In this document: piece by piece, positions 1 to 64,000 of the stretch
Numbering within the stretch: position 1 is the stretch's first letter
How the letters are laid out: each line of letters begins with the position of its first letter
Translations under genes and position numbers: made by a program
Notes under the pieces: model-generated
Database searches by the model: none
The model's input: the letters and a program-made list of their open reading frames with translations, nothing else
Told to the model about the DNA's origin: nothing
Source: Nitrospira sp. KM1
Lineage (GTDB): Bacteria > Nitrospirota > Nitrospiria > Nitrospirales > Nitrospiraceae
Assembly (NCBI RefSeq): GCF_011405515.1
Contig: NZ_AP022671.1
Span: 682,001 to 746,000, forward strand
DNA: 64,000 nt
Reading direction: 5' to 3'

Positions 1-1061
1 GCGACGATCAGGTCCAGACCCTTGGATTTCAACTTTTCCATCGCATGGGGGATGAGATTCTGAGTTTCCGCGGCAAATCCAACCAGCAATTGGCGATCCC
101 GGAGGGCGGACACCGTCGATAAGATATCTACGGTACGTTCCAGATCCAAGGTCGTGTCACACTGCGCTTGCTTCTTGAGTTTCTGGTTCGCCGCCTGCTT
201 CGGACGGAAATCAGCCACTGCGGCGGCCATGATGACCACGCTACTCCAAGCCAACCGCGCGATGATGGCGTTGGTCATCTGTTCCGCCGATTCCACGGCA
301 ATCATCTCTACGCCGCTCGGCGGAACGAGCGCGGTCGGCCCACTGACCAGCACAACCTGCGCACCGCGGGATCTCGCAGCTTCAGCCAGCGCATAACCCA
401 TTTTCCCCGATGAACGATTTGAGATAAACCGTACAGGATCGATGGGTTCATGAGTCGGTCCGGCCGAAATCAGAAAGCGATGCCCCGACCAGTCCTTGCG
501 GGAGAAGATCGCCGATCCGACGGCTCCGAGAATTGATGCCTCATCGGCGAGTCGGCCGGCACCTGTCCTGCCCGACGCCAGCGGTCCTTCTTCCGGATCT
601 ACGATGACGACGCCGCGCGCGCGCAAGGTTTGCACATGAGCCGTCACTGCGGGATGAGTCCACATGCCTCCGTCCATCGCGGGAGCGCAGACGACAGGGC
701 ATTGCGCGGTCAGGATCATGGTCGATAGCAGATCATCCCCGAGTCCCAAGGCCATCTTCGCCAGGAAATTGGCCGTCGCAGGGGCGATACAGATGACATC
801 CGCCTGCTCAGGGACCGTGAGATGCTTCATTTCCTGGTGGGCCTCAAAGAGATCCGTCGCCACGGGTCGTCCGGAGAGAACTTCAAAGGTCAGGGGTGTG
901 ACGAATCGTGTCGCCGATCCGGTCATGACGACTTCAACGGTGGCGCCGTCGCGCAGAAACGCCCGGACAAGACCCGCCGCCTTGTATGCGGCAATGCTGC
1001 CGGTCACTCCGAGAACGACCCGCTTACCGGTCAGCGACACCCCTTGGCCTTTCGGAATCAT
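1..1061 (-). CDS. coaBC: Bifunctional CoaBC (3' end cut by window edge)
   Basis: Coenzyme A synthesis: the N-terminal flavoprotein half decarboxylates phosphopantothenoylcysteine and the C-terminal half joins phosphopantothenate to cysteine. I translated it by hand from ATG at 1061; 353 codons lie in the window and the C-terminus is missing. The flavin-binding start (VVLGVTGSIAAYKAA), the APAM..MW motif and the ligase motif SNRSSGKMG are visible. Two decarboxylase positions differ from the E. coli enzyme: the Asn of PAMN is Asp (residue 130), and the Cys of ACG is Ser (residue 163, ASGRTGAGR). From memory, the same Asp/Ser pair occurs in Bacteroidetes-type CoaBC, so it is probably a lineage form and not a defect. 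The ATG shares its A with the rpoZ stop (TGATG), suggesting translational coupling. Confidence 0.95.
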   Translation of the reverse strand, partial: MIPKGQGVSLTGKRVVLGVTGSIAAYKAAGLVRAFLRDGATVEVVMTGSATRFVTPLTFEVLSGRPVATDLFEAHQEMKHLTVPEQADVICIAPATANFLAKMALGLGDDLLSTMILTAQCPVVCAPAMDGGMWTHPAVTAHVQTLRARGVVIVDPEEGPLASGRTGAGRLADEASILGAVGSAIFSRKDWSGHRFLISAGPTHEPIDPVRFISNRSSGKMGYALAEAARSRGAQVVLVSGPTALVPPSGVEMIAVESAEQMTNAIIARLAWSSVVIMAAAVADFRPKQAANQKLKKQAQCDTTLDLERTVDILSTVSALRDRQLLVGFAAETQNLIPHAMEKLKSKGLDLIV

Positions 1062-1420
1062 CACTCTTCAGCTTCAGCCTCCGGAGCCTTGGGCGTATCA
1101 TCGACGTACACGCTCAATTCCTTCTTGATCTCGCGTGCATCCTCGCCCGTCATCATGGCAATGCGTTCGGTCTCGCCTTCCTTGCCGCGTTTGGCTTCCT
1201 TCATGGCGTCACGCGCCTCTTTTCCGGTGAGATATTTCGCCTCACCGCGAAGCACCTCATCGAGCGCCACGGTTGTTTCCTTCGTGAATCGGGACGTGCC
1301 AAAGGGCCTGGAACCTTGCAGGATATGCTTTGCGCGTTGGGCCGCGACGATGACCAAACGGTGGCGGGAATCAAATTGATCCGGCGTATACTGCGGCAGC
1401 AAACTCAACATGTCGATCAT
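1061..1420 (-). CDS. rpoZ: RNA polymerase omega subunit
   Basis: Small subunit that helps assemble RNA polymerase around beta-prime. The 119-residue protein carries the omega core FDSRHRLVIVAAQRAKHI near residue 16, then a second conserved helix with the TTVALDEVLRGE stretch, and an acidic tail rich in Glu and Ala. It is longer than E. coli omega (91 aa) mainly because of this charged tail. A GGAG-type ribosome site lies upstream (AAGGAGACGAGGTCCCC before ATG). It sits between gmk and coaBC, an order common in many bacteria (gmk-rpoZ-coaBC), and its stop overlaps the coaBC start. Confidence 0.92.
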   Translation of the reverse strand: MIDMLSLLPQYTPDQFDSRHRLVIVAAQRAKHILQGSRPFGTSRFTKETTVALDEVLRGEAKYLTGKEARDAMKEAKRGKEGETERIAMMTGEDAREIKKELSVYVDDTPKAPEAEAEE

Positions 1421-1444
1421 GGGGACCTCGTCTCCTTCTGTTTG

Positions 1445-2155
1445 TTATGAAAGATCTTTGCGACCTTCGGGTTTTCCGTTTTCATCGATCAGAAAATTAT
1501 TCTCGATCCATGCCGTGTCCATGCGTCCGGTCTTTAACTGCTCGGCCAGGAACACATGCTCAAGATCTCGCAATGAGCGCGTCAAATCGTCATTGCGGAC
1601 AATATACGCGTATTCTCTGTAATTCCAGACTTCTTCCTTGACCTTTTGCATCCGGCGCTGGATTTCATCGGGGGAATCCGAGGCCCGGGACTGCAGTCTG
1701 GACTTCAGCGCGGTCATGGATGGCGGCAGGATAAAAATGGGCACCGCGTCGCTGAACTTCTGCTTGACCTGGAGAGCGCCCTGAACATCGATTTCCAACA
1801 GGACGTCCACCCCTTGCGCCATCTTATCGGCGAGAACTTTGCGCGGAGTGCCGTAGAGATGTCCGTACACTCGGGCCCATTCTACAAATTCATGGCGGTC
1901 GATCATGTCCTGAAATTCGGATTCGTCCATGAAAAAATATTCCCGGCCGTGCTCCTCTCCGGGACGCGGTTTTCGGGTCGTACAGGAAATCGAGTGCCAG
2001 AGACCGGGTATCCTGGCAACGAGTTGTTTGCACAGCGTCGTTTTCCCCGTGCCGGACGGAGCGGAAATGATGAACAAAATTCCTCTCCGACGCACGGAAT
2101 TGCTCGAATGTTCGGTCGGACTGGCGGTCCCGCTCGATGCCGTTGATGTGCTCAT
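1445..2155 (-). CDS. gmk: Guanylate kinase
   Basis: Phosphorylates GMP to GDP with ATP. The P-loop (SAPSGTGKTTL) is at about residues 31-41, followed by the GMP-binding region (ISCTTRKPRPGE, GREYFFM) and the lid. The 236-residue length is slightly above the usual 205-210 because of a Ser/Thr-rich N-terminal extension of about 25 residues, so an internal start is possible but none has an obviously better ribosome site. The ATG overlaps the yicC stop as ATGA, and the stop lies 24 bp before rpoZ, so this is part of the nth-yicC-gmk-rpoZ-coaBC operon. Confidence 0.95.
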   Translation of the reverse strand: MSTSTASSGTASPTEHSSNSVRRRGILFIISAPSGTGKTTLCKQLVARIPGLWHSISCTTRKPRPGEEHGREYFFMDESEFQDMIDRHEFVEWARVYGHLYGTPRKVLADKMAQGVDVLLEIDVQGALQVKQKFSDAVPIFILPPSMTALKSRLQSRASDSPDEIQRRMQKVKEEVWNYREYAYIVRNDDLTRSLRDLEHVFLAEQLKTGRMDTAWIENNFLIDENGKPEGRKDLS

Positions 2156-3030
2156 TCGACGTTCTGCACCTGTTCCCGTATTCTCTCGAGTTCGGCCTTC
2201 ATCTGCACGACATGACCGGCAATGACGGCGTCATTGGCCTTCGATCCAACCGTATTGACCTCCCGCCCCATTTCCTGAAGCAGAAAATCGAGAGTTTTAC
2301 CCACAGATTCCGCGCGGTTAAGGTGCTGTTCAAACTGTACCATATGTGACTCCAATCTGACCAATTCTTCTGTAATGTCGCCTCGGTCCGCATACACCGC
2401 CAGCTCCTGGTGCAAACGCATCGAATCCGGCATCTCCCCGTCCATCAATTTTCCGACGCGCGCCTTCATGCGGTCAAACGTCTCTTGCACGGCCTGAGGA
2501 ACCCGTTCGGTTACGGCGGTTGCATGTGTCCGGATCGATCCGATCCGACCCAACATGTCCTTCGCAAGCGCCGCCCCTTCCTGCCGCCTCATGGCGTCAA
2601 GCTCGGCCAACGCCTGGCCGACCAGCGTGTGGACAAGTGTGGTGAGGTCGGGATCTTCGACCTGCTGATCTGTAATGGATATCACGTCTCGGAACCCGGC
2701 AAGCAGATGAATATCGATTGCACCGCTCAATTTGAGCGACTTTTTTAAATCCCGAAGGTTTCGATGGTACTGTTTTGCCAATGACAGGTCAACATTGACC
2801 GTTCCGGATTTCGCTTTACCTCCTTGAGCCGACACGGAGACATCCACACGGCCGCGCACGCAATATTGCTGGACCAATTTCTTCACGGTGTCTTCCGAAC
2901 GGCCGACCGCCCGAGGAAGACGGCACGCCACTTCAAGGAATCGGTGGTTTACGGATCGAACCTCGACGAGGACGGCGCCATCGTCGTGCGCAGCCTGTTT
3001 GCGACCGAAGCCTGTCATGCTCTTGATCAT
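2152..3030 (-). CDS. yicC: YicC/YloC family endoribonuclease
   Basis: Member of the YicC family, reported as endoribonucleases acting on small RNAs and mRNA. The start at 3030 gives the canonical N-terminus MIKSMTGFGRKQ (292 aa, normal for the family); the frame is open further upstream but that extension is unlike the family and overlaps nth. C-terminal motif VRLESHMVQFEQHL and the ending VQMKAELERIREQVQNVE match the family. The start overlaps the nth stop (ATGA) and the stop overlaps the gmk start (ATGA). A GGAG site lies about 11 nt upstream of the ATG. Confidence 0.93.
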   Translation of the reverse strand: MIKSMTGFGRKQAAHDDGAVLVEVRSVNHRFLEVACRLPRAVGRSEDTVKKLVQQYCVRGRVDVSVSAQGGKAKSGTVNVDLSLAKQYHRNLRDLKKSLKLSGAIDIHLLAGFRDVISITDQQVEDPDLTTLVHTLVGQALAELDAMRRQEGAALAKDMLGRIGSIRTHATAVTERVPQAVQETFDRMKARVGKLMDGEMPDSMRLHQELAVYADRGDITEELVRLESHMVQFEQHLNRAESVGKTLDFLLQEMGREVNTVGSKANDAVIAGHVVQMKAELERIREQVQNVE

Positions 3031-3689
3031 CGGGGGCTCTTCTCCTTCCAGGGACACTCGGAGTAAATCGGGCACCGCCCGCATTGCGGCAATCTGGCCG
3101 TGCACACATAGCGGCCGTGCAAGAGGATTCGCTGCGAGACAGCCGTCCATTCGGATTGAGGGAGTAACTGCTGAAGATCTTCTTCGATCCGATCCGGATC
3201 CTCCGAGCGCGTGAATGCGAGGCGGTTGGCCACTCTCTTGACGTGGGTATCGACGATGATGGCGGGCTTGCCGAACACATTGCCGAGCAGGACATTCGCC
3301 GTCTTTCTCCCTACTCCCGGCAACGTCACCAATTCCTCCATCGTCGAAGGCACCCGGCCGTGAAACCGTTCCGTCACCGCTCTGGCGCACATGACGATGC
3401 TTCTGGCCTTGCTTTTGAAGAATCCGGTCGAGCGGATCAACGGCTCGACTTCAGGCGTCTCAGCCCTTGCGAGTGTTTCGGGGGTGGGAAACCGCTGGAA
3501 CAACACCGGGGTGACCTGGTTGACCCTCGCATCAGTACATTGAGCCGAGAGAATGGTCGCCACGAGCAACTCCCACGGTGAACGGTGCTGGAGTTCCACT
3601 TTGGCATCCGGCATGGATCGGCCGAGCAGCTTGCCGATGCGTCGTGCCCGCGCGCCTTGATCAGATTCTCGAGTGCGTCGAGGAGCCAT
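3027..3689 (-). CDS. nth: Endonuclease III
   Basis: DNA glycosylase/AP lyase of base-excision repair for oxidised pyrimidines. The helix-hairpin-helix LPGVGRKTANV (about residues 125-135) contains the catalytic Lys, followed by VDTHVKRVANR with the catalytic Asp. The C-terminal cysteine pattern C-x6-C-x2-C-x5-C (CTARLPQCGRCPIYSEC) is the 4Fe-4S cluster loop. Length 220 aa is normal. It lies 26 bp after the hflX stop and overlaps yicC by four bases, so it is probably translated from the same mRNA. Confidence 0.95.
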   Translation of the reverse strand: MAPRRTRESDQGARARRIGKLLGRSMPDAKVELQHRSPWELLVATILSAQCTDARVNQVTPVLFQRFPTPETLARAETPEVEPLIRSTGFFKSKARSIVMCARAVTERFHGRVPSTMEELVTLPGVGRKTANVLLGNVFGKPAIIVDTHVKRVANRLAFTRSEDPDRIEEDLQQLLPQSEWTAVSQRILLHGRYVCTARLPQCGRCPIYSECPWKEKSPR

Positions 3690-3715
3690 AATTTTCAGGC
3701 GGGATTGTGAAGCGA

Positions 3716-5296
3716 CTAGCTTCGAGATGCAAGGGCACCGGCATTGTCAACGGCGGCATGCCCGGGGGTGGGAAGGTCATCACGGGAGGCCAACTGTCGT
3801 TCGAGACGATGAAGCAACGGATGCAATGTTTGGGGCTCGAGTGCTGAAATGCCGATGGCCCCATATCTCCGGCACAAGAGCTCCGCCTCCGCAGCGGGAA
3901 GTCGATCGCATTTGTTAAACACGAGCAGTCTTGGAATCCGGTCGAAGCCGAGCTCGCCGAGGACGCGATCGACTGCCGCCATGTGCTCATCCAGATCTCT
4001 CGCCCCTGCATCCACCACATGCAACAGCAGATCGGCGTCACGCAGTTCTTCCAGCGTCGTTCGAAAAGCGCCAAGCAGGTCTTTCGGGAGATCCCGGATG
4101 AAACCGACCGTGTCGGTAACGATGACCTCCCGGTCGTGTGGGAACCGGAGCCGGCGACTGGTCGTGTCGAGCGTCTCGAATACCCGGTCGTCCGCACGGA
4201 CGTGACTGTCCGTCAACACGTTGAGAAGCGTCGATTTGCCCGCGTTCGTGTATCCCACGATCGAGATGACCGGCATGGCATGCCGCATCCGTTTGGCCCG
4301 TCGCTGACCCTGGTGCCTGGCAAACAACTCCAACTCTCTCTCCAAATGGCTGATCCGGTCTCGAATCCGCCGGCGGTCGGCCTCGAGCTTGGTTTCTCCC
4401 GGTCCACGCGTCCCGATACCGCCTCCGAGTCGTGACAGCGTGGCGCCGCGCCCCGTTAACCGGGGAAGCCGATACCGTAATTGAGCCAGTTCAACTTGGA
4501 TTTTTCCTTCTCGGCTGTGCGCCCGACTCGCAAAAATATCCAGAATCAATTGCGTGCGATCGATGACCGACATGTCCGTCAATTCGGCGATCGCTTTGAT
4601 CTGAGCCGGTGACAGTTCCTGGTCGAATACCAATAGATCCACACCCTTTTGAAGGGCATGGATGAGCGTTTCTTTCAGTTTTCCACTGCCGACCTGATAG
4701 CGTTGATGGCCGTCCTGAGTCCGCTGCACGATCCTCTCGACAACCGCCACTCCCGCCGAAGTCGCCAGCTCCGCCAATTCCTCCAACCGGTCTTCCTGTT
4801 CCGTTCTGCTGGCCGGAGACGCGCTGACCAGGATGGCGGTCTTGCGGCTGTGAGATATGTCATGCCCGCGACCCAATTTCTGAAGATCCGCTTCCAGTTC
4901 CTGAATGAACGCATTGAACTGAATCGTGGTACCGTACACCGGGGTCGGTTTCAATAATTTGCAAAGCTGTCCCTCAGGATTAGGTGGAAGGAGATGAGCC
5001 AGCGAGAGTAAACCCGGCTCTCCATGGTCCGTCACGCCGAGAGCGCCTACCATGTCAAGACGCAGAAGTGCCAATGTCGTGAGATCCTCCTGGCTGAGCG
5101 GCTGATCGCTCAGATGAGAGCGGATCAAGCGTAACCCCCTGAGCGATCTTGAACTCGCACGGAATTTTCCGAGCGTGGCAGGAGACGGGCCGGTCCCTGA
5201 GCCGACCAGAACTTCCTGAACCGTTCCGCGCCGGGTCAGAACCAGACCGATTGGACGACGAATGTCGTGTGTGAACCGTGCCAACTCTTTGGCCAC
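3716..5296 (-). CDS. hflX: GTPase HflX (apparent loss of N-terminal start)
   Basis: Ribosome-associated GTPase that rescues stalled or heat-damaged ribosomes. The G domain has GYTNAGKST (about 348-356), DTVGFIRDLP and NKCD; upstream is the HflX domain with GGGIGTRGPGETKLE. The first usable start in frame is GTG at 5296. Homology clearly continues upstream of it: codons 5410-5297 encode DIHGQLNGLRAAQIKALERL and then YRRRIPAASVLTADVA, typical of long HflX N-termini, yet no ATG, GTG or TTG exists between the in-frame stop at 5449-5447 and 5296. See the separate entry for the likely one-base frameshift. The protein as drawn (526 aa) would lack about 50 residues. Confidence 0.9.
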   Translation of the reverse strand: MAKELARFTHDIRRPIGLVLTRRGTVQEVLVGSGTGPSPATLGKFRASSRSLRGLRLIRSHLSDQPLSQEDLTTLALLRLDMVGALGVTDHGEPGLLSLAHLLPPNPEGQLCKLLKPTPVYGTTIQFNAFIQELEADLQKLGRGHDISHSRKTAILVSASPASRTEQEDRLEELAELATSAGVAVVERIVQRTQDGHQRYQVGSGKLKETLIHALQKGVDLLVFDQELSPAQIKAIAELTDMSVIDRTQLILDIFASRAHSREGKIQVELAQLRYRLPRLTGRGATLSRLGGGIGTRGPGETKLEADRRRIRDRISHLERELELFARHQGQRRAKRMRHAMPVISIVGYTNAGKSTLLNVLTDSHVRADDRVFETLDTTSRRLRFPHDREVIVTDTVGFIRDLPKDLLGAFRTTLEELRDADLLLHVVDAGARDLDEHMAAVDRVLGELGFDRIPRLLVFNKCDRLPAAEAELLCRRYGAIGISALEPQTLHPLLHRLERQLASRDDLPTPGHAAVDNAGALASRS

Positions 5297-5445
5297 GTCC
5301 GCGGTTAATACACTGGCTGCGGGAATACGCCGACGATAGAGGCGTTCAAGAGCCTTAATTTGGGCGGCCCGAAGCCCGTTTAATTGTCCGTGAATATCGT
5401 GAATGGCGTCCCTACCTTTCGCGCCGTATTCTCTGAGTCTCTCAT
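5297..5445 (-). pseudogene. Frame-broken N-terminal end of hflX
   Basis: An ATG at 5445-5443 overlaps the tsaD stop as ATGA, the joint style used elsewhere in this block. It reads MRDSENTARKVG and then goes out of frame, stopping at 5382-5380. Adding a single G to the GGG run at 5412-5410 (minus strand) makes it continue as DAIHDIHGQLNGLRAAQ straight into hflX. So hflX most likely begins at 5445 and a one-base deletion, real or from sequencing/assembly, separates the first 12 codons from the rest. The alternative is a non-standard start codon such as ATT at 5404. Confidence 0.65.
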
Positions 5446-6530
5446 CTCATCGAGGCTTCGTCGAGCGACGCACAGGCCTCTGTATCAAGTGACGCACGGC
5501 GACCGGCACGGAGGGCTTGCATCCCGGCGGATGCGATCATCGCCGCATTGTCTGTGCAGTATTGTAACGATGGGATGCTGAGTTGGATCCCTTCCGATCG
5601 TGCCTTCTCATGAAGAAGCATGCGTAACCGGGAGTTGGCCGATACGCCGCCGACTACGGCCAAAGCCCCAATTCCTGTTTGCCGAACGGCCTCGAACGCT
5701 TTGTCCACCAAGACACTGACAATGGATTCCTGAAAACCTGCGGCAAGATGGGCGCGATCTCTGTCTACGCTGGCAAGGGTCATACGTTGAAGTTTATACA
5801 GTAGGGCGGTCTTTAAGCCACTGAAACTGAACTCCAGCGCCGCCTTCCTGATCGACGATTTGGGAAACGGAATTTTCTTCGAATCGCCGGATTGAGCCAG
5901 CTTGTCGAGGGCCGGTCCTCCGGGAAATCCCAATCCAAGCATCTGCGCACCCTTATCGAAAGCCTCTCCGGCTGCATCATCTCTCGTACAACCCAACAAC
6001 TGGCATGGACCGGCCTTCGTCTTCTTATAGAGGTGGGTATGCCCACCCGATACCACGAGCACGACGGCGGAAGAGGGAAAGTCCGGGTTCTGCAACCAGG
6101 CCGATGCGATATGTCCTTCTAGATGCGTGACACCGACGAGAGGGATGCGTAGCGCGTAAGCGAGAGCTTTGGCATAACTGACTCCCACAATAAGGGCGCC
6201 GGCAAGTCCTGGGCCTTGGGTGACGGCAACACCGCAGATATCTCGCCATGCCGTTCCTGCCCGCTCCAGGGCCGATGCCGCAATAGTCTCAATCGACTCA
6301 ATGTGCGCACGGGACGCGAGCTCGGGGACGACACCGCCGAAGCGTTCATGGACTTGGTGCTGGGAAGAAATAACCGAGGACCGTACCGTGCCGTCTGCAT
6401 CCAAAACCGCCGCGGCAGTTTCGTCACAGGATGTTTCAATCCCCAGCAAGGGGCCTTCCACCCATCGATCTGCGGAGAGATATGTATCGATCTGCCCGGT
6501 CACTGGTTTGCTCTCATCGCTTGAAAACAC
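5442..6530 (-). CDS. tsaD: tRNA N6-threonylcarbamoyladenosine transferase TsaD
   Basis: Transfers the threonylcarbamoyl group to A37 of ANN-decoding tRNAs, together with TsaB and TsaE. The ASKHA core starts at LLGIETSCDETA (residue 28), the metal-binding THLEGH motif is at 135-140, and VSGGHTHL and GGVSANSRLR follow. Length is 362 aa; the usual length is about 340, so about 20 N-terminal residues before the core may be untranslated. The GTG at 6530 has a GGGG ribosome site 5 nt upstream. The stop overlaps the ATG proposed for hflX. A CAT-anticodon tRNA, a type of substrate of this pathway, is encoded at 58.3 kb. Confidence 0.94.
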   Translation of the reverse strand: MFSSDESKPVTGQIDTYLSADRWVEGPLLGIETSCDETAAAVLDADGTVRSSVISSQHQVHERFGGVVPELASRAHIESIETIAASALERAGTAWRDICGVAVTQGPGLAGALIVGVSYAKALAYALRIPLVGVTHLEGHIASAWLQNPDFPSSAVVLVVSGGHTHLYKKTKAGPCQLLGCTRDDAAGEAFDKGAQMLGLGFPGGPALDKLAQSGDSKKIPFPKSSIRKAALEFSFSGLKTALLYKLQRMTLASVDRDRAHLAAGFQESIVSVLVDKAFEAVRQTGIGALAVVGGVSANSRLRMLLHEKARSEGIQLSIPSLQYCTDNAAMIASAGMQALRAGRRASLDTEACASLDEASMR

Positions 6531-6611
6531 GTCGACCCCTGCCGCTCTATGAACGACAAGGGTCGAACAGACATGATCCAGCTTCTTATGGAAGTCGCCT
6601 CTTGGCCACCA

Positions 6612-9038
6612 TCAAACGCCGGCCATAGCCTCCTGCTCGATGAACGTCGGCGCGCCGTCGCGCAGGACGACCTTGATCTTACGACTGTCCTTGAATCTTC
6701 CCTTGATCATTTCCTCTGATAAGGGGTCCCCAATCGCGCGCTGAATCGTACGGCGCATCGGTCTCGCCCCGTACAAGGGCTCGTACCCTTCCTTGATCAG
6801 CCACGCCTTCACCTCTTCATCCACTTCAATCTCCACACCCTTGTCCAGCAACCGCAAATTGAGTTCGCGAAGGAGAATGTCAAGGATGTTATTGAGATGC
6901 GACTTATCCAACTGATGGAAGACCACGATCTCATCGATCCGGTTCAAGAACTCCGGACTGAATGAGCGCCGCAACTCTCCGAGCACTTCTTCCTTCTTAT
7001 GGCGATCTTGTTCGGCTTCCGTGCTTTGAAATCCGAGCGAGACGCCTTTTTGAATGAGTTTTGTTCCGATATTGGACGTCATGATAACAACGGTATTCTT
7101 GAAATCGACCTTGCGGCCGAGGCTGTCCGTCAACACCCCATCGTCCAATACCTGCAGCAACAGGTTGAACACATCCGGATGGGCTTTTTCGATTTCATCG
7201 AACAGAACCACGGAATAAGGCCGCCGACGAACTCGCTCCGTCAACTGGCCTCCTTCTTCGTAACCAACATAGCCTGGAGGAGCACCGAACAATCTGGAAC
7301 TGGTGAATTTCTCCTGATACTCTGACATGTCGATCCGGATGAGCGCGTCCTCGGTGTTAAAGAGAAATTCCGCCAGTGTTCTTGCCAGTTCGGTCTTGCC
7401 GACTCCGGTTGGGCCTAGGAAGATGAACGAACCGATCGGCTTTTTGGCTTCCTTAAGGCCGGCCCGAGAGCGCCGGATCGCGCGGCAAACCGCCGAGATC
7501 GCCTCATTTTGACCCACCACACGCTTGTGCAGAAACTCTTCCATGCGAAGCAGCTTGTTCGATTCCTCTTCTTCAAGCTTGAACAGTGGAATGCCGGTCA
7601 TCTTGGAGACGACATATGCGACATCTTCCTTCCCGATGGTCGGCTTGTGCTTTTCCTGATTCTTTTTCCATTCGCGTTTCGATTCATCGAGGAGCTTCCG
7701 AAGTCGCTCTTCTTCTTCTCGATGACGAACGGCCTCTTCGAAGTTCTGCATTGAAATGGCCAGTTCCTTATCGCGTGAAACCTTCTTGAGTTCCTGTTCC
7801 ATGGCTTTAAGCTCGCCCGGTAAGGCGTAGGTCTGAAGCTTGGCGCGCGATCCTGTTTCATCAATGAGGTCGATGGCCTTGTCGGGTAAAAACCGATCCG
7901 TGATATACCGGTCGGACAGTTTGACCGCTTCGACGATCGCTTCCTCGGTGATCTCAACCCCGTGATGTTCCTCGTACCGATCCCGAAGTCCTTGAATGAT
8001 CCTGACCGTCTCGTCCAGGCTTGGAGGCTGGACGTAGATTGGCTGGAACCGCCGTTTCAGCGCGCCGTCCTTCTCGATGTGCTTGCGATACTCGTCCAGC
8101 GTGGTGGCCCCGATGCATTGGATCTCGCCGCGCGACAAAGCCGGCTTCAGCATATTCGACGCATCAATCGACCCTTCAGCCGCTCCTGCGCCGACCAGCG
8201 TGTGCAACTCATCAATAAAGATGATGATGTTGCCGGCCTGCACGATCTCCTTCATCACAACTTTCAAGCGCTCTTCAAATTGGCCCCGATATTTGGTTCC
8301 GGCGACCAGGGAGCCAAGATCCAATGCGATGACCCGCCGTGAAAGAAGATTGTCCGGAACTTCCGATTGGACGATGCGTTGCGCCAGACCTTCGACGATT
8401 GCGGTTTTTCCGACACCGGATTCGCCAATGAGTACGGGATTATTTTTTGTACGCCGGCTGAGTATTTGTAGGACCCGTTCGATTTCGTCGGCGCGCCCGA
8501 TAACCGGATCGAGCTGGCCCTCCTGAGCCATCTGGGTCAAATCGCGTCCGAATTCATCCAACGCCGGAGTATTGCTCTTCCGGTCGCGTTCACGTGGAGC
8601 GGACTTCCGCAAAAATGTCACGGTCAACTGTCGGGCAGTGAGAAGATTGGCTCCGAGGCTTCGCAGAATCTTTCCGCCGATACCTTCTTCTTCGCGCAGG
8701 AGTCCCAAAAGCAAGTGTTCGCTTCCGATGTGATTATGACCAAGAAGTCGGGCCTCTTCGACCCCGTACTCGATGACTTTCTTCACCCGCGGGCTGAAAG
8801 GAATTTCCCCGAAGGTCATTGTGGTCCCGCCACCAGGCAGATTCCGCTCGATCTCGAGTCGGATCTGCTCTGTTGAAAGTCCCATTTTCTTGAGGATCAT
8901 GAGGGCAATCCCATCGGATTCGCGCAGGATCGCCAAGACAAGGTGTTCGGTTCCGAGGTAGTCGTTCTGATGACGCTCGGCCTCTTCCCGCGCAAGGATG
9001 ATGATCTTCCGACCCTTGTCCGTGAATCGTTCGAACAT
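6612..9038 (-). CDS. clpC: ATP-dependent Clp protease ATP-binding subunit ClpC
   Basis: AAA+ unfoldase that feeds substrates to ClpP. Two N-terminal Clp repeats (residues 1-145), first Walker A GESGVGKT (205-212), a central UVR-type coiled segment ([17 protein letters not shown]) typical of ClpC, and second Walker [10 protein letters not shown] near 545. The C-terminal D2-small domain includes [13 protein letters not shown] and [11 protein letters not shown]. 808 aa is normal. A perfect AAGGAGG site precedes the ATG, and a near-consensus promoter lies at 9108-9136. tsaD starts 81 bp downstream, so clpC probably heads the block down to coaBC. Confidence 0.97.
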
Positions 9039-9107
9039 CCTGCCTCCTTTTTGGTGAGGATCCCCTAATCTGCCGATGAGGTCAAACCCTTCGAAAAATC
9101 TAGTCTA

Positions 9108-9136
9108 ATTCTAACTAGATGGGTTGTCAGTGTCAA
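9108..9136 (-). promoter_or_regulatory. Sigma-70-type promoter of clpC
   Basis: On the minus strand TTGACA (9136-9131), a 17-bp spacer and TAGAAT (9113-9108) form a near-consensus promoter, predicting a start near 9101 and a leader of about 63 nt before clpC. CTAGT and ACTAG arms (9118-9100) flank the -10 box as a weak inverted repeat that might be an operator; this part is speculative. Confidence 0.75.
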
Positions 9137-9288
9137 GGTTCGTGGAGATTGATACGCGTGATTACGTTCTCAAACCACGAGCGATAGAATCGGCACACGC
9201 CTCGTTCGTTGACTTCGAAAGAATCGTCCCGATAAAATTCGGCTCTTTTGTGGTCATCTTCCATTCACCTTGCGAGTTCAGACCTCGA

Positions 9289-10149
9289 ATGAAAAGCAAA
9301 AGCATCGGCATATTAACTAAGCCGAAGTTCCCTGAAGTCAAGTCTACACTTCAAGCAGTTCTGTCCTGGCTCAGAGAAAGAAACATTGAAGTGCTGTTGG
9401 ATACAACCTCTGCCACGCTCCTGGGTGAAACGGGCGGAATTCAAAAAACTCAGCTGGCGGGAAAAGCGGATGTCCTCCTCGTGATGGGAGGCGATGGCAC
9501 CATGCTGAGCGCTGCGCGTCTCGCCGGAGAACGAGGGATTCCGATACTGGGCGTGAATATGGGCGGTCTGGGTTTCCTGACCGAGGTCAGACTCGAACAT
9601 TTCTACCCTTCATTGGAACGCGTCTTCACAAACGATTACGTGCTTGACGAGCGGTTGATGCTCGGGACACATGTCCATCGGCACGGCGAAACCGTGGCGC
9701 AGGGAGTCGTACTCAATGACGTGGTTGTGAGTAAAGGCACCTTGGCGAGGATGATCGAGCTGAGAATTTCCATTCAAGGACGGTTTGTGACGAATCTTCG
9801 TGGAGACGGTTTAATTGTCAGCACGCCGACCGGATCGACAGCCTATTCCCTCTCAGCGGGCGGGCCGATCATTCATCCTACTGTTCAATCGCTCATGCTG
9901 ACCCCGGTATGCCCTCATACCCTGACGCATCGACCACTCATCGTCGAAGGCAGCGCTGAAATCGAAGTCACGCTGACCAGCAAAGATGAGGGGGCAATGG
10001 CTACGTTGGACGGTCAGGTAGGAGTCGCACTGACCCAAGGTGATACCGTGGAATTAAAGGTATCCGAGCATCGGACCAGATTGATCCGGTTTCCAGAGAG
10101 CAACTACTATGATGTACTGCGGGAAAAATTGAAATGGGGAGACGGTTGA
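9289..10149 (+). CDS. nadK: NAD kinase
   Basis: ATP-dependent phosphorylation of NAD to NADP. The GGDGT motif (VMGGDGTMLSAAR) and the Gly-rich segment STPTGSTAYSLSAGGPI are clear; the C-terminal TLDGQVG motif is also present. The ATG at 9289 gives MKSKSIGILTKPK, a family-like start, and 286 aa. The frame is open to a TTG at 9124, but that 55-residue extension is not family-like. It is divergent from clpC and convergent with the flavoprotein gene ending at 10168. Confidence 0.94.
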   Translation: MKSKSIGILTKPKFPEVKSTLQAVLSWLRERNIEVLLDTTSATLLGETGGIQKTQLAGKADVLLVMGGDGTMLSAARLAGERGIPILGVNMGGLGFLTEVRLEHFYPSLERVFTNDYVLDERLMLGTHVHRHGETVAQGVVLNDVVVSKGTLARMIELRISIQGRFVTNLRGDGLIVSTPTGSTAYSLSAGGPIIHPTVQSLMLTPVCPHTLTHRPLIVEGSAEIEVTLTSKDEGAMATLDGQVGVALTQGDTVELKVSEHRTRLIRFPESNYYDVLREKLKWGDG

Positions 10150-10167
10150 GCACAACGTCTGCGTGGC

Positions 10168-11514
10168 CTACCCTCGATCGATGAGACCGATCATTTCCTG
10201 GTTCGTGACGAACTTGAACTCACCAATACATTCCGTGGCACCCTGTTGTTTCTGTTCCGCCGATTCTAAAATCCGCAGCGCCTTTACATCCACTGGGCGG
10301 CTTTTCCGTTCCTGAAGCAAGGCGTGCAGCTTGTCGAGGACGGCCTTCGCCTGACTGCCTGTCGTCCTGGTTCCCAAATACCGGATGACCACCTCCGCAC
10401 ACCAATCCCCGTCCCGTTTAGCGATGCCGACGAGGCCCTCGCTCGCTTTTCTCGCCCAGCCGGCAAGAAACACGCCTTCGACGATTTTTCCGCTCGCTTC
10501 GTCATAAGCCTGAAACAAGGCATCGTCCGGTTCGTTGGCGGTTTTGTTGGGGTTCGTCACAAAGACGCCCCCTTTATAAGGCAGGCCGACAGTTTCATCG
10601 ACCTTGTCCCCCACGGCAAACACGACGCTGTCACACGGAAATTCGTATAACTGTTTGAGACCAACCGCCGCGGTATCGGCTCCTTTTGGCTCCAGCTTGT
10701 TCTCTTCCATCTCCAATCCACGGACCTGATTATTCGCATCGACCAAGATCCGTTTGGGAGAGGCGAGAAACTGGAACCCCATCTTGGCGTCACTGACCTT
10801 TGGCTCGCATTTTGTAAACTCACCGGTCAGGCTCTTGAAAATTTCATCAGGATTCTGACCGACTGCGACAAGCCGATCCTTGATCCGTGTAAATTCTTTC
10901 TTGATGCCTTCCACATCCATGTTGGCACACACTGCACGAATTTCCTTCGGATTGTATTTCCGCTCTGCCGGTCCCCGTCGAACGATCGCCGTCACGCGTT
11001 CCACCTTCTTGTAGCGAACCAACCAATGAGCAATATCGACCATGACGTCACCGGCACCGATCACCGCGACATGCTTTCCCACATTGAACGGACGGTCGCC
11101 GAATCCAGGCAAGCGATTGAAGTGGTAAACGACATCCTTCGCATGAAATACACCGTGGGCCGAATCACCCTCTACTCCGATCGCCTTGGTTCCCTGTGCT
11201 CCAATGGAGAAGACAACCGCGCTCGCACCCAACCCACGCAATTCCTCTACCGTCAGATCCTTTTCTTTTCCAATGGAGACATTGCCCAAATAGTGAATAT
11301 TGGGCTGTTCGAGCAGTTCCCAGTACTGCTTCCGCAATCCGCCGCGCAATTTTAGTTTGCTGGGAAAGATGCCGTACTCGGCCAATCCGCCGAACTTGAT
11401 GTCTCGGTTAAGAATAATGACGTCATGTCCTGCCTTGCCAAGAGAAGCTGCGACGGCCAACCCGGCCGGACCCGCCCCAGCGACAATCACCACGTGGTTT
11501 GTCTGTGCACTCAT
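10168..11514 (-). CDS. FAD/NAD(P)-dependent oxidoreductase, ferredoxin-NADP reductase-like
   Basis: A two-dinucleotide-binding flavoprotein. FAD motif GAGPAGLAVAASL at residues 13-25 and the NAD(P) motif VIGAGDVMVDIAHWLV near 150 give the layout of adrenodoxin-reductase/FprA and GltD-type proteins. The stretch GVFHAKDVVYHFNRLPGF before the second Rossmann motif resembles the adrenodoxin-reductase group, and VEGVFLAGWARKASEGLVG near the C-terminus matches too. About 60 extra C-terminal residues follow. The electron partner is unknown; ferredoxin is plausible from the family. Ribosome site AGGGA lies upstream. The gene stands alone, about 100 bp after fumC on the same strand. Confidence 0.8.
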   Translation of the reverse strand: MSAQTNHVVIVAGAGPAGLAVAASLGKAGHDVIILNRDIKFGGLAEYGIFPSKLKLRGGLRKQYWELLEQPNIHYLGNVSIGKEKDLTVEELRGLGASAVVFSIGAQGTKAIGVEGDSAHGVFHAKDVVYHFNRLPGFGDRPFNVGKHVAVIGAGDVMVDIAHWLVRYKKVERVTAIVRRGPAERKYNPKEIRAVCANMDVEGIKKEFTRIKDRLVAVGQNPDEIFKSLTGEFTKCEPKVSDAKMGFQFLASPKRILVDANNQVRGLEMEENKLEPKGADTAAVGLKQLYEFPCDSVVFAVGDKVDETVGLPYKGGVFVTNPNKTANEPDDALFQAYDEASGKIVEGVFLAGWARKASEGLVGIAKRDGDWCAEVVIRYLGTRTTGSQAKAVLDKLHALLQERKSRPVDVKALRILESAEQKQQGATECIGEFKFVTNQEMIGLIDRG

Positions 11515-11617
11515 GCAATGTTCCCTAATATTGAATTGACGAAAATGTCTAGAACTTCAACAGTTCCGCGGACTTTAGCATACAGGCCTTCCCCTGTCAA
11601 AACTACCTGGTCGCTGC

Positions 11618-13054
11618 CTATCCTCCTGCGCTTCCGACAGGACCACCTGATTCAGTCATTCTCCAAGGATCCAGCAACTCATTCAGTCGCGTGTCCGGAA
11701 GCACTCGCTGCTCCCGCGCAATCTCACGAACGGTTTTGCCCGACTTATAGGCTTCTTTGGCCAGCTTGGCGGCCGCTTCGTATCCGATTTCAGGGGCCAG
11801 CGCCGTGCACATGGCCAGACTTTCTTCGATCAGGCTCTTGCAGCGTTCTTCATTGGCTTTGATTCCTGCGATACATTTCGAGGCAAAATTGTCTGCCGAG
11901 GTCGCCAACAGTTCTATGGATTGAAGAACGTTATATGCCATGACCGGCAACATCACGATCAATTCAAAATTTGCGGCTTGACCGCCGACCGTCACCGTCA
12001 CATCATTACCGATCACCTGCGCGCAGACCATCGTGACCGATTCCGCAATGACGGGGTTCACTTTACCAGGCATGATCGAGGAGCCTGGCTGAGTCTCCGG
12101 CAGATTGATCTCCCCCAGTCCACACCGGGGGCCTGAACCAAGCCATCGAATGTCATTGGCGATTTTCATCAGGCTGACGGCAAGTGTCCGCAATTCCCCG
12201 CTGGCTTCCACCAATGAATCCTGGGCCGACTGCGCCTCAAAATGGTCGGCCGCCTCGACGAAAGAGCAACCGGTCTCCTTGGAGATGATGGCCATAACCT
12301 TGGCGGAGAATTCGGGATGGCAATTCAGACCCGTACCGACTGCTGTGCCGCCCAAGGCGACTTCGCTGAGCGCGCTTTGCGCCCGTTTCATCCGCTCAAG
12401 GCCCAGTTCGATCTGCCGGGCGTACCCACCGAACTCTTGTCCGAGCCGAACGGGAGTGGCGTCCTGCAAATGCGTTCTGCCGATCTTGACGACCTTGTCG
12501 AACTCTCCGGCTTTGGCACGAAGAGCCTGGTGCAGCCGTTTCAGTGCCGGGGTCAGTTGGCGGTGGATCATTTCAGAGGCCGCGATATGGATCGCGGTAG
12601 GGATCACGTCATTACTGGACTGTCCGAGATTCACATGATCGTTCGGGTGCACCATCTTGCTGCCGCGGACCCCACCGACCAATTCAGTCGCGCGGTTGGA
12701 AATCACTTCGTTGGCATTCATGTTCGTAGACGTCCCGGAGCCGGTCTGGAAAATATCCACAGGGAATTCCGCATCGAGTGTTCCCTCTACGACCTCACTG
12801 GCAGCCTGTTTGATCGCGTCGGCTGTTTGAGAATTCAGAAGGCCAAGCTCGTGGTTGATCGCTGCGGCCGCCCGTTTGATCAGACCCATTGCCCGGATGA
12901 CTGACCGGGGCATGCGTAAGGTGCTGATGGGAAAATTTTCTATGGCACGAGCCGTCTGCACACCGTAATAGGCGTCGGCTGGAACAGCCAATTCCCCCAT
13001 GATATCCCGCTCGATCCTCGTTGCTCCCTGATTGTGCTTGTCATCGTGACGCAT
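11618..13054 (-). CDS. fumC: Class II fumarate hydratase
   Basis: Iron-independent fumarase interconverting fumarate and malate. The superfamily signature PGSSIMPGKVNP (about 324-335) and the substrate motif GSGTSTNMNANEV (about 106-118) are intact; HPNDHVNLGQSSND is present. 478 aa is slightly longer than E. coli FumC (467) at the N-terminus. An AGGAG ribosome site precedes the ATG, and a short hairpin (CTCCGC/GCGGAG, 13073-13088) sits in the leader. It lies about 0.6 kb from citrate synthase, so two carbon-cycle enzymes cluster here without forming one operon. Confidence 0.96.
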   Translation of the reverse strand: MRHDDKHNQGATRIERDIMGELAVPADAYYGVQTARAIENFPISTLRMPRSVIRAMGLIKRAAAAINHELGLLNSQTADAIKQAASEVVEGTLDAEFPVDIFQTGSGTSTNMNANEVISNRATELVGGVRGSKMVHPNDHVNLGQSSNDVIPTAIHIAASEMIHRQLTPALKRLHQALRAKAGEFDKVVKIGRTHLQDATPVRLGQEFGGYARQIELGLERMKRAQSALSEVALGGTAVGTGLNCHPEFSAKVMAIISKETGCSFVEAADHFEAQSAQDSLVEASGELRTLAVSLMKIANDIRWLGSGPRCGLGEINLPETQPGSSIMPGKVNPVIAESVTMVCAQVIGNDVTVTVGGQAANFELIVMLPVMAYNVLQSIELLATSADNFASKCIAGIKANEERCKSLIEESLAMCTALAPEIGYEAAAKLAKEAYKSGKTVREIAREQRVLPDTRLNELLDPWRMTESGGPVGSAGG

Positions 13055-13130
13055 GCGCTACTCCTAAAGGTTCTCCGCAGTCGCGGAGGCATGATAAACT
13101 CAGGTCCCCCGCAAGCACAAGAGCGGCACG

Positions 13131-13358
13131 ATGAACGATGCAATCGTCATGGTCGAAACCTATCCGGGATTTAAGGGAGAGGACACGCCCCGTTTATTCA
13201 CCCTGAAGGGACAACGGCTGGACATTATCGATATCGTCGAACGCTGGGACACCGATCAACATTGTTACTTTCGGATCATGGCGAGCGATACGAACCGTTA
13301 CGTGCTTCGCCACCACATTGACGAGGCTCTGTGGGAACTCGTCATGCGAGAACGATAG
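13131..13358 (+). CDS. Small conserved-looking protein of unknown function
   Basis: A 75-residue protein, divergent from fumC. It is rich in acidic and aromatic residues, with the pattern IVERWDTDQHCYFRIMASD followed by YVLRHHIDEALWELV, which looks like a compact beta-sheet fold. It has no signal peptide or membrane segment. I do not recognise the family; proteins with similar RW..YF....D...Y.LRHD patterns occur as small hypotheticals. Good codon use and position directly opposite fumC support it being real. Confidence 0.6.
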   Translation: MNDAIVMVETYPGFKGEDTPRLFTLKGQRLDIIDIVERWDTDQHCYFRIMASDTNRYVLRHHIDEALWELVMRER

Positions 13359-13614
13359 CCCACAGCCAGCCCGCACCTCCATTCATCGACTTCCCTCAAG
13401 ACACACTTCGTCTGATTGTTCTCGATGTGATTCTCTTCAACATCCGCCCGTCATTCCGTGCCCTATTGGCCGATGCCCCATAATGTCGGCTCGAATTCAC
13501 ACAAACACAGTGTCTACATCACCTCTCAAGCCGACAGAACGTAGGTCACTTTCTCCGTCGTGTCGGCGTCGGCTTCAAATGGGATACGGCTCCAGACCGT
13601 CACGGAATATCGGC

Positions 13615-14748
13615 TCAGCGCTGGTCTATGGGGATGTAGGGTCGGTTGTGGTCCCCCGCGTAAATCTGGTCGGGACGGAACAGCTTGTTTTCCCGAAGCT
13701 GCTCCAGCCAATGCGCAAGCCATCCAGAGACCCGGGAGATTGCGAAAACGGGCGTGAAGAGGTCGATATCGATGCCCATTTTGTCATAGACAATACCGGA
13801 GTAAAAATCGACGTTCGGGTAGATACCCTTGGCATTCAAGGATTCTCCCGCGACCTGCTCCAGCTTCATGGCGATTTCATATAATGGTGACGGTCCGGAT
13901 TCTTGGAACAGGCGCTCGCACAGTCGCTGTAGCACAACGGCTCTCGGGTCTTTGACCTTGTAGACCCGATGACCAAAACCCATGAGTTTGTCCTTGCGCC
14001 GTATTTTTTCATCCACATAGCTACGGACCCGCTCGACGGTGCCAATGTCCCTGAGCATCTGCACGACTTCCTCGTTCGCCCCCCCGTGCAGCGGCCCTTT
14101 CAATGCTCCGATCGCCGACGCCACCACGGTATAAGGATCGGCCAGAGTGGATGCCGTGACCATGCCGGTGAACGTCGATGCATTCATCGTATGTTCGGCA
14201 TGCAGAATGAGACAATCGTCGAAGACGGCCGACCAGAGCGGAGGCGGCTCCGATTCAGTCAACATGTAGAGAAAGTTTTCGCTGAAGCCAAGATCATCCC
14301 GCGGCACGATGACCTCGTCGCCATGCCGCAAGCGAGCCCAGGCGGCCACGATCGTCGGAAGTTTGGCGACGAGACGCACCGCCGACCAGTAGTTGTTGTC
14401 TTCGCTCTTGACGTGACGACCCGGATAGAACATACCGAGCGCCGCCACGGCCGCCTGCAGCGCGTCCATCGGATGCCCCTGATCCGGCAAACACTTCATG
14501 AGGTCCACAATCATGTACTTCAGGCGACGATGACCGATGACGTCTTCGTTCCATTTTGCCAGCTGCTGCGGTGACGGCAATCGTCCAAACAGGAGGAGAT
14601 ATGTCGTTTCCAGATAAGACGATCGATCGCAGAGCTCTTCGACTCGGATGCCTCGATACTCGAGAAGACCTCGATCTCCATCAACATCGCTGATCGCCGA
14701 TTTGGCTGCGGGGACCCCGGCTAAACCCGGCATGAAATCATGTGGCAT
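13615..14748 (-). CDS. gltA: Citrate synthase
   Basis: Condenses acetyl-CoA with oxaloacetate to citrate. Catalytic residues are visible: His in GPLHGGANEEV, His in LMGFGHRVYKVKDPR, and Asp in NVDFYSGIVYDKMG. The start at 14748 (MPHDFMPGLAG) follows a strong GGAGG site; the frame is open 32 codons further but without a comparable site. 377 aa places it with the shorter Gram-positive/archaeal-type citrate synthases, without the N-terminal extension of the E. coli hexameric form. 2-methylcitrate synthase activity cannot be excluded from sequence alone. Confidence 0.92.
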   Translation of the reverse strand: MPHDFMPGLAGVPAAKSAISDVDGDRGLLEYRGIRVEELCDRSSYLETTYLLLFGRLPSPQQLAKWNEDVIGHRRLKYMIVDLMKCLPDQGHPMDALQAAVAALGMFYPGRHVKSEDNNYWSAVRLVAKLPTIVAAWARLRHGDEVIVPRDDLGFSENFLYMLTESEPPPLWSAVFDDCLILHAEHTMNASTFTGMVTASTLADPYTVVASAIGALKGPLHGGANEEVVQMLRDIGTVERVRSYVDEKIRRKDKLMGFGHRVYKVKDPRAVVLQRLCERLFQESGPSPLYEIAMKLEQVAGESLNAKGIYPNVDFYSGIVYDKMGIDIDLFTPVFAISRVSGWLAHWLEQLRENKLFRPDQIYAGDHNRPYIPIDQR

Positions 14749-14911
14749 AACGCTCTCTCCTCCCGGGTTCGTACTCTGCTCTTTTCCATGCCGTGGCGCA
14801 AGCCGAATCCCGGCGACCTTGCAAAGCCCGCATGCGATTGGCATACTGAAATGACTCTTGAAGCGGAACGATCACGTGAGTAGCTTGACCTCGCCTGCCG
14901 ATCACAATCAG

Positions 14912-15328
14912 ATGTTCCACGGTTTCTCGCTCGCTGCAATCTCGCTTGTTCACCTGGTCGTCTTCGCTCTGCCGGCACTGGCTGTTCTCATCGCGCCCGG
15001 AACCGGGGCTGCTGAAGAGGAACTGCTGATTTTTGCCGTGGTCAGCGAGGCGCCGAAAGACAAGACACACGTAGCGGTGAAGGCATCGATCAACGATGTG
15101 GCATCAGACACCAGGTTGATCGCATCGGATTCGATTCTGAGTAATCCGGTCTGGAAGAAGCTGGAAATTTGTCACGCCCTGCGCGCGGACGGAGCGAAGG
15201 TTCCCGAGGGTTATCGAGTGACGACCGTACGGGTCATCGATGCAAGCATGCTTCCGATGACACTCCAGTCATTTGCAGGCGACTGCCTGATTAAGAAGGC
15301 CATTGACATCGCACCGCTCGTCGATTGA
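14912..15328 (+). CDS. Putative secreted protein of unknown function
   Basis: With the ATG at 14912 the protein is 138 aa and starts with a hydrophobic signal-peptide-like segment (FSLAAISLVHLVVFALPALAVLI, about residues 4-26) ending near GTGAA. The mature part contains two Cys (in EICHALRAD and AGDCLIKK) that could pair. The frame is open upstream to GTG 14876 and TTG 14858. No recognisable domain. It ends 10 bp before the convergent gene at 15339. Confidence 0.55.
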   Translation: MFHGFSLAAISLVHLVVFALPALAVLIAPGTGAAEEELLIFAVVSEAPKDKTHVAVKASINDVASDTRLIASDSILSNPVWKKLEICHALRADGAKVPEGYRVTTVRVIDASMLPMTLQSFAGDCLIKKAIDIAPLVD

Positions 15329-15338
15329 GTCCACCCGC

Positions 15339-15746
15339 CTATTGATCTCGACAATCCGGGCACGCCGTCGGTTCCTGCGGGGCATCGCACTCTTCTCCTG
15401 TGAGAGGAAAGAGCTGGCCGCATATCGCACAGCCGCGAATTTCGAAATAGGCCACTCCATCAGGATCTATGTCCGTGGGAAGCAGGAGCTCGAACGGGTC
15501 ATATCCGACGGCCACGCCATCGGGAAATTTGACCACGGCGAGACGATCATTAAATACCTCGAAGGTCGCTTCCTGCCCTTTGCGATCAATCAAGTGACCG
15601 ATGACGAAGACCGGCTGTCCCTTGCGTTTGATGCGAAGATCGCGCAAAGTGCGGTGGTCGGACGTCGCGCACGAGAATTGACCGCTCGAACTGGTTCCTG
15701 CAATAGGCATGTGGGAATCGTATTCAGCCGATCGAGGGGACACCAT
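15339..15746 (-). CDS. Small protein with C-terminal zinc-ribbon-like cysteines
   Basis: 135 aa, no identified family. The last 40 residues hold two CxxC pairs (CAIC and CPDC) with a further Cys between them, suggesting a zinc ribbon. The middle part (PVFVIGHLIDRKGQEATFEV then VVKFPDGVAVGYDPFELL) looks like a small beta-rich domain. The N-terminus is uncertain: an internal ATG at 15710 is possible. Convergent with the secreted protein gene at 14912. Confidence 0.55.
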   Translation of the reverse strand: MVSPRSAEYDSHMPIAGTSSSGQFSCATSDHRTLRDLRIKRKGQPVFVIGHLIDRKGQEATFEVFNDRLAVVKFPDGVAVGYDPFELLLPTDIDPDGVAYFEIRGCAICGQLFPLTGEECDAPQEPTACPDCRDQ

Positions 15747-15810
15747 CTATCATAGCGGCAAAAATTCCGTCAAGACCAAGCGAGGCAATCAATCATCAAG
15801 GAGATGAGGC

Positions 15811-16161
15811 ATGGCCGGAATCATCATTTATCAAAAACCCACGTGCTCGACCTGTCGACAAGTGCTGCAGCTCGTCAAGGAAAGCGGCAAGCCGTTCACC
15901 GCTGTGAATTATTACGAACAGCCATTTACGAAGTCCCAACTCATGTCCTTGTTCAAGAAGGCCGGGTTATCCCCCAAGGATGCTCTCCGGACAAAAGAAG
16001 ACATCTACAAGGAACTCGAACTGGCAAAAACCTCCCACTCCGATGGCGAACTGATTGACTTGATGATCGCGCACCCGGATCTGCTCCAGCGGCCTCTAGT
16101 CGAGAAGGGAGATGCAGCCATGCTGGCGAGGCCTGCGGAAACCGTCAAGGCCATGCTCTGA
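15811..16161 (+). CDS. ArsC/Spx-family thioredoxin-fold protein
   Basis: 116-residue member of the arsenate reductase/Spx/YffB superfamily. The N-terminal CSTC (KPTCSTCRQVL) sits where ArsC has its catalytic Cys, and LRTKEDIYKEL and the C-terminal RPLVEKGDAAML match the RP..... motif of the family. A strong AAGGAGATGAGGC ribosome site precedes the ATG. Whether it reduces arsenate is unclear, as there are no other ars genes nearby; a redox housekeeping role is equally likely. Confidence 0.85.
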   Translation: MAGIIIYQKPTCSTCRQVLQLVKESGKPFTAVNYYEQPFTKSQLMSLFKKAGLSPKDALRTKEDIYKELELAKTSHSDGELIDLMIAHPDLLQRPLVEKGDAAMLARPAETVKAML

Positions 16162-16190
16162 CAGAACGGGTCCCGAGTCCTTGGCAGGAA

Positions 16191-17405
16191 TCATGTGCCG
16201 GGATTGGTCATCGGAGTCACTCGCAACGATCTCGAAGCGGCATCGATAGACACGGCCACGCTTCCATTGAGGACCCGCGTCAGCAGTTCACCGACAATGG
16301 TATATCTCCAGCCGCGTAACACCGGAAGATCGATTGGCACCTGTTTTTCCGCAGCGTCCACCATCGCTTGAATCTCCGCGCTCGTGGCCAGGAGTGTAGG
16401 AGCAATTTCCGCCTCGGCCGCTCGCGCCTTGAGAATGGCTTGCAGCAATTCCACCACTCCACGTGATTCCGGCTCCGGTTTCCGCTCCCGCGGCACCTCG
16501 GGCCACGACGCCGGAGGCGATGCCAGTGTCGAGGCAATCAACTTGAGAAGATGCTCACCATGGCGGTCGGCCTCAGACGCATGCAGACCCCGTACGCCTC
16601 GCAATTCGTCCAGCGTGCGCGCGGGATGTCTGGCCAACTGAAGCAGGACTTCGTCGCGCATCACCCGCCCTCGCGGCACGTTCCGGCGTCGGGCCTCTGA
16701 CTCACGCCATGCGGCGAGATCGCGAAGCACAGCAGCATGTTTCGGCCTGAGACTGTCCCAGCCCCGAATGCGTTGGTACCGGTCGAGCGGTTCGCGTCCC
16801 TTTTCCCCTACGGCAGCTTCCAGGCGGGCAAACTCTTCCTGCACCCATTCAAGACGCCCAAGATGTTCCAGTCGATTGAGAAGCACCGTGTGGATAGAGA
16901 GCAAAAACTGGACGTCTTCCGCCGCATAGACAATCTGATCGTTAGACAGCGGGCGTGCGCTCCAGTTTGTAAAGGTATGCGCTTTGGCGAGTTTCGTTCC
17001 GATCACGCGTTGCACGAGATTGGCATAGGCGATTTGCGCGCCATAGCCCAGCATCGAGGCAGCCACCTGAGTATCGAAAAACGGCTTGGGGATCTGTCCG
17101 GCATGGCCGGCGATGAGGTCCAGATCCTGTCGGCCGGCGTGAAATATCTTTTCGATCCGAGGGTCGCAAACCACATCCCAGAAGACATCGAGCGAACCAT
17201 CGGTTTGGACGGCAGGGAAATCGATCACGGCTGAGACGTTGCCGGCCGCCACCTGTATCAGTTCGAGCTTCGGGACGAAACTCTCCTCTCCCACGAATTC
17301 GGTATCAAGGGCGATCCTCGAATGGGAACGGAGCCGGTCGGAGAGTTCTTCAAGATCTCTCCGCGATGTGATGTACGAGGGGCGTGCTGTGGACGTATCG
17401 GTCAT
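16191..17405 (-). CDS. rnd: Ribonuclease D
   Basis: 3'-5' exoribonuclease in tRNA maturation. DEDD nuclease motifs: LDTEFVGE (Exo I, about 33-40), FHAGRQDLDLIAG (Exo II) and the third motif in YAAEDVQFLL. An HRDC-type region follows (around 210-290), then a second, less conserved HRDC-like stretch. Length 404 aa is normal. The ATG overlaps the stop of the J-domain gene (ATGA), indicating coupled translation. Confidence 0.93.
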   Translation of the reverse strand: MTDTSTARPSYITSRRDLEELSDRLRSHSRIALDTEFVGEESFVPKLELIQVAAGNVSAVIDFPAVQTDGSLDVFWDVVCDPRIEKIFHAGRQDLDLIAGHAGQIPKPFFDTQVAASMLGYGAQIAYANLVQRVIGTKLAKAHTFTNWSARPLSNDQIVYAAEDVQFLLSIHTVLLNRLEHLGRLEWVQEEFARLEAAVGEKGREPLDRYQRIRGWDSLRPKHAAVLRDLAAWRESEARRRNVPRGRVMRDEVLLQLARHPARTLDELRGVRGLHASEADRHGEHLLKLIASTLASPPASWPEVPRERKPEPESRGVVELLQAILKARAAEAEIAPTLLATSAEIQAMVDAAEKQVPIDLPVLRGWRYTIVGELLTRVLNGSVAVSIDAASRSLRVTPMTNPGT

Positions 17406-18031
17406 TCTGCAGGACTGTACGGCCGATCAGGTGGGCGCATCGGTTCGGTATTGCTGAGACTGAGATACTCTTTGAGAAACTGATAGGCTTCGAGCATGCG
17501 CCGAAGTTCCGGCTCGGAGCTGCGATCACCATTGTTCGCATCAGGATGCAGCGCTTTGGCCTTTTGACGGAATGCCGTCGTCACATCGGCGAGTGAACTG
17601 CCGAATTCGACCCCCATGATGGCGTACGCGTCGACCGCGTTGTTTACGCCTGAACTTTGTGAGAGATCTCCGCCGCCACCGCTCGCCGCTTTCAGCATGT
17701 CGGCCAAGCTGATCTTTCGGCGACGCCGGCGGGGCCGTTCGCGGATTTCACTGTCCAAGTCGTCCCAGCGATCCTCTACAAACTCAAGCCGCGACTCGAG
17801 GCGCATTGCGCCCGAAAGGTCACAAATCTGTTCCAATTCTTCCTCTATTTGCAGCAGGGATTTGATAATTTCATCCAAACCCTGTTCGACACGGAAGTAA
17901 CTGTCCACCCGTTCTTGCATCATCGTATCGACGGCCACGTCTATGCTGTCTTCCGTCTTCGTCCTGAGCGAGCCGATCCGTTTGCTCATGCCAGCACGGA
18001 ATTTCATGAATTTTACCGACGAAAATGGCAT
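17402..18031 (-). CDS. J-domain-containing protein
   Basis: 209 aa. The N-terminal half is a predicted helical/coiled-coil region (EQGLDEIIKSLLQIEEELEQ), followed by a basic RPRRRRRKIS patch and a C-terminal J domain (about 130-195) with the HPD motif (KALHPDANNGD). It probably stimulates an Hsp70, but lacks the Gly/Phe and zinc regions of DnaJ. Internal starts at 18007 and 17989 are possible. It is translationally coupled to rnd, which is unusual. Confidence 0.8.
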   Translation of the reverse strand: MPFSSVKFMKFRAGMSKRIGSLRTKTEDSIDVAVDTMMQERVDSYFRVEQGLDEIIKSLLQIEEELEQICDLSGAMRLESRLEFVEDRWDDLDSEIRERPRRRRRKISLADMLKAASGGGGDLSQSSGVNNAVDAYAIMGVEFGSSLADVTTAFRQKAKALHPDANNGDRSSEPELRRMLEAYQFLKEYLSLSNTEPMRPPDRPYSPAE

Positions 18032-18135
18032 CAGATCGATCTCGGCCTAAATTTTGGCTATTGTAGCATAGGCGGCTCGCACTGCTGAAGTGAGATAAGC
18101 AGCATCGGAGAAGACGACGGCCCTGCGGCGAGAGC

Positions 18136-19593
18136 TCACGAGGAGGTCAGATCCTCTCCGACCTTGTTGCGCCGGCGTGCGACGCCTGTTTCATAAGCCG
18201 CGCCAGCAACGGCTCGAGCTATTCGAGGCACCACTTCTTTGTCGAAGAGGCTGGGAATAATGTAGTCTTCGCTCAAGGCCGCACGGGGAATGGCTTCCGC
18301 CAACGCCTTGGAGGCTGCAAGCTTCATCGCCTCATTGATGGTCGTCGCCTGCACGTCCAGCGCCCCGCGAAAGATTCCTGGAAACGCCAACGCATTGTTG
18401 ATTTGGTTGGGCAGATCCGAACGGCCGGTCGCAAAGATCCGGCAATGGGAAACAGCCAATTCCGGCGCCACTTCGGGATCGGGATTGGCCATGGCAAACA
18501 CGATGCGATCTTTCGCCATCACGTCAAGGTCATCGGCCTGCAAGAGGTTTCCGACTGAGAGGCCGATGAAGACATCTGCTCCACGCAACGCATCGCGCAA
18601 CGTTCCTCTCGGCCGGTCTCTGGTCAGACAGGCCCGTAGGTCGGCTCTGCAGGCTCGCAATTCCTCCGCCTCTCCGTAGAGAATGATTCCCTCCTTATCG
18701 CACCCCAACAGATGCGAGACTCCGGCTGCAAGCAGCATCCGACAGCAGGCGGTTCCGGCGGCACCCAGACCATTCACCGTGACGCGGACGTCCTCCAACT
18801 TCTTGCCGATGATCTCCAGGGCATTGCTCAATGCCGCAAGGAGCACGACCGCGGTCCCATGCTGATCGTCGTGCATCACGGGAATATCCAAGGACGATCT
18901 CAGGCGTGATTCCACGTCAAAACAATGCGGAGCGCTGATGTCTTCCAAATTGATGGCGCCGAAACCGGGGGCAATCGCCTGAACAGTTCGAACGATGTCG
19001 TCCGTCTGTTGCGTATTCAGGCAGATCGGCCACGCATCGATTCCGGCGAGTTCCCGGAACAGCATGGCTTTTCCCTCCATCACGGGAAGAGCGGCTTCAG
19101 GGCCGAGATTACCCAAGCCCAGCACGGCCGAGCCGTCCGTCACGACCGCAACGCTGTTGCTCTTGGTCGTAAACGCATAGGCCTTTGCCTTATCCTTCGC
19201 GATGGCCTGCGCCACGCGCCCGACCCCGGGCGTGTACACCATCGAGAGAATATTTCTCGTGTTGACCGGCAGTTTGCTTTGGACCTTGATTTTTCCACCC
19301 AGGTGAAGAAGGAAGACGCGGTCGGATGCGGACAACACGGTTACGCCCTCTATCCGACCGAGACGCTGCACGACGCGGTCACCGTGAGACTCGTTCCGCG
19401 CATCGAAGGTGATATCGCGTACCATCAGATCGGCGGTGGCCGAAACCAGATCCACGGCGCCAAGGTTGGCACCCTCCTCGGCCAATGCGGAGGCCACCCT
19501 GGCAAACATGCCAGGCTTGTTCGCGAGAGCGATTCGAGCGGTGAGCCGATAGTTGGAATACGGTCCGATGTCGTTCATCCGACGTATCAACAC
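18136..19593 (-). CDS. NAD(P)-dependent malic enzyme with N-terminal ACT domain
   Basis: Oxidative decarboxylation of malate to pyruvate. N-terminal ACT domain (about 15-95; ARIALANKPGMFARVASALAEE), malic domain with VYTPGVG, the TNDGSAVLG-like block VTDGSAVLGLGNLGP, MHDDQHGTA, and an NAD-binding Rossmann fold around GLGAAGTACCRMLL. 485 aa. The ACT domain suggests allosteric control by an amino acid or related ligand, by analogy with other ACT proteins. GTG start at 19593 has an AAGAGAG site 8 nt upstream; ATG 19578 is an alternative. Confidence 0.9.
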   Translation of the reverse strand: MLIRRMNDIGPYSNYRLTARIALANKPGMFARVASALAEEGANLGAVDLVSATADLMVRDITFDARNESHGDRVVQRLGRIEGVTVLSASDRVFLLHLGGKIKVQSKLPVNTRNILSMVYTPGVGRVAQAIAKDKAKAYAFTTKSNSVAVVTDGSAVLGLGNLGPEAALPVMEGKAMLFRELAGIDAWPICLNTQQTDDIVRTVQAIAPGFGAINLEDISAPHCFDVESRLRSSLDIPVMHDDQHGTAVVLLAALSNALEIIGKKLEDVRVTVNGLGAAGTACCRMLLAAGVSHLLGCDKEGIILYGEAEELRACRADLRACLTRDRPRGTLRDALRGADVFIGLSVGNLLQADDLDVMAKDRIVFAMANPDPEVAPELAVSHCRIFATGRSDLPNQINNALAFPGIFRGALDVQATTINEAMKLAASKALAEAIPRAALSEDYIIPSLFDKEVVPRIARAVAGAAYETGVARRRNKVGEDLTSS

Positions 19594-19752
19594 GTGCGGT
19601 GCTCTCTTAATTATACCCGGTCATCGCACACGCACCCAGGAAATAATCCAACAACATCACAGATGCTGCAATTTCCTCATGCAGCCTTACGTGAGACCGC
19701 ATCCTCATTTGTTCCATTGATCGGAGTTTCGGACGAGTGTTAAGGTGGCCGT

Positions 19753-22700
19753 ATGTCCTCGCCACCTAATTCATCACGTGCCAATCGCTTGAGCACTGAA
19801 ACCAGTCCTTACCTCCTTCAACATGCACACAATCCGGTCGACTGGTATCCGTGGGGGCCCGAAGCCCTTGCAACGGCCAAACGGCTCAACCGTCCGATTC
19901 TCTTGTCCATAGGGTATTCGGCCTGCCATTGGTGTCACGTCATGGAACGGGAATCTTTTGAGAACGAGACCATCGCCGCACTCATGAATCGTCACTTCGT
20001 CTGCATTAAAGTCGATCGCGAAGAACGACCCGATCTCGATGACATTTATATGCAAGCGACCGTCACATTGAATCATGGTCAGGGCGGCTGGCCGATGACG
20101 GTCTTCCTCACCCCCGAACAGCAGCCGTTTTTCGCGGGAACGTATTTCCCTCCAGAGGACCGTTGGGGACGGCCTGGATTCCCAGCGATCTTGAAAAAGA
20201 TTGCGGCCATTTGGGAAGAGAATCCCGGAGACCTACGACAACAGGCCCGCCAACTCACGGACCGCCTTAAGGCAGAGTCCCAGACTGCGCTCCCCGCCTC
20301 CGTCGATGATGCCGTGTTTGACGACGCGGTTCGCGAATTCAGCCAGCTGTTTGACGAACGGTTCGGGGGATTCGGCCAGGCACCGAAATTCCCTCCGGCT
20401 GCAGGCCTCTCACTCCTTCTGCGCTGTCACCGGCGGACCGGCGATCCCCACACGCTCCGCCTGGTAACCAAGACACTGGACGCCATGGCCGCCGGCGGCA
20501 TCTATGACCATGTAGGCGGAGGGTTTGCACGCTACTCGACCGACGAGCGCTGGTTGGTGCCGCATTTCGAAAAAATGCTCTACGACAACGCGCTCCTGAC
20601 CCGCACCTATCTCGAAGCGTTTCAGGTTACGGGTCGGGCCACCTACCGGCAGGTCGTCATGGAGGTGCTGGATTACATTTTGAAAGAGATGACGGATTCT
20701 GAAGGCGGATTTTATTCCGCAACGGATGCAGATTCCGAAGGGGTCGAAGGGAAGTTTTTTGTGTGGACACCCGAGGATGTCCGGAAGGTGCTGGCCGATG
20801 AACAAGACAGCCGTCGGATCTGTGCCTGCTATGACATTACCGAGAAGGGTAATTGGGAACACCGGAGCATCCCAAATCGACTCCGTCCAATCGAATCTGT
20901 GGCCAAAGAGTTGGATGTCACCGTTGATGAATTGACGGAAACGATGCGCAGAGTTCGGCCGGCCCTCTATCAGGCCCGCAGCGCGCGAGTGCCTCCTGGT
21001 CTGGACGATAAGATCATTGCCGCATGGAACGGGATGATGATCGCTGCCATGGCCGAGGCCGGGCGGGTGTTGGGCGTTGCCCGCTTCATCGATGCGGCGC
21101 GTCGTGCGGCCGATTTTCTGCTTCGCGTGCATCTTTCCGAAACGGGTCAGTTACTCCGGACCTCTCGAAACGGGCACGCACATCTCAATGGCGTGCTGGA
21201 AGATTACGCCTATCTTGGTGAAGGATTGGTCGATCTCTACGAAGCCTGCGGAGACGATCGGTATTTGGACGCCGCGCTCGGCTTCGGCGTCCGCATTCTG
21301 GACTCGTTTGAAGACAAGGACCATGGAGGCTTTTTTACGACCGCCGACGATCATGAACAATTAATCGTCCGTGGACGCGACGGCGCGGACGGCGCCACTC
21401 CCAGCAGTAACGCAGTGGCTGCTTCTCTCCTAGCGCGGCTCTCCTATCACGATGATCGGCAGGATTTCCGTAATGCCGCGGTTCGCGCCATACGGTCCTA
21501 TGGGAAACAAATCTCGCGCTACCCCCGTGCCTTCGCCAAGAGCCTTGCTGTCGTGGATTTTCTCACGGAAGGCCCTCTCGAACTGGCCGTCGTCGGAGAG
21601 GAGGCCGGTTCTGCTTCGAATACGTTGCGCGGAGCGATCGGCAAGCGGTACCTGCCCAATAGAATCATCGCCCTGACAACGAGAGCCGACGGACAATCAG
21701 CCCATCCTCTTTTGTCCGGCAAAGGATCGGCTGCAGGCAAACCCGCTTTATATATTTGCCGAAATTTTACATGCCAGCGCCCGGTCACAGATCCGCTCGA
21801 GGCCCTGCAGGCCGTGGCCGCAGCCGATCAAGGACAGTCGGCTTTCCGCCAATCCCTCCTTGCGGACTCTCCGCTTCCGGGCGCCGCTACTCCGGAAGGA
21901 ACGGCACGCTTCGCCGCCTCCATGGTTCATCGGCCCCACCGGTCCGGCTCGCGCGAACATGGATATGGGCCGTTCGGTTCGACTGGACTCACCGCTTCGA
22001 AGTTGGGTTTCGGCGGTTACCGCGTGGACTCCAGCAATCCGGAGTTCAGCGCGGCGTTGACCAAAGCGCTATCCGAAGGCGTGAATGTCATCGATACCTC
22101 CACCAATTACATGGACGGAGAAAGCGAACGGCTGATCGGTTCCGTTCTCAAAGAGGTCATCAATCGTAAGATCGTGTCGCGCGATCAAATTATCGTCGTG
22201 TCGAAGATCGGATATGTCCAGGGAGAAAACCTCAGACGCGCGCAGGCCAGGGAACAGGCCAATCATCCGTACCCTGATATGGTCAAGTATGGAGACGGCA
22301 TCTGGCATTGCATCCATCCAGACTTCCTGGCCGATCAACTGACGGCCTCACTCGATCGTCTCGGGGTGGCCACTCTGGACGTCTGCCTGCTTCATAATCC
22401 CGAATATTTTCTTTCCGAGATCACCCGGCATGGAAATCCCCAACAGCGGGAACAGGCTCGTGATGAGTTCTATCGGCGTGTCGCCCTGGCCTTCGACTAT
22501 CTCGACTCGCAGGTATCGAACGGACGCATCCGATGGTATGGAGTATCTTCCAATACCGTTGCCGCCGATCAATCTGATCCGGATGCCACGTCACTCCACC
22601 GTTATCTCACCGCCGACCGGCAACGCCATTTTGCCGTGCTGCAGTGTCCCATGAATTTGTTCGAAAGCAGCACATTCTTACCGACCGATTCCACACAGCA

Positions 22701-23418
22701 GGAGACAGATTCAGTCCTGACCGTCGCACAGAAATACAAACTTGCCGTCCTGGTCAATCGCCCGTTGAATGCCATGGCTACGCGAGAATCAGGAATGTTG
22801 CGCCTGGCAGAAGTGCCGCCGGAAGGAACGCCGATCGATCTCCTGAATCAATTAACGATCGTCAAGAAGCTCGAAGATGAGTATCGTGCAACCCTTGCGC
22901 CCGTCATTCCGCACGGAGGAGAAGGTACTGCGCCCGCTGAGTTCTTTCGATGGGCTGATGAACTCGGAGGTCTTCGGGAGAAAATTCAGGGATTGGAGCA
23001 TTGGGAACAGATCGAGCATCAGATGATCGCTCCGCACGTCAACCAGGTTCTGCAATCAATGCCCCGCCTCATCCCCCAATCGTCAGCCGAGCAATGGGAA
23101 ACATGGAGAGATCGTTATGTCCAAGAACTTCTCGCTCTCTTGGGTGGCTTGCGTCATGACGCAAGTGTCAAAAGCGCATCGCGGGCACAGGCCGTGACGG
23201 CTGCCCTTCATTCTGTCTTACCGGCCGAACAAGGCAAGAAGACGCTCTCCCGCAAAGCGCTCTGGACTCTCGTGAGCACACCGGGCATCGCCTGTGTCTT
23301 GGTCGGCATGCGGACGCGTGTTTACGTCGATGACGCCCTGGAAGTCATGAACTGGAAACCTCTCGCTGACGTCAAGAGCGTGTACCTCGCGGCAAGACGA
23401 GCGGCGCAATCGCTGTGA
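19753..23418 (+). CDS. DUF255/YyaL-type protein fused to aldo/keto reductase
   Basis: A 1221-residue fusion. Residues 1 to about 170 are the thioredoxin-fold DUF255 domain with the CHWC motif at 58-61 (SACHWCHVM); about 200-690 is the six-hairpin-like region of the YyaL/SSP411 family. From about 737 a complete aldo/keto reductase follows ([18 protein letters not shown]), with the tetrad residues visible: Asp in NVIDTS, Tyr in NYMDGESE, Lys in VVSKIGY and His in CLLHNPE. No stop or start separates the parts, and the linker is in frame with no Met at the reductase start. The biochemical function of DUF255 proteins is poorly known; the fusion suggests a shared redox or carbohydrate substrate. 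It converges on the exosortase locus. Confidence 0.9.
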
Positions 23419-23436
23419 AGAAGGACGAGAGGGGGT

Positions 23437-24831
23437 CTACTTGGGATTGCCAATCAGGCGTTTCAACCAAGACCCATTCGCAGTCTGAGGCTGTAAGCGG
23501 CCCGCCTGTGCATCCCTCGGACGCACGGAGAGTTCTTTGATCCGGAAGGAAACGTCCTTAAAGGCGGGGGTGACCTGCGTAATACGTCGGTACACCGACA
23601 GCGCCTCCGCGTTCTGACCGATCGATTCCAGTGTCCTGCCCAAAAAATACTGCACGTCATTCACATCTTTGCGGGAGGCGGATTGATCGTTGAGGGCATT
23701 GCGGAACGCCTGAATGGCGGACTGTGGCTCACCCATCGTTTTATAACAGAGCCCGATCTGCGCATGTGCCTTCAACCAATGTGATGCGCTCTTGCTCGCC
23801 AGTTCGAACATGTCGATGGCTTCCTTCAACCGCCCGTCATTCTTCAACGACATGCCCTGAACGTAACACCGCTCCGGCGAACCGACGGATCGGAGCGGAG
23901 CTGAGTCGAACCTCTGAGCCGAAGGCCTGGTTGGCGGACAGGGAATGGACGAAGCTTCGACCTCGGTCGTGTCTTCCGGCGCGTTTGCCAGTCCGCTCAG
24001 ATCTTCTTTGGCGGACAGAGGCAGAATCCCTCCTCTCGTCCGATCGAACGCTGCCTGGGCGACCAGTTTCGACGTGATAATCCTTGCCTGCTCGGCGAAC
24101 CCATACGTCAAGGCAATGTCGCACACTTGATTGATCAAACGTGGATTTCCTCTGCTCAAGCGGTGAACGAGCTTGCATGCCCGATCCGTTAACAGTGTGG
24201 GATGTCCGCCGGCGATCTGAAGCCGGTGCCGGATGTACTGCGCCGTATCGGTTTCAGACAGAGGTTCGAGATGATAGTCGGCAACGATCCGCTGGGCGAA
24301 TTGCGTCATATCGATACGCTTCAACAAGGTGTGGAGATCGGGCTGTCCCGAAAGAATGATTTGCAGCTTGAGGGTTCTTCCATCGTTGAGATTGGACAGC
24401 AAACGCAATTCTTCGAGCAGTTCCGCCCCGAGACTCTGTGCCTCGTCAATGACCAAAATAACCCGCCGATGCTGTTTCGATTCTCGAAGAAGAAATTCGG
24501 AAAACATGTGGTACGCTTCGACCGGATCCAGACGCTTCTGAGTCAGTTTCAAGGCCAAGAGAATCCATGGAAGAAGATGATCGATATCGTATCGGGCATT
24601 GGTCACAAGCCCGATTGAATGCTTTGTCCCATGCTCCGCGATGAGTTTCTGTAAAAGGGATGTTTTCCCCATTCCAGGATCACCGGTCAGGACGATGAAT
24701 GGAGCCTGACTGAGCAAGCCGTATTCGAGAAGGCTGTAGGCGGCCCGGTGTATGGAGCCGGGGTAGAGAAAATCGCTGTCCGGCAGCAGGGCGAACGGTT
24801 TGGCGCGAAGATTATAGAATGATTCGTACAT
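23437..24831 (-). CDS. ExeA-like ATPase of exosortase/EPS loci with C-terminal TPR
   Basis: AAA ATPase of the kind called putative secretion ATPase in PEP-CTERM/exosortase loci. The ExeA-like start MYESFYNLRAKPF, Walker A GDPGMGKT (50-57) and Walker B VILVIDEAQSL (Asp129-Glu130) are intact; sensor region LSGQPDLHTLL follows. From about residue 325 a TPR region is attached (GMSLKNDGRLKEAIDMF, HAQIGLCYKTMGEPQSAI). Last gene of the long minus-strand EPS locus. Its TPR tail is closely matched by the separate small protein at 53253-53717. Confidence 0.9.
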   Translation of the reverse strand: MYESFYNLRAKPFALLPDSDFLYPGSIHRAAYSLLEYGLLSQAPFIVLTGDPGMGKTSLLQKLIAEHGTKHSIGLVTNARYDIDHLLPWILLALKLTQKRLDPVEAYHMFSEFLLRESKQHRRVILVIDEAQSLGAELLEELRLLSNLNDGRTLKLQIILSGQPDLHTLLKRIDMTQFAQRIVADYHLEPLSETDTAQYIRHRLQIAGGHPTLLTDRACKLVHRLSRGNPRLINQVCDIALTYGFAEQARIITSKLVAQAAFDRTRGGILPLSAKEDLSGLANAPEDTTEVEASSIPCPPTRPSAQRFDSAPLRSVGSPERCYVQGMSLKNDGRLKEAIDMFELASKSASHWLKAHAQIGLCYKTMGEPQSAIQAFRNALNDQSASRKDVNDVQYFLGRTLESIGQNAEALSVYRRITQVTPAFKDVSFRIKELSVRPRDAQAGRLQPQTANGSWLKRLIGNPK

Positions 24832-24897
24832 TGCTCTTATTCCCGCTGCATGTGGCCGAAGATCCCAGGAGTTGGCGCCTACCTGCGCAGTAGCACA

Positions 24898-25728
24898 TCA
24901 ATGAGCCAACATCTTCCACATGTTGGCAGGCGTCGCCGATGACTTCCCTGCCTTGTTCATGACGGCCCCCAGCACGGGTCGAGAGTTTTTCATCAGCGAA
25001 AGAGCCCGCTGAACCTCTTCGACCGTAGTTTTTCCTTCCTCTACGACCAGTAGCAATGCATCCGTATAGGGAGAAAATGCCAGTACGTCTGCCGTATGGA
25101 GGAGAGGCGGCAGGTCGAAAATAACAACACGGGATGGATAACGATGCTTGAATTCCTCTACCAAAGCAAGCATTTTCGGCGATGTCAGAACTTCCGTCGA
25201 ATTAGGAATAGACCTCCCGCCGGGCAAGAGTACGAAGCGACCAATGCCGGGATGAATCAACAGATCCTCGACAGGGAAATCGTCGAGGAGAAAGTCCGCA
25301 AGCCCCGGAGCATCATTGAACCCAAACACTTCATGGATGCTCGGACTTCTAAGATTGGCATCCACGAGCAACACGGTTTGTGTGATTTCCATCGCCAGAC
25401 TGACCGCAAGATTGACGGCGGTCAACGTCTTACCCTCTCCATAACCGGGACTGGTTACCCCAACGACATTCCAGCCGTTTTCGCGTAACCGATGCATGAC
25501 CTGCGTGCGCAGGATCTTGAACGCGTCCACAAAGGGTCCCTTGTTATACGCTGCCATCACACGCCGCTCACGCAAGACCGAGAGCGGAACATTCAGCGAT
25601 TTCGTACGTGTATAGACGATCGAGGATGGTACAGCCTGACCGGATCCCTGAACGGAACTGATGGGAGGAGCAGGTCGTCCCCCCTGTTGTTCTTTGAATA
25701 TCTGTATTGCAGCCCTCAAGCGGTCCAT
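24898..25728 (-). CDS. CpsD/CapB-like ATPase (exosortase-associated tyrosine autokinase type)
   Basis: Cytoplasmic partner of the chain-length protein encoded just upstream. P-loop SPGYGEGKT (93-101), Walker A-prime VLLVDANLRSP (about 118-128) and Walker B VVIFDLPP are those of BY-kinases. The C-terminus (ANMWKMLAH) lacks a tyrosine cluster, so autophosphorylation as in Wzc/CpsD is doubtful or uses other tyrosines. A GAGGAAA site precedes the ATG. 33 bp after the Wzz-type gene. Confidence 0.87.
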   Translation of the reverse strand: MDRLRAAIQIFKEQQGGRPAPPISSVQGSGQAVPSSIVYTRTKSLNVPLSVLRERRVMAAYNKGPFVDAFKILRTQVMHRLRENGWNVVGVTSPGYGEGKTLTAVNLAVSLAMEITQTVLLVDANLRSPSIHEVFGFNDAPGLADFLLDDFPVEDLLIHPGIGRFVLLPGGRSIPNSTEVLTSPKMLALVEEFKHRYPSRVVIFDLPPLLHTADVLAFSPYTDALLLVVEEGKTTVEEVQRALSLMKNSRPVLGAVMNKAGKSSATPANMWKMLAH

Positions 25729-25761
25729 TCGTTTTCCTCACATGCGATACATTGCGCCCGT

Positions 25762-27531
25762 TTACTCCATCCCGAATCGCCTGACGGTTGAATACCAGAT
25801 GACGTCCAACGGAGACCAGAAGACATGGACAAGGACGAGGACGACGACCACCGCAGCCACCCCGGCCCCTCTGATCAGTCTTCGCCGATTGATCGCCCGT
25901 GAGAGATCGCTTTCGTTCGGCATAAACGGAATCACTGCAAGCGGGAACAGTTGTGTCACATGAGCGAGCTGTTCAGGAGATTTTACGGAATGATCCAAGT
26001 TCTCGGCCGCTGCTCCTGCGCCGAACCCTCCAGCAAGTGCGAGAATGAATCCTAGAACCGCAATGGCCGGCCGATTGGGTTTTTCAGGCTTTTCCGGCAG
26101 ACTCGGTGGATCGATCAACGAGAACCGCTCCCCTTTCCGTTGAACCTCCAGCCCCTCTGAGACTTTCGCTTCCAACAAACGGGAACGGATTTCCTGATAT
26201 TTTTGACCGGACGTGTCGCGATCACGGGTGAGCGTCAAATAGTCCGGTTCGAGTTCGGGAGTTCGTTCGAGTCTGGACGCATAATCATTGAGCCGGCGTT
26301 TGACTTCTCCACGGGTCTTCCTGAGAGCATCGAGCGTGGAATTGGCAGAATTCAATTGGGCCTGGAGGTTGATATATGCAGGGTTCTCAGGGCGTGGAGC
26401 AAGGTTTTTCTTCGAAGGCTTGGCTTTGATATTCCGCACCTCCTGTTCTAGCGCCTCGATCCTCCGCATCGTGCTCACGACATCCGGGTGATCCTTTCCC
26501 AGACGTTCAGAAAATTCTGCCAATGTGGCGCGGGCATCCACGAGCGCCTTGGTGGCCTCATCGGCCTCAGGAACATGTCCGGTTTCCTTCTCCAAAGCGC
26601 CGATTTCCTGCTTCATCCGCATGATGTCGGGATGATCCGGGGAAAGATTTGCCGCCGTTCCCGCATACTCCGCCCGGAGAGCTCGAAGGCGTTCGGCCGA
26701 ATCCAGAATTCTCTCACCGCTCGCGGAGATGATCGGCGTATGCGGCTTGATAGTGGCCAATTCACCTTCGAGATAGTTTTTTCGTTCTTCGAGACTACGT
26801 ATCTGTTGTTCAACGTCCATCAATTCGCGATCGGCTTGGTTCATCAGTTGCTGATTCAGCGGTGTCAACTCGGGAAGCGCTCCTTTGGCCTGATGCTTGA
26901 ACCCGGCGATCTTGGCATCGACCTCACCGATGTGCTTGGCGAGACTTTCGGCTTCCTGTTGCAAAAACGCGGTAGCCTCCTGCGCTTGCCGTTCCCGGCT
27001 TTTTAGATTCTCCCCGAGAAACAAACTCGTCAGTTCATTCGCCACTTTTTGCGCCACTTCCGGAGATCGGCTTTCATAGGCAACGGTAAACGCGATGGTC
27101 GCCTTGGTCGGATGCTGGGTGCGCTTGTCTACGACATCGGCGCTGATCACTTCCACGTCGATATCTCTGATGAATCGCTTGACTACCTCCTCGATCGGAC
27201 TCGTCTTTCGCAACTCGGCGTATAAATCGAACTGCTCCACGACCTTCCATAGCGTGGTACGGCTCATCACCTGCTGCTTGATGGTTTCAATCCGCTGATC
27301 GGCGTAACTCGTAATAGACGAGCGCACGAGATCGGAAGGAATTTCCTGCTCTTCAATCAAGATCGTCGCCATCGACTTGTAGGTAGGAGGCCACAGCAAT
27401 GCGGCGAGCATGCTGAGAAGCAAGAGTGCCCCTCCACACGACAGAATCAGCTTTCTGCGTCGATGAAAAATCGAGACATAGTCTTGGATGCTCTGCGCGG
27501 ACGCCGTGTGGGCTTTATGCGGTGTGGTCAT
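25762..27531 (-). CDS. Wzz-type polysaccharide chain-length determinant (GNVR)
   Basis: 589-residue inner-membrane polysaccharide co-polymerase. N-terminal membrane segment LILSCGGALLLLSMLAALLW after a short cytoplasmic stretch, a long periplasmic coiled-coil region, the GNVR-like part before the second membrane segment (LPEKPEKPNRPAIAVLGFILALAGG), and a third C-terminal hydrophobic segment (GAGVAAVVVVLVLVHVFW). This matches the exosortase-locus chain-length family. It sits between the outer-membrane barrel gene and the CpsD-like ATPase. Confidence 0.9.
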   Translation of the reverse strand: MTTPHKAHTASAQSIQDYVSIFHRRRKLILSCGGALLLLSMLAALLWPPTYKSMATILIEEQEIPSDLVRSSITSYADQRIETIKQQVMSRTTLWKVVEQFDLYAELRKTSPIEEVVKRFIRDIDVEVISADVVDKRTQHPTKATIAFTVAYESRSPEVAQKVANELTSLFLGENLKSRERQAQEATAFLQQEAESLAKHIGEVDAKIAGFKHQAKGALPELTPLNQQLMNQADRELMDVEQQIRSLEERKNYLEGELATIKPHTPIISASGERILDSAERLRALRAEYAGTAANLSPDHPDIMRMKQEIGALEKETGHVPEADEATKALVDARATLAEFSERLGKDHPDVVSTMRRIEALEQEVRNIKAKPSKKNLAPRPENPAYINLQAQLNSANSTLDALRKTRGEVKRRLNDYASRLERTPELEPDYLTLTRDRDTSGQKYQEIRSRLLEAKVSEGLEVQRKGERFSLIDPPSLPEKPEKPNRPAIAVLGFILALAGGFGAGAAAENLDHSVKSPEQLAHVTQLFPLAVIPFMPNESDLSRAINRRRLIRGAGVAAVVVVLVLVHVFWSPLDVIWYSTVRRFGME

Positions 27532-27548
27532 AAGGTCGAATCACATCG

Positions 27549-28793
27549 TTAATTTGAAATGGCCAACTTTGGAGGAAAATACGTGATCGTGAACATCGTA
27601 GCATTGGAGTCGGCGATACCAATCGATCCTGTCACATCACGCTGCCCGTACGTGTAGGACAGTTGCATTCTCCACCATTCCAAGAATCTCCATGCCACTG
27701 CAGGGCTGAAGGAAAAGTACGTCTGATTCGGGAAGGCACCTCCGAGCGAACGCTCGGTCAAACCTTCGACTCGATACGCGTTGGCATTGAACGACAGCGT
27801 GATATTCTCGCTCATATTGTGAGACAATAACGCCGCGAGTTTGTCCGTCTGAATAAGCAGCCCGAAACCGCTCGGGATGATCTCTCGAGACGCAGAGAGC
27901 TGGACGGAGGAACTCTCGAATTTCTTCAACATGTTAGCCCCGAATACCCACACCGTATCTCGCGTCGACACACTCGTCCCAGGCGATTCGGACGTTGAAT
28001 TAAGAAATTTCGGTCCGCCGTATACGGTTCCAGTGAGTGATTCAGTGAATGTATGCGTTATACTCAAGTTGATTCCTGGAATGTTCGCCCTGAACGAAGA
28101 CGGAGAATCTGTCGTATGAAATGCGGCATAGGTGCCGGCAAGTTGAATTTGATCATTTTCGGTTGTCTGATAGAGCAATCCGCCCGACCCCCCATATAAT
28201 TGATAATCGACCAAACCCAGGCGAAGGCCGTCCTCATAGGTCGTGTTGGAAAATTGAAACGCCCCCTGCAATGAGAACTTTTCCGTGATACTCCTTGTCC
28301 AGGTGGGATAGGCGTTGAACTGATTTCGTTGGGTAAACCGCAGCACGACGCCGGTCGTCAGAAGTTCGCTCATCAGCGTATTGTCGCGGGTGAATCCTCC
28401 GGTGAATCCAAATTGATCCTTCTCCGTCTTATAGCGTACGGTCAGAGGGAGAAATATATTGGTGAACGACGTGCTCTCTCCCCCATAATAGGAGACGAAG
28501 TCCGACGCAACCCGCCCGCTCACCTCCAAGCGTTCGGTTTTGCCGGCAAATTCAGCCGCAGGCGAGACCCAAAAGCCATACGTTTCCTCATGCGGCAGCG
28601 GTGTAAGAAGCAGGTTACTGTTATACACGCCCTTTACTCCGATATATGGCAACAATGACCACTCTGCTGCCATGGTTTCATATTCCACACCTATTCCCAG
28701 CAAGCCCAGCACGATCAGAGCCGACACACATCGGTCTGACCATCGAAGATGCCTGCCACGATAGCAGATCACATTCCATAATAGATGTACCAC
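27549..28793 (-). CDS. Outer-membrane beta-barrel protein of the EPS locus
   Basis: 414 aa with a hydrophobic N-terminal segment (ALIVLGLLGIGV) that looks like a signal peptide, then alternating polar/aromatic strands (YIGVKGVYNSNLLLTPL, FQFSNTTYEDGLRLGL, WRMQLSYTYGQRDVTG) characteristic of an outer-membrane barrel. Barrels of this sort (TIGR03016-like, by memory) recur in exosortase loci and might pass polysaccharide. It is 5 bp from the Wza-type gene, so co-transcribed. Confidence 0.8.
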   Translation of the reverse strand: MVHLLWNVICYRGRHLRWSDRCVSALIVLGLLGIGVEYETMAAEWSLLPYIGVKGVYNSNLLLTPLPHEETYGFWVSPAAEFAGKTERLEVSGRVASDFVSYYGGESTSFTNIFLPLTVRYKTEKDQFGFTGGFTRDNTLMSELLTTGVVLRFTQRNQFNAYPTWTRSITEKFSLQGAFQFSNTTYEDGLRLGLVDYQLYGGSGGLLYQTTENDQIQLAGTYAAFHTTDSPSSFRANIPGINLSITHTFTESLTGTVYGGPKFLNSTSESPGTSVSTRDTVWVFGANMLKKFESSSVQLSASREIIPSGFGLLIQTDKLAALLSHNMSENITLSFNANAYRVEGLTERSLGGAFPNQTYFSFSPAVAWRFLEWWRMQLSYTYGQRDVTGSIGIADSNATMFTITYFPPKLAISN

Positions 28794-28798
28794 GACCG

Positions 28799-29419
28799 TT
28801 ACGGAACCATGACTACATCGCCCCGTTGCAACAGGATATTCTGTTCAAGATCTCTTCCCTTCCGAACGTCACTGTAGCGAAAAGGAAATACCTGCTGCTG
28901 GCCCTTGACGCGACGGATAACTTTGATATCGTTTTCGCCCGCGAATGGAGTGAGCCCCCCGGCAAGACTCAAGGCTTGCAGCACATCGGTATAATGTCCG
29001 ATCAGATACTCACCGGGCTTATTCACTCGTCCGACCACATAGACCTTGTAGCTCAACACCTTGATGACGGCAACGGAAACGTTCGGATTCGGGAAATATT
29101 TGACCAGCCGCTTGACCAAATCCAGACGAATCTCTTCAACGGTTCGCTCTTCGGCCTGAATATCTCCGACCAGCGGAAATGAGAACATACCGTCAGGCCT
29201 GACCACGACTTCCCGCGTCAACTGCTCGTCTTTCCACACTGAAATCAACATGACGTCTTCCGCGCCCAGGCGATACCCGGCATCGACGGCTGCTGAAGTA
29301 GGTTGAGCCCCCAACACATCGAATTCCTGGCATGACGTGTTTCCGATCGTCATTATCAGCAGTAATGCGATTACTCCGGCAGTTTGTCGATATGAGTTCG
29401 CAACGGAAGCCATCAACAT
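28799..29419 (-). CDS. Wza-type polysaccharide export protein
   Basis: 206 aa. Signal segment TAGVIALLLIMTIGNTSC ends in a lipobox-like Cys, so probably a lipoprotein. The polysaccharide-export domain (YRLGAEDVMLISVWKDEQL, VRPDGMFSFPLVGDI) and the SLBB domain (YVVGRVNKPGEYLIG, VLQALSLAGGLTPFA) follow. Shorter than E. coli Wza (379 aa), as is usual for the exosortase-locus export family. 6 bp after the TPR lipoprotein gene. Confidence 0.92.
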   Translation of the reverse strand: MLMASVANSYRQTAGVIALLLIMTIGNTSCQEFDVLGAQPTSAAVDAGYRLGAEDVMLISVWKDEQLTREVVVRPDGMFSFPLVGDIQAEERTVEEIRLDLVKRLVKYFPNPNVSVAVIKVLSYKVYVVGRVNKPGEYLIGHYTDVLQALSLAGGLTPFAGENDIKVIRRVKGQQQVFPFRYSDVRKGRDLEQNILLQRGDVVMVP

Positions 29420-29425
29420 CGTACC

Positions 29426-31816
29426 CTATCCTCTCATTTGAGATAAAACATCCTCGGCCTCTTTCCGCCCGTAAAAACTATCAGGACTCTGGACGGCTTT
29501 GGAGAGATATCCTCGTGCCTCCGCTGTCCTGCCAGAACGATAGTAGGCCATTCCCAGGTGATAATTGATGGCTGCGGCTCGAGGCAATTTGGTCGCGGCA
29601 TCTTTTATCAATCTGAGTGCCTCTTCCTGCTGCCCCATCTTGAATCGAACCCAGCCGAGCGTATCAAGGAAAGCAGGGTGAGGCGCCTCTTTTTCGAAAT
29701 CCCGGCTCAGCGCAAAGGCTTTCTGAAGGCTCTGGGGATCGCTCTTGTGATCAACGAGCAAAACAGCCAAATTATTGGCCGCAAGGACATTGCGAGGATT
29801 CAGCCGAAGCGCCTGGTCGTATGAACCAATCGCATTGTCGATTTGTCCCTGCTCCGAGTGAGCCAGCGCCAGAAGCATGTACAATTCCTCACTGCTGTCG
29901 TTCGCTCTAAGACCGACCTGCAGGACCTCAATGGCCTTCCCTGGTTGCTTTTGCGCCACCCACAATCCCGCCCAATCCAGCCAGGGAGTGATCCACCGGG
30001 GATTTACCGACGTCGCCTTCTGGAAATGGGTGTCGGCATCCGCATGCCGGCCGCCAAGGGCAAGAACTTCTCCGAGCAGTCCATGTGCATACGCATGATC
30101 GGGATGATTCGCCAGTAGCGCGTCCAGCCGTTTCCCAGCCTGATCGAGGTACCCCCTACCAACTTCCAACTTGATCAGTGCGAGAAGTGGTTCCGGTTCG
30201 TTGGGAGCTAACCCCGTTGCACGTTCATACGCACGAGCGGCCTCGTCCATCTGCCCCTGCATCTCGCGATATCGTCCTTCGGCCCAATAAGCGGCATAGC
30301 CGTTCTTCGAAGCATTGCGCAGTTTCGAAAGGGTGCGCTCGACCTCCACCCAGTTCTTGGTCATCAGGTCGAGAGTCATCAACATGTCGAGCGCGGCTAT
30401 ATCATCAGGGCGCTGTTTGAGTAGATCCTCCAAGCGGGCTCGTGCCTGACCATGCCGCCCACTCTGGGTATCCAAGGCCGCCAGCGAGCGCCTTGCATCC
30501 ACTTGGCCGGGATACAAGGCCACCGCGCGTTCAAAACTTTCCTTCGCGAGATTGATTTCTCCGGTGACCTGATAAGCCTGCCCCAACAGAAACTGCACCG
30601 TTGCCAGTTCCGGGCGGTCATGAAGAACCGTGCGGAACGCTTGGACAGCCTCTTTACCGTTTCTTCTCGCCAACGCCATTCGGCCCATGAGAACAAGGGC
30701 CTCGGACGACCGCGGATTCTCTTTCAACACTTCCTGGACCTGCCGCTCTGCGTCAACCTGCTTGCCGAGACGCAAATCGAGTTCCGCCAAGTCCACCTTG
30801 GCTTGGAGCCCAGCTGGTTTTTCCCGATATTCTTCAGCGACAGCCACATACATAGCTCGCGCCTTCTCATGCTGTCCGTTCGCCAGATAATGCGCAGCCA
30901 ATCCAAATCGGATCGCGGTCGAACGAGGCAGGTGCGATGCGGCATCTACTAACACACGTTCTGCTTCGGAGATCCTTTTCCGGTTCCCGAGATAGTCCGC
31001 TAAAATCAAACGTCGTTGCTCGTTATCAGGCTCAAGTGCAACGGCATCCCGAAGTATCGCTTCGGCCTTGCCGGTATCGCCCTGGCTGTCCAACAGACGG
31101 GCGAGCCGAAGCCGGTGATCGAAAGAAGAAGGCTCGACCTCGATCATTTTGCGGGCAATTCGTTCCGCCCCTGCCATATTCTTTTCCTGCAACAGAAGAC
31201 TGTTGAGATTGTTCAGAAGATCCATGTCTCTGGGGTGCGCCTGCAGGGCGCGGTCGAGCACGGCCTCCGCTTCCCGAAATCGTGATTCGACTCCATACAA
31301 AGTGGCAAGCATGATGGCCACGTCCGGCTCGGCCGGAAATCGTGAGGACAACTCTTCAGCTTCATTGATGGCTTCTTTCACCTTTCCTTCAGAACCCTTC
31401 ACCGCAATCTTCAAGGCGAGGGCCTGAGGATGGTTCGGATGTGATGCAAGGACCTTATCGGCAGTCGTAATGACGTGGGAGGTGAGGCGGGCTTCAAGAT
31501 AATACTTGGCGAGCGTGACCAATGCCGGCGCGTGATTCGGAACCAGTTCGACGACTTCTTGATAGAGCTGGACGGCATTGCGCCAATTCTTTTCCCTCTC
31601 CTCCACTTGAGCAAACAAATAGTAGGCGTCAGCATCCTTGGGATCGATTTTCAACACGTTCCGAAGTGCGACTCGAGCTTTAGGATAGTTGCTGACCTCA
31701 ATATATTCCTGAGCCTTGGTGAGATATTTAGCTTTACGCTCTTCCGGTCCCCCGCAGGCCATCAGAGCTGCCGCGATTCCCACAACTGCTAATGCTTGTA
31801 ACAACATGATATTCAT
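29426..31816 (-). CDS. prsT: TPR-repeat lipoprotein, PrsT type
   Basis: A 796-residue lipoprotein made almost entirely of TPR repeats. Start at 31816 (MNIMLLQALAVVG) puts the lipobox LMAC at about residues 18-21; the frame is open 54 codons upstream but without signal-peptide logic. Repeats such as YLTKAQEYIEVSNYPKARVA and AHGLLGEVLALGGRHADA run to the end. Matches the PEP-CTERM system TPR lipoprotein family (PrsT), thought to scaffold export or polymerisation. 6 bp before the Wza-type gene. Confidence 0.9.
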   Translation of the reverse strand: MNIMLLQALAVVGIAAALMACGGPEERKAKYLTKAQEYIEVSNYPKARVALRNVLKIDPKDADAYYLFAQVEEREKNWRNAVQLYQEVVELVPNHAPALVTLAKYYLEARLTSHVITTADKVLASHPNHPQALALKIAVKGSEGKVKEAINEAEELSSRFPAEPDVAIMLATLYGVESRFREAEAVLDRALQAHPRDMDLLNNLNSLLLQEKNMAGAERIARKMIEVEPSSFDHRLRLARLLDSQGDTGKAEAILRDAVALEPDNEQRRLILADYLGNRKRISEAERVLVDAASHLPRSTAIRFGLAAHYLANGQHEKARAMYVAVAEEYREKPAGLQAKVDLAELDLRLGKQVDAERQVQEVLKENPRSSEALVLMGRMALARRNGKEAVQAFRTVLHDRPELATVQFLLGQAYQVTGEINLAKESFERAVALYPGQVDARRSLAALDTQSGRHGQARARLEDLLKQRPDDIAALDMLMTLDLMTKNWVEVERTLSKLRNASKNGYAAYWAEGRYREMQGQMDEAARAYERATGLAPNEPEPLLALIKLEVGRGYLDQAGKRLDALLANHPDHAYAHGLLGEVLALGGRHADADTHFQKATSVNPRWITPWLDWAGLWVAQKQPGKAIEVLQVGLRANDSSEELYMLLALAHSEQGQIDNAIGSYDQALRLNPRNVLAANNLAVLLVDHKSDPQSLQKAFALSRDFEKEAPHPAFLDTLGWVRFKMGQQEEALRLIKDAATKLPRAAAINYHLGMAYYRSGRTAEARGYLSKAVQSPDSFYGRKEAEDVLSQMRG

Positions 31817-31859
31817 GTTCCCACCCGTGTTCGTCTTGGTATCTGTAACCCCGTGGTGC

Positions 31860-33497
31860 TCACCATATCCACATCCGTATGCCAAGACCGAATAAAATCC
31901 ACAATGAAACAAGGCCGAGTTGCTTAACTCGGTCTGAGAACGCATGTAACAGCAACTCAAACGAAAAGAATAGGACAATCAATTTCGCCGAGAACAGTCC
32001 TAATTTGGAAATATTCTGGCTGACTTCTGGCAGCAAAGGGAAAATGACCGCCAGAAACACCATAAGATAGTCCAAGGGGGTTGTCTGAAATCTACTCTGT
32101 TCGTCGAATCGAAGACAGAGAAACACCATAATCGCCACAATTACAAAAAACACTTTGTGAGTCATGCTGAAAGCCGTCACGGTCCGAAGCCATGAATCCT
32201 CGCTGACATAAAGAAGGAAGGTGGTTCCGACATAAAGCCCTCCACGGACAAAATACGGAACAAACCTTGGGAAAAACGATAGGCCTCCCAGTACAATCCC
32301 AAAGAGCGCGAATGAGAGGTAGCCCACATCCGATGGTACCTGCCCCGGAAGCAACACTAAGCCAACCAGAAAAAGCGGCACGGCCACGGCTAGAAATCGA
32401 ATGGGCATGTCGGTAAGCCATGGCCCGTTCATCAGCCCGCTTATCCGAACGCTAGACAGAAAACGCCCGTCCCGGGAGGCCGTTAACGGCTGAACGCCAC
32501 GCCCGGCTGCGATAAAAATGCCAAGGACTGATCCTGCAATTGTCAGATACAGCGGAATAATGAGCAAATCGGACTGCCATCTGAGTAGGTAGGCCATCCA
32601 AAGCATTGTTGCTTGAATCGCGTAGATGACGATCACGGCCTCGTAATGAGACAAACCTACCGCAAGCAATTTATGGTGGATGTGAGCGCGATCTCCGACG
32701 AATGGCGACCGGCCCTCTGCGATACGTTGTGCCGTGACACCCAATGTGTCAAGAAAGGGCAAGCCCAGAAGAAATAATGCGAGGCTCGGACTGAACGGAC
32801 CACGTGCCGAATCAGTCACCATAACGGCCAATACCCCCATCATGAATCCAAGTAATTGGCTTCCCCCGTCTCCCATGAAAATTCGAGCTGGATATGTGTT
32901 GTATCGCAGAAATCCTAGAAGGCCGCCGAGCAACGGAATGCTCAGCAGCAGAACCGTCGTGTCGTGTGAAAGATACGCAAGGTAGGCAATCCCTGAAAGA
33001 CTTAAAAAGGACAGCCCGCCGGCAAGACCGTCCAACCCATCGGTCAAATTGACGGCATTTGAAACACCGATGAGAAATATCAGCGTGATGGGTATCCCAA
33101 TCCACACGGGTAACTCAGCATCAATCATGAACGGAACGGTGCCAAATTTAATTCCTCCGATCAGGATCACGACCATGGCGGCAAGCATCTGGCCCAGCAG
33201 TTTCATCCGATATCCGAGATCCACACGATCGTCCCATACTCCGAATCCAAGTATGATCACGCTCCCGAAAAGAACAGATAATGTCGTTCCGTCCCTCGGT
33301 GCCCACAACGCAATACTGATACAAGTACCGACGGCAAATGCGATTCCTCCAACGCGTGGCACCGGGTGCGCATGCACCTTGCGCTCGCCTGGAATATCCA
33401 TAAATCGAAATCGAGCCGCCATGAGTCGGAGCGGCGGAATGAGCGCCATACAGATCAGGAGCGAGGTCATAAAGCTGAAAAACAATTCGCTGTTCAT
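31860..33497 (-). CDS. Polyprenyl-phosphate HexNAc-1-phosphate transferase (WecA/MraY-like) with C-terminal membrane extension
   Basis: Starts the lipid-linked repeat unit by moving a sugar-1-phosphate to undecaprenyl phosphate. Family motifs: GGIAFAVG, DDRVDLGYRMKLLGQ, NLTDGLDGLAGG, RIFMGDGGSQLLG and DRAHIHHKLL. The catalytic part fills about 350 residues; about 190 further residues contain roughly seven hydrophobic segments (from IRFLAVAVPLFLVGLVLLPG to LGLVSLWILFGLGIRMWIW) that are not part of WecA. The extension may be a partner membrane domain; I do not recognise it. It lies 27 bp downstream of xrtD. Confidence 0.88.
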   Translation of the reverse strand: MNSELFFSFMTSLLICMALIPPLRLMAARFRFMDIPGERKVHAHPVPRVGGIAFAVGTCISIALWAPRDGTTLSVLFGSVIILGFGVWDDRVDLGYRMKLLGQMLAAMVVILIGGIKFGTVPFMIDAELPVWIGIPITLIFLIGVSNAVNLTDGLDGLAGGLSFLSLSGIAYLAYLSHDTTVLLLSIPLLGGLLGFLRYNTYPARIFMGDGGSQLLGFMMGVLAVMVTDSARGPFSPSLALFLLGLPFLDTLGVTAQRIAEGRSPFVGDRAHIHHKLLAVGLSHYEAVIVIYAIQATMLWMAYLLRWQSDLLIIPLYLTIAGSVLGIFIAAGRGVQPLTASRDGRFLSSVRISGLMNGPWLTDMPIRFLAVAVPLFLVGLVLLPGQVPSDVGYLSFALFGIVLGGLSFFPRFVPYFVRGGLYVGTTFLLYVSEDSWLRTVTAFSMTHKVFFVIVAIMVFLCLRFDEQSRFQTTPLDYLMVFLAVIFPLLPEVSQNISKLGLFSAKLIVLFFSFELLLHAFSDRVKQLGLVSLWILFGLGIRMWIW

Positions 33498-33523
33498 GCG
33501 ATCAGTCCAACCTGTCTTAGTTC

Positions 33524-35107
33524 TTAGTCAGGCACATAACGGTTCAATTCCGGCACGACGGTCGACACGAATTTCTCCAAGCGACGATTGACGTTTTCCT
33601 CCGACTCGCCTGGTCCCACCAATGACGCGATGCGTACGAGCGCTCCGTCTGTGCGGCTTCTGGACAAGGAATCCCATAATAAATAGAACTTCACAAGATA
33701 TTCACTGGCCAAAATTCGATCACGCTGCTTGAACCAATAGAGGACGACCTGCCGCTGATTATCTTTCTTGATCAATGCCCGATTCATATGCATCGGCTGC
33801 GGAAATCCGTGGTACAGGGGCACATCCATGGTCTTTAACGACTCGATTTCCCATCCACCGCCTGGGAGGCAACTCTGTGGAGAATGTGCAGATTGGCCCT
33901 TCCGTTGAGAGCGGTAATAGGCGCTATAGAGGCTGATGGGATAGCCATCGTTCGATATATATTCGGCCAGCACATAGTCATCGAAGTGCAGAGCGTCGAT
34001 ATATTGCTTTTCCAACAACTGAGGCGTCCCGGTCCATTCATCCAAATGCATGGGAAAATCAATGAACATGCGCCTCTCCGGAGCGACTTCTACACGCTCT
34101 CCAATAAACACAGAAGCGACTGCTGCTGGGACAAGCAGCGCGACACTGCAAAGATACGCAGGGGTTGTCGATAGACTTCTTTGACCCATACGACTGTGAG
34201 AGGATGGGAGCGGGCTCCCCATCCGAACCGGAGAACGGTCGATCCAGCTGAAACGATCGCTCAATGACCTCCCGGTGCCGACAGGATCGACTATCGTTAG
34301 AATCCACATTTCGAGGATAAGCAACCCCAGACTGGCCATGAACAGCACCCACCCCTCGAACAAATGATAAAAGCCTTCTGCGGCAGACTGACCATGCCAC
34401 TCCACCATCACACCGATCATCCCGATACGAAATCCGTTGACTAAGATCGAAATCGGTACGGAAGACACTACTAATATGACGCGTTTCCATAACCGGTCCT
34501 TGAACAGATACGCGCACAGAAGTGCGAGCGAGAGCAGCGGGAGCATATAGCGGATACCGCTGCATGCCTCGACAACTTGGAGCTGAACGGGTCCCAGATC
34601 GATGACATTTCCTTCTCGAAAGGCTATTACTCCGACAAACTGGAGACATCCCACGCCCAAAGCTGATGACCATAACTGGAGCCGGCTCGACAGGCCGGCA
34701 TACAGAAATACGGGGAGCGGAATACTGGTCAACAAATACAACAGTGGAAACGTTACCTCTCGAGCCGCTCGCAAGCCAATCAATGAAACGACGACTCCCA
34801 CGATGATCACCCATAAAGCCAGGTGTTGAAACGCATAGAGTGCCGCCAATTCACCGACCCAATAGAAGGCCAATCCTATGGCGATAATAGCCGGACCGTA
34901 CCAAGATGAACGGATCCCAACAGCCGCGATGCGATGACGTGCTTGCCATGCCAGAAAGAGACTGATGAATGGCACGAACAATCCATGACTGTAATCCTCG
35001 CTCTCGGTCCAATAGGTAAACAAGACTCTGAGACTGTCGGAAAAGAGATACCCGAGAATGCCGATTAGGAAAAAGAGGCTGGATGCCAAGGCCAGCTTGC
35101 CGCTCAT
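33524..35107 (-). CDS. xrtD: Exosortase fused to EpsI domain, XrtD type (VPLPA-CTERM-specific)
   Basis: Multi-pass transpeptidase-like enzyme that cleaves C-terminal sorting signals. The exosortase part (1 to about 280) has the three catalytic residues: Cys182 in VVEACSGIRYMLP, Arg227 in LVNGFRIGM and His248 in GFYHLFEGW. After another hydrophobic segment (LCSVALLVPAAVASVF) comes an EpsI domain (about 330-527) with HSPQSCLPGGGWEIES. The fusion and the two VPLPA proteins encoded next to it match the XrtD group. Start at 35107 has a GAGG site 5 nt upstream; frame is open further but without homology. 527 aa. Confidence 0.9.
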   Translation of the reverse strand: MSGKLALASSLFFLIGILGYLFSDSLRVLFTYWTESEDYSHGLFVPFISLFLAWQARHRIAAVGIRSSWYGPAIIAIGLAFYWVGELAALYAFQHLALWVIIVGVVVSLIGLRAAREVTFPLLYLLTSIPLPVFLYAGLSSRLQLWSSALGVGCLQFVGVIAFREGNVIDLGPVQLQVVEACSGIRYMLPLLSLALLCAYLFKDRLWKRVILVVSSVPISILVNGFRIGMIGVMVEWHGQSAAEGFYHLFEGWVLFMASLGLLILEMWILTIVDPVGTGRSLSDRFSWIDRSPVRMGSPLPSSHSRMGQRSLSTTPAYLCSVALLVPAAVASVFIGERVEVAPERRMFIDFPMHLDEWTGTPQLLEKQYIDALHFDDYVLAEYISNDGYPISLYSAYYRSQRKGQSAHSPQSCLPGGGWEIESLKTMDVPLYHGFPQPMHMNRALIKKDNQRQVVLYWFKQRDRILASEYLVKFYLLWDSLSRSRTDGALVRIASLVGPGESEENVNRRLEKFVSTVVPELNRYVPD

Positions 35108-35259
35108 CACAACCTCAGCGGTATTGGATCTCGGGCAAGACAAGTTCATCACAACTGGAACACCGAGTGTCCAACCGGAGCGCTCCACACAAATGTTCCA
35201 TGACACACTCCGCATCTGCACGCACGGTGAATGGGATTGGGAATTAAGAGCAGTGTTAC

Positions 35260-35297
35260 AAAGAAAGGGCTTGGCACCCAACGAGGATACCAAGCCC
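35260..35297 (-). terminator. Rho-independent terminator after the first VPLPA gene
   Basis: 8-bp perfect stem (GGGCTTGG 35297-35290 on the minus strand with CCAAGCCC 35274-35267), a 15-nt loop, then TTTCTTT. It lies 25 nt after the stop of the VPLPA protein gene at 35322 and would partly insulate it from xrtD. Confidence 0.7.
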
Positions 35298-35321
35298 ATC
35301 GCGCCTCACCTTCGAGTGAGC

Positions 35322-35987
35322 TTATGCTTGGGTACGTTGAAGATTCCGCAAGCCCCCGGCCCCCAGTCCTACCAACGAAATAAGACCCGCTCCGAACAAG
35401 ATCACCGCAGCCGGCAGGGGCACCGCAGTGAGTTTGTTCAGTGAACCCTGGACCCGAACCAGATCCCCCTGTGCATTTTCGAATACAAGTCTCCATCGTG
35501 TCCCTGTTAAGGAGGAGAGGCTTGGCGGATTCTGCAAATTCGTATTTGCAAACAGACTCCCCTCTCGATCCAGATTCAGATCGAAGGAACTCGGCGTGTA
35601 CCCGTTGACTGCAGCGCCTGTTGCCGCCGTCACCAGCCGCCAACGGTCGCCCAGCATGCCACCGCCAAGATCGATCCCTTTCAAAACCGAAACAGTGTTG
35701 GCTCCCGGTGCATACGAAGACGTGTATCCGCCGACAGACAGCGTCATATTTGTCACGACGCCAGGATAATTCCCACCCGTTGCAAGCGTGTTATCAAACT
35801 GAAACGTCCCGGAAACAGAAGAGGTCGGGTTGATCGTCGGCAACAACGCACCGTTAACTTGCCCCACGCTTCCGGTAAATGAATAGCTCACCAATGCCGC
35901 ATGAGCTGGACTCTGCAACAGCAAGACACACAATGTGATCGCAGGCAGCAGAATTCGTTTCAGCGGCCCCTGCTTGATAATCTCCAT
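35322..35987 (-). CDS. VPLPA-CTERM sorted secreted protein (copy 1)
   Basis: 221 aa. Signal peptide (LLPAITLCVLLLQSPAHA, cut near residue 30), a beta-rich mature domain with no Cys, and a C-terminal sorting signal: VPLPAAVILF, a hydrophobic helix (GAGLISLVGLGAGG) and a basic tail (LRNLQRTQA). The start at 35987 follows AAGGAGAGATCGGT. The mature domain is homologous to copy 2 at 36234 (shared F.FTG.VG.V, PPSLSS, RLVFE.A.G). Function of the mature domain unknown; presumably exported by Sec, then cleaved by XrtD and attached to or released with the polysaccharide layer. Confidence 0.88.
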   Translation of the reverse strand: MEIIKQGPLKRILLPAITLCVLLLQSPAHAALVSYSFTGSVGQVNGALLPTINPTSSVSGTFQFDNTLATGGNYPGVVTNMTLSVGGYTSSYAPGANTVSVLKGIDLGGGMLGDRWRLVTAATGAAVNGYTPSSFDLNLDREGSLFANTNLQNPPSLSSLTGTRWRLVFENAQGDLVRVQGSLNKLTAVPLPAAVILFGAGLISLVGLGAGGLRNLQRTQA

Positions 35988-36039
35988 ACCGATCTCTCCT
36001 TCGATTAAAGGTGGTCCATTCTGCACGGCTTTCGGATAA

Positions 36040-36054
36040 GCAAATCCCAGACCG
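36040..36054 (-). promoter_or_regulatory. Possible sigma-54 promoter upstream of VPLPA gene 1
   Basis: On the minus strand, GG at 36053-36052 and GC at 36041-36040 are exactly 10 bases apart, with TTGCTT around the -12 element, the core spacing of a sigma-54 promoter. It lies about 52 nt before the ATG. The -24 element (CGGTCTG) is a weak match to TGGCACG. Exosortase substrates in other bacteria are associated with sigma-54 control by PrsK/PrsR, but neither is seen here. Confidence 0.25.
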
Positions 36055-36168
36055 CACAACCACCCATTATCTAGTTGAAATCGCAGGGATACAAACAGAG
36101 GATCAAATGTGCCTGTTGGTCATACCCTACGGACACAGTGCAATTCTGGATCGCGATAAGAAGAAACT

Positions 36169-36200
36169 TCCCACCTGATGTCATATGACATCAGGTGGGA
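36169..36200. repeat. Perfect 32-bp palindrome between the VPLPA genes
   Basis: Sixteen-base arms without a loop (left arm TCCCACCTGATGTCAT, right arm its exact reverse complement). It begins 34 bp after the stop of VPLPA gene 2 and lies about 180 bp upstream of VPLPA gene 1. On the minus strand it is followed by AGTTTCTTCTT, so it can act as a terminator for gene 2; its perfect symmetry would also suit a dimeric protein-binding site. Confidence 0.8.
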
Positions 36201-36209
36201 TGATCCGAC

Positions 36210-36224
36210 CGGACATAATGTCCG
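36210..36224 (-). terminator. Small hairpin directly after VPLPA gene 2
   Basis: CGGACA-TAA-TGTCCG, a perfect 6-bp stem and 3-nt loop, lies 10 bp after the stop of VPLPA gene 2 and 10 bp from the 32-bp palindrome. No T-run follows directly, so it may be a stabilising 3' hairpin and not a terminator on its own. Confidence 0.45.
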
Positions 36225-36233
36225 ATGAGCACA

Positions 36234-36917
36234 TCACGCCGTCATGGTGAAACGATTTTTTTGCGGCCTCCACCCTCCTGCACCGAGTCCGATCAACGCT
36301 ATCAAGCCTGCAGAAAACAGCATGACTGCTGCCGGTAACGGAACGGCGGTCAGGGAAGTCAGCGAGCCCCGCGCACGAACGTTGCCGCTTGCATCTTCAA
36401 ATACCAGGCGAAACTGATTGCTCGCAAAGGATGAAAGACTGGGTGGCGTGGTCGGCAATGCTGCACTGGTAAAGGCTGTTCCATTGTTATTGTCGAGTTC
36501 AATGTGGAATTGCAACGGCGCAAAGCCTTGGACGGAATTGCCCGAAAGAGGCGCCGTCAGCGCAAAACTGTCCATCGACGGTAAATTCTGGATCCGGATA
36601 GCATTGCTTCCGCTTCCCAGAGTTCCGGTAAAGGAACCAAGATTGACGGTCAAACCCTGAATGGCTCCATTGTAGAGTCCTATGTTCGCACCCGGATTGC
36701 TGTCAGGCGTTGTGGATTGAAATGTGAATGACCCGCTGAGGGTCTGGCCGGTGTTGAGAGCAGGAAATACCGACGGGCTTACTTCTCCCACCGCGCCGGT
36801 AAATGCAAATTGTAAGAGCGCGGCTGATGCTTGATGGCTCGGTAAAGCTCCGGACATCAGTGTCAGCGCGAGTGCACTGGCTCCGGTTAATGCGATCAAA
36901 TGCTTCTTTTTCGTCAT
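36234..36917 (-). CDS. VPLPA-CTERM sorted secreted protein (copy 2)
   Basis: 227 aa, paralogue of the 35322 gene. Signal peptide (KKKHLIALTGASALALTL ... ASA, about 37 residues), Cys-free beta-rich domain (LLQFAFTGAVGEVSPSV, LTVNLGSFTGTLGSG), and the sorting signal VPLPAAVMLFSAGLIALIG with basic tail. Start at 36917 follows GGAGGGA; five codons upstream would be another Met. A stem-loop lies in its leader. Function unknown; processed by XrtD by inference from the neighbouring gene and the motif. Confidence 0.88.
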   Translation of the reverse strand: MTKKKHLIALTGASALALTLMSGALPSHQASAALLQFAFTGAVGEVSPSVFPALNTGQTLSGSFTFQSTTPDSNPGANIGLYNGAIQGLTVNLGSFTGTLGSGSNAIRIQNLPSMDSFALTAPLSGNSVQGFAPLQFHIELDNNNGTAFTSAALPTTPPSLSSFASNQFRLVFEDASGNVRARGSLTSLTAVPLPAAVMLFSAGLIALIGLGAGGWRPQKNRFTMTA

Positions 36918-37353
36918 AGCAGTTCCCTCCATGGTTAAGTCCTGTGGTTAGTCCTGTAACACATCACGCTCTTGCCAAACCTCAAGAGCGCCAAACACAA
37001 CCTACATTTTGGGATTTGGAATCCGAGCGCAGCTACAAGCCGAAGCTACCTCAAACATGCAACCATGATTACTACTTAGTCGATCGAAGCAGCTTGAACA
37101 AGGACAAAAAAACGTATTTTTAAAATTTAATGTTGCAGAGACAAATGTTCCCGATCAGACGGTGGACCTAGCCTAGAGAAAATGCATTCTGAACCTAAAC
37201 AATGCTGGGAATACACAGAGAATGTACGGATTGGATGGGCGCTGGCAATATCTGTTGGAGCTAGAAACGTCTGACTCTAAATCTATGTGACAATTTGCTC
37301 TTACTCATCAACGCGTAGTCTGTACGTAGTCTGTAAATTGTGTATGTATTCAC
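36918..37353. other. Gene-free stretch upstream of VPLPA gene 2
   Basis: I see no coding sequence here. It contains the leader hairpin at 36967-36990, an AT-rich part around 37107-37135 and a short direct repeat (two copies of GTAGTCTGTA around 37315-37333). Promoters for VPLPA gene 2 probably lie here, but I cannot place them with confidence. Confidence 0.6.
36967..36990 (-). promoter_or_regulatory. Leader hairpin of VPLPA gene 2
   Basis: Perfect 8-bp inverted repeat CGCTCTTG and CAAGAGCG with an 8-bp centre, about 50 bp upstream of the ATG at 36917. In RNA it would form a stable stem in the 5' leader; in DNA it could be an operator. Confidence 0.4.
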
Positions 37354-38604
37354 CTACAAGACGACGGTCTGAGCGACAGAATTTCCTGCACAGGCGGAAG
37401 ACACGACACGAGCTAATTTTCTGGCCAACACGACTCTGTCGAAATGTTCCATGACGAATGCCCTTCCACTCGCACCAAATCGATGGCACAGCTGCCGATT
37501 GTTGAAGAGTTCGAGCACGCGTACGGCAAGGTCTTTGGCATTTTCCGGTTCAATACAATATCCGGCCTGAGCATCGGTCAAGAGTGTTGCGCTCTCCCCT
37601 TCCACACCAAGCAAGATGGGTTTTTCCATGGCGAGGCTTTCGAATATTTTTGAGGGGATGACTGTCTTGAACAGGTCCGATTTTTTCAACAACACAAGGC
37701 TGATATGGGAGAGCGCCCACAGTTCCCGCATTTTACTCTTCGGCTGCTGTTCAAGCATCGTGACGTTGTCCAAGCCCAATCGACTGCGCATCGACAGGAG
37801 CTTTTGCCGTTCGGCGCCGTCGCCGACGAGGAGAAACTGAATCTTCGTACATCCAGAGATTTCCTTGGCAGCCTCGAAAATAGTTTCGAGATGATGTGCC
37901 ATCCCGTGGGTCCCGAAGTATGACACCACGAACTTGTCTTCAAGACCAAGCTCTTTTGCCACGGCGTTATGCCCATCGAGCGGCTGATATTGCTCCAAAT
38001 CCACGCCGTTCTTGATCACGGTAATTTTCTGGCCGTCGATGCCCTTTCCGATCATGTACCGCTTAAAAGAATCCGTAACAGGAACGATCTTGTCAGCATG
38101 GCGGTAGGCAAACAACTCAACACGCTCCAGCATTCGTATGAGCATTTGATTTTTGATAGCTCCCACCGCCAGAATCGATTCGGGCCACAAATCGCGAATC
38201 TCCAGCACCCAAGGGATGCGCTTCAGTCTGCTGACGAAATACCCTGCCAGGCCATTAAAGAACTGCGGCGAAGTCGACAACACGACATCGGCTTTCGGTA
38301 AAAATAGCGCGGCAACCACGGCGGAAGCCATATACGAAATATAGTTCAGCGTTCTCTTGAGAAATCCCTCATTCGCAGTCACGTAAGTCCAGACGCGGAC
38401 CACGTGAATGCCGTCCTTTGTTTCACGGTGAAACAAACGGTTCTTGTAGCCACCGTACACTTTGCCCTGTGGATGATTTGGAGCACAGGTCACCACGGTG
38501 ACGGTGTGTCCGTCCTTGACCCACTGCCGGCAATGCTCGTAGGTCCTCGTCGCCGGAGCATTCACCTCTGGTGGGAAATAATGCGACAGAAACAGCACAT
38601 GCAC
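37354..38604 (-). CDS. Glycosyltransferase family 4 (WbuB/WcaI-like)
   Basis: 416-residue GT-B enzyme. N-terminal MHVLFLSHYFPPEVNAPATRT is typical of the WbuB/WcaI group, which use GlcNAc- or fucose-type donors; the donor-site region includes FLLVGDGAERQKLL and KIFESLAMEKPILLG. The Glu of the EX7E motif is in the FESLAMEKP stretch. Preceded by a GAGG site. It adds a sugar to the lipid-linked repeat unit; the exact sugar is unknown. Last gene before the VPLPA/xrtD segment. Confidence 0.9.
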   Translation of the reverse strand: MHVLFLSHYFPPEVNAPATRTYEHCRQWVKDGHTVTVVTCAPNHPQGKVYGGYKNRLFHRETKDGIHVVRVWTYVTANEGFLKRTLNYISYMASAVVAALFLPKADVVLSTSPQFFNGLAGYFVSRLKRIPWVLEIRDLWPESILAVGAIKNQMLIRMLERVELFAYRHADKIVPVTDSFKRYMIGKGIDGQKITVIKNGVDLEQYQPLDGHNAVAKELGLEDKFVVSYFGTHGMAHHLETIFEAAKEISGCTKIQFLLVGDGAERQKLLSMRSRLGLDNVTMLEQQPKSKMRELWALSHISLVLLKKSDLFKTVIPSKIFESLAMEKPILLGVEGESATLLTDAQAGYCIEPENAKDLAVRVLELFNNRQLCHRFGASGRAFVMEHFDRVVLARKLARVVSSACAGNSVAQTVVL

Positions 38605-38616
38605 CGGTACACCTCA

Positions 38617-40299
38617 CTATTGAATGGTCTGGATTGAATCGATCTTTGTGATACGGTATCCGAGCATCATCGGGGCATCAGCTGCGCGAGTGCAGATAAT
38701 AGATGCGTTCTTCATTTCCCTACCAAACTCCGGATAGTAATCCCCCTCTGCAAGCGCAATCTCAGATTGATCGCAGGCCTCGATGATGACGACCGCGCGA
38801 CCGGAGCGATCTCGCACACTAACGGAGCTACCATCTAAGCATGCATGAAGATCGGGATGGAGATGGATGTAGTTCCTTGCAATGTGCTTTCCTGTCCCTT
38901 CTATCCTATCGCGCACTTGCCAACATGAATGTCCATCGTATTCGATGGATCTTGTGTGCACAAGGCCACCTGAGATTCTTCTATATCCGTTATGTGAACC
39001 TTCAAATATCAGACGGTTATCAGACTCAATCCTCGCATACGCGTGCAAAGCTCTTGCCCGTTGCGCAACACGAAACACTCCCCACATTTCAGACTGCTCC
39101 TGTCCATCGATCTCTACTGTGTTGTGAGCACGTGTGCTACGCGCATACCGTCGCTGAGGACTGGGCTGATAGTCATATATCCCGCTGTCCACGATCACGC
39201 GGCGGCCGTCTATGGCCAGTTCGTAGCTGAGTGTATCGCAATGTGCGTGCCCTGGCTGATAAGTTGGCCCAATGTCGCCGCAATCGATGACCATCATGTC
39301 ATTACGATTTCTAAGCGCAAAATACCCGCTTTGCGGCTTTTCGATCGCTACGCGAGCAAGGTTGCTTTGAGGTCTCTTATAGCCGATGATTTGAGCCGCG
39401 TACCTAAAAATCTCATCCGGTGCTGGAGCAATGCCGATCGCTGAATCGTTAAAAAGAGGAATCATGCCGTCCGGGAGACAGATGTCGTGCAGAAAGTCCA
39501 AGGATCGATTCATACGAGTACGGAAATGATCGAACTCTCTGAAGCGTTTTCCCACGGACGAACCCATCACATTGAGCACATCGAGATAGTCCATGACGCA
39601 GATACAATGGTACATCGGACTTCTTTCGTAATGGCCGCCATCTGAGAGAAATTGCTCCTCGAGTTCTTCCCGCAGAATCTTCAATCCGGTTTCAATCCAT
39701 CGATCGGCATCGTCTCCTTGGAAATACATTCCGGCAAAAAACAGCGCAACACCATTCTTGAGATAATGGTTCGCGAGAATATGATATTCGATATTGCGTT
39801 CCAACCAGAGCGCCTGATGGTAAAGACTCTTGTTCCACTCAGGTGGAACGGCCACCTGATCTCCATTGAAAAACTTAATCCAATTCACGATGCGCAGCGA
39901 AGCCGTGTAGGGCTCCCAAGCATCCTCCATACCTGCAGGAACATGGAGCACCCAATCTGCAACCAACTGCGCCTTGTCTGGGGTCGATCGCGCTGGATCG
40001 TTCAAATAGTCAAAATAGTGAAGATTGTAACGCCACAGCTTGGGCATCTCGCCCGAGGACCAATCCACAGCGTCATGAGAAAATGTTTTTTTTCGATTTA
40101 AGAAGCACAACGTGTGCTCGGCGGATGATTTCTGAGCACCCGTAGGACTCGATTGAATCAGAATTTTCCCGCGAACAGGCGGAAGAACTTCGCGACACTT
40201 TGGAATGGAGGAAGGACACAGCCGCCGGCGCACGAAATAGACGATTTGTGAGAGCTTCAGATACCGAAGGGTCCCCGCATACAGGCGTATTCGATCCAT
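38617..40299 (-). CDS. Heparinase II/III-like protein
   Basis: 560 aa with start at 40299 (MDRIRLYAGTLRYLKL), 8 bp after the preceding gene. An N-terminal alpha/alpha region (WIKFFNGDQVAVPPEWNKSL, ANHYLKNGVALFFAGMYF) is followed by a beta-rich heparinase C-terminal domain (QPGHAHCDTLSYELAIDGRR, RAHNTVEIDGQEQSEMW). These are polysaccharide-lyase-fold proteins found in many EPS clusters, where they may trim or modify the polymer. No clear signal peptide. Confidence 0.85.
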   Translation of the reverse strand: MDRIRLYAGTLRYLKLSQIVYFVRRRLCPSSIPKCREVLPPVRGKILIQSSPTGAQKSSAEHTLCFLNRKKTFSHDAVDWSSGEMPKLWRYNLHYFDYLNDPARSTPDKAQLVADWVLHVPAGMEDAWEPYTASLRIVNWIKFFNGDQVAVPPEWNKSLYHQALWLERNIEYHILANHYLKNGVALFFAGMYFQGDDADRWIETGLKILREELEEQFLSDGGHYERSPMYHCICVMDYLDVLNVMGSSVGKRFREFDHFRTRMNRSLDFLHDICLPDGMIPLFNDSAIGIAPAPDEIFRYAAQIIGYKRPQSNLARVAIEKPQSGYFALRNRNDMMVIDCGDIGPTYQPGHAHCDTLSYELAIDGRRVIVDSGIYDYQPSPQRRYARSTRAHNTVEIDGQEQSEMWGVFRVAQRARALHAYARIESDNRLIFEGSHNGYRRISGGLVHTRSIEYDGHSCWQVRDRIEGTGKHIARNYIHLHPDLHACLDGSSVSVRDRSGRAVVIIEACDQSEIALAEGDYYPEFGREMKNASIICTRAADAPMMLGYRITKIDSIQTIQ

Positions 40300-40307
40300 G
40301 AAACGAT

Positions 40308-42461
40308 TTATGCCAAGGAGTCCATGATATCGAACGTCGTTCTGGTTACCTCCACGAGCTCGTGAAAGGGAATTGGGGACGGGCCTCCTTGTCGGATGGC
40401 GTCCACAAACGCAGCGACGCATGCGGCATTGCCTTTATCCTGCCGCCAAAGATTCATCTTTCTGAATCCCGGCCATCCAAACCCGGTCAGTCTCCGGAAA
40501 TTATCCAGCTGCAAGACTCTTCCTGTTGAAAAGACTTCGAGCCTTTCTTTTGGGAACGATTTATGGCCGTTGGCAAGATAATGAATCGTGCCCGTTGAAC
40601 CATTCTCAAATTTCATTGAGATCACGACCTTATCGTCTCGGACGATCGCATGATTGGACGATCCCATCATCAACGCCTGTACAGTAGTCACAGGTGATCC
40701 AACCAAGAAACGGAGGAGATCAACAAAATGGCATCCCTCTCCGATGATCCGACCTCCCCCAATCTGGCGATCCTGAGTCCAATGCTCGGGAGGAATATGG
40801 CCGGCATTGACGGTCATGATGAAGGTCTTCGGCTGTTCTATGCTGACAAGCAATCGCTTCATTTCCACGATTTGCGGAGAGAATCGCCGATTGAATCCCA
40901 CCATCAACAGTGGAGATGAATTCTTTTTATCAGCGCATACGGATTGATACAGTTGGATTATTGCATCAAGATCTTCCCGAGTGATCGCCAGCGGTTTTTC
41001 GACAAACACATGCTTCCCGGCTTTCAGTGAATCGCAGACCAGTCGTGCATGACTATCATGTCGAGTCGCAATGACTATCGTATTCGTAAGCACGGAGTCG
41101 ATTACGCTCCTGCCGTCTGATGTCGCTTCTGCAAAGCCGAACTTCCGACCGGCATGGGCCGCGCTCACTCCTGTACTGCTGGCAACTGAATGCAATCCCG
41201 CCCCTGCGCTTTTGAAAGCGGGGAGGAGTACTTGAGTCGCATAATTGCCGGCCCCAATACACCCGACGACCGGGTCTGAGGCCGTGATGGAATGAGGCTC
41301 TTGGGAGAGCGTAACCGTCCTGATCGACAATCTTTTCGTTGAAGACTCCTTCGAAGCCGGATACTGCAAGATAATGCCAAGAGACGGTGTCCCGCTTGAA
41401 ATGAGATCGTACGCGGCGAGGGCTGTGTCGAAAGGGATGCGATGGGAAATGAGCGGGCCCACGTCCAACCTGCGATCGGCTAGCATATCGAGAACGGCTT
41501 CGAAGTTTCGCTGTTCCGTCCAGCGGACGAGCCCAAACGGGTAATCCTGCCCACATTCTTCATATTGCGGATCGTACCGCCCGGGTCCATACGAGCAGGA
41601 AACCTGAAAGCTCAACTCTTTTTCGTAGAAATCGGCCCGTGATAGTTCCAACCCAGTTACTCCTACCAAGACGATGCGTCCGCGTTTGCGGCACATCAGG
41701 GCTGCCTGATGTACAGGCTCGTTACTCTTCGTGGACGCCGTGATGATGACCGCATCAACTCCTCGTCCTCGTGAAAAGGCCATGGCGGCATCGAGTGGAT
41801 CGGGGTTCTGAGCGAGGTTGAGAACATCAGCTCCAAAGATCTCCGCCAGAGTGAGCTTGGCCGGATCGTAGTCGAGCCCCAGAACCCGACACCCATGAGC
41901 TTTGAGCAATTGAACCGTCATTAAGCCGATGAGGCCCAAGCCGGTTACCACCACGGCCTCCCCCAAAGTGGGTTGAAGCAACCGTATGCCTTGCAACGCA
42001 ATCGCCCCAACAACCGTGAAGGCGGCCTCTTCGTCTCCGACGAGATCAGGGATCTTTGCACACAAGTTTCGCGGCACGCAGACGATTTCGGCGTGCTTTC
42101 CGTTCGATGCCACCCGATCGCCAATGGCAAATCCGGCCACACCGTCGCCCACTTCCAAAATCCTCCCTACGTTGCAATATCCCATCGGCAGCGGCTGATC
42201 TAGCTTGTGGCGTACCGCATCAATCGTTGGCATCAACCCATCCGCTTTCACTTTATCCAGCACCATCCGCACTTTTTCAGGTTGCTGACGAGCCTTGTCG
42301 ATCCAATTGGCCTTGCCGAATTCGACCAACATACGCTCGGTGCCCGAGGAAACCAACGAGCGCGTCGTTTCAATGAGGAGATGGTTCTCTCTCACTTTCG
42401 GAGATGGAATCTCACTCAGATGGGTTTCGCCGGATCCCAGGTGCTGCAGAATCTGTTTCAT
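40308..42461 (-). CDS. Bi-domain oxidoreductase: alcohol-dehydrogenase-like plus Gfo/Idh/MocA
   Basis: 717 aa. The N-terminal half (1 to about 360) is a medium-chain dehydrogenase (GLGLIGLMTVQLLKAHGCRVLGLDYD) without an obvious structural-zinc loop; the second half (from about 395) is a Gfo/Idh/MocA oxidoreductase (VVGCIGAGNYATQVLLP, HVFVEKPLA). Proteins with this fusion occur next to heparinase-like genes in capsule loci. It probably oxidises or epimerises a nucleotide sugar or lipid-linked sugar. Overlapping context: its start is 1 bp from the CapK-like gene and its stop 8 bp from the heparinase-like gene. Confidence 0.88.
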   Translation of the reverse strand: MKQILQHLGSGETHLSEIPSPKVRENHLLIETTRSLVSSGTERMLVEFGKANWIDKARQQPEKVRMVLDKVKADGLMPTIDAVRHKLDQPLPMGYCNVGRILEVGDGVAGFAIGDRVASNGKHAEIVCVPRNLCAKIPDLVGDEEAAFTVVGAIALQGIRLLQPTLGEAVVVTGLGLIGLMTVQLLKAHGCRVLGLDYDPAKLTLAEIFGADVLNLAQNPDPLDAAMAFSRGRGVDAVIITASTKSNEPVHQAALMCRKRGRIVLVGVTGLELSRADFYEKELSFQVSCSYGPGRYDPQYEECGQDYPFGLVRWTEQRNFEAVLDMLADRRLDVGPLISHRIPFDTALAAYDLISSGTPSLGIILQYPASKESSTKRLSIRTVTLSQEPHSITASDPVVGCIGAGNYATQVLLPAFKSAGAGLHSVASSTGVSAAHAGRKFGFAEATSDGRSVIDSVLTNTIVIATRHDSHARLVCDSLKAGKHVFVEKPLAITREDLDAIIQLYQSVCADKKNSSPLLMVGFNRRFSPQIVEMKRLLVSIEQPKTFIMTVNAGHIPPEHWTQDRQIGGGRIIGEGCHFVDLLRFLVGSPVTTVQALMMGSSNHAIVRDDKVVISMKFENGSTGTIHYLANGHKSFPKERLEVFSTGRVLQLDNFRRLTGFGWPGFRKMNLWRQDKGNAACVAAFVDAIRQGGPSPIPFHELVEVTRTTFDIMDSLA

Positions 42462-43823
42462 TCATACTCCGCTTATCACGAATCGTAGTTTTCCCGTAGT
42501 GCTCCGCTGAAGAGCATTCACATATTCCAACGTGATGCCAATGTCATGACCAAGTCGTTTGCGTGCCTCGTGTAACAGCTGCCTCTCAGAATTCGCGTCG
42601 TACCCATCCCGCTTGACGATACGGAAGACCAGCGCCCGGCGGTCCGGCTGGTATATTTGCGCCTCTCTGACATGGGTCAAATCTTTGAATATGTGGTCCA
42701 GCCTACCGATACGAGCTCCGTTGGGTAGCGTGACATAATCCTCCCGACGGCCATCGATCGAACCAACCGTGCGACCGGGCACATGACACTTCAATTGAGG
42801 CGTGCAAAGCTCGACGAGATCGCCGGTGTCATAACGAAAAAGAGGGAACGCGGGATTGCTCCAGTTTGTCCCCACGATTCGAAAAACATTGGCGTGATGT
42901 TCGAGCGGGACGAATTCCACAAAAGAGTAGTCCTCATCAACATGCAGGTGCCCGTTAACACATTCGGAGATATTTGCAACAGCTTCTGCCTGTCCATAGT
43001 GCTGACGGACTGGACAGCCAAACGCTTCCTCGATGAGTTGCTTCTGTTGCGGCAACAGATTCTCCGCTCCGGCCGTAACCACTCGGGGTCCTTTCGACAA
43101 CCTTCTCCCTCTGTCCTGCAAATAGCCGGCAATTAAGGACAAGACTGACGGATAGCCGTGCAGCCAAGGAGGCGCAAGGCGATCGAGCGCGTCCAAATAC
43201 ACCGGGGCTGTTTCCGCAGAGAGGTGATATCCGCTGAAGAGGATCTGGCGACCTGGATAATTCATTCTCCAAAATGGAGCAGTGGTCTGCAGAAGAGGAA
43301 CAACCGATCGACCGCCGAAATAGCCACACCATGTATTGTGAGACACGCCATGCCATTGCCGATACCGCCACCAGAGCGCCCACCGTTCTCGCTCTGCTGC
43401 CGCAGTCTCGCTAAAGACGAGACCGGCGCCGGTAGTCCCGCTGGTATGACAAGAAACCAGATCATCTTTGTTGATTGTAGGGTTACGAATCCGATCAGAG
43501 TCTTGTTGCACGTCTCCCTTGGTTAAAATAGGGAGTTTCTTCAGTTCGTCGAAAGGATTATCGCCATCAGGACGAACGTGATAGCGAACAAACCGCTCGG
43601 CCCAATACGGACTGCCTTTTCCGCTTGAGAGATGTCGTTTCAAACGGAGGTTCTGAAGATTATCGAGATCATGCCTAGAGAACCTCACCCGCTCATTCAG
43701 GACATGACTAATCTCTCTATATTCCGCTCCGTACCTCCGCCTGACTAACCTCCAACCCTCCAATGAGCACGCGGCATGCTGCAAGGCAATCGGGAGCTTG
43801 TTATAGATCTTCTCTCGGTCCAT
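42462..43823 (-). CDS. CapK/PaaK-like adenylate-forming enzyme
   Basis: 453 aa with start at 43823 (MDREKIYNKLPIALQ). Adenylate-forming motif SCHTSGTTGAGLVFS, and later VPLFRYDTGDLV-like segment (FPLFRYDTGDLVELC) match phenylacetate-CoA-ligase/CapK proteins of capsule loci. It could activate an acid for decorating the polysaccharide, but substrates of CapK proteins are mostly unknown. Frame is open upstream to 43952 but that part overlaps the methyltransferase gene. Confidence 0.87.
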   Translation of the reverse strand: MDREKIYNKLPIALQHAACSLEGWRLVRRRYGAEYREISHVLNERVRFSRHDLDNLQNLRLKRHLSSGKGSPYWAERFVRYHVRPDGDNPFDELKKLPILTKGDVQQDSDRIRNPTINKDDLVSCHTSGTTGAGLVFSETAAAERERWALWWRYRQWHGVSHNTWCGYFGGRSVVPLLQTTAPFWRMNYPGRQILFSGYHLSAETAPVYLDALDRLAPPWLHGYPSVLSLIAGYLQDRGRRLSKGPRVVTAGAENLLPQQKQLIEEAFGCPVRQHYGQAEAVANISECVNGHLHVDEDYSFVEFVPLEHHANVFRIVGTNWSNPAFPLFRYDTGDLVELCTPQLKCHVPGRTVGSIDGRREDYVTLPNGARIGRLDHIFKDLTHVREAQIYQPDRRALVFRIVKRDGYDANSERQLLHEARKRLGHDIGITLEYVNALQRSTTGKLRFVISGV

Positions 43824-43836
43824 CACATCCCCGTCG

Positions 43837-44670
43837 TCACTTGACCACGAATGCACAGAGCCAGATGCTGTCCTGAGTGACCGGGTTCGCAAAGGCAAAG
43901 TCTCCGTGCGAATACTTGAGCCCTCCCCCCCACAACCGTTGCAGAGGCTCACACCGTAGCGTCTTCCAGATACGTCTGACCGAGTCCTGCCAATACCACT
44001 CCCCCAACAGCCTATAGTCCTTGATATTCCTCGCTACAATACTCTGTTGCATTTTAAATAGGCGATCATTGGTGAAGCGTTGCCCCCAAATCTCGACCTT
44101 GGAAAACTTCTCTTCGAGCATCGACCGAAACTCATCCAGCGTGAATTCCTTTACATGAGTGTGATTCACGGGCGACGGTTCGAATCCGAGGGAAAAGACG
44201 GGGCGGTTCGGCGTCGACACAAATCCCACTCCAGAATGCCGAAGATGCCGGTGAATGGTATCTAGCAAGGCCTGTGGTTGGTCCACATGCTCGATCACCT
44301 CGCAACATATCACCGTATCCCAAATGCCATTTCCACAATCAAAGTTTTGACTGCATATATCACCTTGCAAGAATGATCCTGCGGGATATATCTTTTTGGC
44401 ATACGCGATCGCACTGGATGAGATGTCTACTCCAGTGACTTCCTTTGAGCCTAGCTTCTCTTTCGCATAAGCAAAATTGAATCCGGTCCCGCATCCAAGA
44501 TCCAACACCTTTCTATCTCGGATGCTGCTTTTCTCGTCCAGGAATTTGATCCTCGCAATCTGCTCCTGAACCATCATCGCCGGATCATCATCCAAATCGC
44601 GTTCCGGCGCCAGAGGAATCGCACGGCCTGCATTGACACGCTCGTCATATCCTTTTCGTGAATTGATCAT
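43837..44670 (-). CDS. Class I SAM-dependent methyltransferase
   Basis: 277 aa. Motif I VLDLGCGTGFNFAYA binds SAM; VICCEVIEHVDQPQALLDTI is the UbiG/Methyltransf_23-like motif. Start at 44670 (MINSRKGYDERV) is chosen because the next upstream Met adds an unconserved tail; its ribosome site is weak. Lies between the CapA-like and CapK-like genes, so likely methylates a sugar or acyl group of the polymer. Confidence 0.87.
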   Translation of the reverse strand: MINSRKGYDERVNAGRAIPLAPERDLDDDPAMMVQEQIARIKFLDEKSSIRDRKVLDLGCGTGFNFAYAKEKLGSKEVTGVDISSSAIAYAKKIYPAGSFLQGDICSQNFDCGNGIWDTVICCEVIEHVDQPQALLDTIHRHLRHSGVGFVSTPNRPVFSLGFEPSPVNHTHVKEFTLDEFRSMLEEKFSKVEIWGQRFTNDRLFKMQQSIVARNIKDYRLLGEWYWQDSVRRIWKTLRCEPLQRLWGGGLKYSHGDFAFANPVTQDSIWLCAFVVK

Positions 44671-44724
44671 TGTGGTCTCGTCACGTGGTTTTAAACATTC
44701 CGGATACCTACACAAGAATTGCGA

Positions 44725-45837
44725 TCACCGCAATCCGCCTTTTAGATTCGTTGCGGCTGCTATGCTCATCAATATGTGCCTTCCTCTCACCCATGCGTCT
44801 TTGAGCCGATTGGTCACATGACTACCGGCGTCGCCATATACAGGAAGCAATATGTTTTTCCTGCGGTGTTTCCTGAACCATCGGACGTATTCCCCATGGG
44901 TCATAGAATCGAAAGGAGTTAATGCTCTGATCCGTGTTGAGCTTTCCAATGCCTCCGACATTTCATATTCGACTGATCCGATGCTGCGGTTATAGGAATA
45001 CCAATGACAGTTCATCCGATTGGCTGACGGAACCCATTCAAATGCTAATTGGCGTAGTGCAAAATCAGGAAACTTCAAATTCCTTCCGAAAACGAACCCT
45101 TCCGGCACATACCAGTTGCCGAGTCCGTATACAATCGGGTTCCCCAAGTGCATTTCTATACCCTGCACACAATGACTGTGACAGCCAATCACCGCAGACG
45201 CTCCATGTCGTATTGCTTCATGAGCCATTTGGCGATGCATCGGCTGGGGATAAATTTCCAGTTCATAGTTCCAGTGCATGAGCAAGACGATTCGCCTGCC
45301 GGGGAATATCTGTTTGGCTCTCTCCACACCGTCAAGAACCGAATCATGAGAGAGCGGATTTACGCCTGGAGTCCTCTGGGAAGCTACCCGGCATCCTATA
45401 GGGGACCAACCGAACCCTAAAAACACTGTTTCGCCCTCTGGATCTTTGAGAAGAACTGGCCGCGAAGCTTCCTCCAGGGAATCCCCTGCTCCGCACGACA
45501 AAATCCCGTGTTCCTGCAATGCGTGAACTGTCCGCTTCGGGGAACAGTCGATATCGGTAATGTGATTATTGGCGAGCGACACTAACCGCACATTGTTCTT
45601 ATGGAGATAGGAAAGCACCGCTCGATCGTTATAAAGACTATCATCCTGCGGACTCGAATCTTCGGGAAGAATCGCACCCTCGAGATTCGCAATCACGGGA
45701 CTTGTGGCAAAGCGCTTCTCGGTACATGATATCGACTCTGGCGTTCCCTTTGGGAACGCGATGTCTCCAAGAAAAAACATATGTACCCTGATACCTTTCT
45801 TCTGTCGAACTACAGTCTTATCCAGCCGGCGTGACAT
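44725..45837 (-). CDS. CapA-like metallophosphoesterase-fold protein
   Basis: 370 aa. CapA/PgsA family: FLGDIAFPKGTPES, VIANLEGAI, VSLANNHITDID, LMHWNYELEIYP, VIGCHSHCVQGIE and YGLGNWY contain the metal-binding Asp, His and Asn residues. The role in EPS loci is unclear. The start is either ATG 45837, overlapping the upstream gene by 20 bp, or ATG 45780 just before the first strand. No clear signal peptide in either form. Confidence 0.85.
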   Translation of the reverse strand: MSRRLDKTVVRQKKGIRVHMFFLGDIAFPKGTPESISCTEKRFATSPVIANLEGAILPEDSSPQDDSLYNDRAVLSYLHKNNVRLVSLANNHITDIDCSPKRTVHALQEHGILSCGAGDSLEEASRPVLLKDPEGETVFLGFGWSPIGCRVASQRTPGVNPLSHDSVLDGVERAKQIFPGRRIVLLMHWNYELEIYPQPMHRQMAHEAIRHGASAVIGCHSHCVQGIEMHLGNPIVYGLGNWYVPEGFVFGRNLKFPDFALRQLAFEWVPSANRMNCHWYSYNRSIGSVEYEMSEALESSTRIRALTPFDSMTHGEYVRWFRKHRRKNILLPVYGDAGSHVTNRLKDAWVRGRHILMSIAAATNLKGGLR

Positions 45838-46993
45838 TGCGAATTTTATCGCAGTTGCGACGATGCAATGCGTAAATGCAGTTCTTGTACATCTCGTATT
45901 TCATCTCTTGCGTCGGCAAAGCATGAAGAACCTTTTTCCCCTCCGTAATCAAGAAGTGCCAGAGCTTGGCATCCTTGAGTACACGGATAATTGCGCCTGC
46001 AGCGTCTCGAGCATTCATTGGTTCGAAGTATGTTGCGGCATTTCCACATACATCGCGTGCAAAGCTTAGATTCGTCGTCACTATAGGCACACCCATTGCC
46101 ATTGCCTCCGGGTAACTTGCGGAGAATGTCTCCAAAACTGAAGGTAGAAAAAGCATGTGACATGCACGGTATATGTCGGGACCTTGGCCTAGCGGAACAT
46201 ATCCCGCGTTCACGATTCGGTCATCAACCCCAAGTGCTCTCGCCTTCGACATTACCTTTCTGATTCCATCTCCTTCACCCGGCAGCGTCATGACAAATTC
46301 AAAGCGCAGGTCCGGTTGAATTGACCTGAGCTCTTTAGCGACAACGGGAACAATCTCCAGATACTTATGCCTATAGTAGGCAGCCATGCATAAAATCCTG
46401 AGATTATCCCCGCCCGATGGCACGTTCGTAACGGTTTCGCACCTAAGATAGGATTTGGCGCAGTTATTAGGAATTATTGTAATTCGTTCTTTCTGTATCC
46501 TCAGCCTATTACTCATCCCTTCTTTCGCAGTTGCCGTTTCTGTTACCCAAGCATCGGCCTTTCTGAACATGACGGCCTTGTACAAGATGCGCCCCAGGAG
46601 CTTCACCGCATTGACCGGACCCTGTACCGTCCGCCATGCCCACCGATCACCGTGTGTCACCCATCCATCAGCCACGCCGCAAAGATGCGGCTGTACAAAA
46701 TCGACGTATGCGGGACCGAACAGGGTGAACACGATATCCGGGTTTATATCCTGCGCCAACTTTCGAAGTATCTTCCTACTCTGAATATTTCGTGCCGGTG
46801 AGGGGCTGACAACTGATACAGAATGCGACATGGATGCGACTCCCAATTGCTCCAACTCCTCAGCTATGTTCTTAGAAATCACATAGTGCCACGCAATATC
46901 ATCAGATGTGCTCATTGCCGTTTGAATAAAGGAAGCGGCGACCTGCAAGGCCCCCCCCTTTACTAACGTCGAACAGTTCAATAAAACTCTCAC
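45818..46993 (-). CDS. Glycosyltransferase family 4
   Basis: 391 aa from GTG 46993 (VRVLLNCSTLVKGGALQVA), which has a GGAG site about 11 nt upstream; an ATG at 47116 would add 41 unconserved residues and overlap the polymerase gene. GT-B features: LRILCMAAYYRHKYLEI, PGEGDGIRKVMSKA, and the donor-site ETFSASYPEAMAMGVPIVTTN with the EX7E Glu residues. Transfers a sugar of unknown identity during repeat-unit assembly. Confidence 0.87.
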   Translation of the reverse strand: MRVLLNCSTLVKGGALQVAASFIQTAMSTSDDIAWHYVISKNIAEELEQLGVASMSHSVSVVSPSPARNIQSRKILRKLAQDINPDIVFTLFGPAYVDFVQPHLCGVADGWVTHGDRWAWRTVQGPVNAVKLLGRILYKAVMFRKADAWVTETATAKEGMSNRLRIQKERITIIPNNCAKSYLRCETVTNVPSGGDNLRILCMAAYYRHKYLEIVPVVAKELRSIQPDLRFEFVMTLPGEGDGIRKVMSKARALGVDDRIVNAGYVPLGQGPDIYRACHMLFLPSVLETFSASYPEAMAMGVPIVTTNLSFARDVCGNAATYFEPMNARDAAGAIIRVLKDAKLWHFLITEGKKVLHALPTQEMKYEMYKNCIYALHRRNCDKIRNVTPAG

Positions 46994-47102
46994 TCGGACA
47001 TGATCTCCAGCATGATAAAAGACTCTGACCGCATTCCTCGCATCCCTCCCCGCCGCCTCTCTTTCCATGAAAGCCATGCACAACCCATAGATTCGCGAGA
47101 CC

Positions 47103-48461
47103 TTAGATACTGGCAACCCAGGGTGGATGAAGAGGGGACGGAGGAGGACTTATCTCTGGAACTTCATCTTCATTGTCAGGTTGCACCCTACATACGGTCG
47201 CACCGCTCAAAGCAAACCCCATCGTCGTAACGATCGAATTCGCGAAAACGTCAGCCGTGTTAGACCACAGCATCAAACACATTGCCCAAATACTAAAAAA
47301 CAATGAGCCAGATGCCACGACTGTCCCTTGGTATTTCATAAACATACCAATCCCTCGCAAGACGAGAGAAAAATAGGCGACCACAAGTGTCAGTGCAACC
47401 ACGACCCCCACTTCTGCACTCAGTCTGATGAATGAACTTTCACCAAGACCTTCCATCTTGACTGCCTGGTACACCTGCGCTCCGCCGCCAAAGAGGCGAG
47501 AACCGAATGTGAAATAACCCAGTCCCTCGCCAGTAAACAAATAGTCCTCTAACATCGTCTCGATCGGGAGCCAGACATTCCCTTCGAGCCTGACAGGGAC
47601 GGCTGTGATGACGCTTGCGAAGCGATCAAACACGGCTTGCGCCATACCGGGTCTGGCAACCCAAGCCCCCATAAGACCTCCTGCGATCAGCACGCTCGGG
47701 ATGACTATTTTTCTCAAACTCACGCCGTGTTCCCTCATATGAATCACGTTGATCATGATCGTACCCAATACAAGAAACATCAGTGCCGCTCTTTGTCCTG
47801 ATACAAAAATAACCGCCAAATCGAACAGCATCAAGGCATAGAGCAGTGACGATCGTTTGACCCTGGAGAACAGGAGGTAACACCACTTAAAAAAGACAAG
47901 GGTGAAGATGACCTGGCCGAATTTGCCGGTGTGCGTAAATATGGACGTCGGCCTGAACATTCCGCGTATGAGCAGCCCTTTCTCCGTCGTCGCAAAATCG
48001 CCTACTCCAAGGGCTGAGGTTCCCCATACCGAATTTATAGGATGGTCCTTACCCAGGAGCACCTGCAATATGGCCATCGAGCCAATTATAAGAATCCACG
48101 CGTTGACACAGAAAAATATCCGGTCATATCCATTCTCGACTGCAGATACATATCGAGCACAGAGCAGCATGTAAACCAATGGCAAAAATGTCGCCCGCAG
48201 ACCTATTCCATACATTCCTATGTGGTTGCCGGCAGACAGATGGTTGACCAGGGTCAGAACGATGACGAGTGCGCTCAAAAGTACAAATACGGACGGCACG
48301 TTCTTCACGTCCAGATTCCCCTGAAGACCTACGGCAATGGCCGTCAGAATTACCAGCGCATCTGCCGCCAGGAACACAAGATCGGAGTAGACAAAGTACT
48401 TCCGAATTACCTCCTGTAGGATTGGCAAGTTGAGCAGGAATAGCAGCCACCAATGATTCAT
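47103..48461 (-). CDS. O-antigen polymerase/ligase-like membrane protein (Wzy-like)
   Basis: 452 aa with about ten hydrophobic segments (LLFLLNLPILQEVIRKYFVY, ALVILTAIAVGLQG, LLYALMLFDLAVIFVSGQRAAL). The SGQRAALMF stretch in the polytopic context resembles the conserved Arg region of O-antigen ligase/polymerase proteins. Start at 48461 (MNHWWLL) follows GGGG. Probably polymerises flipped repeat units with the Wzz-type protein; substrate specificity unknown. Confidence 0.82.
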   Translation of the reverse strand: MNHWWLLFLLNLPILQEVIRKYFVYSDLVFLAADALVILTAIAVGLQGNLDVKNVPSVFVLLSALVIVLTLVNHLSAGNHIGMYGIGLRATFLPLVYMLLCARYVSAVENGYDRIFFCVNAWILIIGSMAILQVLLGKDHPINSVWGTSALGVGDFATTEKGLLIRGMFRPTSIFTHTGKFGQVIFTLVFFKWCYLLFSRVKRSSLLYALMLFDLAVIFVSGQRAALMFLVLGTIMINVIHMREHGVSLRKIVIPSVLIAGGLMGAWVARPGMAQAVFDRFASVITAVPVRLEGNVWLPIETMLEDYLFTGEGLGYFTFGSRLFGGGAQVYQAVKMEGLGESSFIRLSAEVGVVVALTLVVAYFSLVLRGIGMFMKYQGTVVASGSLFFSIWAMCLMLWSNTADVFANSIVTTMGFALSGATVCRVQPDNEDEVPEISPPPSPLHPPWVASI

Positions 48462-48637
48462 TTTTTCCCCATGCCATTCAAAAGACCTTGCCTCCGCATC
48501 GGCTCTCTCATATCCATGACTCAGGTTCAATAGGCTTGGCGGCGAACGTATGCGACCGAGGACTTCGAGCCAGCGACAATCCGCACTTCACCAGCGATAC
48601 ACACGCGCTCTCACAATGGACATCAAATGACATATGC

Positions 48638-50002
48638 CTATCCGTGATGAAATCGTAACGACCAGCCAGACCACGCATTCGCACCGAGCACATAGCGGGA
48701 AGCCGTGTAGGAATAGCCGACAAGCAAAGTCAATTCCGTCAGAATCCTGTTGAGGATTGCCCCATTCACCCCGTACAGATCTATAAGAATGTATGCACAC
48801 GGGACACTGATGAGCGCCGCAACCGCCTGGCAATACAGCCTCCGCCTTCCGTGATCGCCTGACATGAGGGAACTCTCGATACTCGTAGACATGAAGCGCA
48901 AGAGGATGCACACAGACAGCATCGATAGAATCTCACCAGATCGACTGTATTTGTCACCGAAGAACAGATTGACAAGCGCTCCTCCAAGCCAATAGATGCC
49001 GATGGTAGCGGCGAGACCAAAGAGGGTCATCGTTGCGCATCCAAAACGATACACAGATAGAAACTTCTTCCAATCACTGTAAAACCAGCGGTGGATCTTC
49101 GGTAGCAAAAATTTCTGATACATCGCTTGGGGAACCAGAAAGGTCACCAGCAGAAAAGCGGTCGCAATTGAAAATGCTCCTGCGGCGATTGGACTAATGA
49201 CGCTTCCTAGCAACACGATCTCGATCCGTCCATACAACATGCCCAGCACCGCAGCCCCGGCGAACGGCCAAGCCACCGTCAAGAGGTTCTTCAGACTGGG
49301 ACTAGCAGGCGAAGGATTTTCCGAATAAGCACTTGATGACTGGTGTCCAGCCAGTCGCATTTTTGATGGTGTGAATGACGCGAGGGCGAACGCAGAGCTT
49401 GCGATAAGCAGCAGTGACATCGCACAGAACCCTTTGGCCACCAAATCTACACTCGGCGTTGCCGCGTAATACACAACCGCAGCCACCGACAATCTGCCTA
49501 AGTGGGGCAATAGTTGCCACATCGATAACGCGGTATATCTCGCCTCGAGTTGTAACTTTGCACCAAGCAACTCCACCAGTACCTGCATGACCACCATAGC
49601 CTGCAACCACCAGATGGTTCCGAACAGACGAGCATCATTCATGAACCAGATGACGCACCAAGATAAACCGAGGACACAGGGCCCCCAGACCAACATGAAC
49701 CCAAACGACTTCTTGACCCATCTGAAAGCCTGCCACCCTTCCTGTCCAAATATGAGAAGCCACACGCTGGGCATGCCAAAGCCGATCACGGCGGTCACGA
49801 TCACAACAATCGATAACGCGGTACTTAAAATTCCAAAATCCTCGACCGTCAGGATCCGACCGAGCAATACCTGAGTAAGGAATGCAAGAAACCCCGATCC
49901 TGCCAGGCTGAAAAAGATGAGCGCGATGCTCTTCAGGCTTGACTTCAATTCGGATCGAATAGTCAAACGTGCTCGACTTTCCATGAGCAAATTCGTCAGC
50001 AT
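48638..50002 (-). CDS. Polysaccharide flippase (Wzx/MVF-like)
   Basis: 454 aa with about 12 to 14 membrane segments; the opening SLAGSGFLAFLTQVLLGRILTVEDFGIL is the polysaccharide-transporter start. Likely flips the lipid-linked repeat across the inner membrane. It lies upstream of the polymerase gene with 176 bp between them, in which I see no gene. Confidence 0.88.
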   Translation of the reverse strand: MLTNLLMESRARLTIRSELKSSLKSIALIFFSLAGSGFLAFLTQVLLGRILTVEDFGILSTALSIVVIVTAVIGFGMPSVWLLIFGQEGWQAFRWVKKSFGFMLVWGPCVLGLSWCVIWFMNDARLFGTIWWLQAMVVMQVLVELLGAKLQLEARYTALSMWQLLPHLGRLSVAAVVYYAATPSVDLVAKGFCAMSLLLIASSAFALASFTPSKMRLAGHQSSSAYSENPSPASPSLKNLLTVAWPFAGAAVLGMLYGRIEIVLLGSVISPIAAGAFSIATAFLLVTFLVPQAMYQKFLLPKIHRWFYSDWKKFLSVYRFGCATMTLFGLAATIGIYWLGGALVNLFFGDKYSRSGEILSMLSVCILLRFMSTSIESSLMSGDHGRRRLYCQAVAALISVPCAYILIDLYGVNGAILNRILTELTLLVGYSYTASRYVLGANAWSGWSLRFHHG

Positions 50003-50129
50003 CCGAATCCTTCCTGCCTGCCGGAGGGCTAGTGATCGTAGCAGGCGGAGACCCTTACCGAGAGCCTTATTGCAAAAATGGAACTTCTTGCACCTGGAGG
50101 CGAAGCTAGAGCAGACGTCCCGTTTCTGT

Positions 50130-51893
50130 TCAATTATTCTCGGAAACTACCCGAAGTAAGTGATAAATGGTCTTGGAACGGACCTCTGCCAGATGAGCCG
50201 GTAGTGATGCCCGCAGATCCGTCAAAAATTTTTTTGCTTCGAGTGCAGCAGCAGGATATGGCTTGGAAGAGTGTTCTAATGCATTTTCCAGTGTTGTCAC
50301 ATAGCGCACATCATCAATTCCCTCTCGAAAACCTTCCCAAGCCAACGTATCAATGACTCCATCGACTGTCGGGTACGTAAAGTTGTGGTCACGATATTGT
50401 GGATGATCAAAGTCATTCCATATGAATCCCATTGAATCCTGGTAGGCATAGGGCATGGCTCCGTCGTAATCGTTTCTCCATAACTCCAGTCCGTAGTTTC
50501 GTCGAAATACTTCTGGATTTTCCGGTCCGGTCTGAGGATTGGCATATGAAAAAATCCTATGCCCTGCTCCGTGGAACTGTTCCGCCTGAACGGGTTGTAG
50601 CTTACCTGCCAGGACCAATAGGTCCAAAAGATCTCCTGTTAGCGAGAACGCGTCCGAGGATCCCGCAGTAAAAACCTTTACTCCTTCGTCACGCACCGCC
50701 TCCCATGCTTTTCTTTGGGATGCCAGTCTCTCTCCCTTGGCTTCGTCGATACCGTAAAGATAGATAGTCTTGATTCCTTGCTCGCCCACTATGTCTTTCA
50801 TTGCCTTCAGCCGTCGGTTTAACATGATCAACTGTTCAGCTGTGTCGGGGTTTCCTGTGCCGGAGCCAAGGTAATATAAGGTTGAACTATCCAAGCCGAC
50901 TTCTCTTCGTATCCTCAGGGTTTCATTAAGTTCAGCTTTGTTCAGACGATGATATACAGTTGGATTCTTTACCCCATGTGCCAGCATATTGGTAAGCTCG
51001 GCAACAAATTGTGTATGGCTTTTCCGTTCTGATGAAATGGTAGAGCTTTCGGAAAGCGTACCCCGGTAATAGATACTATAGTCAATTTTTGGAGGATCCA
51101 GGTTAAAAGGAAGAACCTCAAGAGTGACTCCGAGATTGCCTATCAGACCAGTATCGTCCATCACGGCAATACGGCCGCGATAGATGCCGGACTTGGCATC
51201 ATGAGGAACATGCACCGTGACCCACAGCTGTCTCGTTTCGTTCTTTCTTAGGGATATCGGCTGCAGTTCCTTAGCATCGCTCACTGGAAATTCGTCGGCA
51301 GGAGTTTGAACACGGACACGCAGCGCCGCAGGCTCGGTCACCGACACCAATTTGTTACCAGAAGGAAACTTTAACCTCACAAAGTTCGACTTGGATGCCT
51401 CATCAGCTTTAATTAGCTCATCGTCCTTCAGGAGCAACTCTGGCACGAGGACCTTGGATTTTCCCATATAAGACAGCCCAATGGTGTTCCATCCGCCTCC
51501 TGCCTGATACCACACTTTGACAAGCCGAAGATCTATGCTGCTTTTAGGAATGCTCCCACTATCTCCGACAAGGTCACTTGGATCGAACCGTAGGTTTGTA
51601 ATATCACGCCCTGAGGACCGAATCACGAAGCTCACCGGCTCATACTCATCGCGACAGGCACTGACTTGTGCCATCGTAGATGCGCTGCCCGGTAACGGAT
51701 ACGTTCCAGGAAGGATCTGTCCAGGGCTGATGGGATCGACCACGTGCACGAACAGCGGCCCCAAATTCGGCACTTCGGCGTAACCAGGCATGTTCATAGA
51801 GAGCGCGATACTCGCTCCCATAACGATAATGCCCAATATCTGAGATGAAGTCTTCACCGTACTCGCCCGATTATTCATCGCGTTCATGATCAT
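50130..51893 (-). CDS. DUF4091-type glycoside-hydrolase-like protein, secreted
   Basis: 587 aa. Hydrophobic N-terminal segment ILGIIVMGASIALSMNMPGYA is a signal peptide. The middle has beta-sandwich-like strands and the C-terminal part (AWEGFREGIDDVRYVTTLE) is the DUF4091 signature seen in TIM-barrel glycoside-hydrolase-like proteins; YLYGIDEAKGERL carries acidic residues that could be catalytic. Probably acts on the polysaccharide in the periplasm or outside. ATG 51893 (with GTG 51899 just upstream) follows AGGTG. Confidence 0.75.
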   Translation of the reverse strand: MIMNAMNNRASTVKTSSQILGIIVMGASIALSMNMPGYAEVPNLGPLFVHVVDPISPGQILPGTYPLPGSASTMAQVSACRDEYEPVSFVIRSSGRDITNLRFDPSDLVGDSGSIPKSSIDLRLVKVWYQAGGGWNTIGLSYMGKSKVLVPELLLKDDELIKADEASKSNFVRLKFPSGNKLVSVTEPAALRVRVQTPADEFPVSDAKELQPISLRKNETRQLWVTVHVPHDAKSGIYRGRIAVMDDTGLIGNLGVTLEVLPFNLDPPKIDYSIYYRGTLSESSTISSERKSHTQFVAELTNMLAHGVKNPTVYHRLNKAELNETLRIRREVGLDSSTLYYLGSGTGNPDTAEQLIMLNRRLKAMKDIVGEQGIKTIYLYGIDEAKGERLASQRKAWEAVRDEGVKVFTAGSSDAFSLTGDLLDLLVLAGKLQPVQAEQFHGAGHRIFSYANPQTGPENPEVFRRNYGLELWRNDYDGAMPYAYQDSMGFIWNDFDHPQYRDHNFTYPTVDGVIDTLAWEGFREGIDDVRYVTTLENALEHSSKPYPAAALEAKKFLTDLRASLPAHLAEVRSKTIYHLLRVVSENN

Positions 51894-51972
51894 TTTCACC
51901 TACCGTCAGTCGCGGCCAAACGCCCACCAATCGATAGGCCCTCCATTTACGCAACCTATTTTGAAACGTACG

Positions 51973-53073
51973 TCATGCACCGATTAACAACTGCTCGAGA
52001 ATCTTGACAATCCGCTCTGACGTTTTTCCGTCCCATTTAGGGGGAATTCCACCCTTTTTCCATTTGCCAGCCTTCAATCGGGCCAAGGCCGGTGCTAGGT
52101 TACTCGGATTTGTCCCAATCAATTCGTTCGTCCCCATCGTAATTGTTTCAGGGCGTTCGGTATTGTCACGGAGCGTCAAACATGGCACGCCAAGCACGGT
52201 TGTTTCTTCCGTGATCCCTCCGGAATCGGTGATCACAGCTCGTGCATGCCTCACCAAATAGTTGAATTCAAGATAGCCCAACGGATCGATATAGTGGAGC
52301 TGTGGAGTGCGAATGCCAAGCTCTCCAAGCTGCTTAGCGGTACGAGGATGGACAGGAAATACCACGGGGAAGCCTCGAGTGCCGTCGACGATGGCTTCGA
52401 GCAAGGACAACAAACCCTGTTCACCGTCGACATTCCCAGGACGATGTAATGTCACAACGAAATAGTTGCTCGGCTCAAGCGCCAAGGCATTCCAACATTC
52501 CGGTGGACGTAGACGTGGAAGCTGCGTGAGGAGCGTATCAATCATCGTATTTCCGACAAAGAAAATACGATCTTCGTCGACGCCGGCTTGGCGCAGATTG
52601 TCATTTGCCGTCTGGCTTGTCGTGAAAAACCAGTTCGTGATTGAATCCGTGACCACCCGATTGATCTCCTCCGGCATCGTCCAATCACCGGACCGAATGC
52701 CCCCTTCCACATGCGCTACCGGTACACCCAGCTTACGCGCGGCAATTGAGCACGCCATGGTCGAGGTGACGTCGCCCACCACGAGACACAAATCGCTCTT
52801 TTCTTTTAAAAGAATCTTTTCGTATGCCATCATGATTCCGGCGGTTTGTTCTGCTTGTGTGCCAGACCCAACTTCCAAATTGATGTCAGGATCTGGAATA
52901 CCCAGTTCTTCGAAAAAGCTGCCTGACATGGCCCGATCATAATGCTGCCCAGTATGGATCAATCGAAAGCGAAGCTCGCTTCCCCGATTCTTGGCGTCAT
53001 TGAGGGCGCCTATAATCGGTGCAATTTTCATAAAGTTGGGACGTGCTCCAGCGATCAAGTCAATTCGTTTCAT
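51973..53073 (-). CDS. wecB: UDP-N-acetylglucosamine 2-epimerase (non-hydrolysing)
   Basis: 366 aa, interconverts UDP-GlcNAc and UDP-ManNAc. Family motifs: IAGARPNFMKIAPI at the start, TGQHYD, VVGDVTSTMACSIAA, HVEGGIRSGDW and ITDSGGITEETTVLGVPCLTLRDNTERPE. Provides a HexNAc building block for the repeat unit. Followed by the DUF4091-type gene after about 80 bp. Confidence 0.95.
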   Translation of the reverse strand: MKRIDLIAGARPNFMKIAPIIGALNDAKNRGSELRFRLIHTGQHYDRAMSGSFFEELGIPDPDINLEVGSGTQAEQTAGIMMAYEKILLKEKSDLCLVVGDVTSTMACSIAARKLGVPVAHVEGGIRSGDWTMPEEINRVVTDSITNWFFTTSQTANDNLRQAGVDEDRIFFVGNTMIDTLLTQLPRLRPPECWNALALEPSNYFVVTLHRPGNVDGEQGLLSLLEAIVDGTRGFPVVFPVHPRTAKQLGELGIRTPQLHYIDPLGYLEFNYLVRHARAVITDSGGITEETTVLGVPCLTLRDNTERPETITMGTNELIGTNPSNLAPALARLKAGKWKKGGIPPKWDGKTSERIVKILEQLLIGA

Positions 53074-53252
53074 TCATACACCCGGTCCCCATTCGTGCCC
53101 ACGAAGTGGATTGGATAGTCGATGCGGGATCATGATGCGGTGAGCGCTCGCTACTGAAGATTTCTTAACCGATTTGAAGGGGTTGGGCAACAAGAAATCC
53201 AGTTGTGCTACTAACCTCTCGTCTCGAAAGATGTTCTGCCAGCCTGGCACTC

Positions 53253-53717
53253 CTAGGCTGGTCGAGAACGTGTCACTTCTGCTGAAAGTCCGGATGGTCG
53301 GATTCTTTTGCTGCTTAGAGACTCAATCCGCGCAGTCACATCCCGGAACTTCCCGTCTTCACGTCGAAGCCATCGATACGCTTCCAATGCTTCATCGTCT
53401 CTTCCTAGAGATTCGAGAGAGCGACCAAGAAGATACAGCACTTGAACCGTCTCCTTCATTGACGCATTCTCCGACTTCAATGCATGCCGAAACGCGATCA
53501 CGGCCTCTTCGTACCTTTGTTCCGATTTGTAACAGAAGCCTATTTGCGCGTAGGCCTTGAGCCCATAGCAGGTATCGTTGGCCGCCTTCTGAAACTGTTC
53601 AATCGCCCTGCCATATAACCCCGCTCTTCGAAGGGCGAGTCCCCGCTCGTACCACTCCGCGCTGGTGATAACCTCTTCCAGGCCATTCTCCTCGGTTTGA
53701 TAGACGGCTTCAGACAT
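53253..53717 (-). CDS. Small TPR protein resembling the tail of the EPS-locus ATPase
   Basis: 154 aa with start at 53717 (MSEAVYQTEENGLEE). It has three or so TPR-like repeats: GLALRRAGLYGRAIEQFQKA, AYAQIGFCYKSEQRYEEAVI and VLYLLGRSLESLGRDDEALE. The order and wording match the C-terminal region of the ATPase at 23437 (GMSLKNDGRLKEAIDMF, HAQIGLCYKTMGEPQSAI, VQYFLGRTLESIGQNAEAL). No signal peptide, so cytoplasmic. May be a free-standing version of that domain. Confidence 0.75.
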   Translation of the reverse strand: MSEAVYQTEENGLEEVITSAEWYERGLALRRAGLYGRAIEQFQKAANDTCYGLKAYAQIGFCYKSEQRYEEAVIAFRHALKSENASMKETVQVLYLLGRSLESLGRDDEALEAYRWLRREDGKFRDVTARIESLSSKRIRPSGLSAEVTRSRPA

Positions 53718-54129
53718 GGACAATATTCCAGAGCCTTCGAAACTGAGCAAAACCTGGACCAGTGAGCTAATGGCAAGAGATCCAACTCATTCAATGGTTT
53801 ACGTGAATGACCTGTATGAGACCTGTGCGGAACCTGCCAATACTGTACGCATCTCGAATCAGTGACCTTTGGTCACGGCAGGATGACAAACGACTCTGTT
53901 GGATAGAATCTAAATCTCTGATTTAACTGCACATTGTGGCGATTCACCCAATCCACTCGATTGGTTTCTTGAGGGCTGCATCCGCCCCCCAAGCAGAACG
54001 CTCAGTCTCAACGGGATGTGACACGAATAACCGAACTCAGTGCGGCTACGCTTGGGACCGATCGGCCCATTCACAAAGCTTCTAAGAAGCTTTTTCATGA
54101 GCCATTTCCGATGCGGGAGAGAGAATCGC
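53718..54129. other. Gene-free stretch
   Basis: No convincing gene. It contains a perfect 6-bp hairpin (GTGACC-TTT-GGTCAC, 53862-53876) and the terminator-like hairpin listed at 54075-54095. Confidence 0.6.
54075..54095. terminator. Hairpin terminator candidate after the 54130 methyltransferase gene
   Basis: Perfect 8-bp stem AAAGCTTC and GAAGCTTT with loop TAA. On the plus strand it runs into TTTTT; on the minus strand it lies 35 nt past the stop of the methyltransferase gene and is followed by a short TTTG. It may end transcription from either side. Confidence 0.45.
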
Positions 54130-54840
54130 CTACCTTGCTAGGACGAGTAGGGAATATCCTCCAAAGATGCGAGCAGAAAACGACATGCTGATCTTTGAAC
54201 ACAACCACCGAGGAACATTTGCGATAGCCCGTTTAACCGAAGGATGTTCTCTAAAAAGTTGCATGCACGGATTTGTGTAGAAACTATCGATCACATCATG
54301 ACCCGTATCTTTCAACGTGGCTATAGCCGAATCAGCCGTAAAGTAATGAAGGTGGCCCATTGAATACCGATTGTTCAGAAAGACGTTCCTCAGGACTGAA
54401 GAGACATGAAGATCTAACGGTATATGGTAAATTTTATAGTTCGCCTTCATTCTGCACTTGGCCAGAAATCCCATATAATCCGGAATGTGTTCGTATACGT
54501 CTATTGCCAATAGAACATCAAAATGCTCGCGATTTCCTTCAGCGAACAAGTCCTCGCAAAAAAATCTTACTCTAGAAGTTTCGTGTCGCTTCGCAAGTTG
54601 AATTGCGAAAGGTGAGATGTCATACCCCCAAAACTGTGTGTCACGAAGTTCCTCAACCCTGGATAGCTCATTAATGATTAGACCCGCGCCACATCCTATC
54701 TCTGCCACCTGTTTAGGACAGAGACGGTTGTCACGAATTACCTTAGAAATCTGCTTTGCCTTCCACGGAGAATCTTCAGCGTGCCATGACTGCGAGGTTT
54801 CCAGGTATTTCCCGCTCGTGTATAACGTTTCGTTCGTCAT
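54130..54840 (-). CDS. Class I SAM-dependent methyltransferase
   Basis: 236 aa. SAM motif VAEIGCGAGLIINELS, and the second motif LLAIDVYEHIPDYMGFL are clear. Similar in type to the methyltransferase at 43837 but not a close copy. Lies alone between two gene-free stretches, in the upstream part of the EPS locus; target probably a sugar of the polymer, by context only. Confidence 0.84.
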   Translation of the reverse strand: MTNETLYTSGKYLETSQSWHAEDSPWKAKQISKVIRDNRLCPKQVAEIGCGAGLIINELSRVEELRDTQFWGYDISPFAIQLAKRHETSRVRFFCEDLFAEGNREHFDVLLAIDVYEHIPDYMGFLAKCRMKANYKIYHIPLDLHVSSVLRNVFLNNRYSMGHLHYFTADSAIATLKDTGHDVIDSFYTNPCMQLFREHPSVKRAIANVPRWLCSKISMSFSARIFGGYSLLVLAR

Positions 54841-55275
54841 GCCAAAGCCTTCATGGTCTTCTAGGGTTTAAAGAACATATCGCTTTCTGCTTCCAACCCC
54901 CCATCGTAAAGCCTCTATCCACTAAAATATAAATACTATCCAGTCTCCAATGTACTGAACTCTTTTCTCTCAGCGCAACACAAGTCTCTTACGTGCGGCT
55001 GAGAAGATGCACCTCGGTAGTATTTCCTCACCAACGAAGTTCCCGACCGCGAACATGCCAAACACCATCAGAAGGATGTGGGGCTGCCGGTAGGACCTCC
55101 AACAGAGTCCGTTCAAGTCCGAGGGGCTCCGCGCAAGTTAGCCCAGCAGGTTTCAGGCAAGAGCGTCACCTCGCTCAAAAGTTTACATCAATGCGGTTGG
55201 GGGGATGTGGCGCTGCACATCCTCAATGGGTCACCTTGCGTCTTGGCAGGGCGACAACGACTCTATCGCACAGAT
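54841..55275. other. Gene-free stretch of unclear nature
   Basis: 435 bp between fcl and the methyltransferase gene with no convincing gene. A reading of about 60 codons on the minus strand ends at 54970 (GMFAVGNFVGEEIL and following) and could be a remnant. It has a hairpin GGATGTG-GCGCTG-CACATCC at 55203-55222, another short one GAGCG-TCACCT-CGCTC near 55166, and an AT-rich part at 54925-54950 that may carry a promoter. Confidence 0.5.
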
Positions 55276-56238
55276 TTAGAAATGGACTTCGCGAAGCTTG
55301 TGACGATTTGCCATGAACCACTCGATCGTTTTCTTCAGACCTATTTCCAGGCTATGCCGAGCCTGAAATCCGAAAAGCTCTTTCGCTCGCGTGACATCCA
55401 AACACCGTCGAGGCTGACCGTTCGGCTTCGAGGTGTCCCACACGATCTTGCCGGCAAATCCTATCTCATGAGCGATCCGCACAGCGAGATCTTTAATGGT
55501 GATTTCCGTTCCCGTTCCAAGATTCACTGGCAAACTGTCATCGTATACCTCAGCGGCACAAAGAATGCCCTCAGCCGCATCCTCTACATACAAAAATTCC
55601 CGGCTCGGCGATCCGTCTCCCCACAGAGTGACGGCTTCAGCCCTATTCTCCCGGGCGTGATCGAATTTCCGAATCAATGCCGGAATGACGTGTGAAGTCG
55701 CCAAATCAAAATTGTCTCTTGGTCCATAGAGATTCACCGGAAACAATACTATCGAATTGAACCCGTATTGCTGCCGGTAGGCCTGCGACTGCGCTAACAT
55801 CATTTTCTTGGCTAATCCATAGGGCGCATTGGTTTCTTCCGGATATCCGTCCCAAATGTCGTCTTCCCGAAAGGGGATCGACGCAAACTTCGGATACGCG
55901 CAGATGGTGCCAAGCGCGACAAACTTCTTAAGGCCATGCTGACGCCCAGCTTCGATGAGCTGTGCCCCCATCATGAGATTGTCATAAAAGAACCTGCCGG
56001 GGTTGGCTTGATTGGCTCCGATTCCCCCAACCCTGGCCGCAAGATGGATGACAAGATCCGGGTTCGCGTCCTCGTACAGACGTTGGACGGCCTCCATTCG
56101 AACGAGGTCGTATTCTTTGGCTCGCGGAACGACGATCTGAGAACACCCCAATGCCTTCAACCGCTCGACCACGAACGAGCCGAGAAATCCGGCGCCGCCG
56201 GTCACCACGACGCGTTTCTCTTTCCAAGACGACGTCAT
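55276..56238 (-). CDS. fcl: GDP-L-fucose synthase
   Basis: 320-residue short-chain epimerase/reductase that converts GDP-4-keto-6-deoxymannose to GDP-L-fucose. NAD(P) motif [16 protein letters not shown] (13-28) and the catalytic YGLAKKMML (Tyr-x3-Lys) are present, as well as the [13 protein letters not shown] and [18 protein letters not shown] blocks typical of Fcl. The start overlaps the gmd stop by four bases (ATGA), so the two are co-translated. Confidence 0.96.
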
Positions 56239-57248
56239 CGTCCGCCCGTTGCCCTGACTCCTTCTAGCCGTTCCTTCTCCGATGCCAGGTCGGCGTCCAC
56301 CATCATCGCGACCAACTCTTCAAAACGGACCTTCGGTTGCCAGCCAAGCTTCCGCTTCGCCTTATCGGCATCGCCGATCAACAAATCCACTTCCGTCGGG
56401 CGATAATATTTCTGATCGATCTTCACATACTTTTTCCAGTCGAGCTCCAATCGGGCGAATGCCAATTCGAGCATCTCACGGACGGTATGCGTTTCTCCCG
56501 TGGCAATGACATAATCTTCCGGCTCGTCGGCCTGCAACATCATCCACATCGCCTGCACATAGTCCCCGGCAAATCCCCAGTCCCGCTTCGCCTCTAGATT
56601 GCCAAGAAATAATTCCTGTTGCATACCCAACTTGATGCGCGCCGCCGCCTTCGTAATTTTTCTCGTCACAAAGGTTTCACCGCGCCGTGGTGACTCGTGA
56701 TTAAAGAGGATGCCATTGCACGCAAACATATCGTAGGCTTCTCGGTAATTGACCGTGATCCAATAGGAATACACTTTCGCCGCGCCATATGGACTGCGCG
56801 GGTAAAACGGCGTTGTTTCCCGCTGCGGAACTTCCAGGACCTTGCCGTACATTTCGCTTGAAGAGGCCTGATAGAACCTTGGCTTCAGACCCGATTCGCG
56901 AATGGCTTCAAGCAGGCGTACGGTCCCCAGACCCGTGATTTCACCGGTGTACTCTGGAATATCAAAGCTGACGCGAACATGGCTCTGGGCGCCGAGGTTA
57001 TAGATCTCGTCGGGGTGAACCATCCGAAGAATGCGGTTCAGCGAGCTGGCGTCGTTCAAGTCACCGTAGATCAGACTGAGACGGCGGTGAGGAACATGCG
57101 GGTCCTCGTAGATGGGATCGATGCGGCCCGTGTTAAATGAACTGGATCGTCTGATAATGCCATACACTTCATAGCCATGAGCGAGGAGAAATTCTGATAG
57201 ATACGACCCATCCTGCCCGGTGATGCCGGTAATGAGTGCTTTTTTCAC
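56235..57248 (-). CDS. gmd: GDP-mannose 4,6-dehydratase
   Basis: 337 aa, first step from GDP-mannose to GDP-L-fucose. NAD motif [17 protein letters not shown], the catalytic [10 protein letters not shown] with Tyr-x3-Lys, [23 protein letters not shown], and [16 protein letters not shown] are diagnostic. GTG start follows CCAGGAG. First gene of the EPS locus, with a possible promoter directly upstream. Confidence 0.97.
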
Positions 57249-57271
57249 GATGACTCCTGGTTAATTCGGGA

Positions 57272-57299
57272 ATTATCGAACGAACGATCAGAAAGTCCA
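57272..57299 (-). promoter_or_regulatory. Possible promoter of the gmd-led operon
   Basis: TGGACT (57299-57294), a 16-bp spacer and GATAAT (57277-57272) on the minus strand, about 24 bp before the gmd start codon. A moderate sigma-70-type match that would give a very short leader. Confidence 0.4.
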
Positions 57300-57390
57300 G
57301 ATTTGACGGAGTCTTCCACGATACAGAAGTGCACCGTGACGAAAAGCAGGCCAAGACATGAAACGGAAGCTATGGAAGCGGTCACAGGAC

Positions 57391-58167
57391 TCAAACGGAT
57401 TCGCCCACTTCAAGACCGCCTTCACTAGGACTATTCGGCACGGTCTTATTTTCTGGCTTCGATTCCTCTTCCCAATACAGCAGGCGATGACAATACGGAC
57501 AGGTGTGAAGATCTTGAGACCGTTTTACTTCGGCGACGAGTTGTGGCGGAATTTGGAGGCGACATCCGGAGCACATGCCGCTTAAGATCGCGGCAAGCGC
57601 CTGATCCTTCCTGGCGTTCTTTAACTTTCTATACCGGTCAAGGAGCGTGCGTTCTACCCGCGCCGCGCGTTCACGCTGCTCTGATTCAAGCGCCTCCAAC
57701 TCAAGCGACAACTTCCTGTCGAGTTCGTCCAGAACCTGCTTCTCGCCTAGAAATGTTTTTTCGACGATCGACACCTTTTCTTTGGCATTTTGAACGGTTT
57801 GCTGGAGTTGCTCAATCTTCTCCATGCAGGACAGGACTTTGTCCTCGATTTCAGACTTCTTCTTATTGGCCATCTGCAATTCGAAGAGATGCGCTTGGTA
57901 CTCCTTGTTCGTCTTGATTTCAGAGAGCCGCGCGCGCATTTTGTCGTTATGCGCATCTTGCGCCTCGACATCTCGCTCGAGTGCCCGTCGTTCCTTCACC
58001 ACGGCGTCCATGGAGGCTGTATTGTCTTGAAATATCTGCTGGGCTTCGCGAAGAGGAGCCTCGAGCGAATGGAGTCGTTCCGGGATCTTCCGACGTTGAT
58101 CGTGGATCTCGACAATCCGAAGATCCAACTTTTGCAGTTCGATGAGAGGAGAGAGATGTTGGTTCAA
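57391..58167 (-). CDS. Coiled-coil protein with C-terminal C4 zinc ribbon (DUF164/CT398-like)
   Basis: 258 aa from a TTG start at 58167, with AGGAG 4 nt upstream; an ATG at 58233 would begin only 5 bp after the tRNA and has no site. Residues 1 to about 190 form a long coiled coil (LIELQKLDLRIVEIHDQRR, LEALESEQRERAARVERTL). The C-terminus has the zinc ribbon CSGC (in GMCSGCRLQIPPQ) and CPYC (HTCPYCHRLLYW). The family is widespread and structurally known (CT398/FlgZ type), with links to secretion or sigma-54 in Chlamydia; function here unknown. Confidence 0.82.
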   Translation of the reverse strand: MNQHLSPLIELQKLDLRIVEIHDQRRKIPERLHSLEAPLREAQQIFQDNTASMDAVVKERRALERDVEAQDAHNDKMRARLSEIKTNKEYQAHLFELQMANKKKSEIEDKVLSCMEKIEQLQQTVQNAKEKVSIVEKTFLGEKQVLDELDRKLSLELEALESEQRERAARVERTLLDRYRKLKNARKDQALAAILSGMCSGCRLQIPPQLVAEVKRSQDLHTCPYCHRLLYWEEESKPENKTVPNSPSEGGLEVGESV

Positions 58168-58237
58168 TGCACTCCTATGCTTACTTCGTTGCGGAGAGCC
58201 CCACGAGACGGCTCGTCGCCGCCCCACGCCCATCCGC

Positions 58238-58314
58238 TGGTGGGCCCACTAGGACTTGAACCTAGGACCAGCTGATTATGAGTCAGCCGCTCTAACCACC
58301 TGAGCTATGGGCCC
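58238..58314 (-). tRNA. tRNA with CAT anticodon, probably tRNA-Ile2
   Basis: 77 nt including an encoded CCA. Arms: acceptor GGGCCCA/TGGGCCC (7 bp), D arm GCTC/GAGC, anticodon stem GCTGA/TCAGC with loop CTCATAA (anticodon CAT), and T arm CTAGG/CCTAG with TTCAAGT. The acceptor has C4-G69 and C5-G68, as in E. coli tRNA-Ile2 and unlike elongator tRNA-Met, which favours a lysidine-modified AUA decoder. Has its own promoter upstream. Confidence 0.9.
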
Positions 58315-58335
58315 GGATGGTCCAGCTCATCGCTA

Positions 58336-58364
58336 ATTTTAGGCCTCACTCGTGATGGAGTCAA
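58336..58364 (-). promoter_or_regulatory. Near-consensus sigma-70 promoter of the tRNA
   Basis: TTGACT (58364-58359), exactly 17 bp, TAAAAT (58341-58336) on the minus strand, predicting a transcript start near 58329, about 15 nt before the tRNA. It lies between rpoD and the tRNA and may also drive the zinc-ribbon gene. Confidence 0.75.
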
Positions 58365-58382
58365 ACGGTGACGCCCGATGGC

Positions 58383-60191
58383 TCATAAGCTTTCGACGAA
58401 ACTCCGAAGCTTTTTACTGCGGCTTGGATGCCGAAGCTTGCGAAGCGCTTTGGCTTCGATCTGCCGTATTCGTTCTCTCGTGACTTCGAAATCCTGCCCG
58501 ACTTCTTCCAAGGTATGGTCGGTGGCTTCACCGATCCCGAAACGCTTGCGAAGCACTTTTTCTTCGCGTGGCGTCAACGTTTCGAGTGCACTATTGATTT
58601 GACGTTGCAGATCGTACCGAATGGCGGCTTCGAGAGGAGAAATCGCCTTCTTGTCTTCGATGAAATCCCCCAGATGACTGTCTTCCTCTTCACCGATCGG
58701 TGTTTCGAGAGAAATCGGCTCACGCGCGATCTTCAAGATTTTTCGAACCTTGTCGAGCGGAAGATCCATGCGCTCGGCAATTTCCTCCGGGGTCGGCTCG
58801 CGACCGAGCTTCTGCACCAGATGCCGGGACGTACGGATGAGCTTGTTGATGGTCTCGATCATGTGTACGGGAATGCGGATCGTCCGTGCTTGGTCTGCGA
58901 TCGCGCGCGTAATGGCCTGTCTGATCCACCACGTCGCGTACGTGCTGAATTTATACCCGCGCTTGTATTCGAATTTGTCTACCGCCTTCATTAACCCGAT
59001 ATTGCCTTCCTGAATGAGATCGAGAAATTGGAGTCCACGGTTCGTATATTTCTTGGCGATACTGACCACCAGCCGAAGATTCGCCTCCACCAACTCCGCC
59101 TTGCCCCGTTTGACCTTTTCCTCCGCCACGTCCAAATGCTTGACCGCATCCTTGACTTCCTCGCCCGAGACCAGCGCTTCTTCCGTTTCCAACTGGCGGA
59201 TTTTTGATTTAGCCGCCTGATAGATCTTCTTGATGTCCTGAAGCGTCTCTTCCGACACATTCGCTCGCCGCTTGACCGCCAGAAAATCCTTTCGATCCCG
59301 GCAAAGCTTGCGCAGGAGTTCGGCGCCGGCCTCACCGGCGACACCGAGCCGCCGCTGGCTGCTGACGATCTCCCTCTCAGCGGTGCGAATTTGAATGGCC
59401 ATTTCCCGCACGCGCTGGACCATACGGTCCTTCAGCACTCCGTGGAGATTGACCGCCTCCATCTTGTCGACCACCTGCTCCCGAATGGCATCGATTTGTT
59501 TCTTGATTTTCTTAAGCTTGGCCGGATCCTTTCCAGCTTGGCGAGATTTTTCGTACAGACCTTTTAATGAGGTCGAGACCTTCCTGACGGTATTCAACCC
59601 TTCCAACGTTTTTACGCGCAGCTCTTCATAATCCTTTTCAACTTCTTCTTCCTCGAAGTCTTCTTCGGTCTCAACGATCGGCACGATCTCGCGCACGTCG
59701 ATCTTACCGTTTTTCAGTTGGTCACGGAGCGACAGGATGAACTCGATGGTCATGGGCATGCCGTAGATGACAAACGCAATGTCCCGTTTGCCCTCTTCAA
59801 TACGCTTGGCGATCTCGATTTCACCTTCGCGACTCAATAAGGCGACACTGCCCATTTCCTTCAGATAGAGGCGAACGGGGTCATCGGTGCGGCTGAGCGC
59901 CCCTGGCGTCAAATCGATCTCCTTCTCGTTCTCTTCGCCGCCATCCGCCTCTTCGCTCTCGTCCGCCGCCTCCTCCCGATCCCGGCCTTTCTGTTGCCGC
60001 TCACCCCCTTCCGGGGCATCGACAATTTCTATGTCCATTTCACCGAACATGGTCATGATGCTGCCAAATTGTTCAGACGACACCACTTCAGCGGGCAATG
60101 TGCTGTTCAATTCATCGTAGGTCAAAAAGCCCTTCTCTTTTCCGATCGAGATAAGCTTCTTCACTTCGACGAGCAATTCTTGTTTCGCCAT
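58383..60191 (-). CDS. rpoD: Primary sigma factor RpoD (sigma-70)
   Basis: 602 aa. Region 1.1 at the N-terminus, acidic stretch ([14 protein letters not shown]), region 1.2 [11 protein letters not shown], the long non-conserved part, region 2 ([50 protein letters not shown]), region 3, and region 4.2 [23 protein letters not shown] follows CAAGGAGTAAGT. Starts 2 bp after the dnaG stop; dnaG-rpoD is a common order. Confidence 0.97.
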
Positions 60192-60193
60192 AC

Positions 60194-62008
60194 TTACTCC
60201 TTGACCAAAGACAATACGCCGGTCCCGGGTCGGCCTGCCTTCTTGGACCGTAACTCGTTGATTTGTGAATTCAAGGCGTGGACGTCCTCGAGTCGGCCGT
60301 CACGCTCGGCTGCCTTGAGCTGTGAGATCAATGTCCGCATGAACTCTTCAGTACGTTTGCGATCGAGGGTGTCAAGACAGTCCTGGACATGCGTACGTAC
60401 ATCGTCGAAATGTTCGTCGCGCATGGAAAGCTCTGAAGCGGCCTGTCCGCACACCGGATCATCAATGGCCATCGACAACAGTTGTTGAACGCTGACTCGC
60501 CCGTCTTGATCCAGACATGTCAATGCCCGCTCAACCAGTGCGCGGCACACATCGATGGAAAACGCCTCAGGCTTTAGGCGTGCCACATCGGTCGCGTTCA
60601 ATTGTCCATGAAGAAGGAAGTAGACGAGGTCTCGCTCTTCAGGTGCACCTTTGTACGAAGGCATTGGGCGGTCGACCACCGTGCGGTCACGTTGCCGGCG
60701 ATCTTCTTTACTACCAACCAACGCCGGATACCGTTCGATCAACCGTCCCTGGTTGATTCCCAGCCGTTCCGCCACAATCCTCATGCGCTCTTCTCGTTCT
60801 ATGGGGTGCTCGCTCTTTTGGATAATCTTCAGAATATCATCGACGGCACGGATCCGGCCTTCGACTGAACCGCTCTCTGCTTTCTGAAGATTATGTTCGA
60901 GCGCAAAATCCAGAAGGCTGGGAGCATGTCGCTCCAACTCTGTGAATGCCTGCGGCCCTTGTTTCCGGACGAACGTATCCGGATCTTCGCCGGCTGGTAA
61001 CGTGACGACTTTGACTCCCATTCCACTGTTGACGAAGAGATCAAGTCCTCGTAACGCCGCCCGTACGCCGGCGTCGTCGGGATCGAACAACAGCACGACA
61101 TTCGAGGCAAAGCGTCGCAAGACCTGAATATGTTCCGCGGTCAATGCCGTGCCTAACGTGGCTACTGTCTGTGTCAGTCCTGCCTGGTGAAGAGCTATGG
61201 CGTCAAAATAACCTTCCACGACAATGACGGTCTTGGTTCGCGCGATGGCCTCGCGGGCGATATCCAATGCAAAGAGGGTTTGGCCCTTCTTAAAAAGAGG
61301 AGTATCAGGAGAGTTCAGGTACTTCGGCGTACCCTCTCCTATCACGCGTCCACCAAAACCAACCACGCGTTTCCGCAGATCCGTGATTGTGAACATGACC
61401 CGGCCTCGGAAGCGATCATAAAACCCTGGACCGCTTTCGCGGGCGATGATAAGACCTGCGGACGCAAGGTCGGAATGAGAAAATCCCTCCTTGGTCAAAC
61501 TCTTGAGCAGCCCATCCCATTCATTCGGCGCCGCCCCCAGGCCAAACGCTTCGATGGCCGATTGAGTCATCCCGCGCTGATCGAGATAGTCTCTCGCCTC
61601 ACACACCCCCTGCTCCTCACGGAGTCTCCGCTGAAACCACTTCGATGCCGCAACATTCACCTGCTCAATTCGAGCCGTTTGAGCAGCCTGCGGGCCTGCA
61701 TGACCGGTGGACTCCACTTGGATCCCCACCTTCTGGCCCAATTCCCTGACGATTTCCGGAAAAGCGTTGCCGGTTATTCTCGTCAAGAATGTAAATACGT
61801 TTCCTCCCGCTCCGCACCCGAAACAATGGAAAATCTGTCTGGATGGACTGACAGTAAAGGAGGGAGATTTTTCCTGATGAAAAGGACAGAGCCCCTTCAG
61901 ATTCTGCCCGGCTCTCGTCAAACTGACGTGTTGCCCGACTACCTCCGTGATGTCGATCCGGTCCCTGATTTGATTGATGATGTCCTCGGAAATCAGGCCT
62001 CGGCCCAC
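60194..62008 (-). CDS. dnaG: DNA primase
   Basis: 604 aa from GTG 62008 ([20 protein letters not shown]); the frame is open to a TTG at 62113 but the added residues are not family-like. The CHC2 zinc finger ([23 protein letters not shown]), the TOPRIM motifs [11 protein letters not shown] and [11 protein letters not shown], and a C-terminal DnaB-interacting helical region are visible. Synthesises RNA primers for replication. Co-transcribed with rpoD. Confidence 0.95.
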
Positions 62009-62184
62009 GGGAGTCGCGGCTCCTGTTCCCCCTTCACGCAAGGGGGACTGACTTAATGCAAGTGAAAGGAAAATTGAAGGTTTAAGGTACCAGACGGGAC
62101 AGAAACCTGTCAATGTTACCTATATGCTCATTCAATGTAAAGGGCCGGAGACCGTCCATAAATATACACATGACGCGGTAACAA

Positions 62185-62529
62185 TTATCCAGGAGGCCAT
62201 GACATATGCCGGCCTCCAAGGATATGGACGTGCATGTGGAATACCGTTTGCCCTCCATCTCGACCCGTATTTGTCACCAGGCGGTACCCGGCTGCGTCGA
62301 GGCCTTTCTGGGTTGCGACCTTCGTACTGGCAAGAAAGACGTGCGCAAGCAACGATTGATCATGGGCACTCATTTCTTGGACCGAACTCAAGTGACGTTT
62401 CGGAATCACCAACACGTGCACCGGAGCCTGCGGATTGATGTCGTCGAATGCCAACGTATGGTCATCCTCATAGACGATTTTCGCTTGAATCTCCTTCCCG
62501 ACAATCCTGCAGAATAGACAATCGCTCAT
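62185..62529 (-). CDS. HIT-family nucleotide hydrolase/transferase
   Basis: 114 aa. Starts SDCLFCRIVGKEI with the CxxC zinc-like pair of the HINT group, and ends with the HIT triad HMHVHILGGRHM. Probably hydrolyses adenosine phosphoramidates or similar nucleotides. Lies 9 bp after hisIE. Confidence 0.92.
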   Translation of the reverse strand: MSDCLFCRIVGKEIQAKIVYEDDHTLAFDDINPQAPVHVLVIPKRHLSSVQEMSAHDQSLLAHVFLASTKVATQKGLDAAGYRLVTNTGRDGGQTVFHMHVHILGGRHMSWPPG

Positions 62530-62538
62530 GCGTTGCTC

Positions 62539-63216
62539 CTACGGCTGTTTCTCCGGTCTCAATCCGGATGACCCGAATCGACGTCCCAATTCATCGTAGA
62601 TGTCCTTGAGCGCAATATCATGATACCCCAATACCATGAGGGTATGAAAAAAGAGATCGGCCACCTCGTATATGATTTCTTCGCGCTTGCCGCCTTTAGC
62701 CGCGATGAGAACTTCGCCTGCCTCTTCAGCCACCTTCTTCAGAATCTTGTCGTGACCTCCTTCGAATAACTTCGTCGTATACGACCCCGGCTGAGGATGT
62801 GTCCGACGCGAACTGATGATCCTCAACACCCCTTCGAGTATCCCTCCGAACGCCTCATCCGACTGCTGCAGAGCCGCGGCATTCGGCGCTTCCATTTTCG
62901 TAAAAAAACACGCCCGTGCTCCGGTGTGACACGTCGGTCCCATCTGTTGAGCCTTCACCAACACGGTGTCCCGATCGCAGTCGATGAAGACCTGCTTCAC
63001 GGAGAGCTTGTGTCCGGAGGTTTCCCCCTTTTCCCATAGTCGCTTCCGCGATCGGCTCCAAAAATGGACGGACTTTGAAGACAGCGTCTTCTGGATCGCC
63101 TCTTCGTTCATATATCCCAACATGAGCACGGTCCCGTCCAACCAGTCTTGGATGACGGCGGGAAGCAATCCCTTCTCGTCGAACTGTATCGTGTTGCCTA
63201 TCGCGTCCTGCTGCAT
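62539..63216 (-). CDS. hisIE: Bifunctional HisIE: phosphoribosyl-AMP cyclohydrolase/phosphoribosyl-ATP pyrophosphatase
   Basis: 225 aa from ATG 63216, 4 bp after the hisF stop. HisI part: VLMLGYMNEEAI, HFWSRSRKRLWEKGETSG, DCDRDTVLVKA and the metal motif CHTGARACFF. HisE part follows from about 125 (SYTTKLFEGGHDKILKKVAEEAGEVLIAAK). Catalyses histidine steps 2 and 3. The frame is open 44 codons upstream but that region is inside hisF. Confidence 0.95.
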   Translation of the reverse strand: MQQDAIGNTIQFDEKGLLPAVIQDWLDGTVLMLGYMNEEAIQKTLSSKSVHFWSRSRKRLWEKGETSGHKLSVKQVFIDCDRDTVLVKAQQMGPTCHTGARACFFTKMEAPNAAALQQSDEAFGGILEGVLRIISSRRTHPQPGSYTTKLFEGGHDKILKKVAEEAGEVLIAAKGGKREEIIYEVADLFFHTLMVLGYHDIALKDIYDELGRRFGSSGLRPEKQP

Positions 63217-63220
63217 CTCT

Positions 63221-64000
63221 TCACGCTGTCTTTTCCAATTCAGATTCCAGCCTGACTGCGACCCCTCGTTCATGCAGGAAATTCTTGACCTCTCGAATCG
63301 TAAAGGTCCGAAAATGAAAAATGGATGCGGCGAGCACGGCATCCGCATTCCCTTTCACAAATCCATCATACAGATGTTCCAGAGTCCCCACGCCGCCGGA
63401 GGCAATCACAGGTATGGCCACACGGTTCGAAACCGCGGCCGTCAGTTCCAGATCATAGCCCGATTGCCTACCGTCTTGATCCATGCTCGTCAGTAGGACC
63501 TCCCCAGCGCCGTAACTCTCCATTTGCCGAGCCCATCCCAGCACCTCGAGACCCGTGGCCTTTCTTCCTCCGTGAGTAAACACTTCCCAATGACCGTCGC
63601 CGACCTTTTTGGCATCGATGGCGACTGTGATGCACTGCGTACCGAAACGCCGAGCGGCCTCTTTGACAAAGTCGGGACGCTGCACAGCAGCCGTATTGAT
63701 GCTGACCTTGTCTGCCCCGGCGTTCAACAAGGCGCGAATATCATCCAACGAGCGAACGCCTCCCCCGACTGTCACGGGCATGAACACTCTGGCGGCCGTG
63801 CGTTCGACAACATCGATGATGGTATTCCGGTCTTCGTGAGACGCAGTAATGTCGAGGAAGCAAAGCTCGTCCGCCCCTTCACCGTCGTAGATGGCGGCCA
63901 CTTCGACGGGATCACCCGCATCACGGAGATTGATGAAACTGACTCCTTTCACCACGCGCCCGTCCTTCACGTCGAGACATGGGATGATTCGTTTCGTCAA
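63221..64000 (-). CDS. hisF: Imidazole glycerol phosphate synthase subunit HisF (start at window edge)
   Basis: Cyclase subunit that makes imidazole glycerol phosphate and AICAR in histidine synthesis. [18 protein letters not shown], the phosphate-binding [13 protein letters not shown] and [11 protein letters not shown] are clear; catalytic Asp11-equivalent is in CLDVKDG. The last codon at the edge is TTG (64000-63998) in place of a usual start, so the true start is likely one or a few codons outside the window. Followed by hisIE after 4 bp. Confidence 0.93.

Follow-up and report, generated by a model that had tools for sequence, protein, structure and literature searches.

A putative dedicated exosortase system within an exopolysaccharide locus of Nitrospira sp. 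KM1, beside a second XrtD

Analysis of a 64,000-nucleotide stretch of the genome of Nitrospira sp. KM1 (the window) suggests that this bacterium probably operates a dedicated sorting system, composed of an XrtD exosortase of a distinct clade (clade A) and two adjacent substrates, beside a general XrtD system. The window system is read as dedicated, rather than as a small general one, because a distinct and near-invariant tail class tracks a single XrtD clade. General exosortase systems possess too many substrates for a dissection of how exosortases choose their substrates and of what they attach them to. In the window system the question is narrowed to a single enzyme with one or two neighbouring proteins, and an internal control is provided within the same cell by a sister XrtD and approximately 20 further proteins. 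KM1, a nitrite-oxidiser available as a pure culture that forms weak flocs (PMC7522533), offers a natural test of exosortase target choice.

The exosortase is encoded on the minus strand at positions 33524-35107, as a protein of 527 amino acids with domains TIGR04152, PF09721 and PF11984. The original prediction of an exosortase-EpsI fusion of the XrtD group is borne out: the protein scores 529.2 bits against TIGR04152 (curated NCBIfam cutoff 400), its best match among exosortase groups, and its C-terminal EpsI domain scores 145.9 bits against TIGR02914 (cutoff 42.8). No other group claims it, with both XrtW (310.8 bits, cutoff 425) and XrtA (198.4 bits, cutoff 208) falling short. The reading frame (33524-35299) is open from 35299, and with the ATG at 35107 as start the numbering proposed for the catalytic residues, Cys182, Arg227 and His248, is exact; these residues are retained in 91, 92 and 92 of 92 aligned XrtDs, respectively. 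The clade A branch has a support of 0.992, and of 96/96 in a 20-row IQ-TREE analysis. The predicted structure (pLDDT 85.5) has a helical membrane domain; searching PDB with its fold returned no match at E<=0.001, and no relative with a solved structure was found by sequence or by fold.

Directly upstream of this gene, on the same strand, lie the genes of two secreted proteins, in agreement with the original prediction. Substrate 1 (35322-35987, ATG at 35987) is a protein of 221 amino acids, and substrate 2 (36234-36917, ATG at 36917) is a paralogue of 227 amino acids and 40% identity which shares its tail class. Both begin with an N-terminal hydrophobic signal sequence; at the other end, VPLPA is followed by a membrane helix and by a short tail that contains one or a few Arg/Lys, an ending shared by no other window ORF of at least 60 aa. 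The model of substrate 1 is beta-rich, with a predicted beta-sandwich mature domain (core pLDDT ~90); its fold, too, found no PDB match at E<=0.001. The sorting signal of substrate 1, VPLPAAVILFGAGLISLVGLGAGGLRNLQRTQA, spans positions 35325-35423 (-), and that of substrate 2, VPLPAAVMLFSAGLIALIGLGAGGWRPQKNRFTMTA, positions 36237-36344 (-), the latter matching the tail model at E=2.6e-23. The description of these ends as VPLPA sorting signals is correct as regards the literal VPLPA, the helix and the basic C-terminal residues, but not as regards curated family membership, since against TIGR03370 (cutoff 25.35) the first tail scores 10.6 bits and the second gives no match. The pair instead shares a near-invariant tail, VPLPAAVxLFGAGLIxLxGLGAGG, that is distinct from the ordinary VPxPA...ARR type. 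These results show that a signal class found throughout the lineage, in a group of nitrifiers of ecological importance, escapes the curated VPLPA-CTERM model.

Downstream, the remainder of the minus-strand block has the composition of an EPS export locus, as had been predicted. A WecA-like (glycosyl transferase family 4) sugar-phosphate transferase for EPS initiation (31860-33497; PF00953, 141 bits), which adjoins XrtD in most related loci, is followed by the TPR lipoprotein PrsT (29426-31978; TIGR02917, 316.8 bits), which alone among the XrtA/PEP-CTERM-system models passes its cutoff (312.2). The other matches are clear but below cutoff: a Wza-like polysaccharide export lipoprotein (28799-29419; TIGR03027, 134.7 bits, cutoff 180), a Wzz-like chain length determinant (25762-27531; TIGR03007, 263.6 bits, cutoff 278.85), an XrtA-associated-type tyrosine autokinase (24898-25728; TIGR03018, 186.6 bits, cutoff 230.65) and a PEP-CTERM-system-type ATPase with a TPR-like C-terminus (23437-24831; TIGR03015, 236.7 bits, cutoff 324.5). 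A TIGR03016-like, PEP-CTERM-associated outer membrane protein (27549-28793; 31.8 bits, cutoff 90.85) is syntenic in relatives. No PrsK histidine kinase was found over cutoff (best 109 bits, cutoff 300).

The window system resembles the known VPLPA-CTERM/XrtD pairing (TIGR03370/TIGR04152) in its enzyme, which passes the XrtD cutoff and carries the EpsI fusion, in the literal VPLPA followed by a membrane helix, and in its EPS locus. It differs in that its tails lie far below the TIGR03370 cutoff and end in GLGAGG-LRN rather than ARR, and in that there are one to few adjacent substrates, beside a second, general XrtD system.

We compared 120 Nitrospiraceae genomes, containing 61 clade A and 31 other XrtDs; relatives were retrieved by a contig search with the substrate alignment, a scan with the XrtD sequence having yielded none. 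A VPLPA protein stands directly upstream of XrtD in 56 of the 61 clade A cases, against none of the 31 others. The five exceptions comprise two without upstream sequence, one decayed substrate, one substrate approximately 1 kb upstream, and one degenerate XrtD. The order substrate-XrtD-GT4-PrsT-Wza is conserved in dozens of Nitrospira genomes. That adjacency and tail match could reflect chance or an annotation artefact might be suggested by two short ORFs with tails under the curated family cutoff; this conserved gene order already refutes it, leaving a negligible probability.

Tail class follows enzyme clade across the sample. In Fisher tests over related genomes, whose independence is overstated by the p-values, the GLGAGG tail occurs in 59/61 genomes with a clade A XrtD against 11/59 without (p=3e-20), ARR tails in 23/28 genomes with another XrtD against 14/92 without (p=1e-10), and clade A XrtD shows no association with ARR tails (p=1.0), each over 120 genomes. 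With the same reservation as to independence, ARR tails within clade A genomes are found in 14/16 with a second XrtD against 5/45 without (p=5e-8), an association that holds within genus g5 (p=6e-6). Among the 45 genomes possessing clade A alone, 29 have exactly one target, usually adjoining the enzyme gene; two of them (G001 and G029) each contain exactly one strong tail match, which adjoins xrtD. There are counter-cases: a GLGAGG-like tail occurs without a clade A XrtD in 11 genomes, in three of which (G019, G065 and G080) it is paired with a non-A XrtD at 5-6 kb, while in five (G032, G093, G137, G150 and G073) it is unexplained, and ARR tails occur without a non-A XrtD in 14 genomes (e.g. 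G115, with 16).

Conservation is much stronger in the tail than in the domain that bears it. In XrtD-anchored loci, on which the comparison was repeated to remove the selection bias of tail-seeded loci, identity is 82.5% in the tail and 38% in the mature domain. Codon reuse at identical residues is equal in the two parts (0.37 and 0.39, respectively), by which gene conversion was rejected as the cause. Since the tail is more conserved at equal codon reuse, selection acts on the tail peptide itself. An unlikely alternative is that both XrtDs process all VPxPA proteins, GLGAGG being a lineage spelling kept by vertical descent beside xrtD. Cross-processing is possible because the core VP(L/V/I)PAAxxLFG is common to both tail classes; both KM1 enzymes exceed the same TIGR04152 cutoff, and the counter-cases above, with one tail class and no matching enzyme clade, also favour such a shared pool. 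Against it stand the agreement of tail class and enzyme clade, also within clade A genomes alone, the degree of tail conservation, which drift would not be expected to produce, and clade-specific XrtD residues. Such residues flank the catalytic Cys and the conserved YSHG motif; the clades are distinguished at D38/N and, three residues past the catalytic Cys, at I185/L.

Perhaps the GLGAGG tail is not mainly a cleavage signal but a glycine-rich helix that is never removed and by which the protein docks, in the membrane, to XrtD or to the EPS export complex. The whole helix is conserved (GAGLISLVGLGAGG, with recurring small residues), is intact in the predicted structure, and is followed, on average, by approximately one Arg/Lys within the last eight tail residues. 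The V-P-L-P core is, however, the most invariant part of the tail, as expected for an exosortase site, and the catalytic triad of the adjacent enzyme is kept in nearly all genomes; we regard a docking role as quite improbable.

The second XrtD of KM1 lies at 4,447 kb, far from the window on the chromosome, is approximately 50% identical to the window enzyme, and is itself over the TIGR04152 cutoff. It is located within its own EPS locus, with GT4, PrsT, Wza, outer membrane protein, kinase and ATPase homologues at 43-59%. Searching the genome for VPLPA-type tails recovered approximately 20 proteins with canonical VPxPA...ARR tails beyond the window pair. The notion of an XrtD with its "own pair" of substrates is upheld for group, pair and EPS context, and qualified by the second enzyme and these further proteins. 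Because KM1 contains both, the outcome of a single xrtD mutant would be open to more than one reading.

In the dedicated system that we favour, the two substrates would be expressed from their own genes, be carried by Sec across the inner membrane, and remain held by the C-terminal helix with its private recognition tail. The clade A XrtD, encoded alongside, would bind the GLGAGG tail and cut at or near VPLPA by means of its Cys-Arg-His triad, whereupon the mature protein would be handed on. The recipient would probably be the polymer that this locus produces and exports; the substrates may be tied to the EPS of the window locus, and the attached protein may help to retain that EPS at the cell or within flocs. 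The ordinary VPxPA...ARR proteins would be left to the second XrtD, which has an EPS locus to itself. It is conceivable, if somewhat doubtful, that the two channels are mutually exclusive, each with its own signal spelling, regulation (with or without sigma-54) and EPS locus, such that different proteins reach different polymers, with specificity determined by the glycine-rich tail end together with a small number of residues close to the catalytic Cys.

Dedicated systems of one enzyme and one adjacent target have been described for rhombosortase/GlyGly-CTERM (PMC3237569). The single target that usually lies beside the enzyme gene in clade-A-only genomes is comparable; here, in contrast, the enzyme is an exosortase, and KM1 possesses two targets as well as a coexisting general system whose enzyme belongs to the same family.

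Substrate 1 has a promoter element of the sigma-54 type. This -24/-12 site, GGTCTGGGATTTGC, lies at 36040-36053 (-), 66 nt upstream of the ATG of substrate 1, and such a site is present in 37 of 54 orthologous loci, against 0.023 expected per 300 nt (p ~5e-48). Neither substrate 2 nor any of the 17 ARR genes scanned is preceded by such a site, and the N. defluvii-type subclade lacks it. A search upstream of the site for a conserved enhancer-like dyad gave none; the palindromes of the window are not shared. A sigma-54 motif upstream of sorted-protein genes formed part of the PEP-CTERM/EpsH sorting hypothesis in Proteobacteria (PMC1569441). The GG/GC element, the separate gene and the long intergenic region are alike; unlike that case, the element occurs here in Nitrospira and at the dedicated substrates only, not at the general ones scanned. 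In Aquincola, the RpoN-dependent PEP-CTERM protein PepA, encoded beside prsT in an XrtA floc system, holds EPS on cells (PMC9850573). The two systems share a PEP-CTERM-type protein in an EPS-prsT region, a sigma-54-type promoter and similar export genes, and the window system gives a weak match to the PepA model (22 bits, cutoff 80); they differ in that the window system employs XrtD rather than XrtA and VPLPA rather than PEP, belongs to the phylum Nitrospirota, and lacks a PrsK over cutoff, PrsT being the one protein that passes its XrtA-system model.

Exosortase systems as such are known; what is new here is a putatively dedicated XrtD system that uses a signal class of its own and shares the genome with a general XrtD system. 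A literature search with most subscription journals outside its scope returned no paper naming XrtD with exosortase and a single passing mention of VPLPA-CTERM, and an earlier description is therefore possible.

The minus-strand ORF at 33524-35299 encodes an exosortase fused to EpsI, in which, numbering from the ATG at 35107, Cys182, Arg227 and His248 match exactly the catalytic residues named in the original prediction; these are kept in 91-92 of 92 related XrtDs in our alignment. Its proposed assignment to XrtD holds, the model score being 529 bits (cutoff 400), and the cutoffs of the XrtW and XrtA models were not reached. In the EpsI half of the fusion (33524-35107), His408, Ser409, Pro410 and Cys413 of the HSPQSC stretch (residues 408-413) are invariant in 40/40 aligned XrtDs and would suit a second catalytic step, and a model of this half bears a weak, non-significant resemblance to DcrB/PsbP-type folds.

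As was also predicted, two secreted VPLPA-tailed proteins, putative substrates 1 and 2 (starts at 35987 and 36917), lie beside xrtD in an EPS export locus. They are upstream of the enzyme gene; downstream of it are genes for a WecA-like transferase, PrsT, Wza, an outer membrane protein, Wzz, a tyrosine kinase and an ATPase. The two substrates are paralogues (40% identical), each ending in VPLPA and a helix, and the mature domain is predicted by structure modelling to be a β-sandwich, for which a fold search found no solved relative. Their shared tail, AVPLPAAVxLFGAGLIxLxGLGAGGxR (the GLGAGG tail), scores 10.6 bits in one protein and is not matched in the other by the VPLPA-CTERM model (cutoff 25.35).

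The genome-wide search for such tails that had been proposed showed that the window pair are not the sole candidates. Approximately 20 KM1 proteins were found by the VPLPA-CTERM model on the single 4,509,223-base contig, mostly at 4,378-4,422 kb, 3,970-3,982 kb and 2,167-2,171 kb (example tails PVPVPAAVWLFGSGLAAMVGFARR). A second XrtD, 51% identical to that of the window, is located at 4,447 kb within another EPS locus, whose genes include homologues of those in the window locus (43-59% identical).

The order substrate-XrtD-GT4-PrsT-Wza-OMP recurs in dozens of Nitrospira loci in a substrate-seeded scan. To avoid selection on the tail, 92 XrtDs were gathered by enzyme similarity and the upstream gene was taken as found. 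The window enzyme belongs to a clade of 61 (clade A; support 0.992, and 96/96 in a smaller maximum-likelihood tree), of which 56 have a VPLPA protein directly upstream, as against 0/31 others. Among the five exceptions, the contig ends just upstream of xrtD in G132, the upstream sequence is too short in G144, and the substrate lies ~1 kb upstream in G147; G097 (L265) has a decayed substrate, its tail retained, beside an intact XrtD, while G078 (L304) has a degenerate XrtD without substrate, and the pair has possibly been lost in these last two genomes. Several Nitrospira also carry extra substrate-family copies with a variant tail, VPLPPAVLLFGAGLIALVGLGVGG, and no xrtD within the flanks analysed (L146, L149, L152, L155).

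Pairing was assessed in 120 genomes (completeness ≥90%), each searched for XrtD, the GLGAGG tail (E ≤ 1e-9) and the ordinary VPxPA...ARR tail (TIGR03370, E ≤ 1e-4). The GLGAGG tail was present in 59/61 clade A genomes versus 11/59 without clade A (p = 3e-20; this and the following p-values are optimistic because related genomes were treated as independent). ARR tails occurred in 23/28 genomes with another XrtD versus 14/92 without (p = 1e-10), and showed no association with clade A across the 120 (p = 1.0). Within clade A genomes, ARR tails accompany a second XrtD (14/16, versus 5/45 without one; p = 5e-8), also inside one genus (p = 6e-6; all clade A genomes); of the 45 clade-A-only genomes, 40 are free of ARR tails, and in 29 the GLGAGG tail occurs exactly once. 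This co-occurrence supports separate putative substrates for the two KM1 XrtDs. Genomes G113, G114 and G115 have several canonical VPLPA-CTERM tails (16 in G115) and no close XrtD; G115 has a relative that is 33% identical, and another exosortase may thus serve these tails.

Among 55 XrtD-anchored substrates, identity is 82.5% in the tail and 38% in the mature domain, and the tail is the more similar part in 99.8% of pairs. Codon reuse at identical residues is alike (0.37 and 0.39, respectively), hence it is the peptide that is under selection. The XrtD clades split consistently at position 38 (D vs N, adjoining the YSHG motif) and position 185 (I vs L, three residues past the catalytic Cys), which offers a lead for specificity rather than proof.

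Export of the window substrates by Sec and their retention in the membrane by the tail follow from how these proteins are built and from what is established for exosortase systems. Recognition and cutting of the tail by the neighbouring XrtD is likely by family, and the mature protein would then be passed on, probably to the EPS of its own locus, with a possible role in flocs or retention. KM1, grown in pure culture, forms aggregates with little EPS and weak flocs (PMC7522533). In Aquincola, EPS is kept cell-bound by an RpoN-dependent PEP-CTERM protein (PMC9850573), and most PEP-CTERM genes of Proteobacteria are preceded by a sigma-54 motif (PMC1569441). A sigma-54-type sequence motif, GGTCTGGGATTTGC, lies at 36053-36040 before the substrate 1 ATG, and such elements occur ~60-125 nt ahead of the substrate ATG in 37/54 loci (expected 0.023 per 300 nt); none was found in the N. 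defluvii-type subclade, before substrate 2, or before the 17 ARR genes scanned, and no KM1 protein reached the PrsK kinase model cutoff. Two perfect palindromes lie between the substrate genes at 36169-36224 (TCCCACCTGATGTCATATGACATCAGGTGGGA, 36169-36200; CGGACATTATGTCCG, ~36210-36224), upstream of the sigma-54-type motif by 110-170 nt. They have no counterpart in the related loci compared and could be a terminator or an enhancer.

The EPS locus also encodes heparinase II/III-like and GH123-like enzymes (38617-40422 and 50130-51899), a hint that the polymer may contain uronic acid or N-acetylhexosamine. Elsewhere in the window, a DsbH-like thioredoxin domain (DUF255) and an aldo/keto reductase domain are joined in a single 1221-aa ORF (19753-23418).
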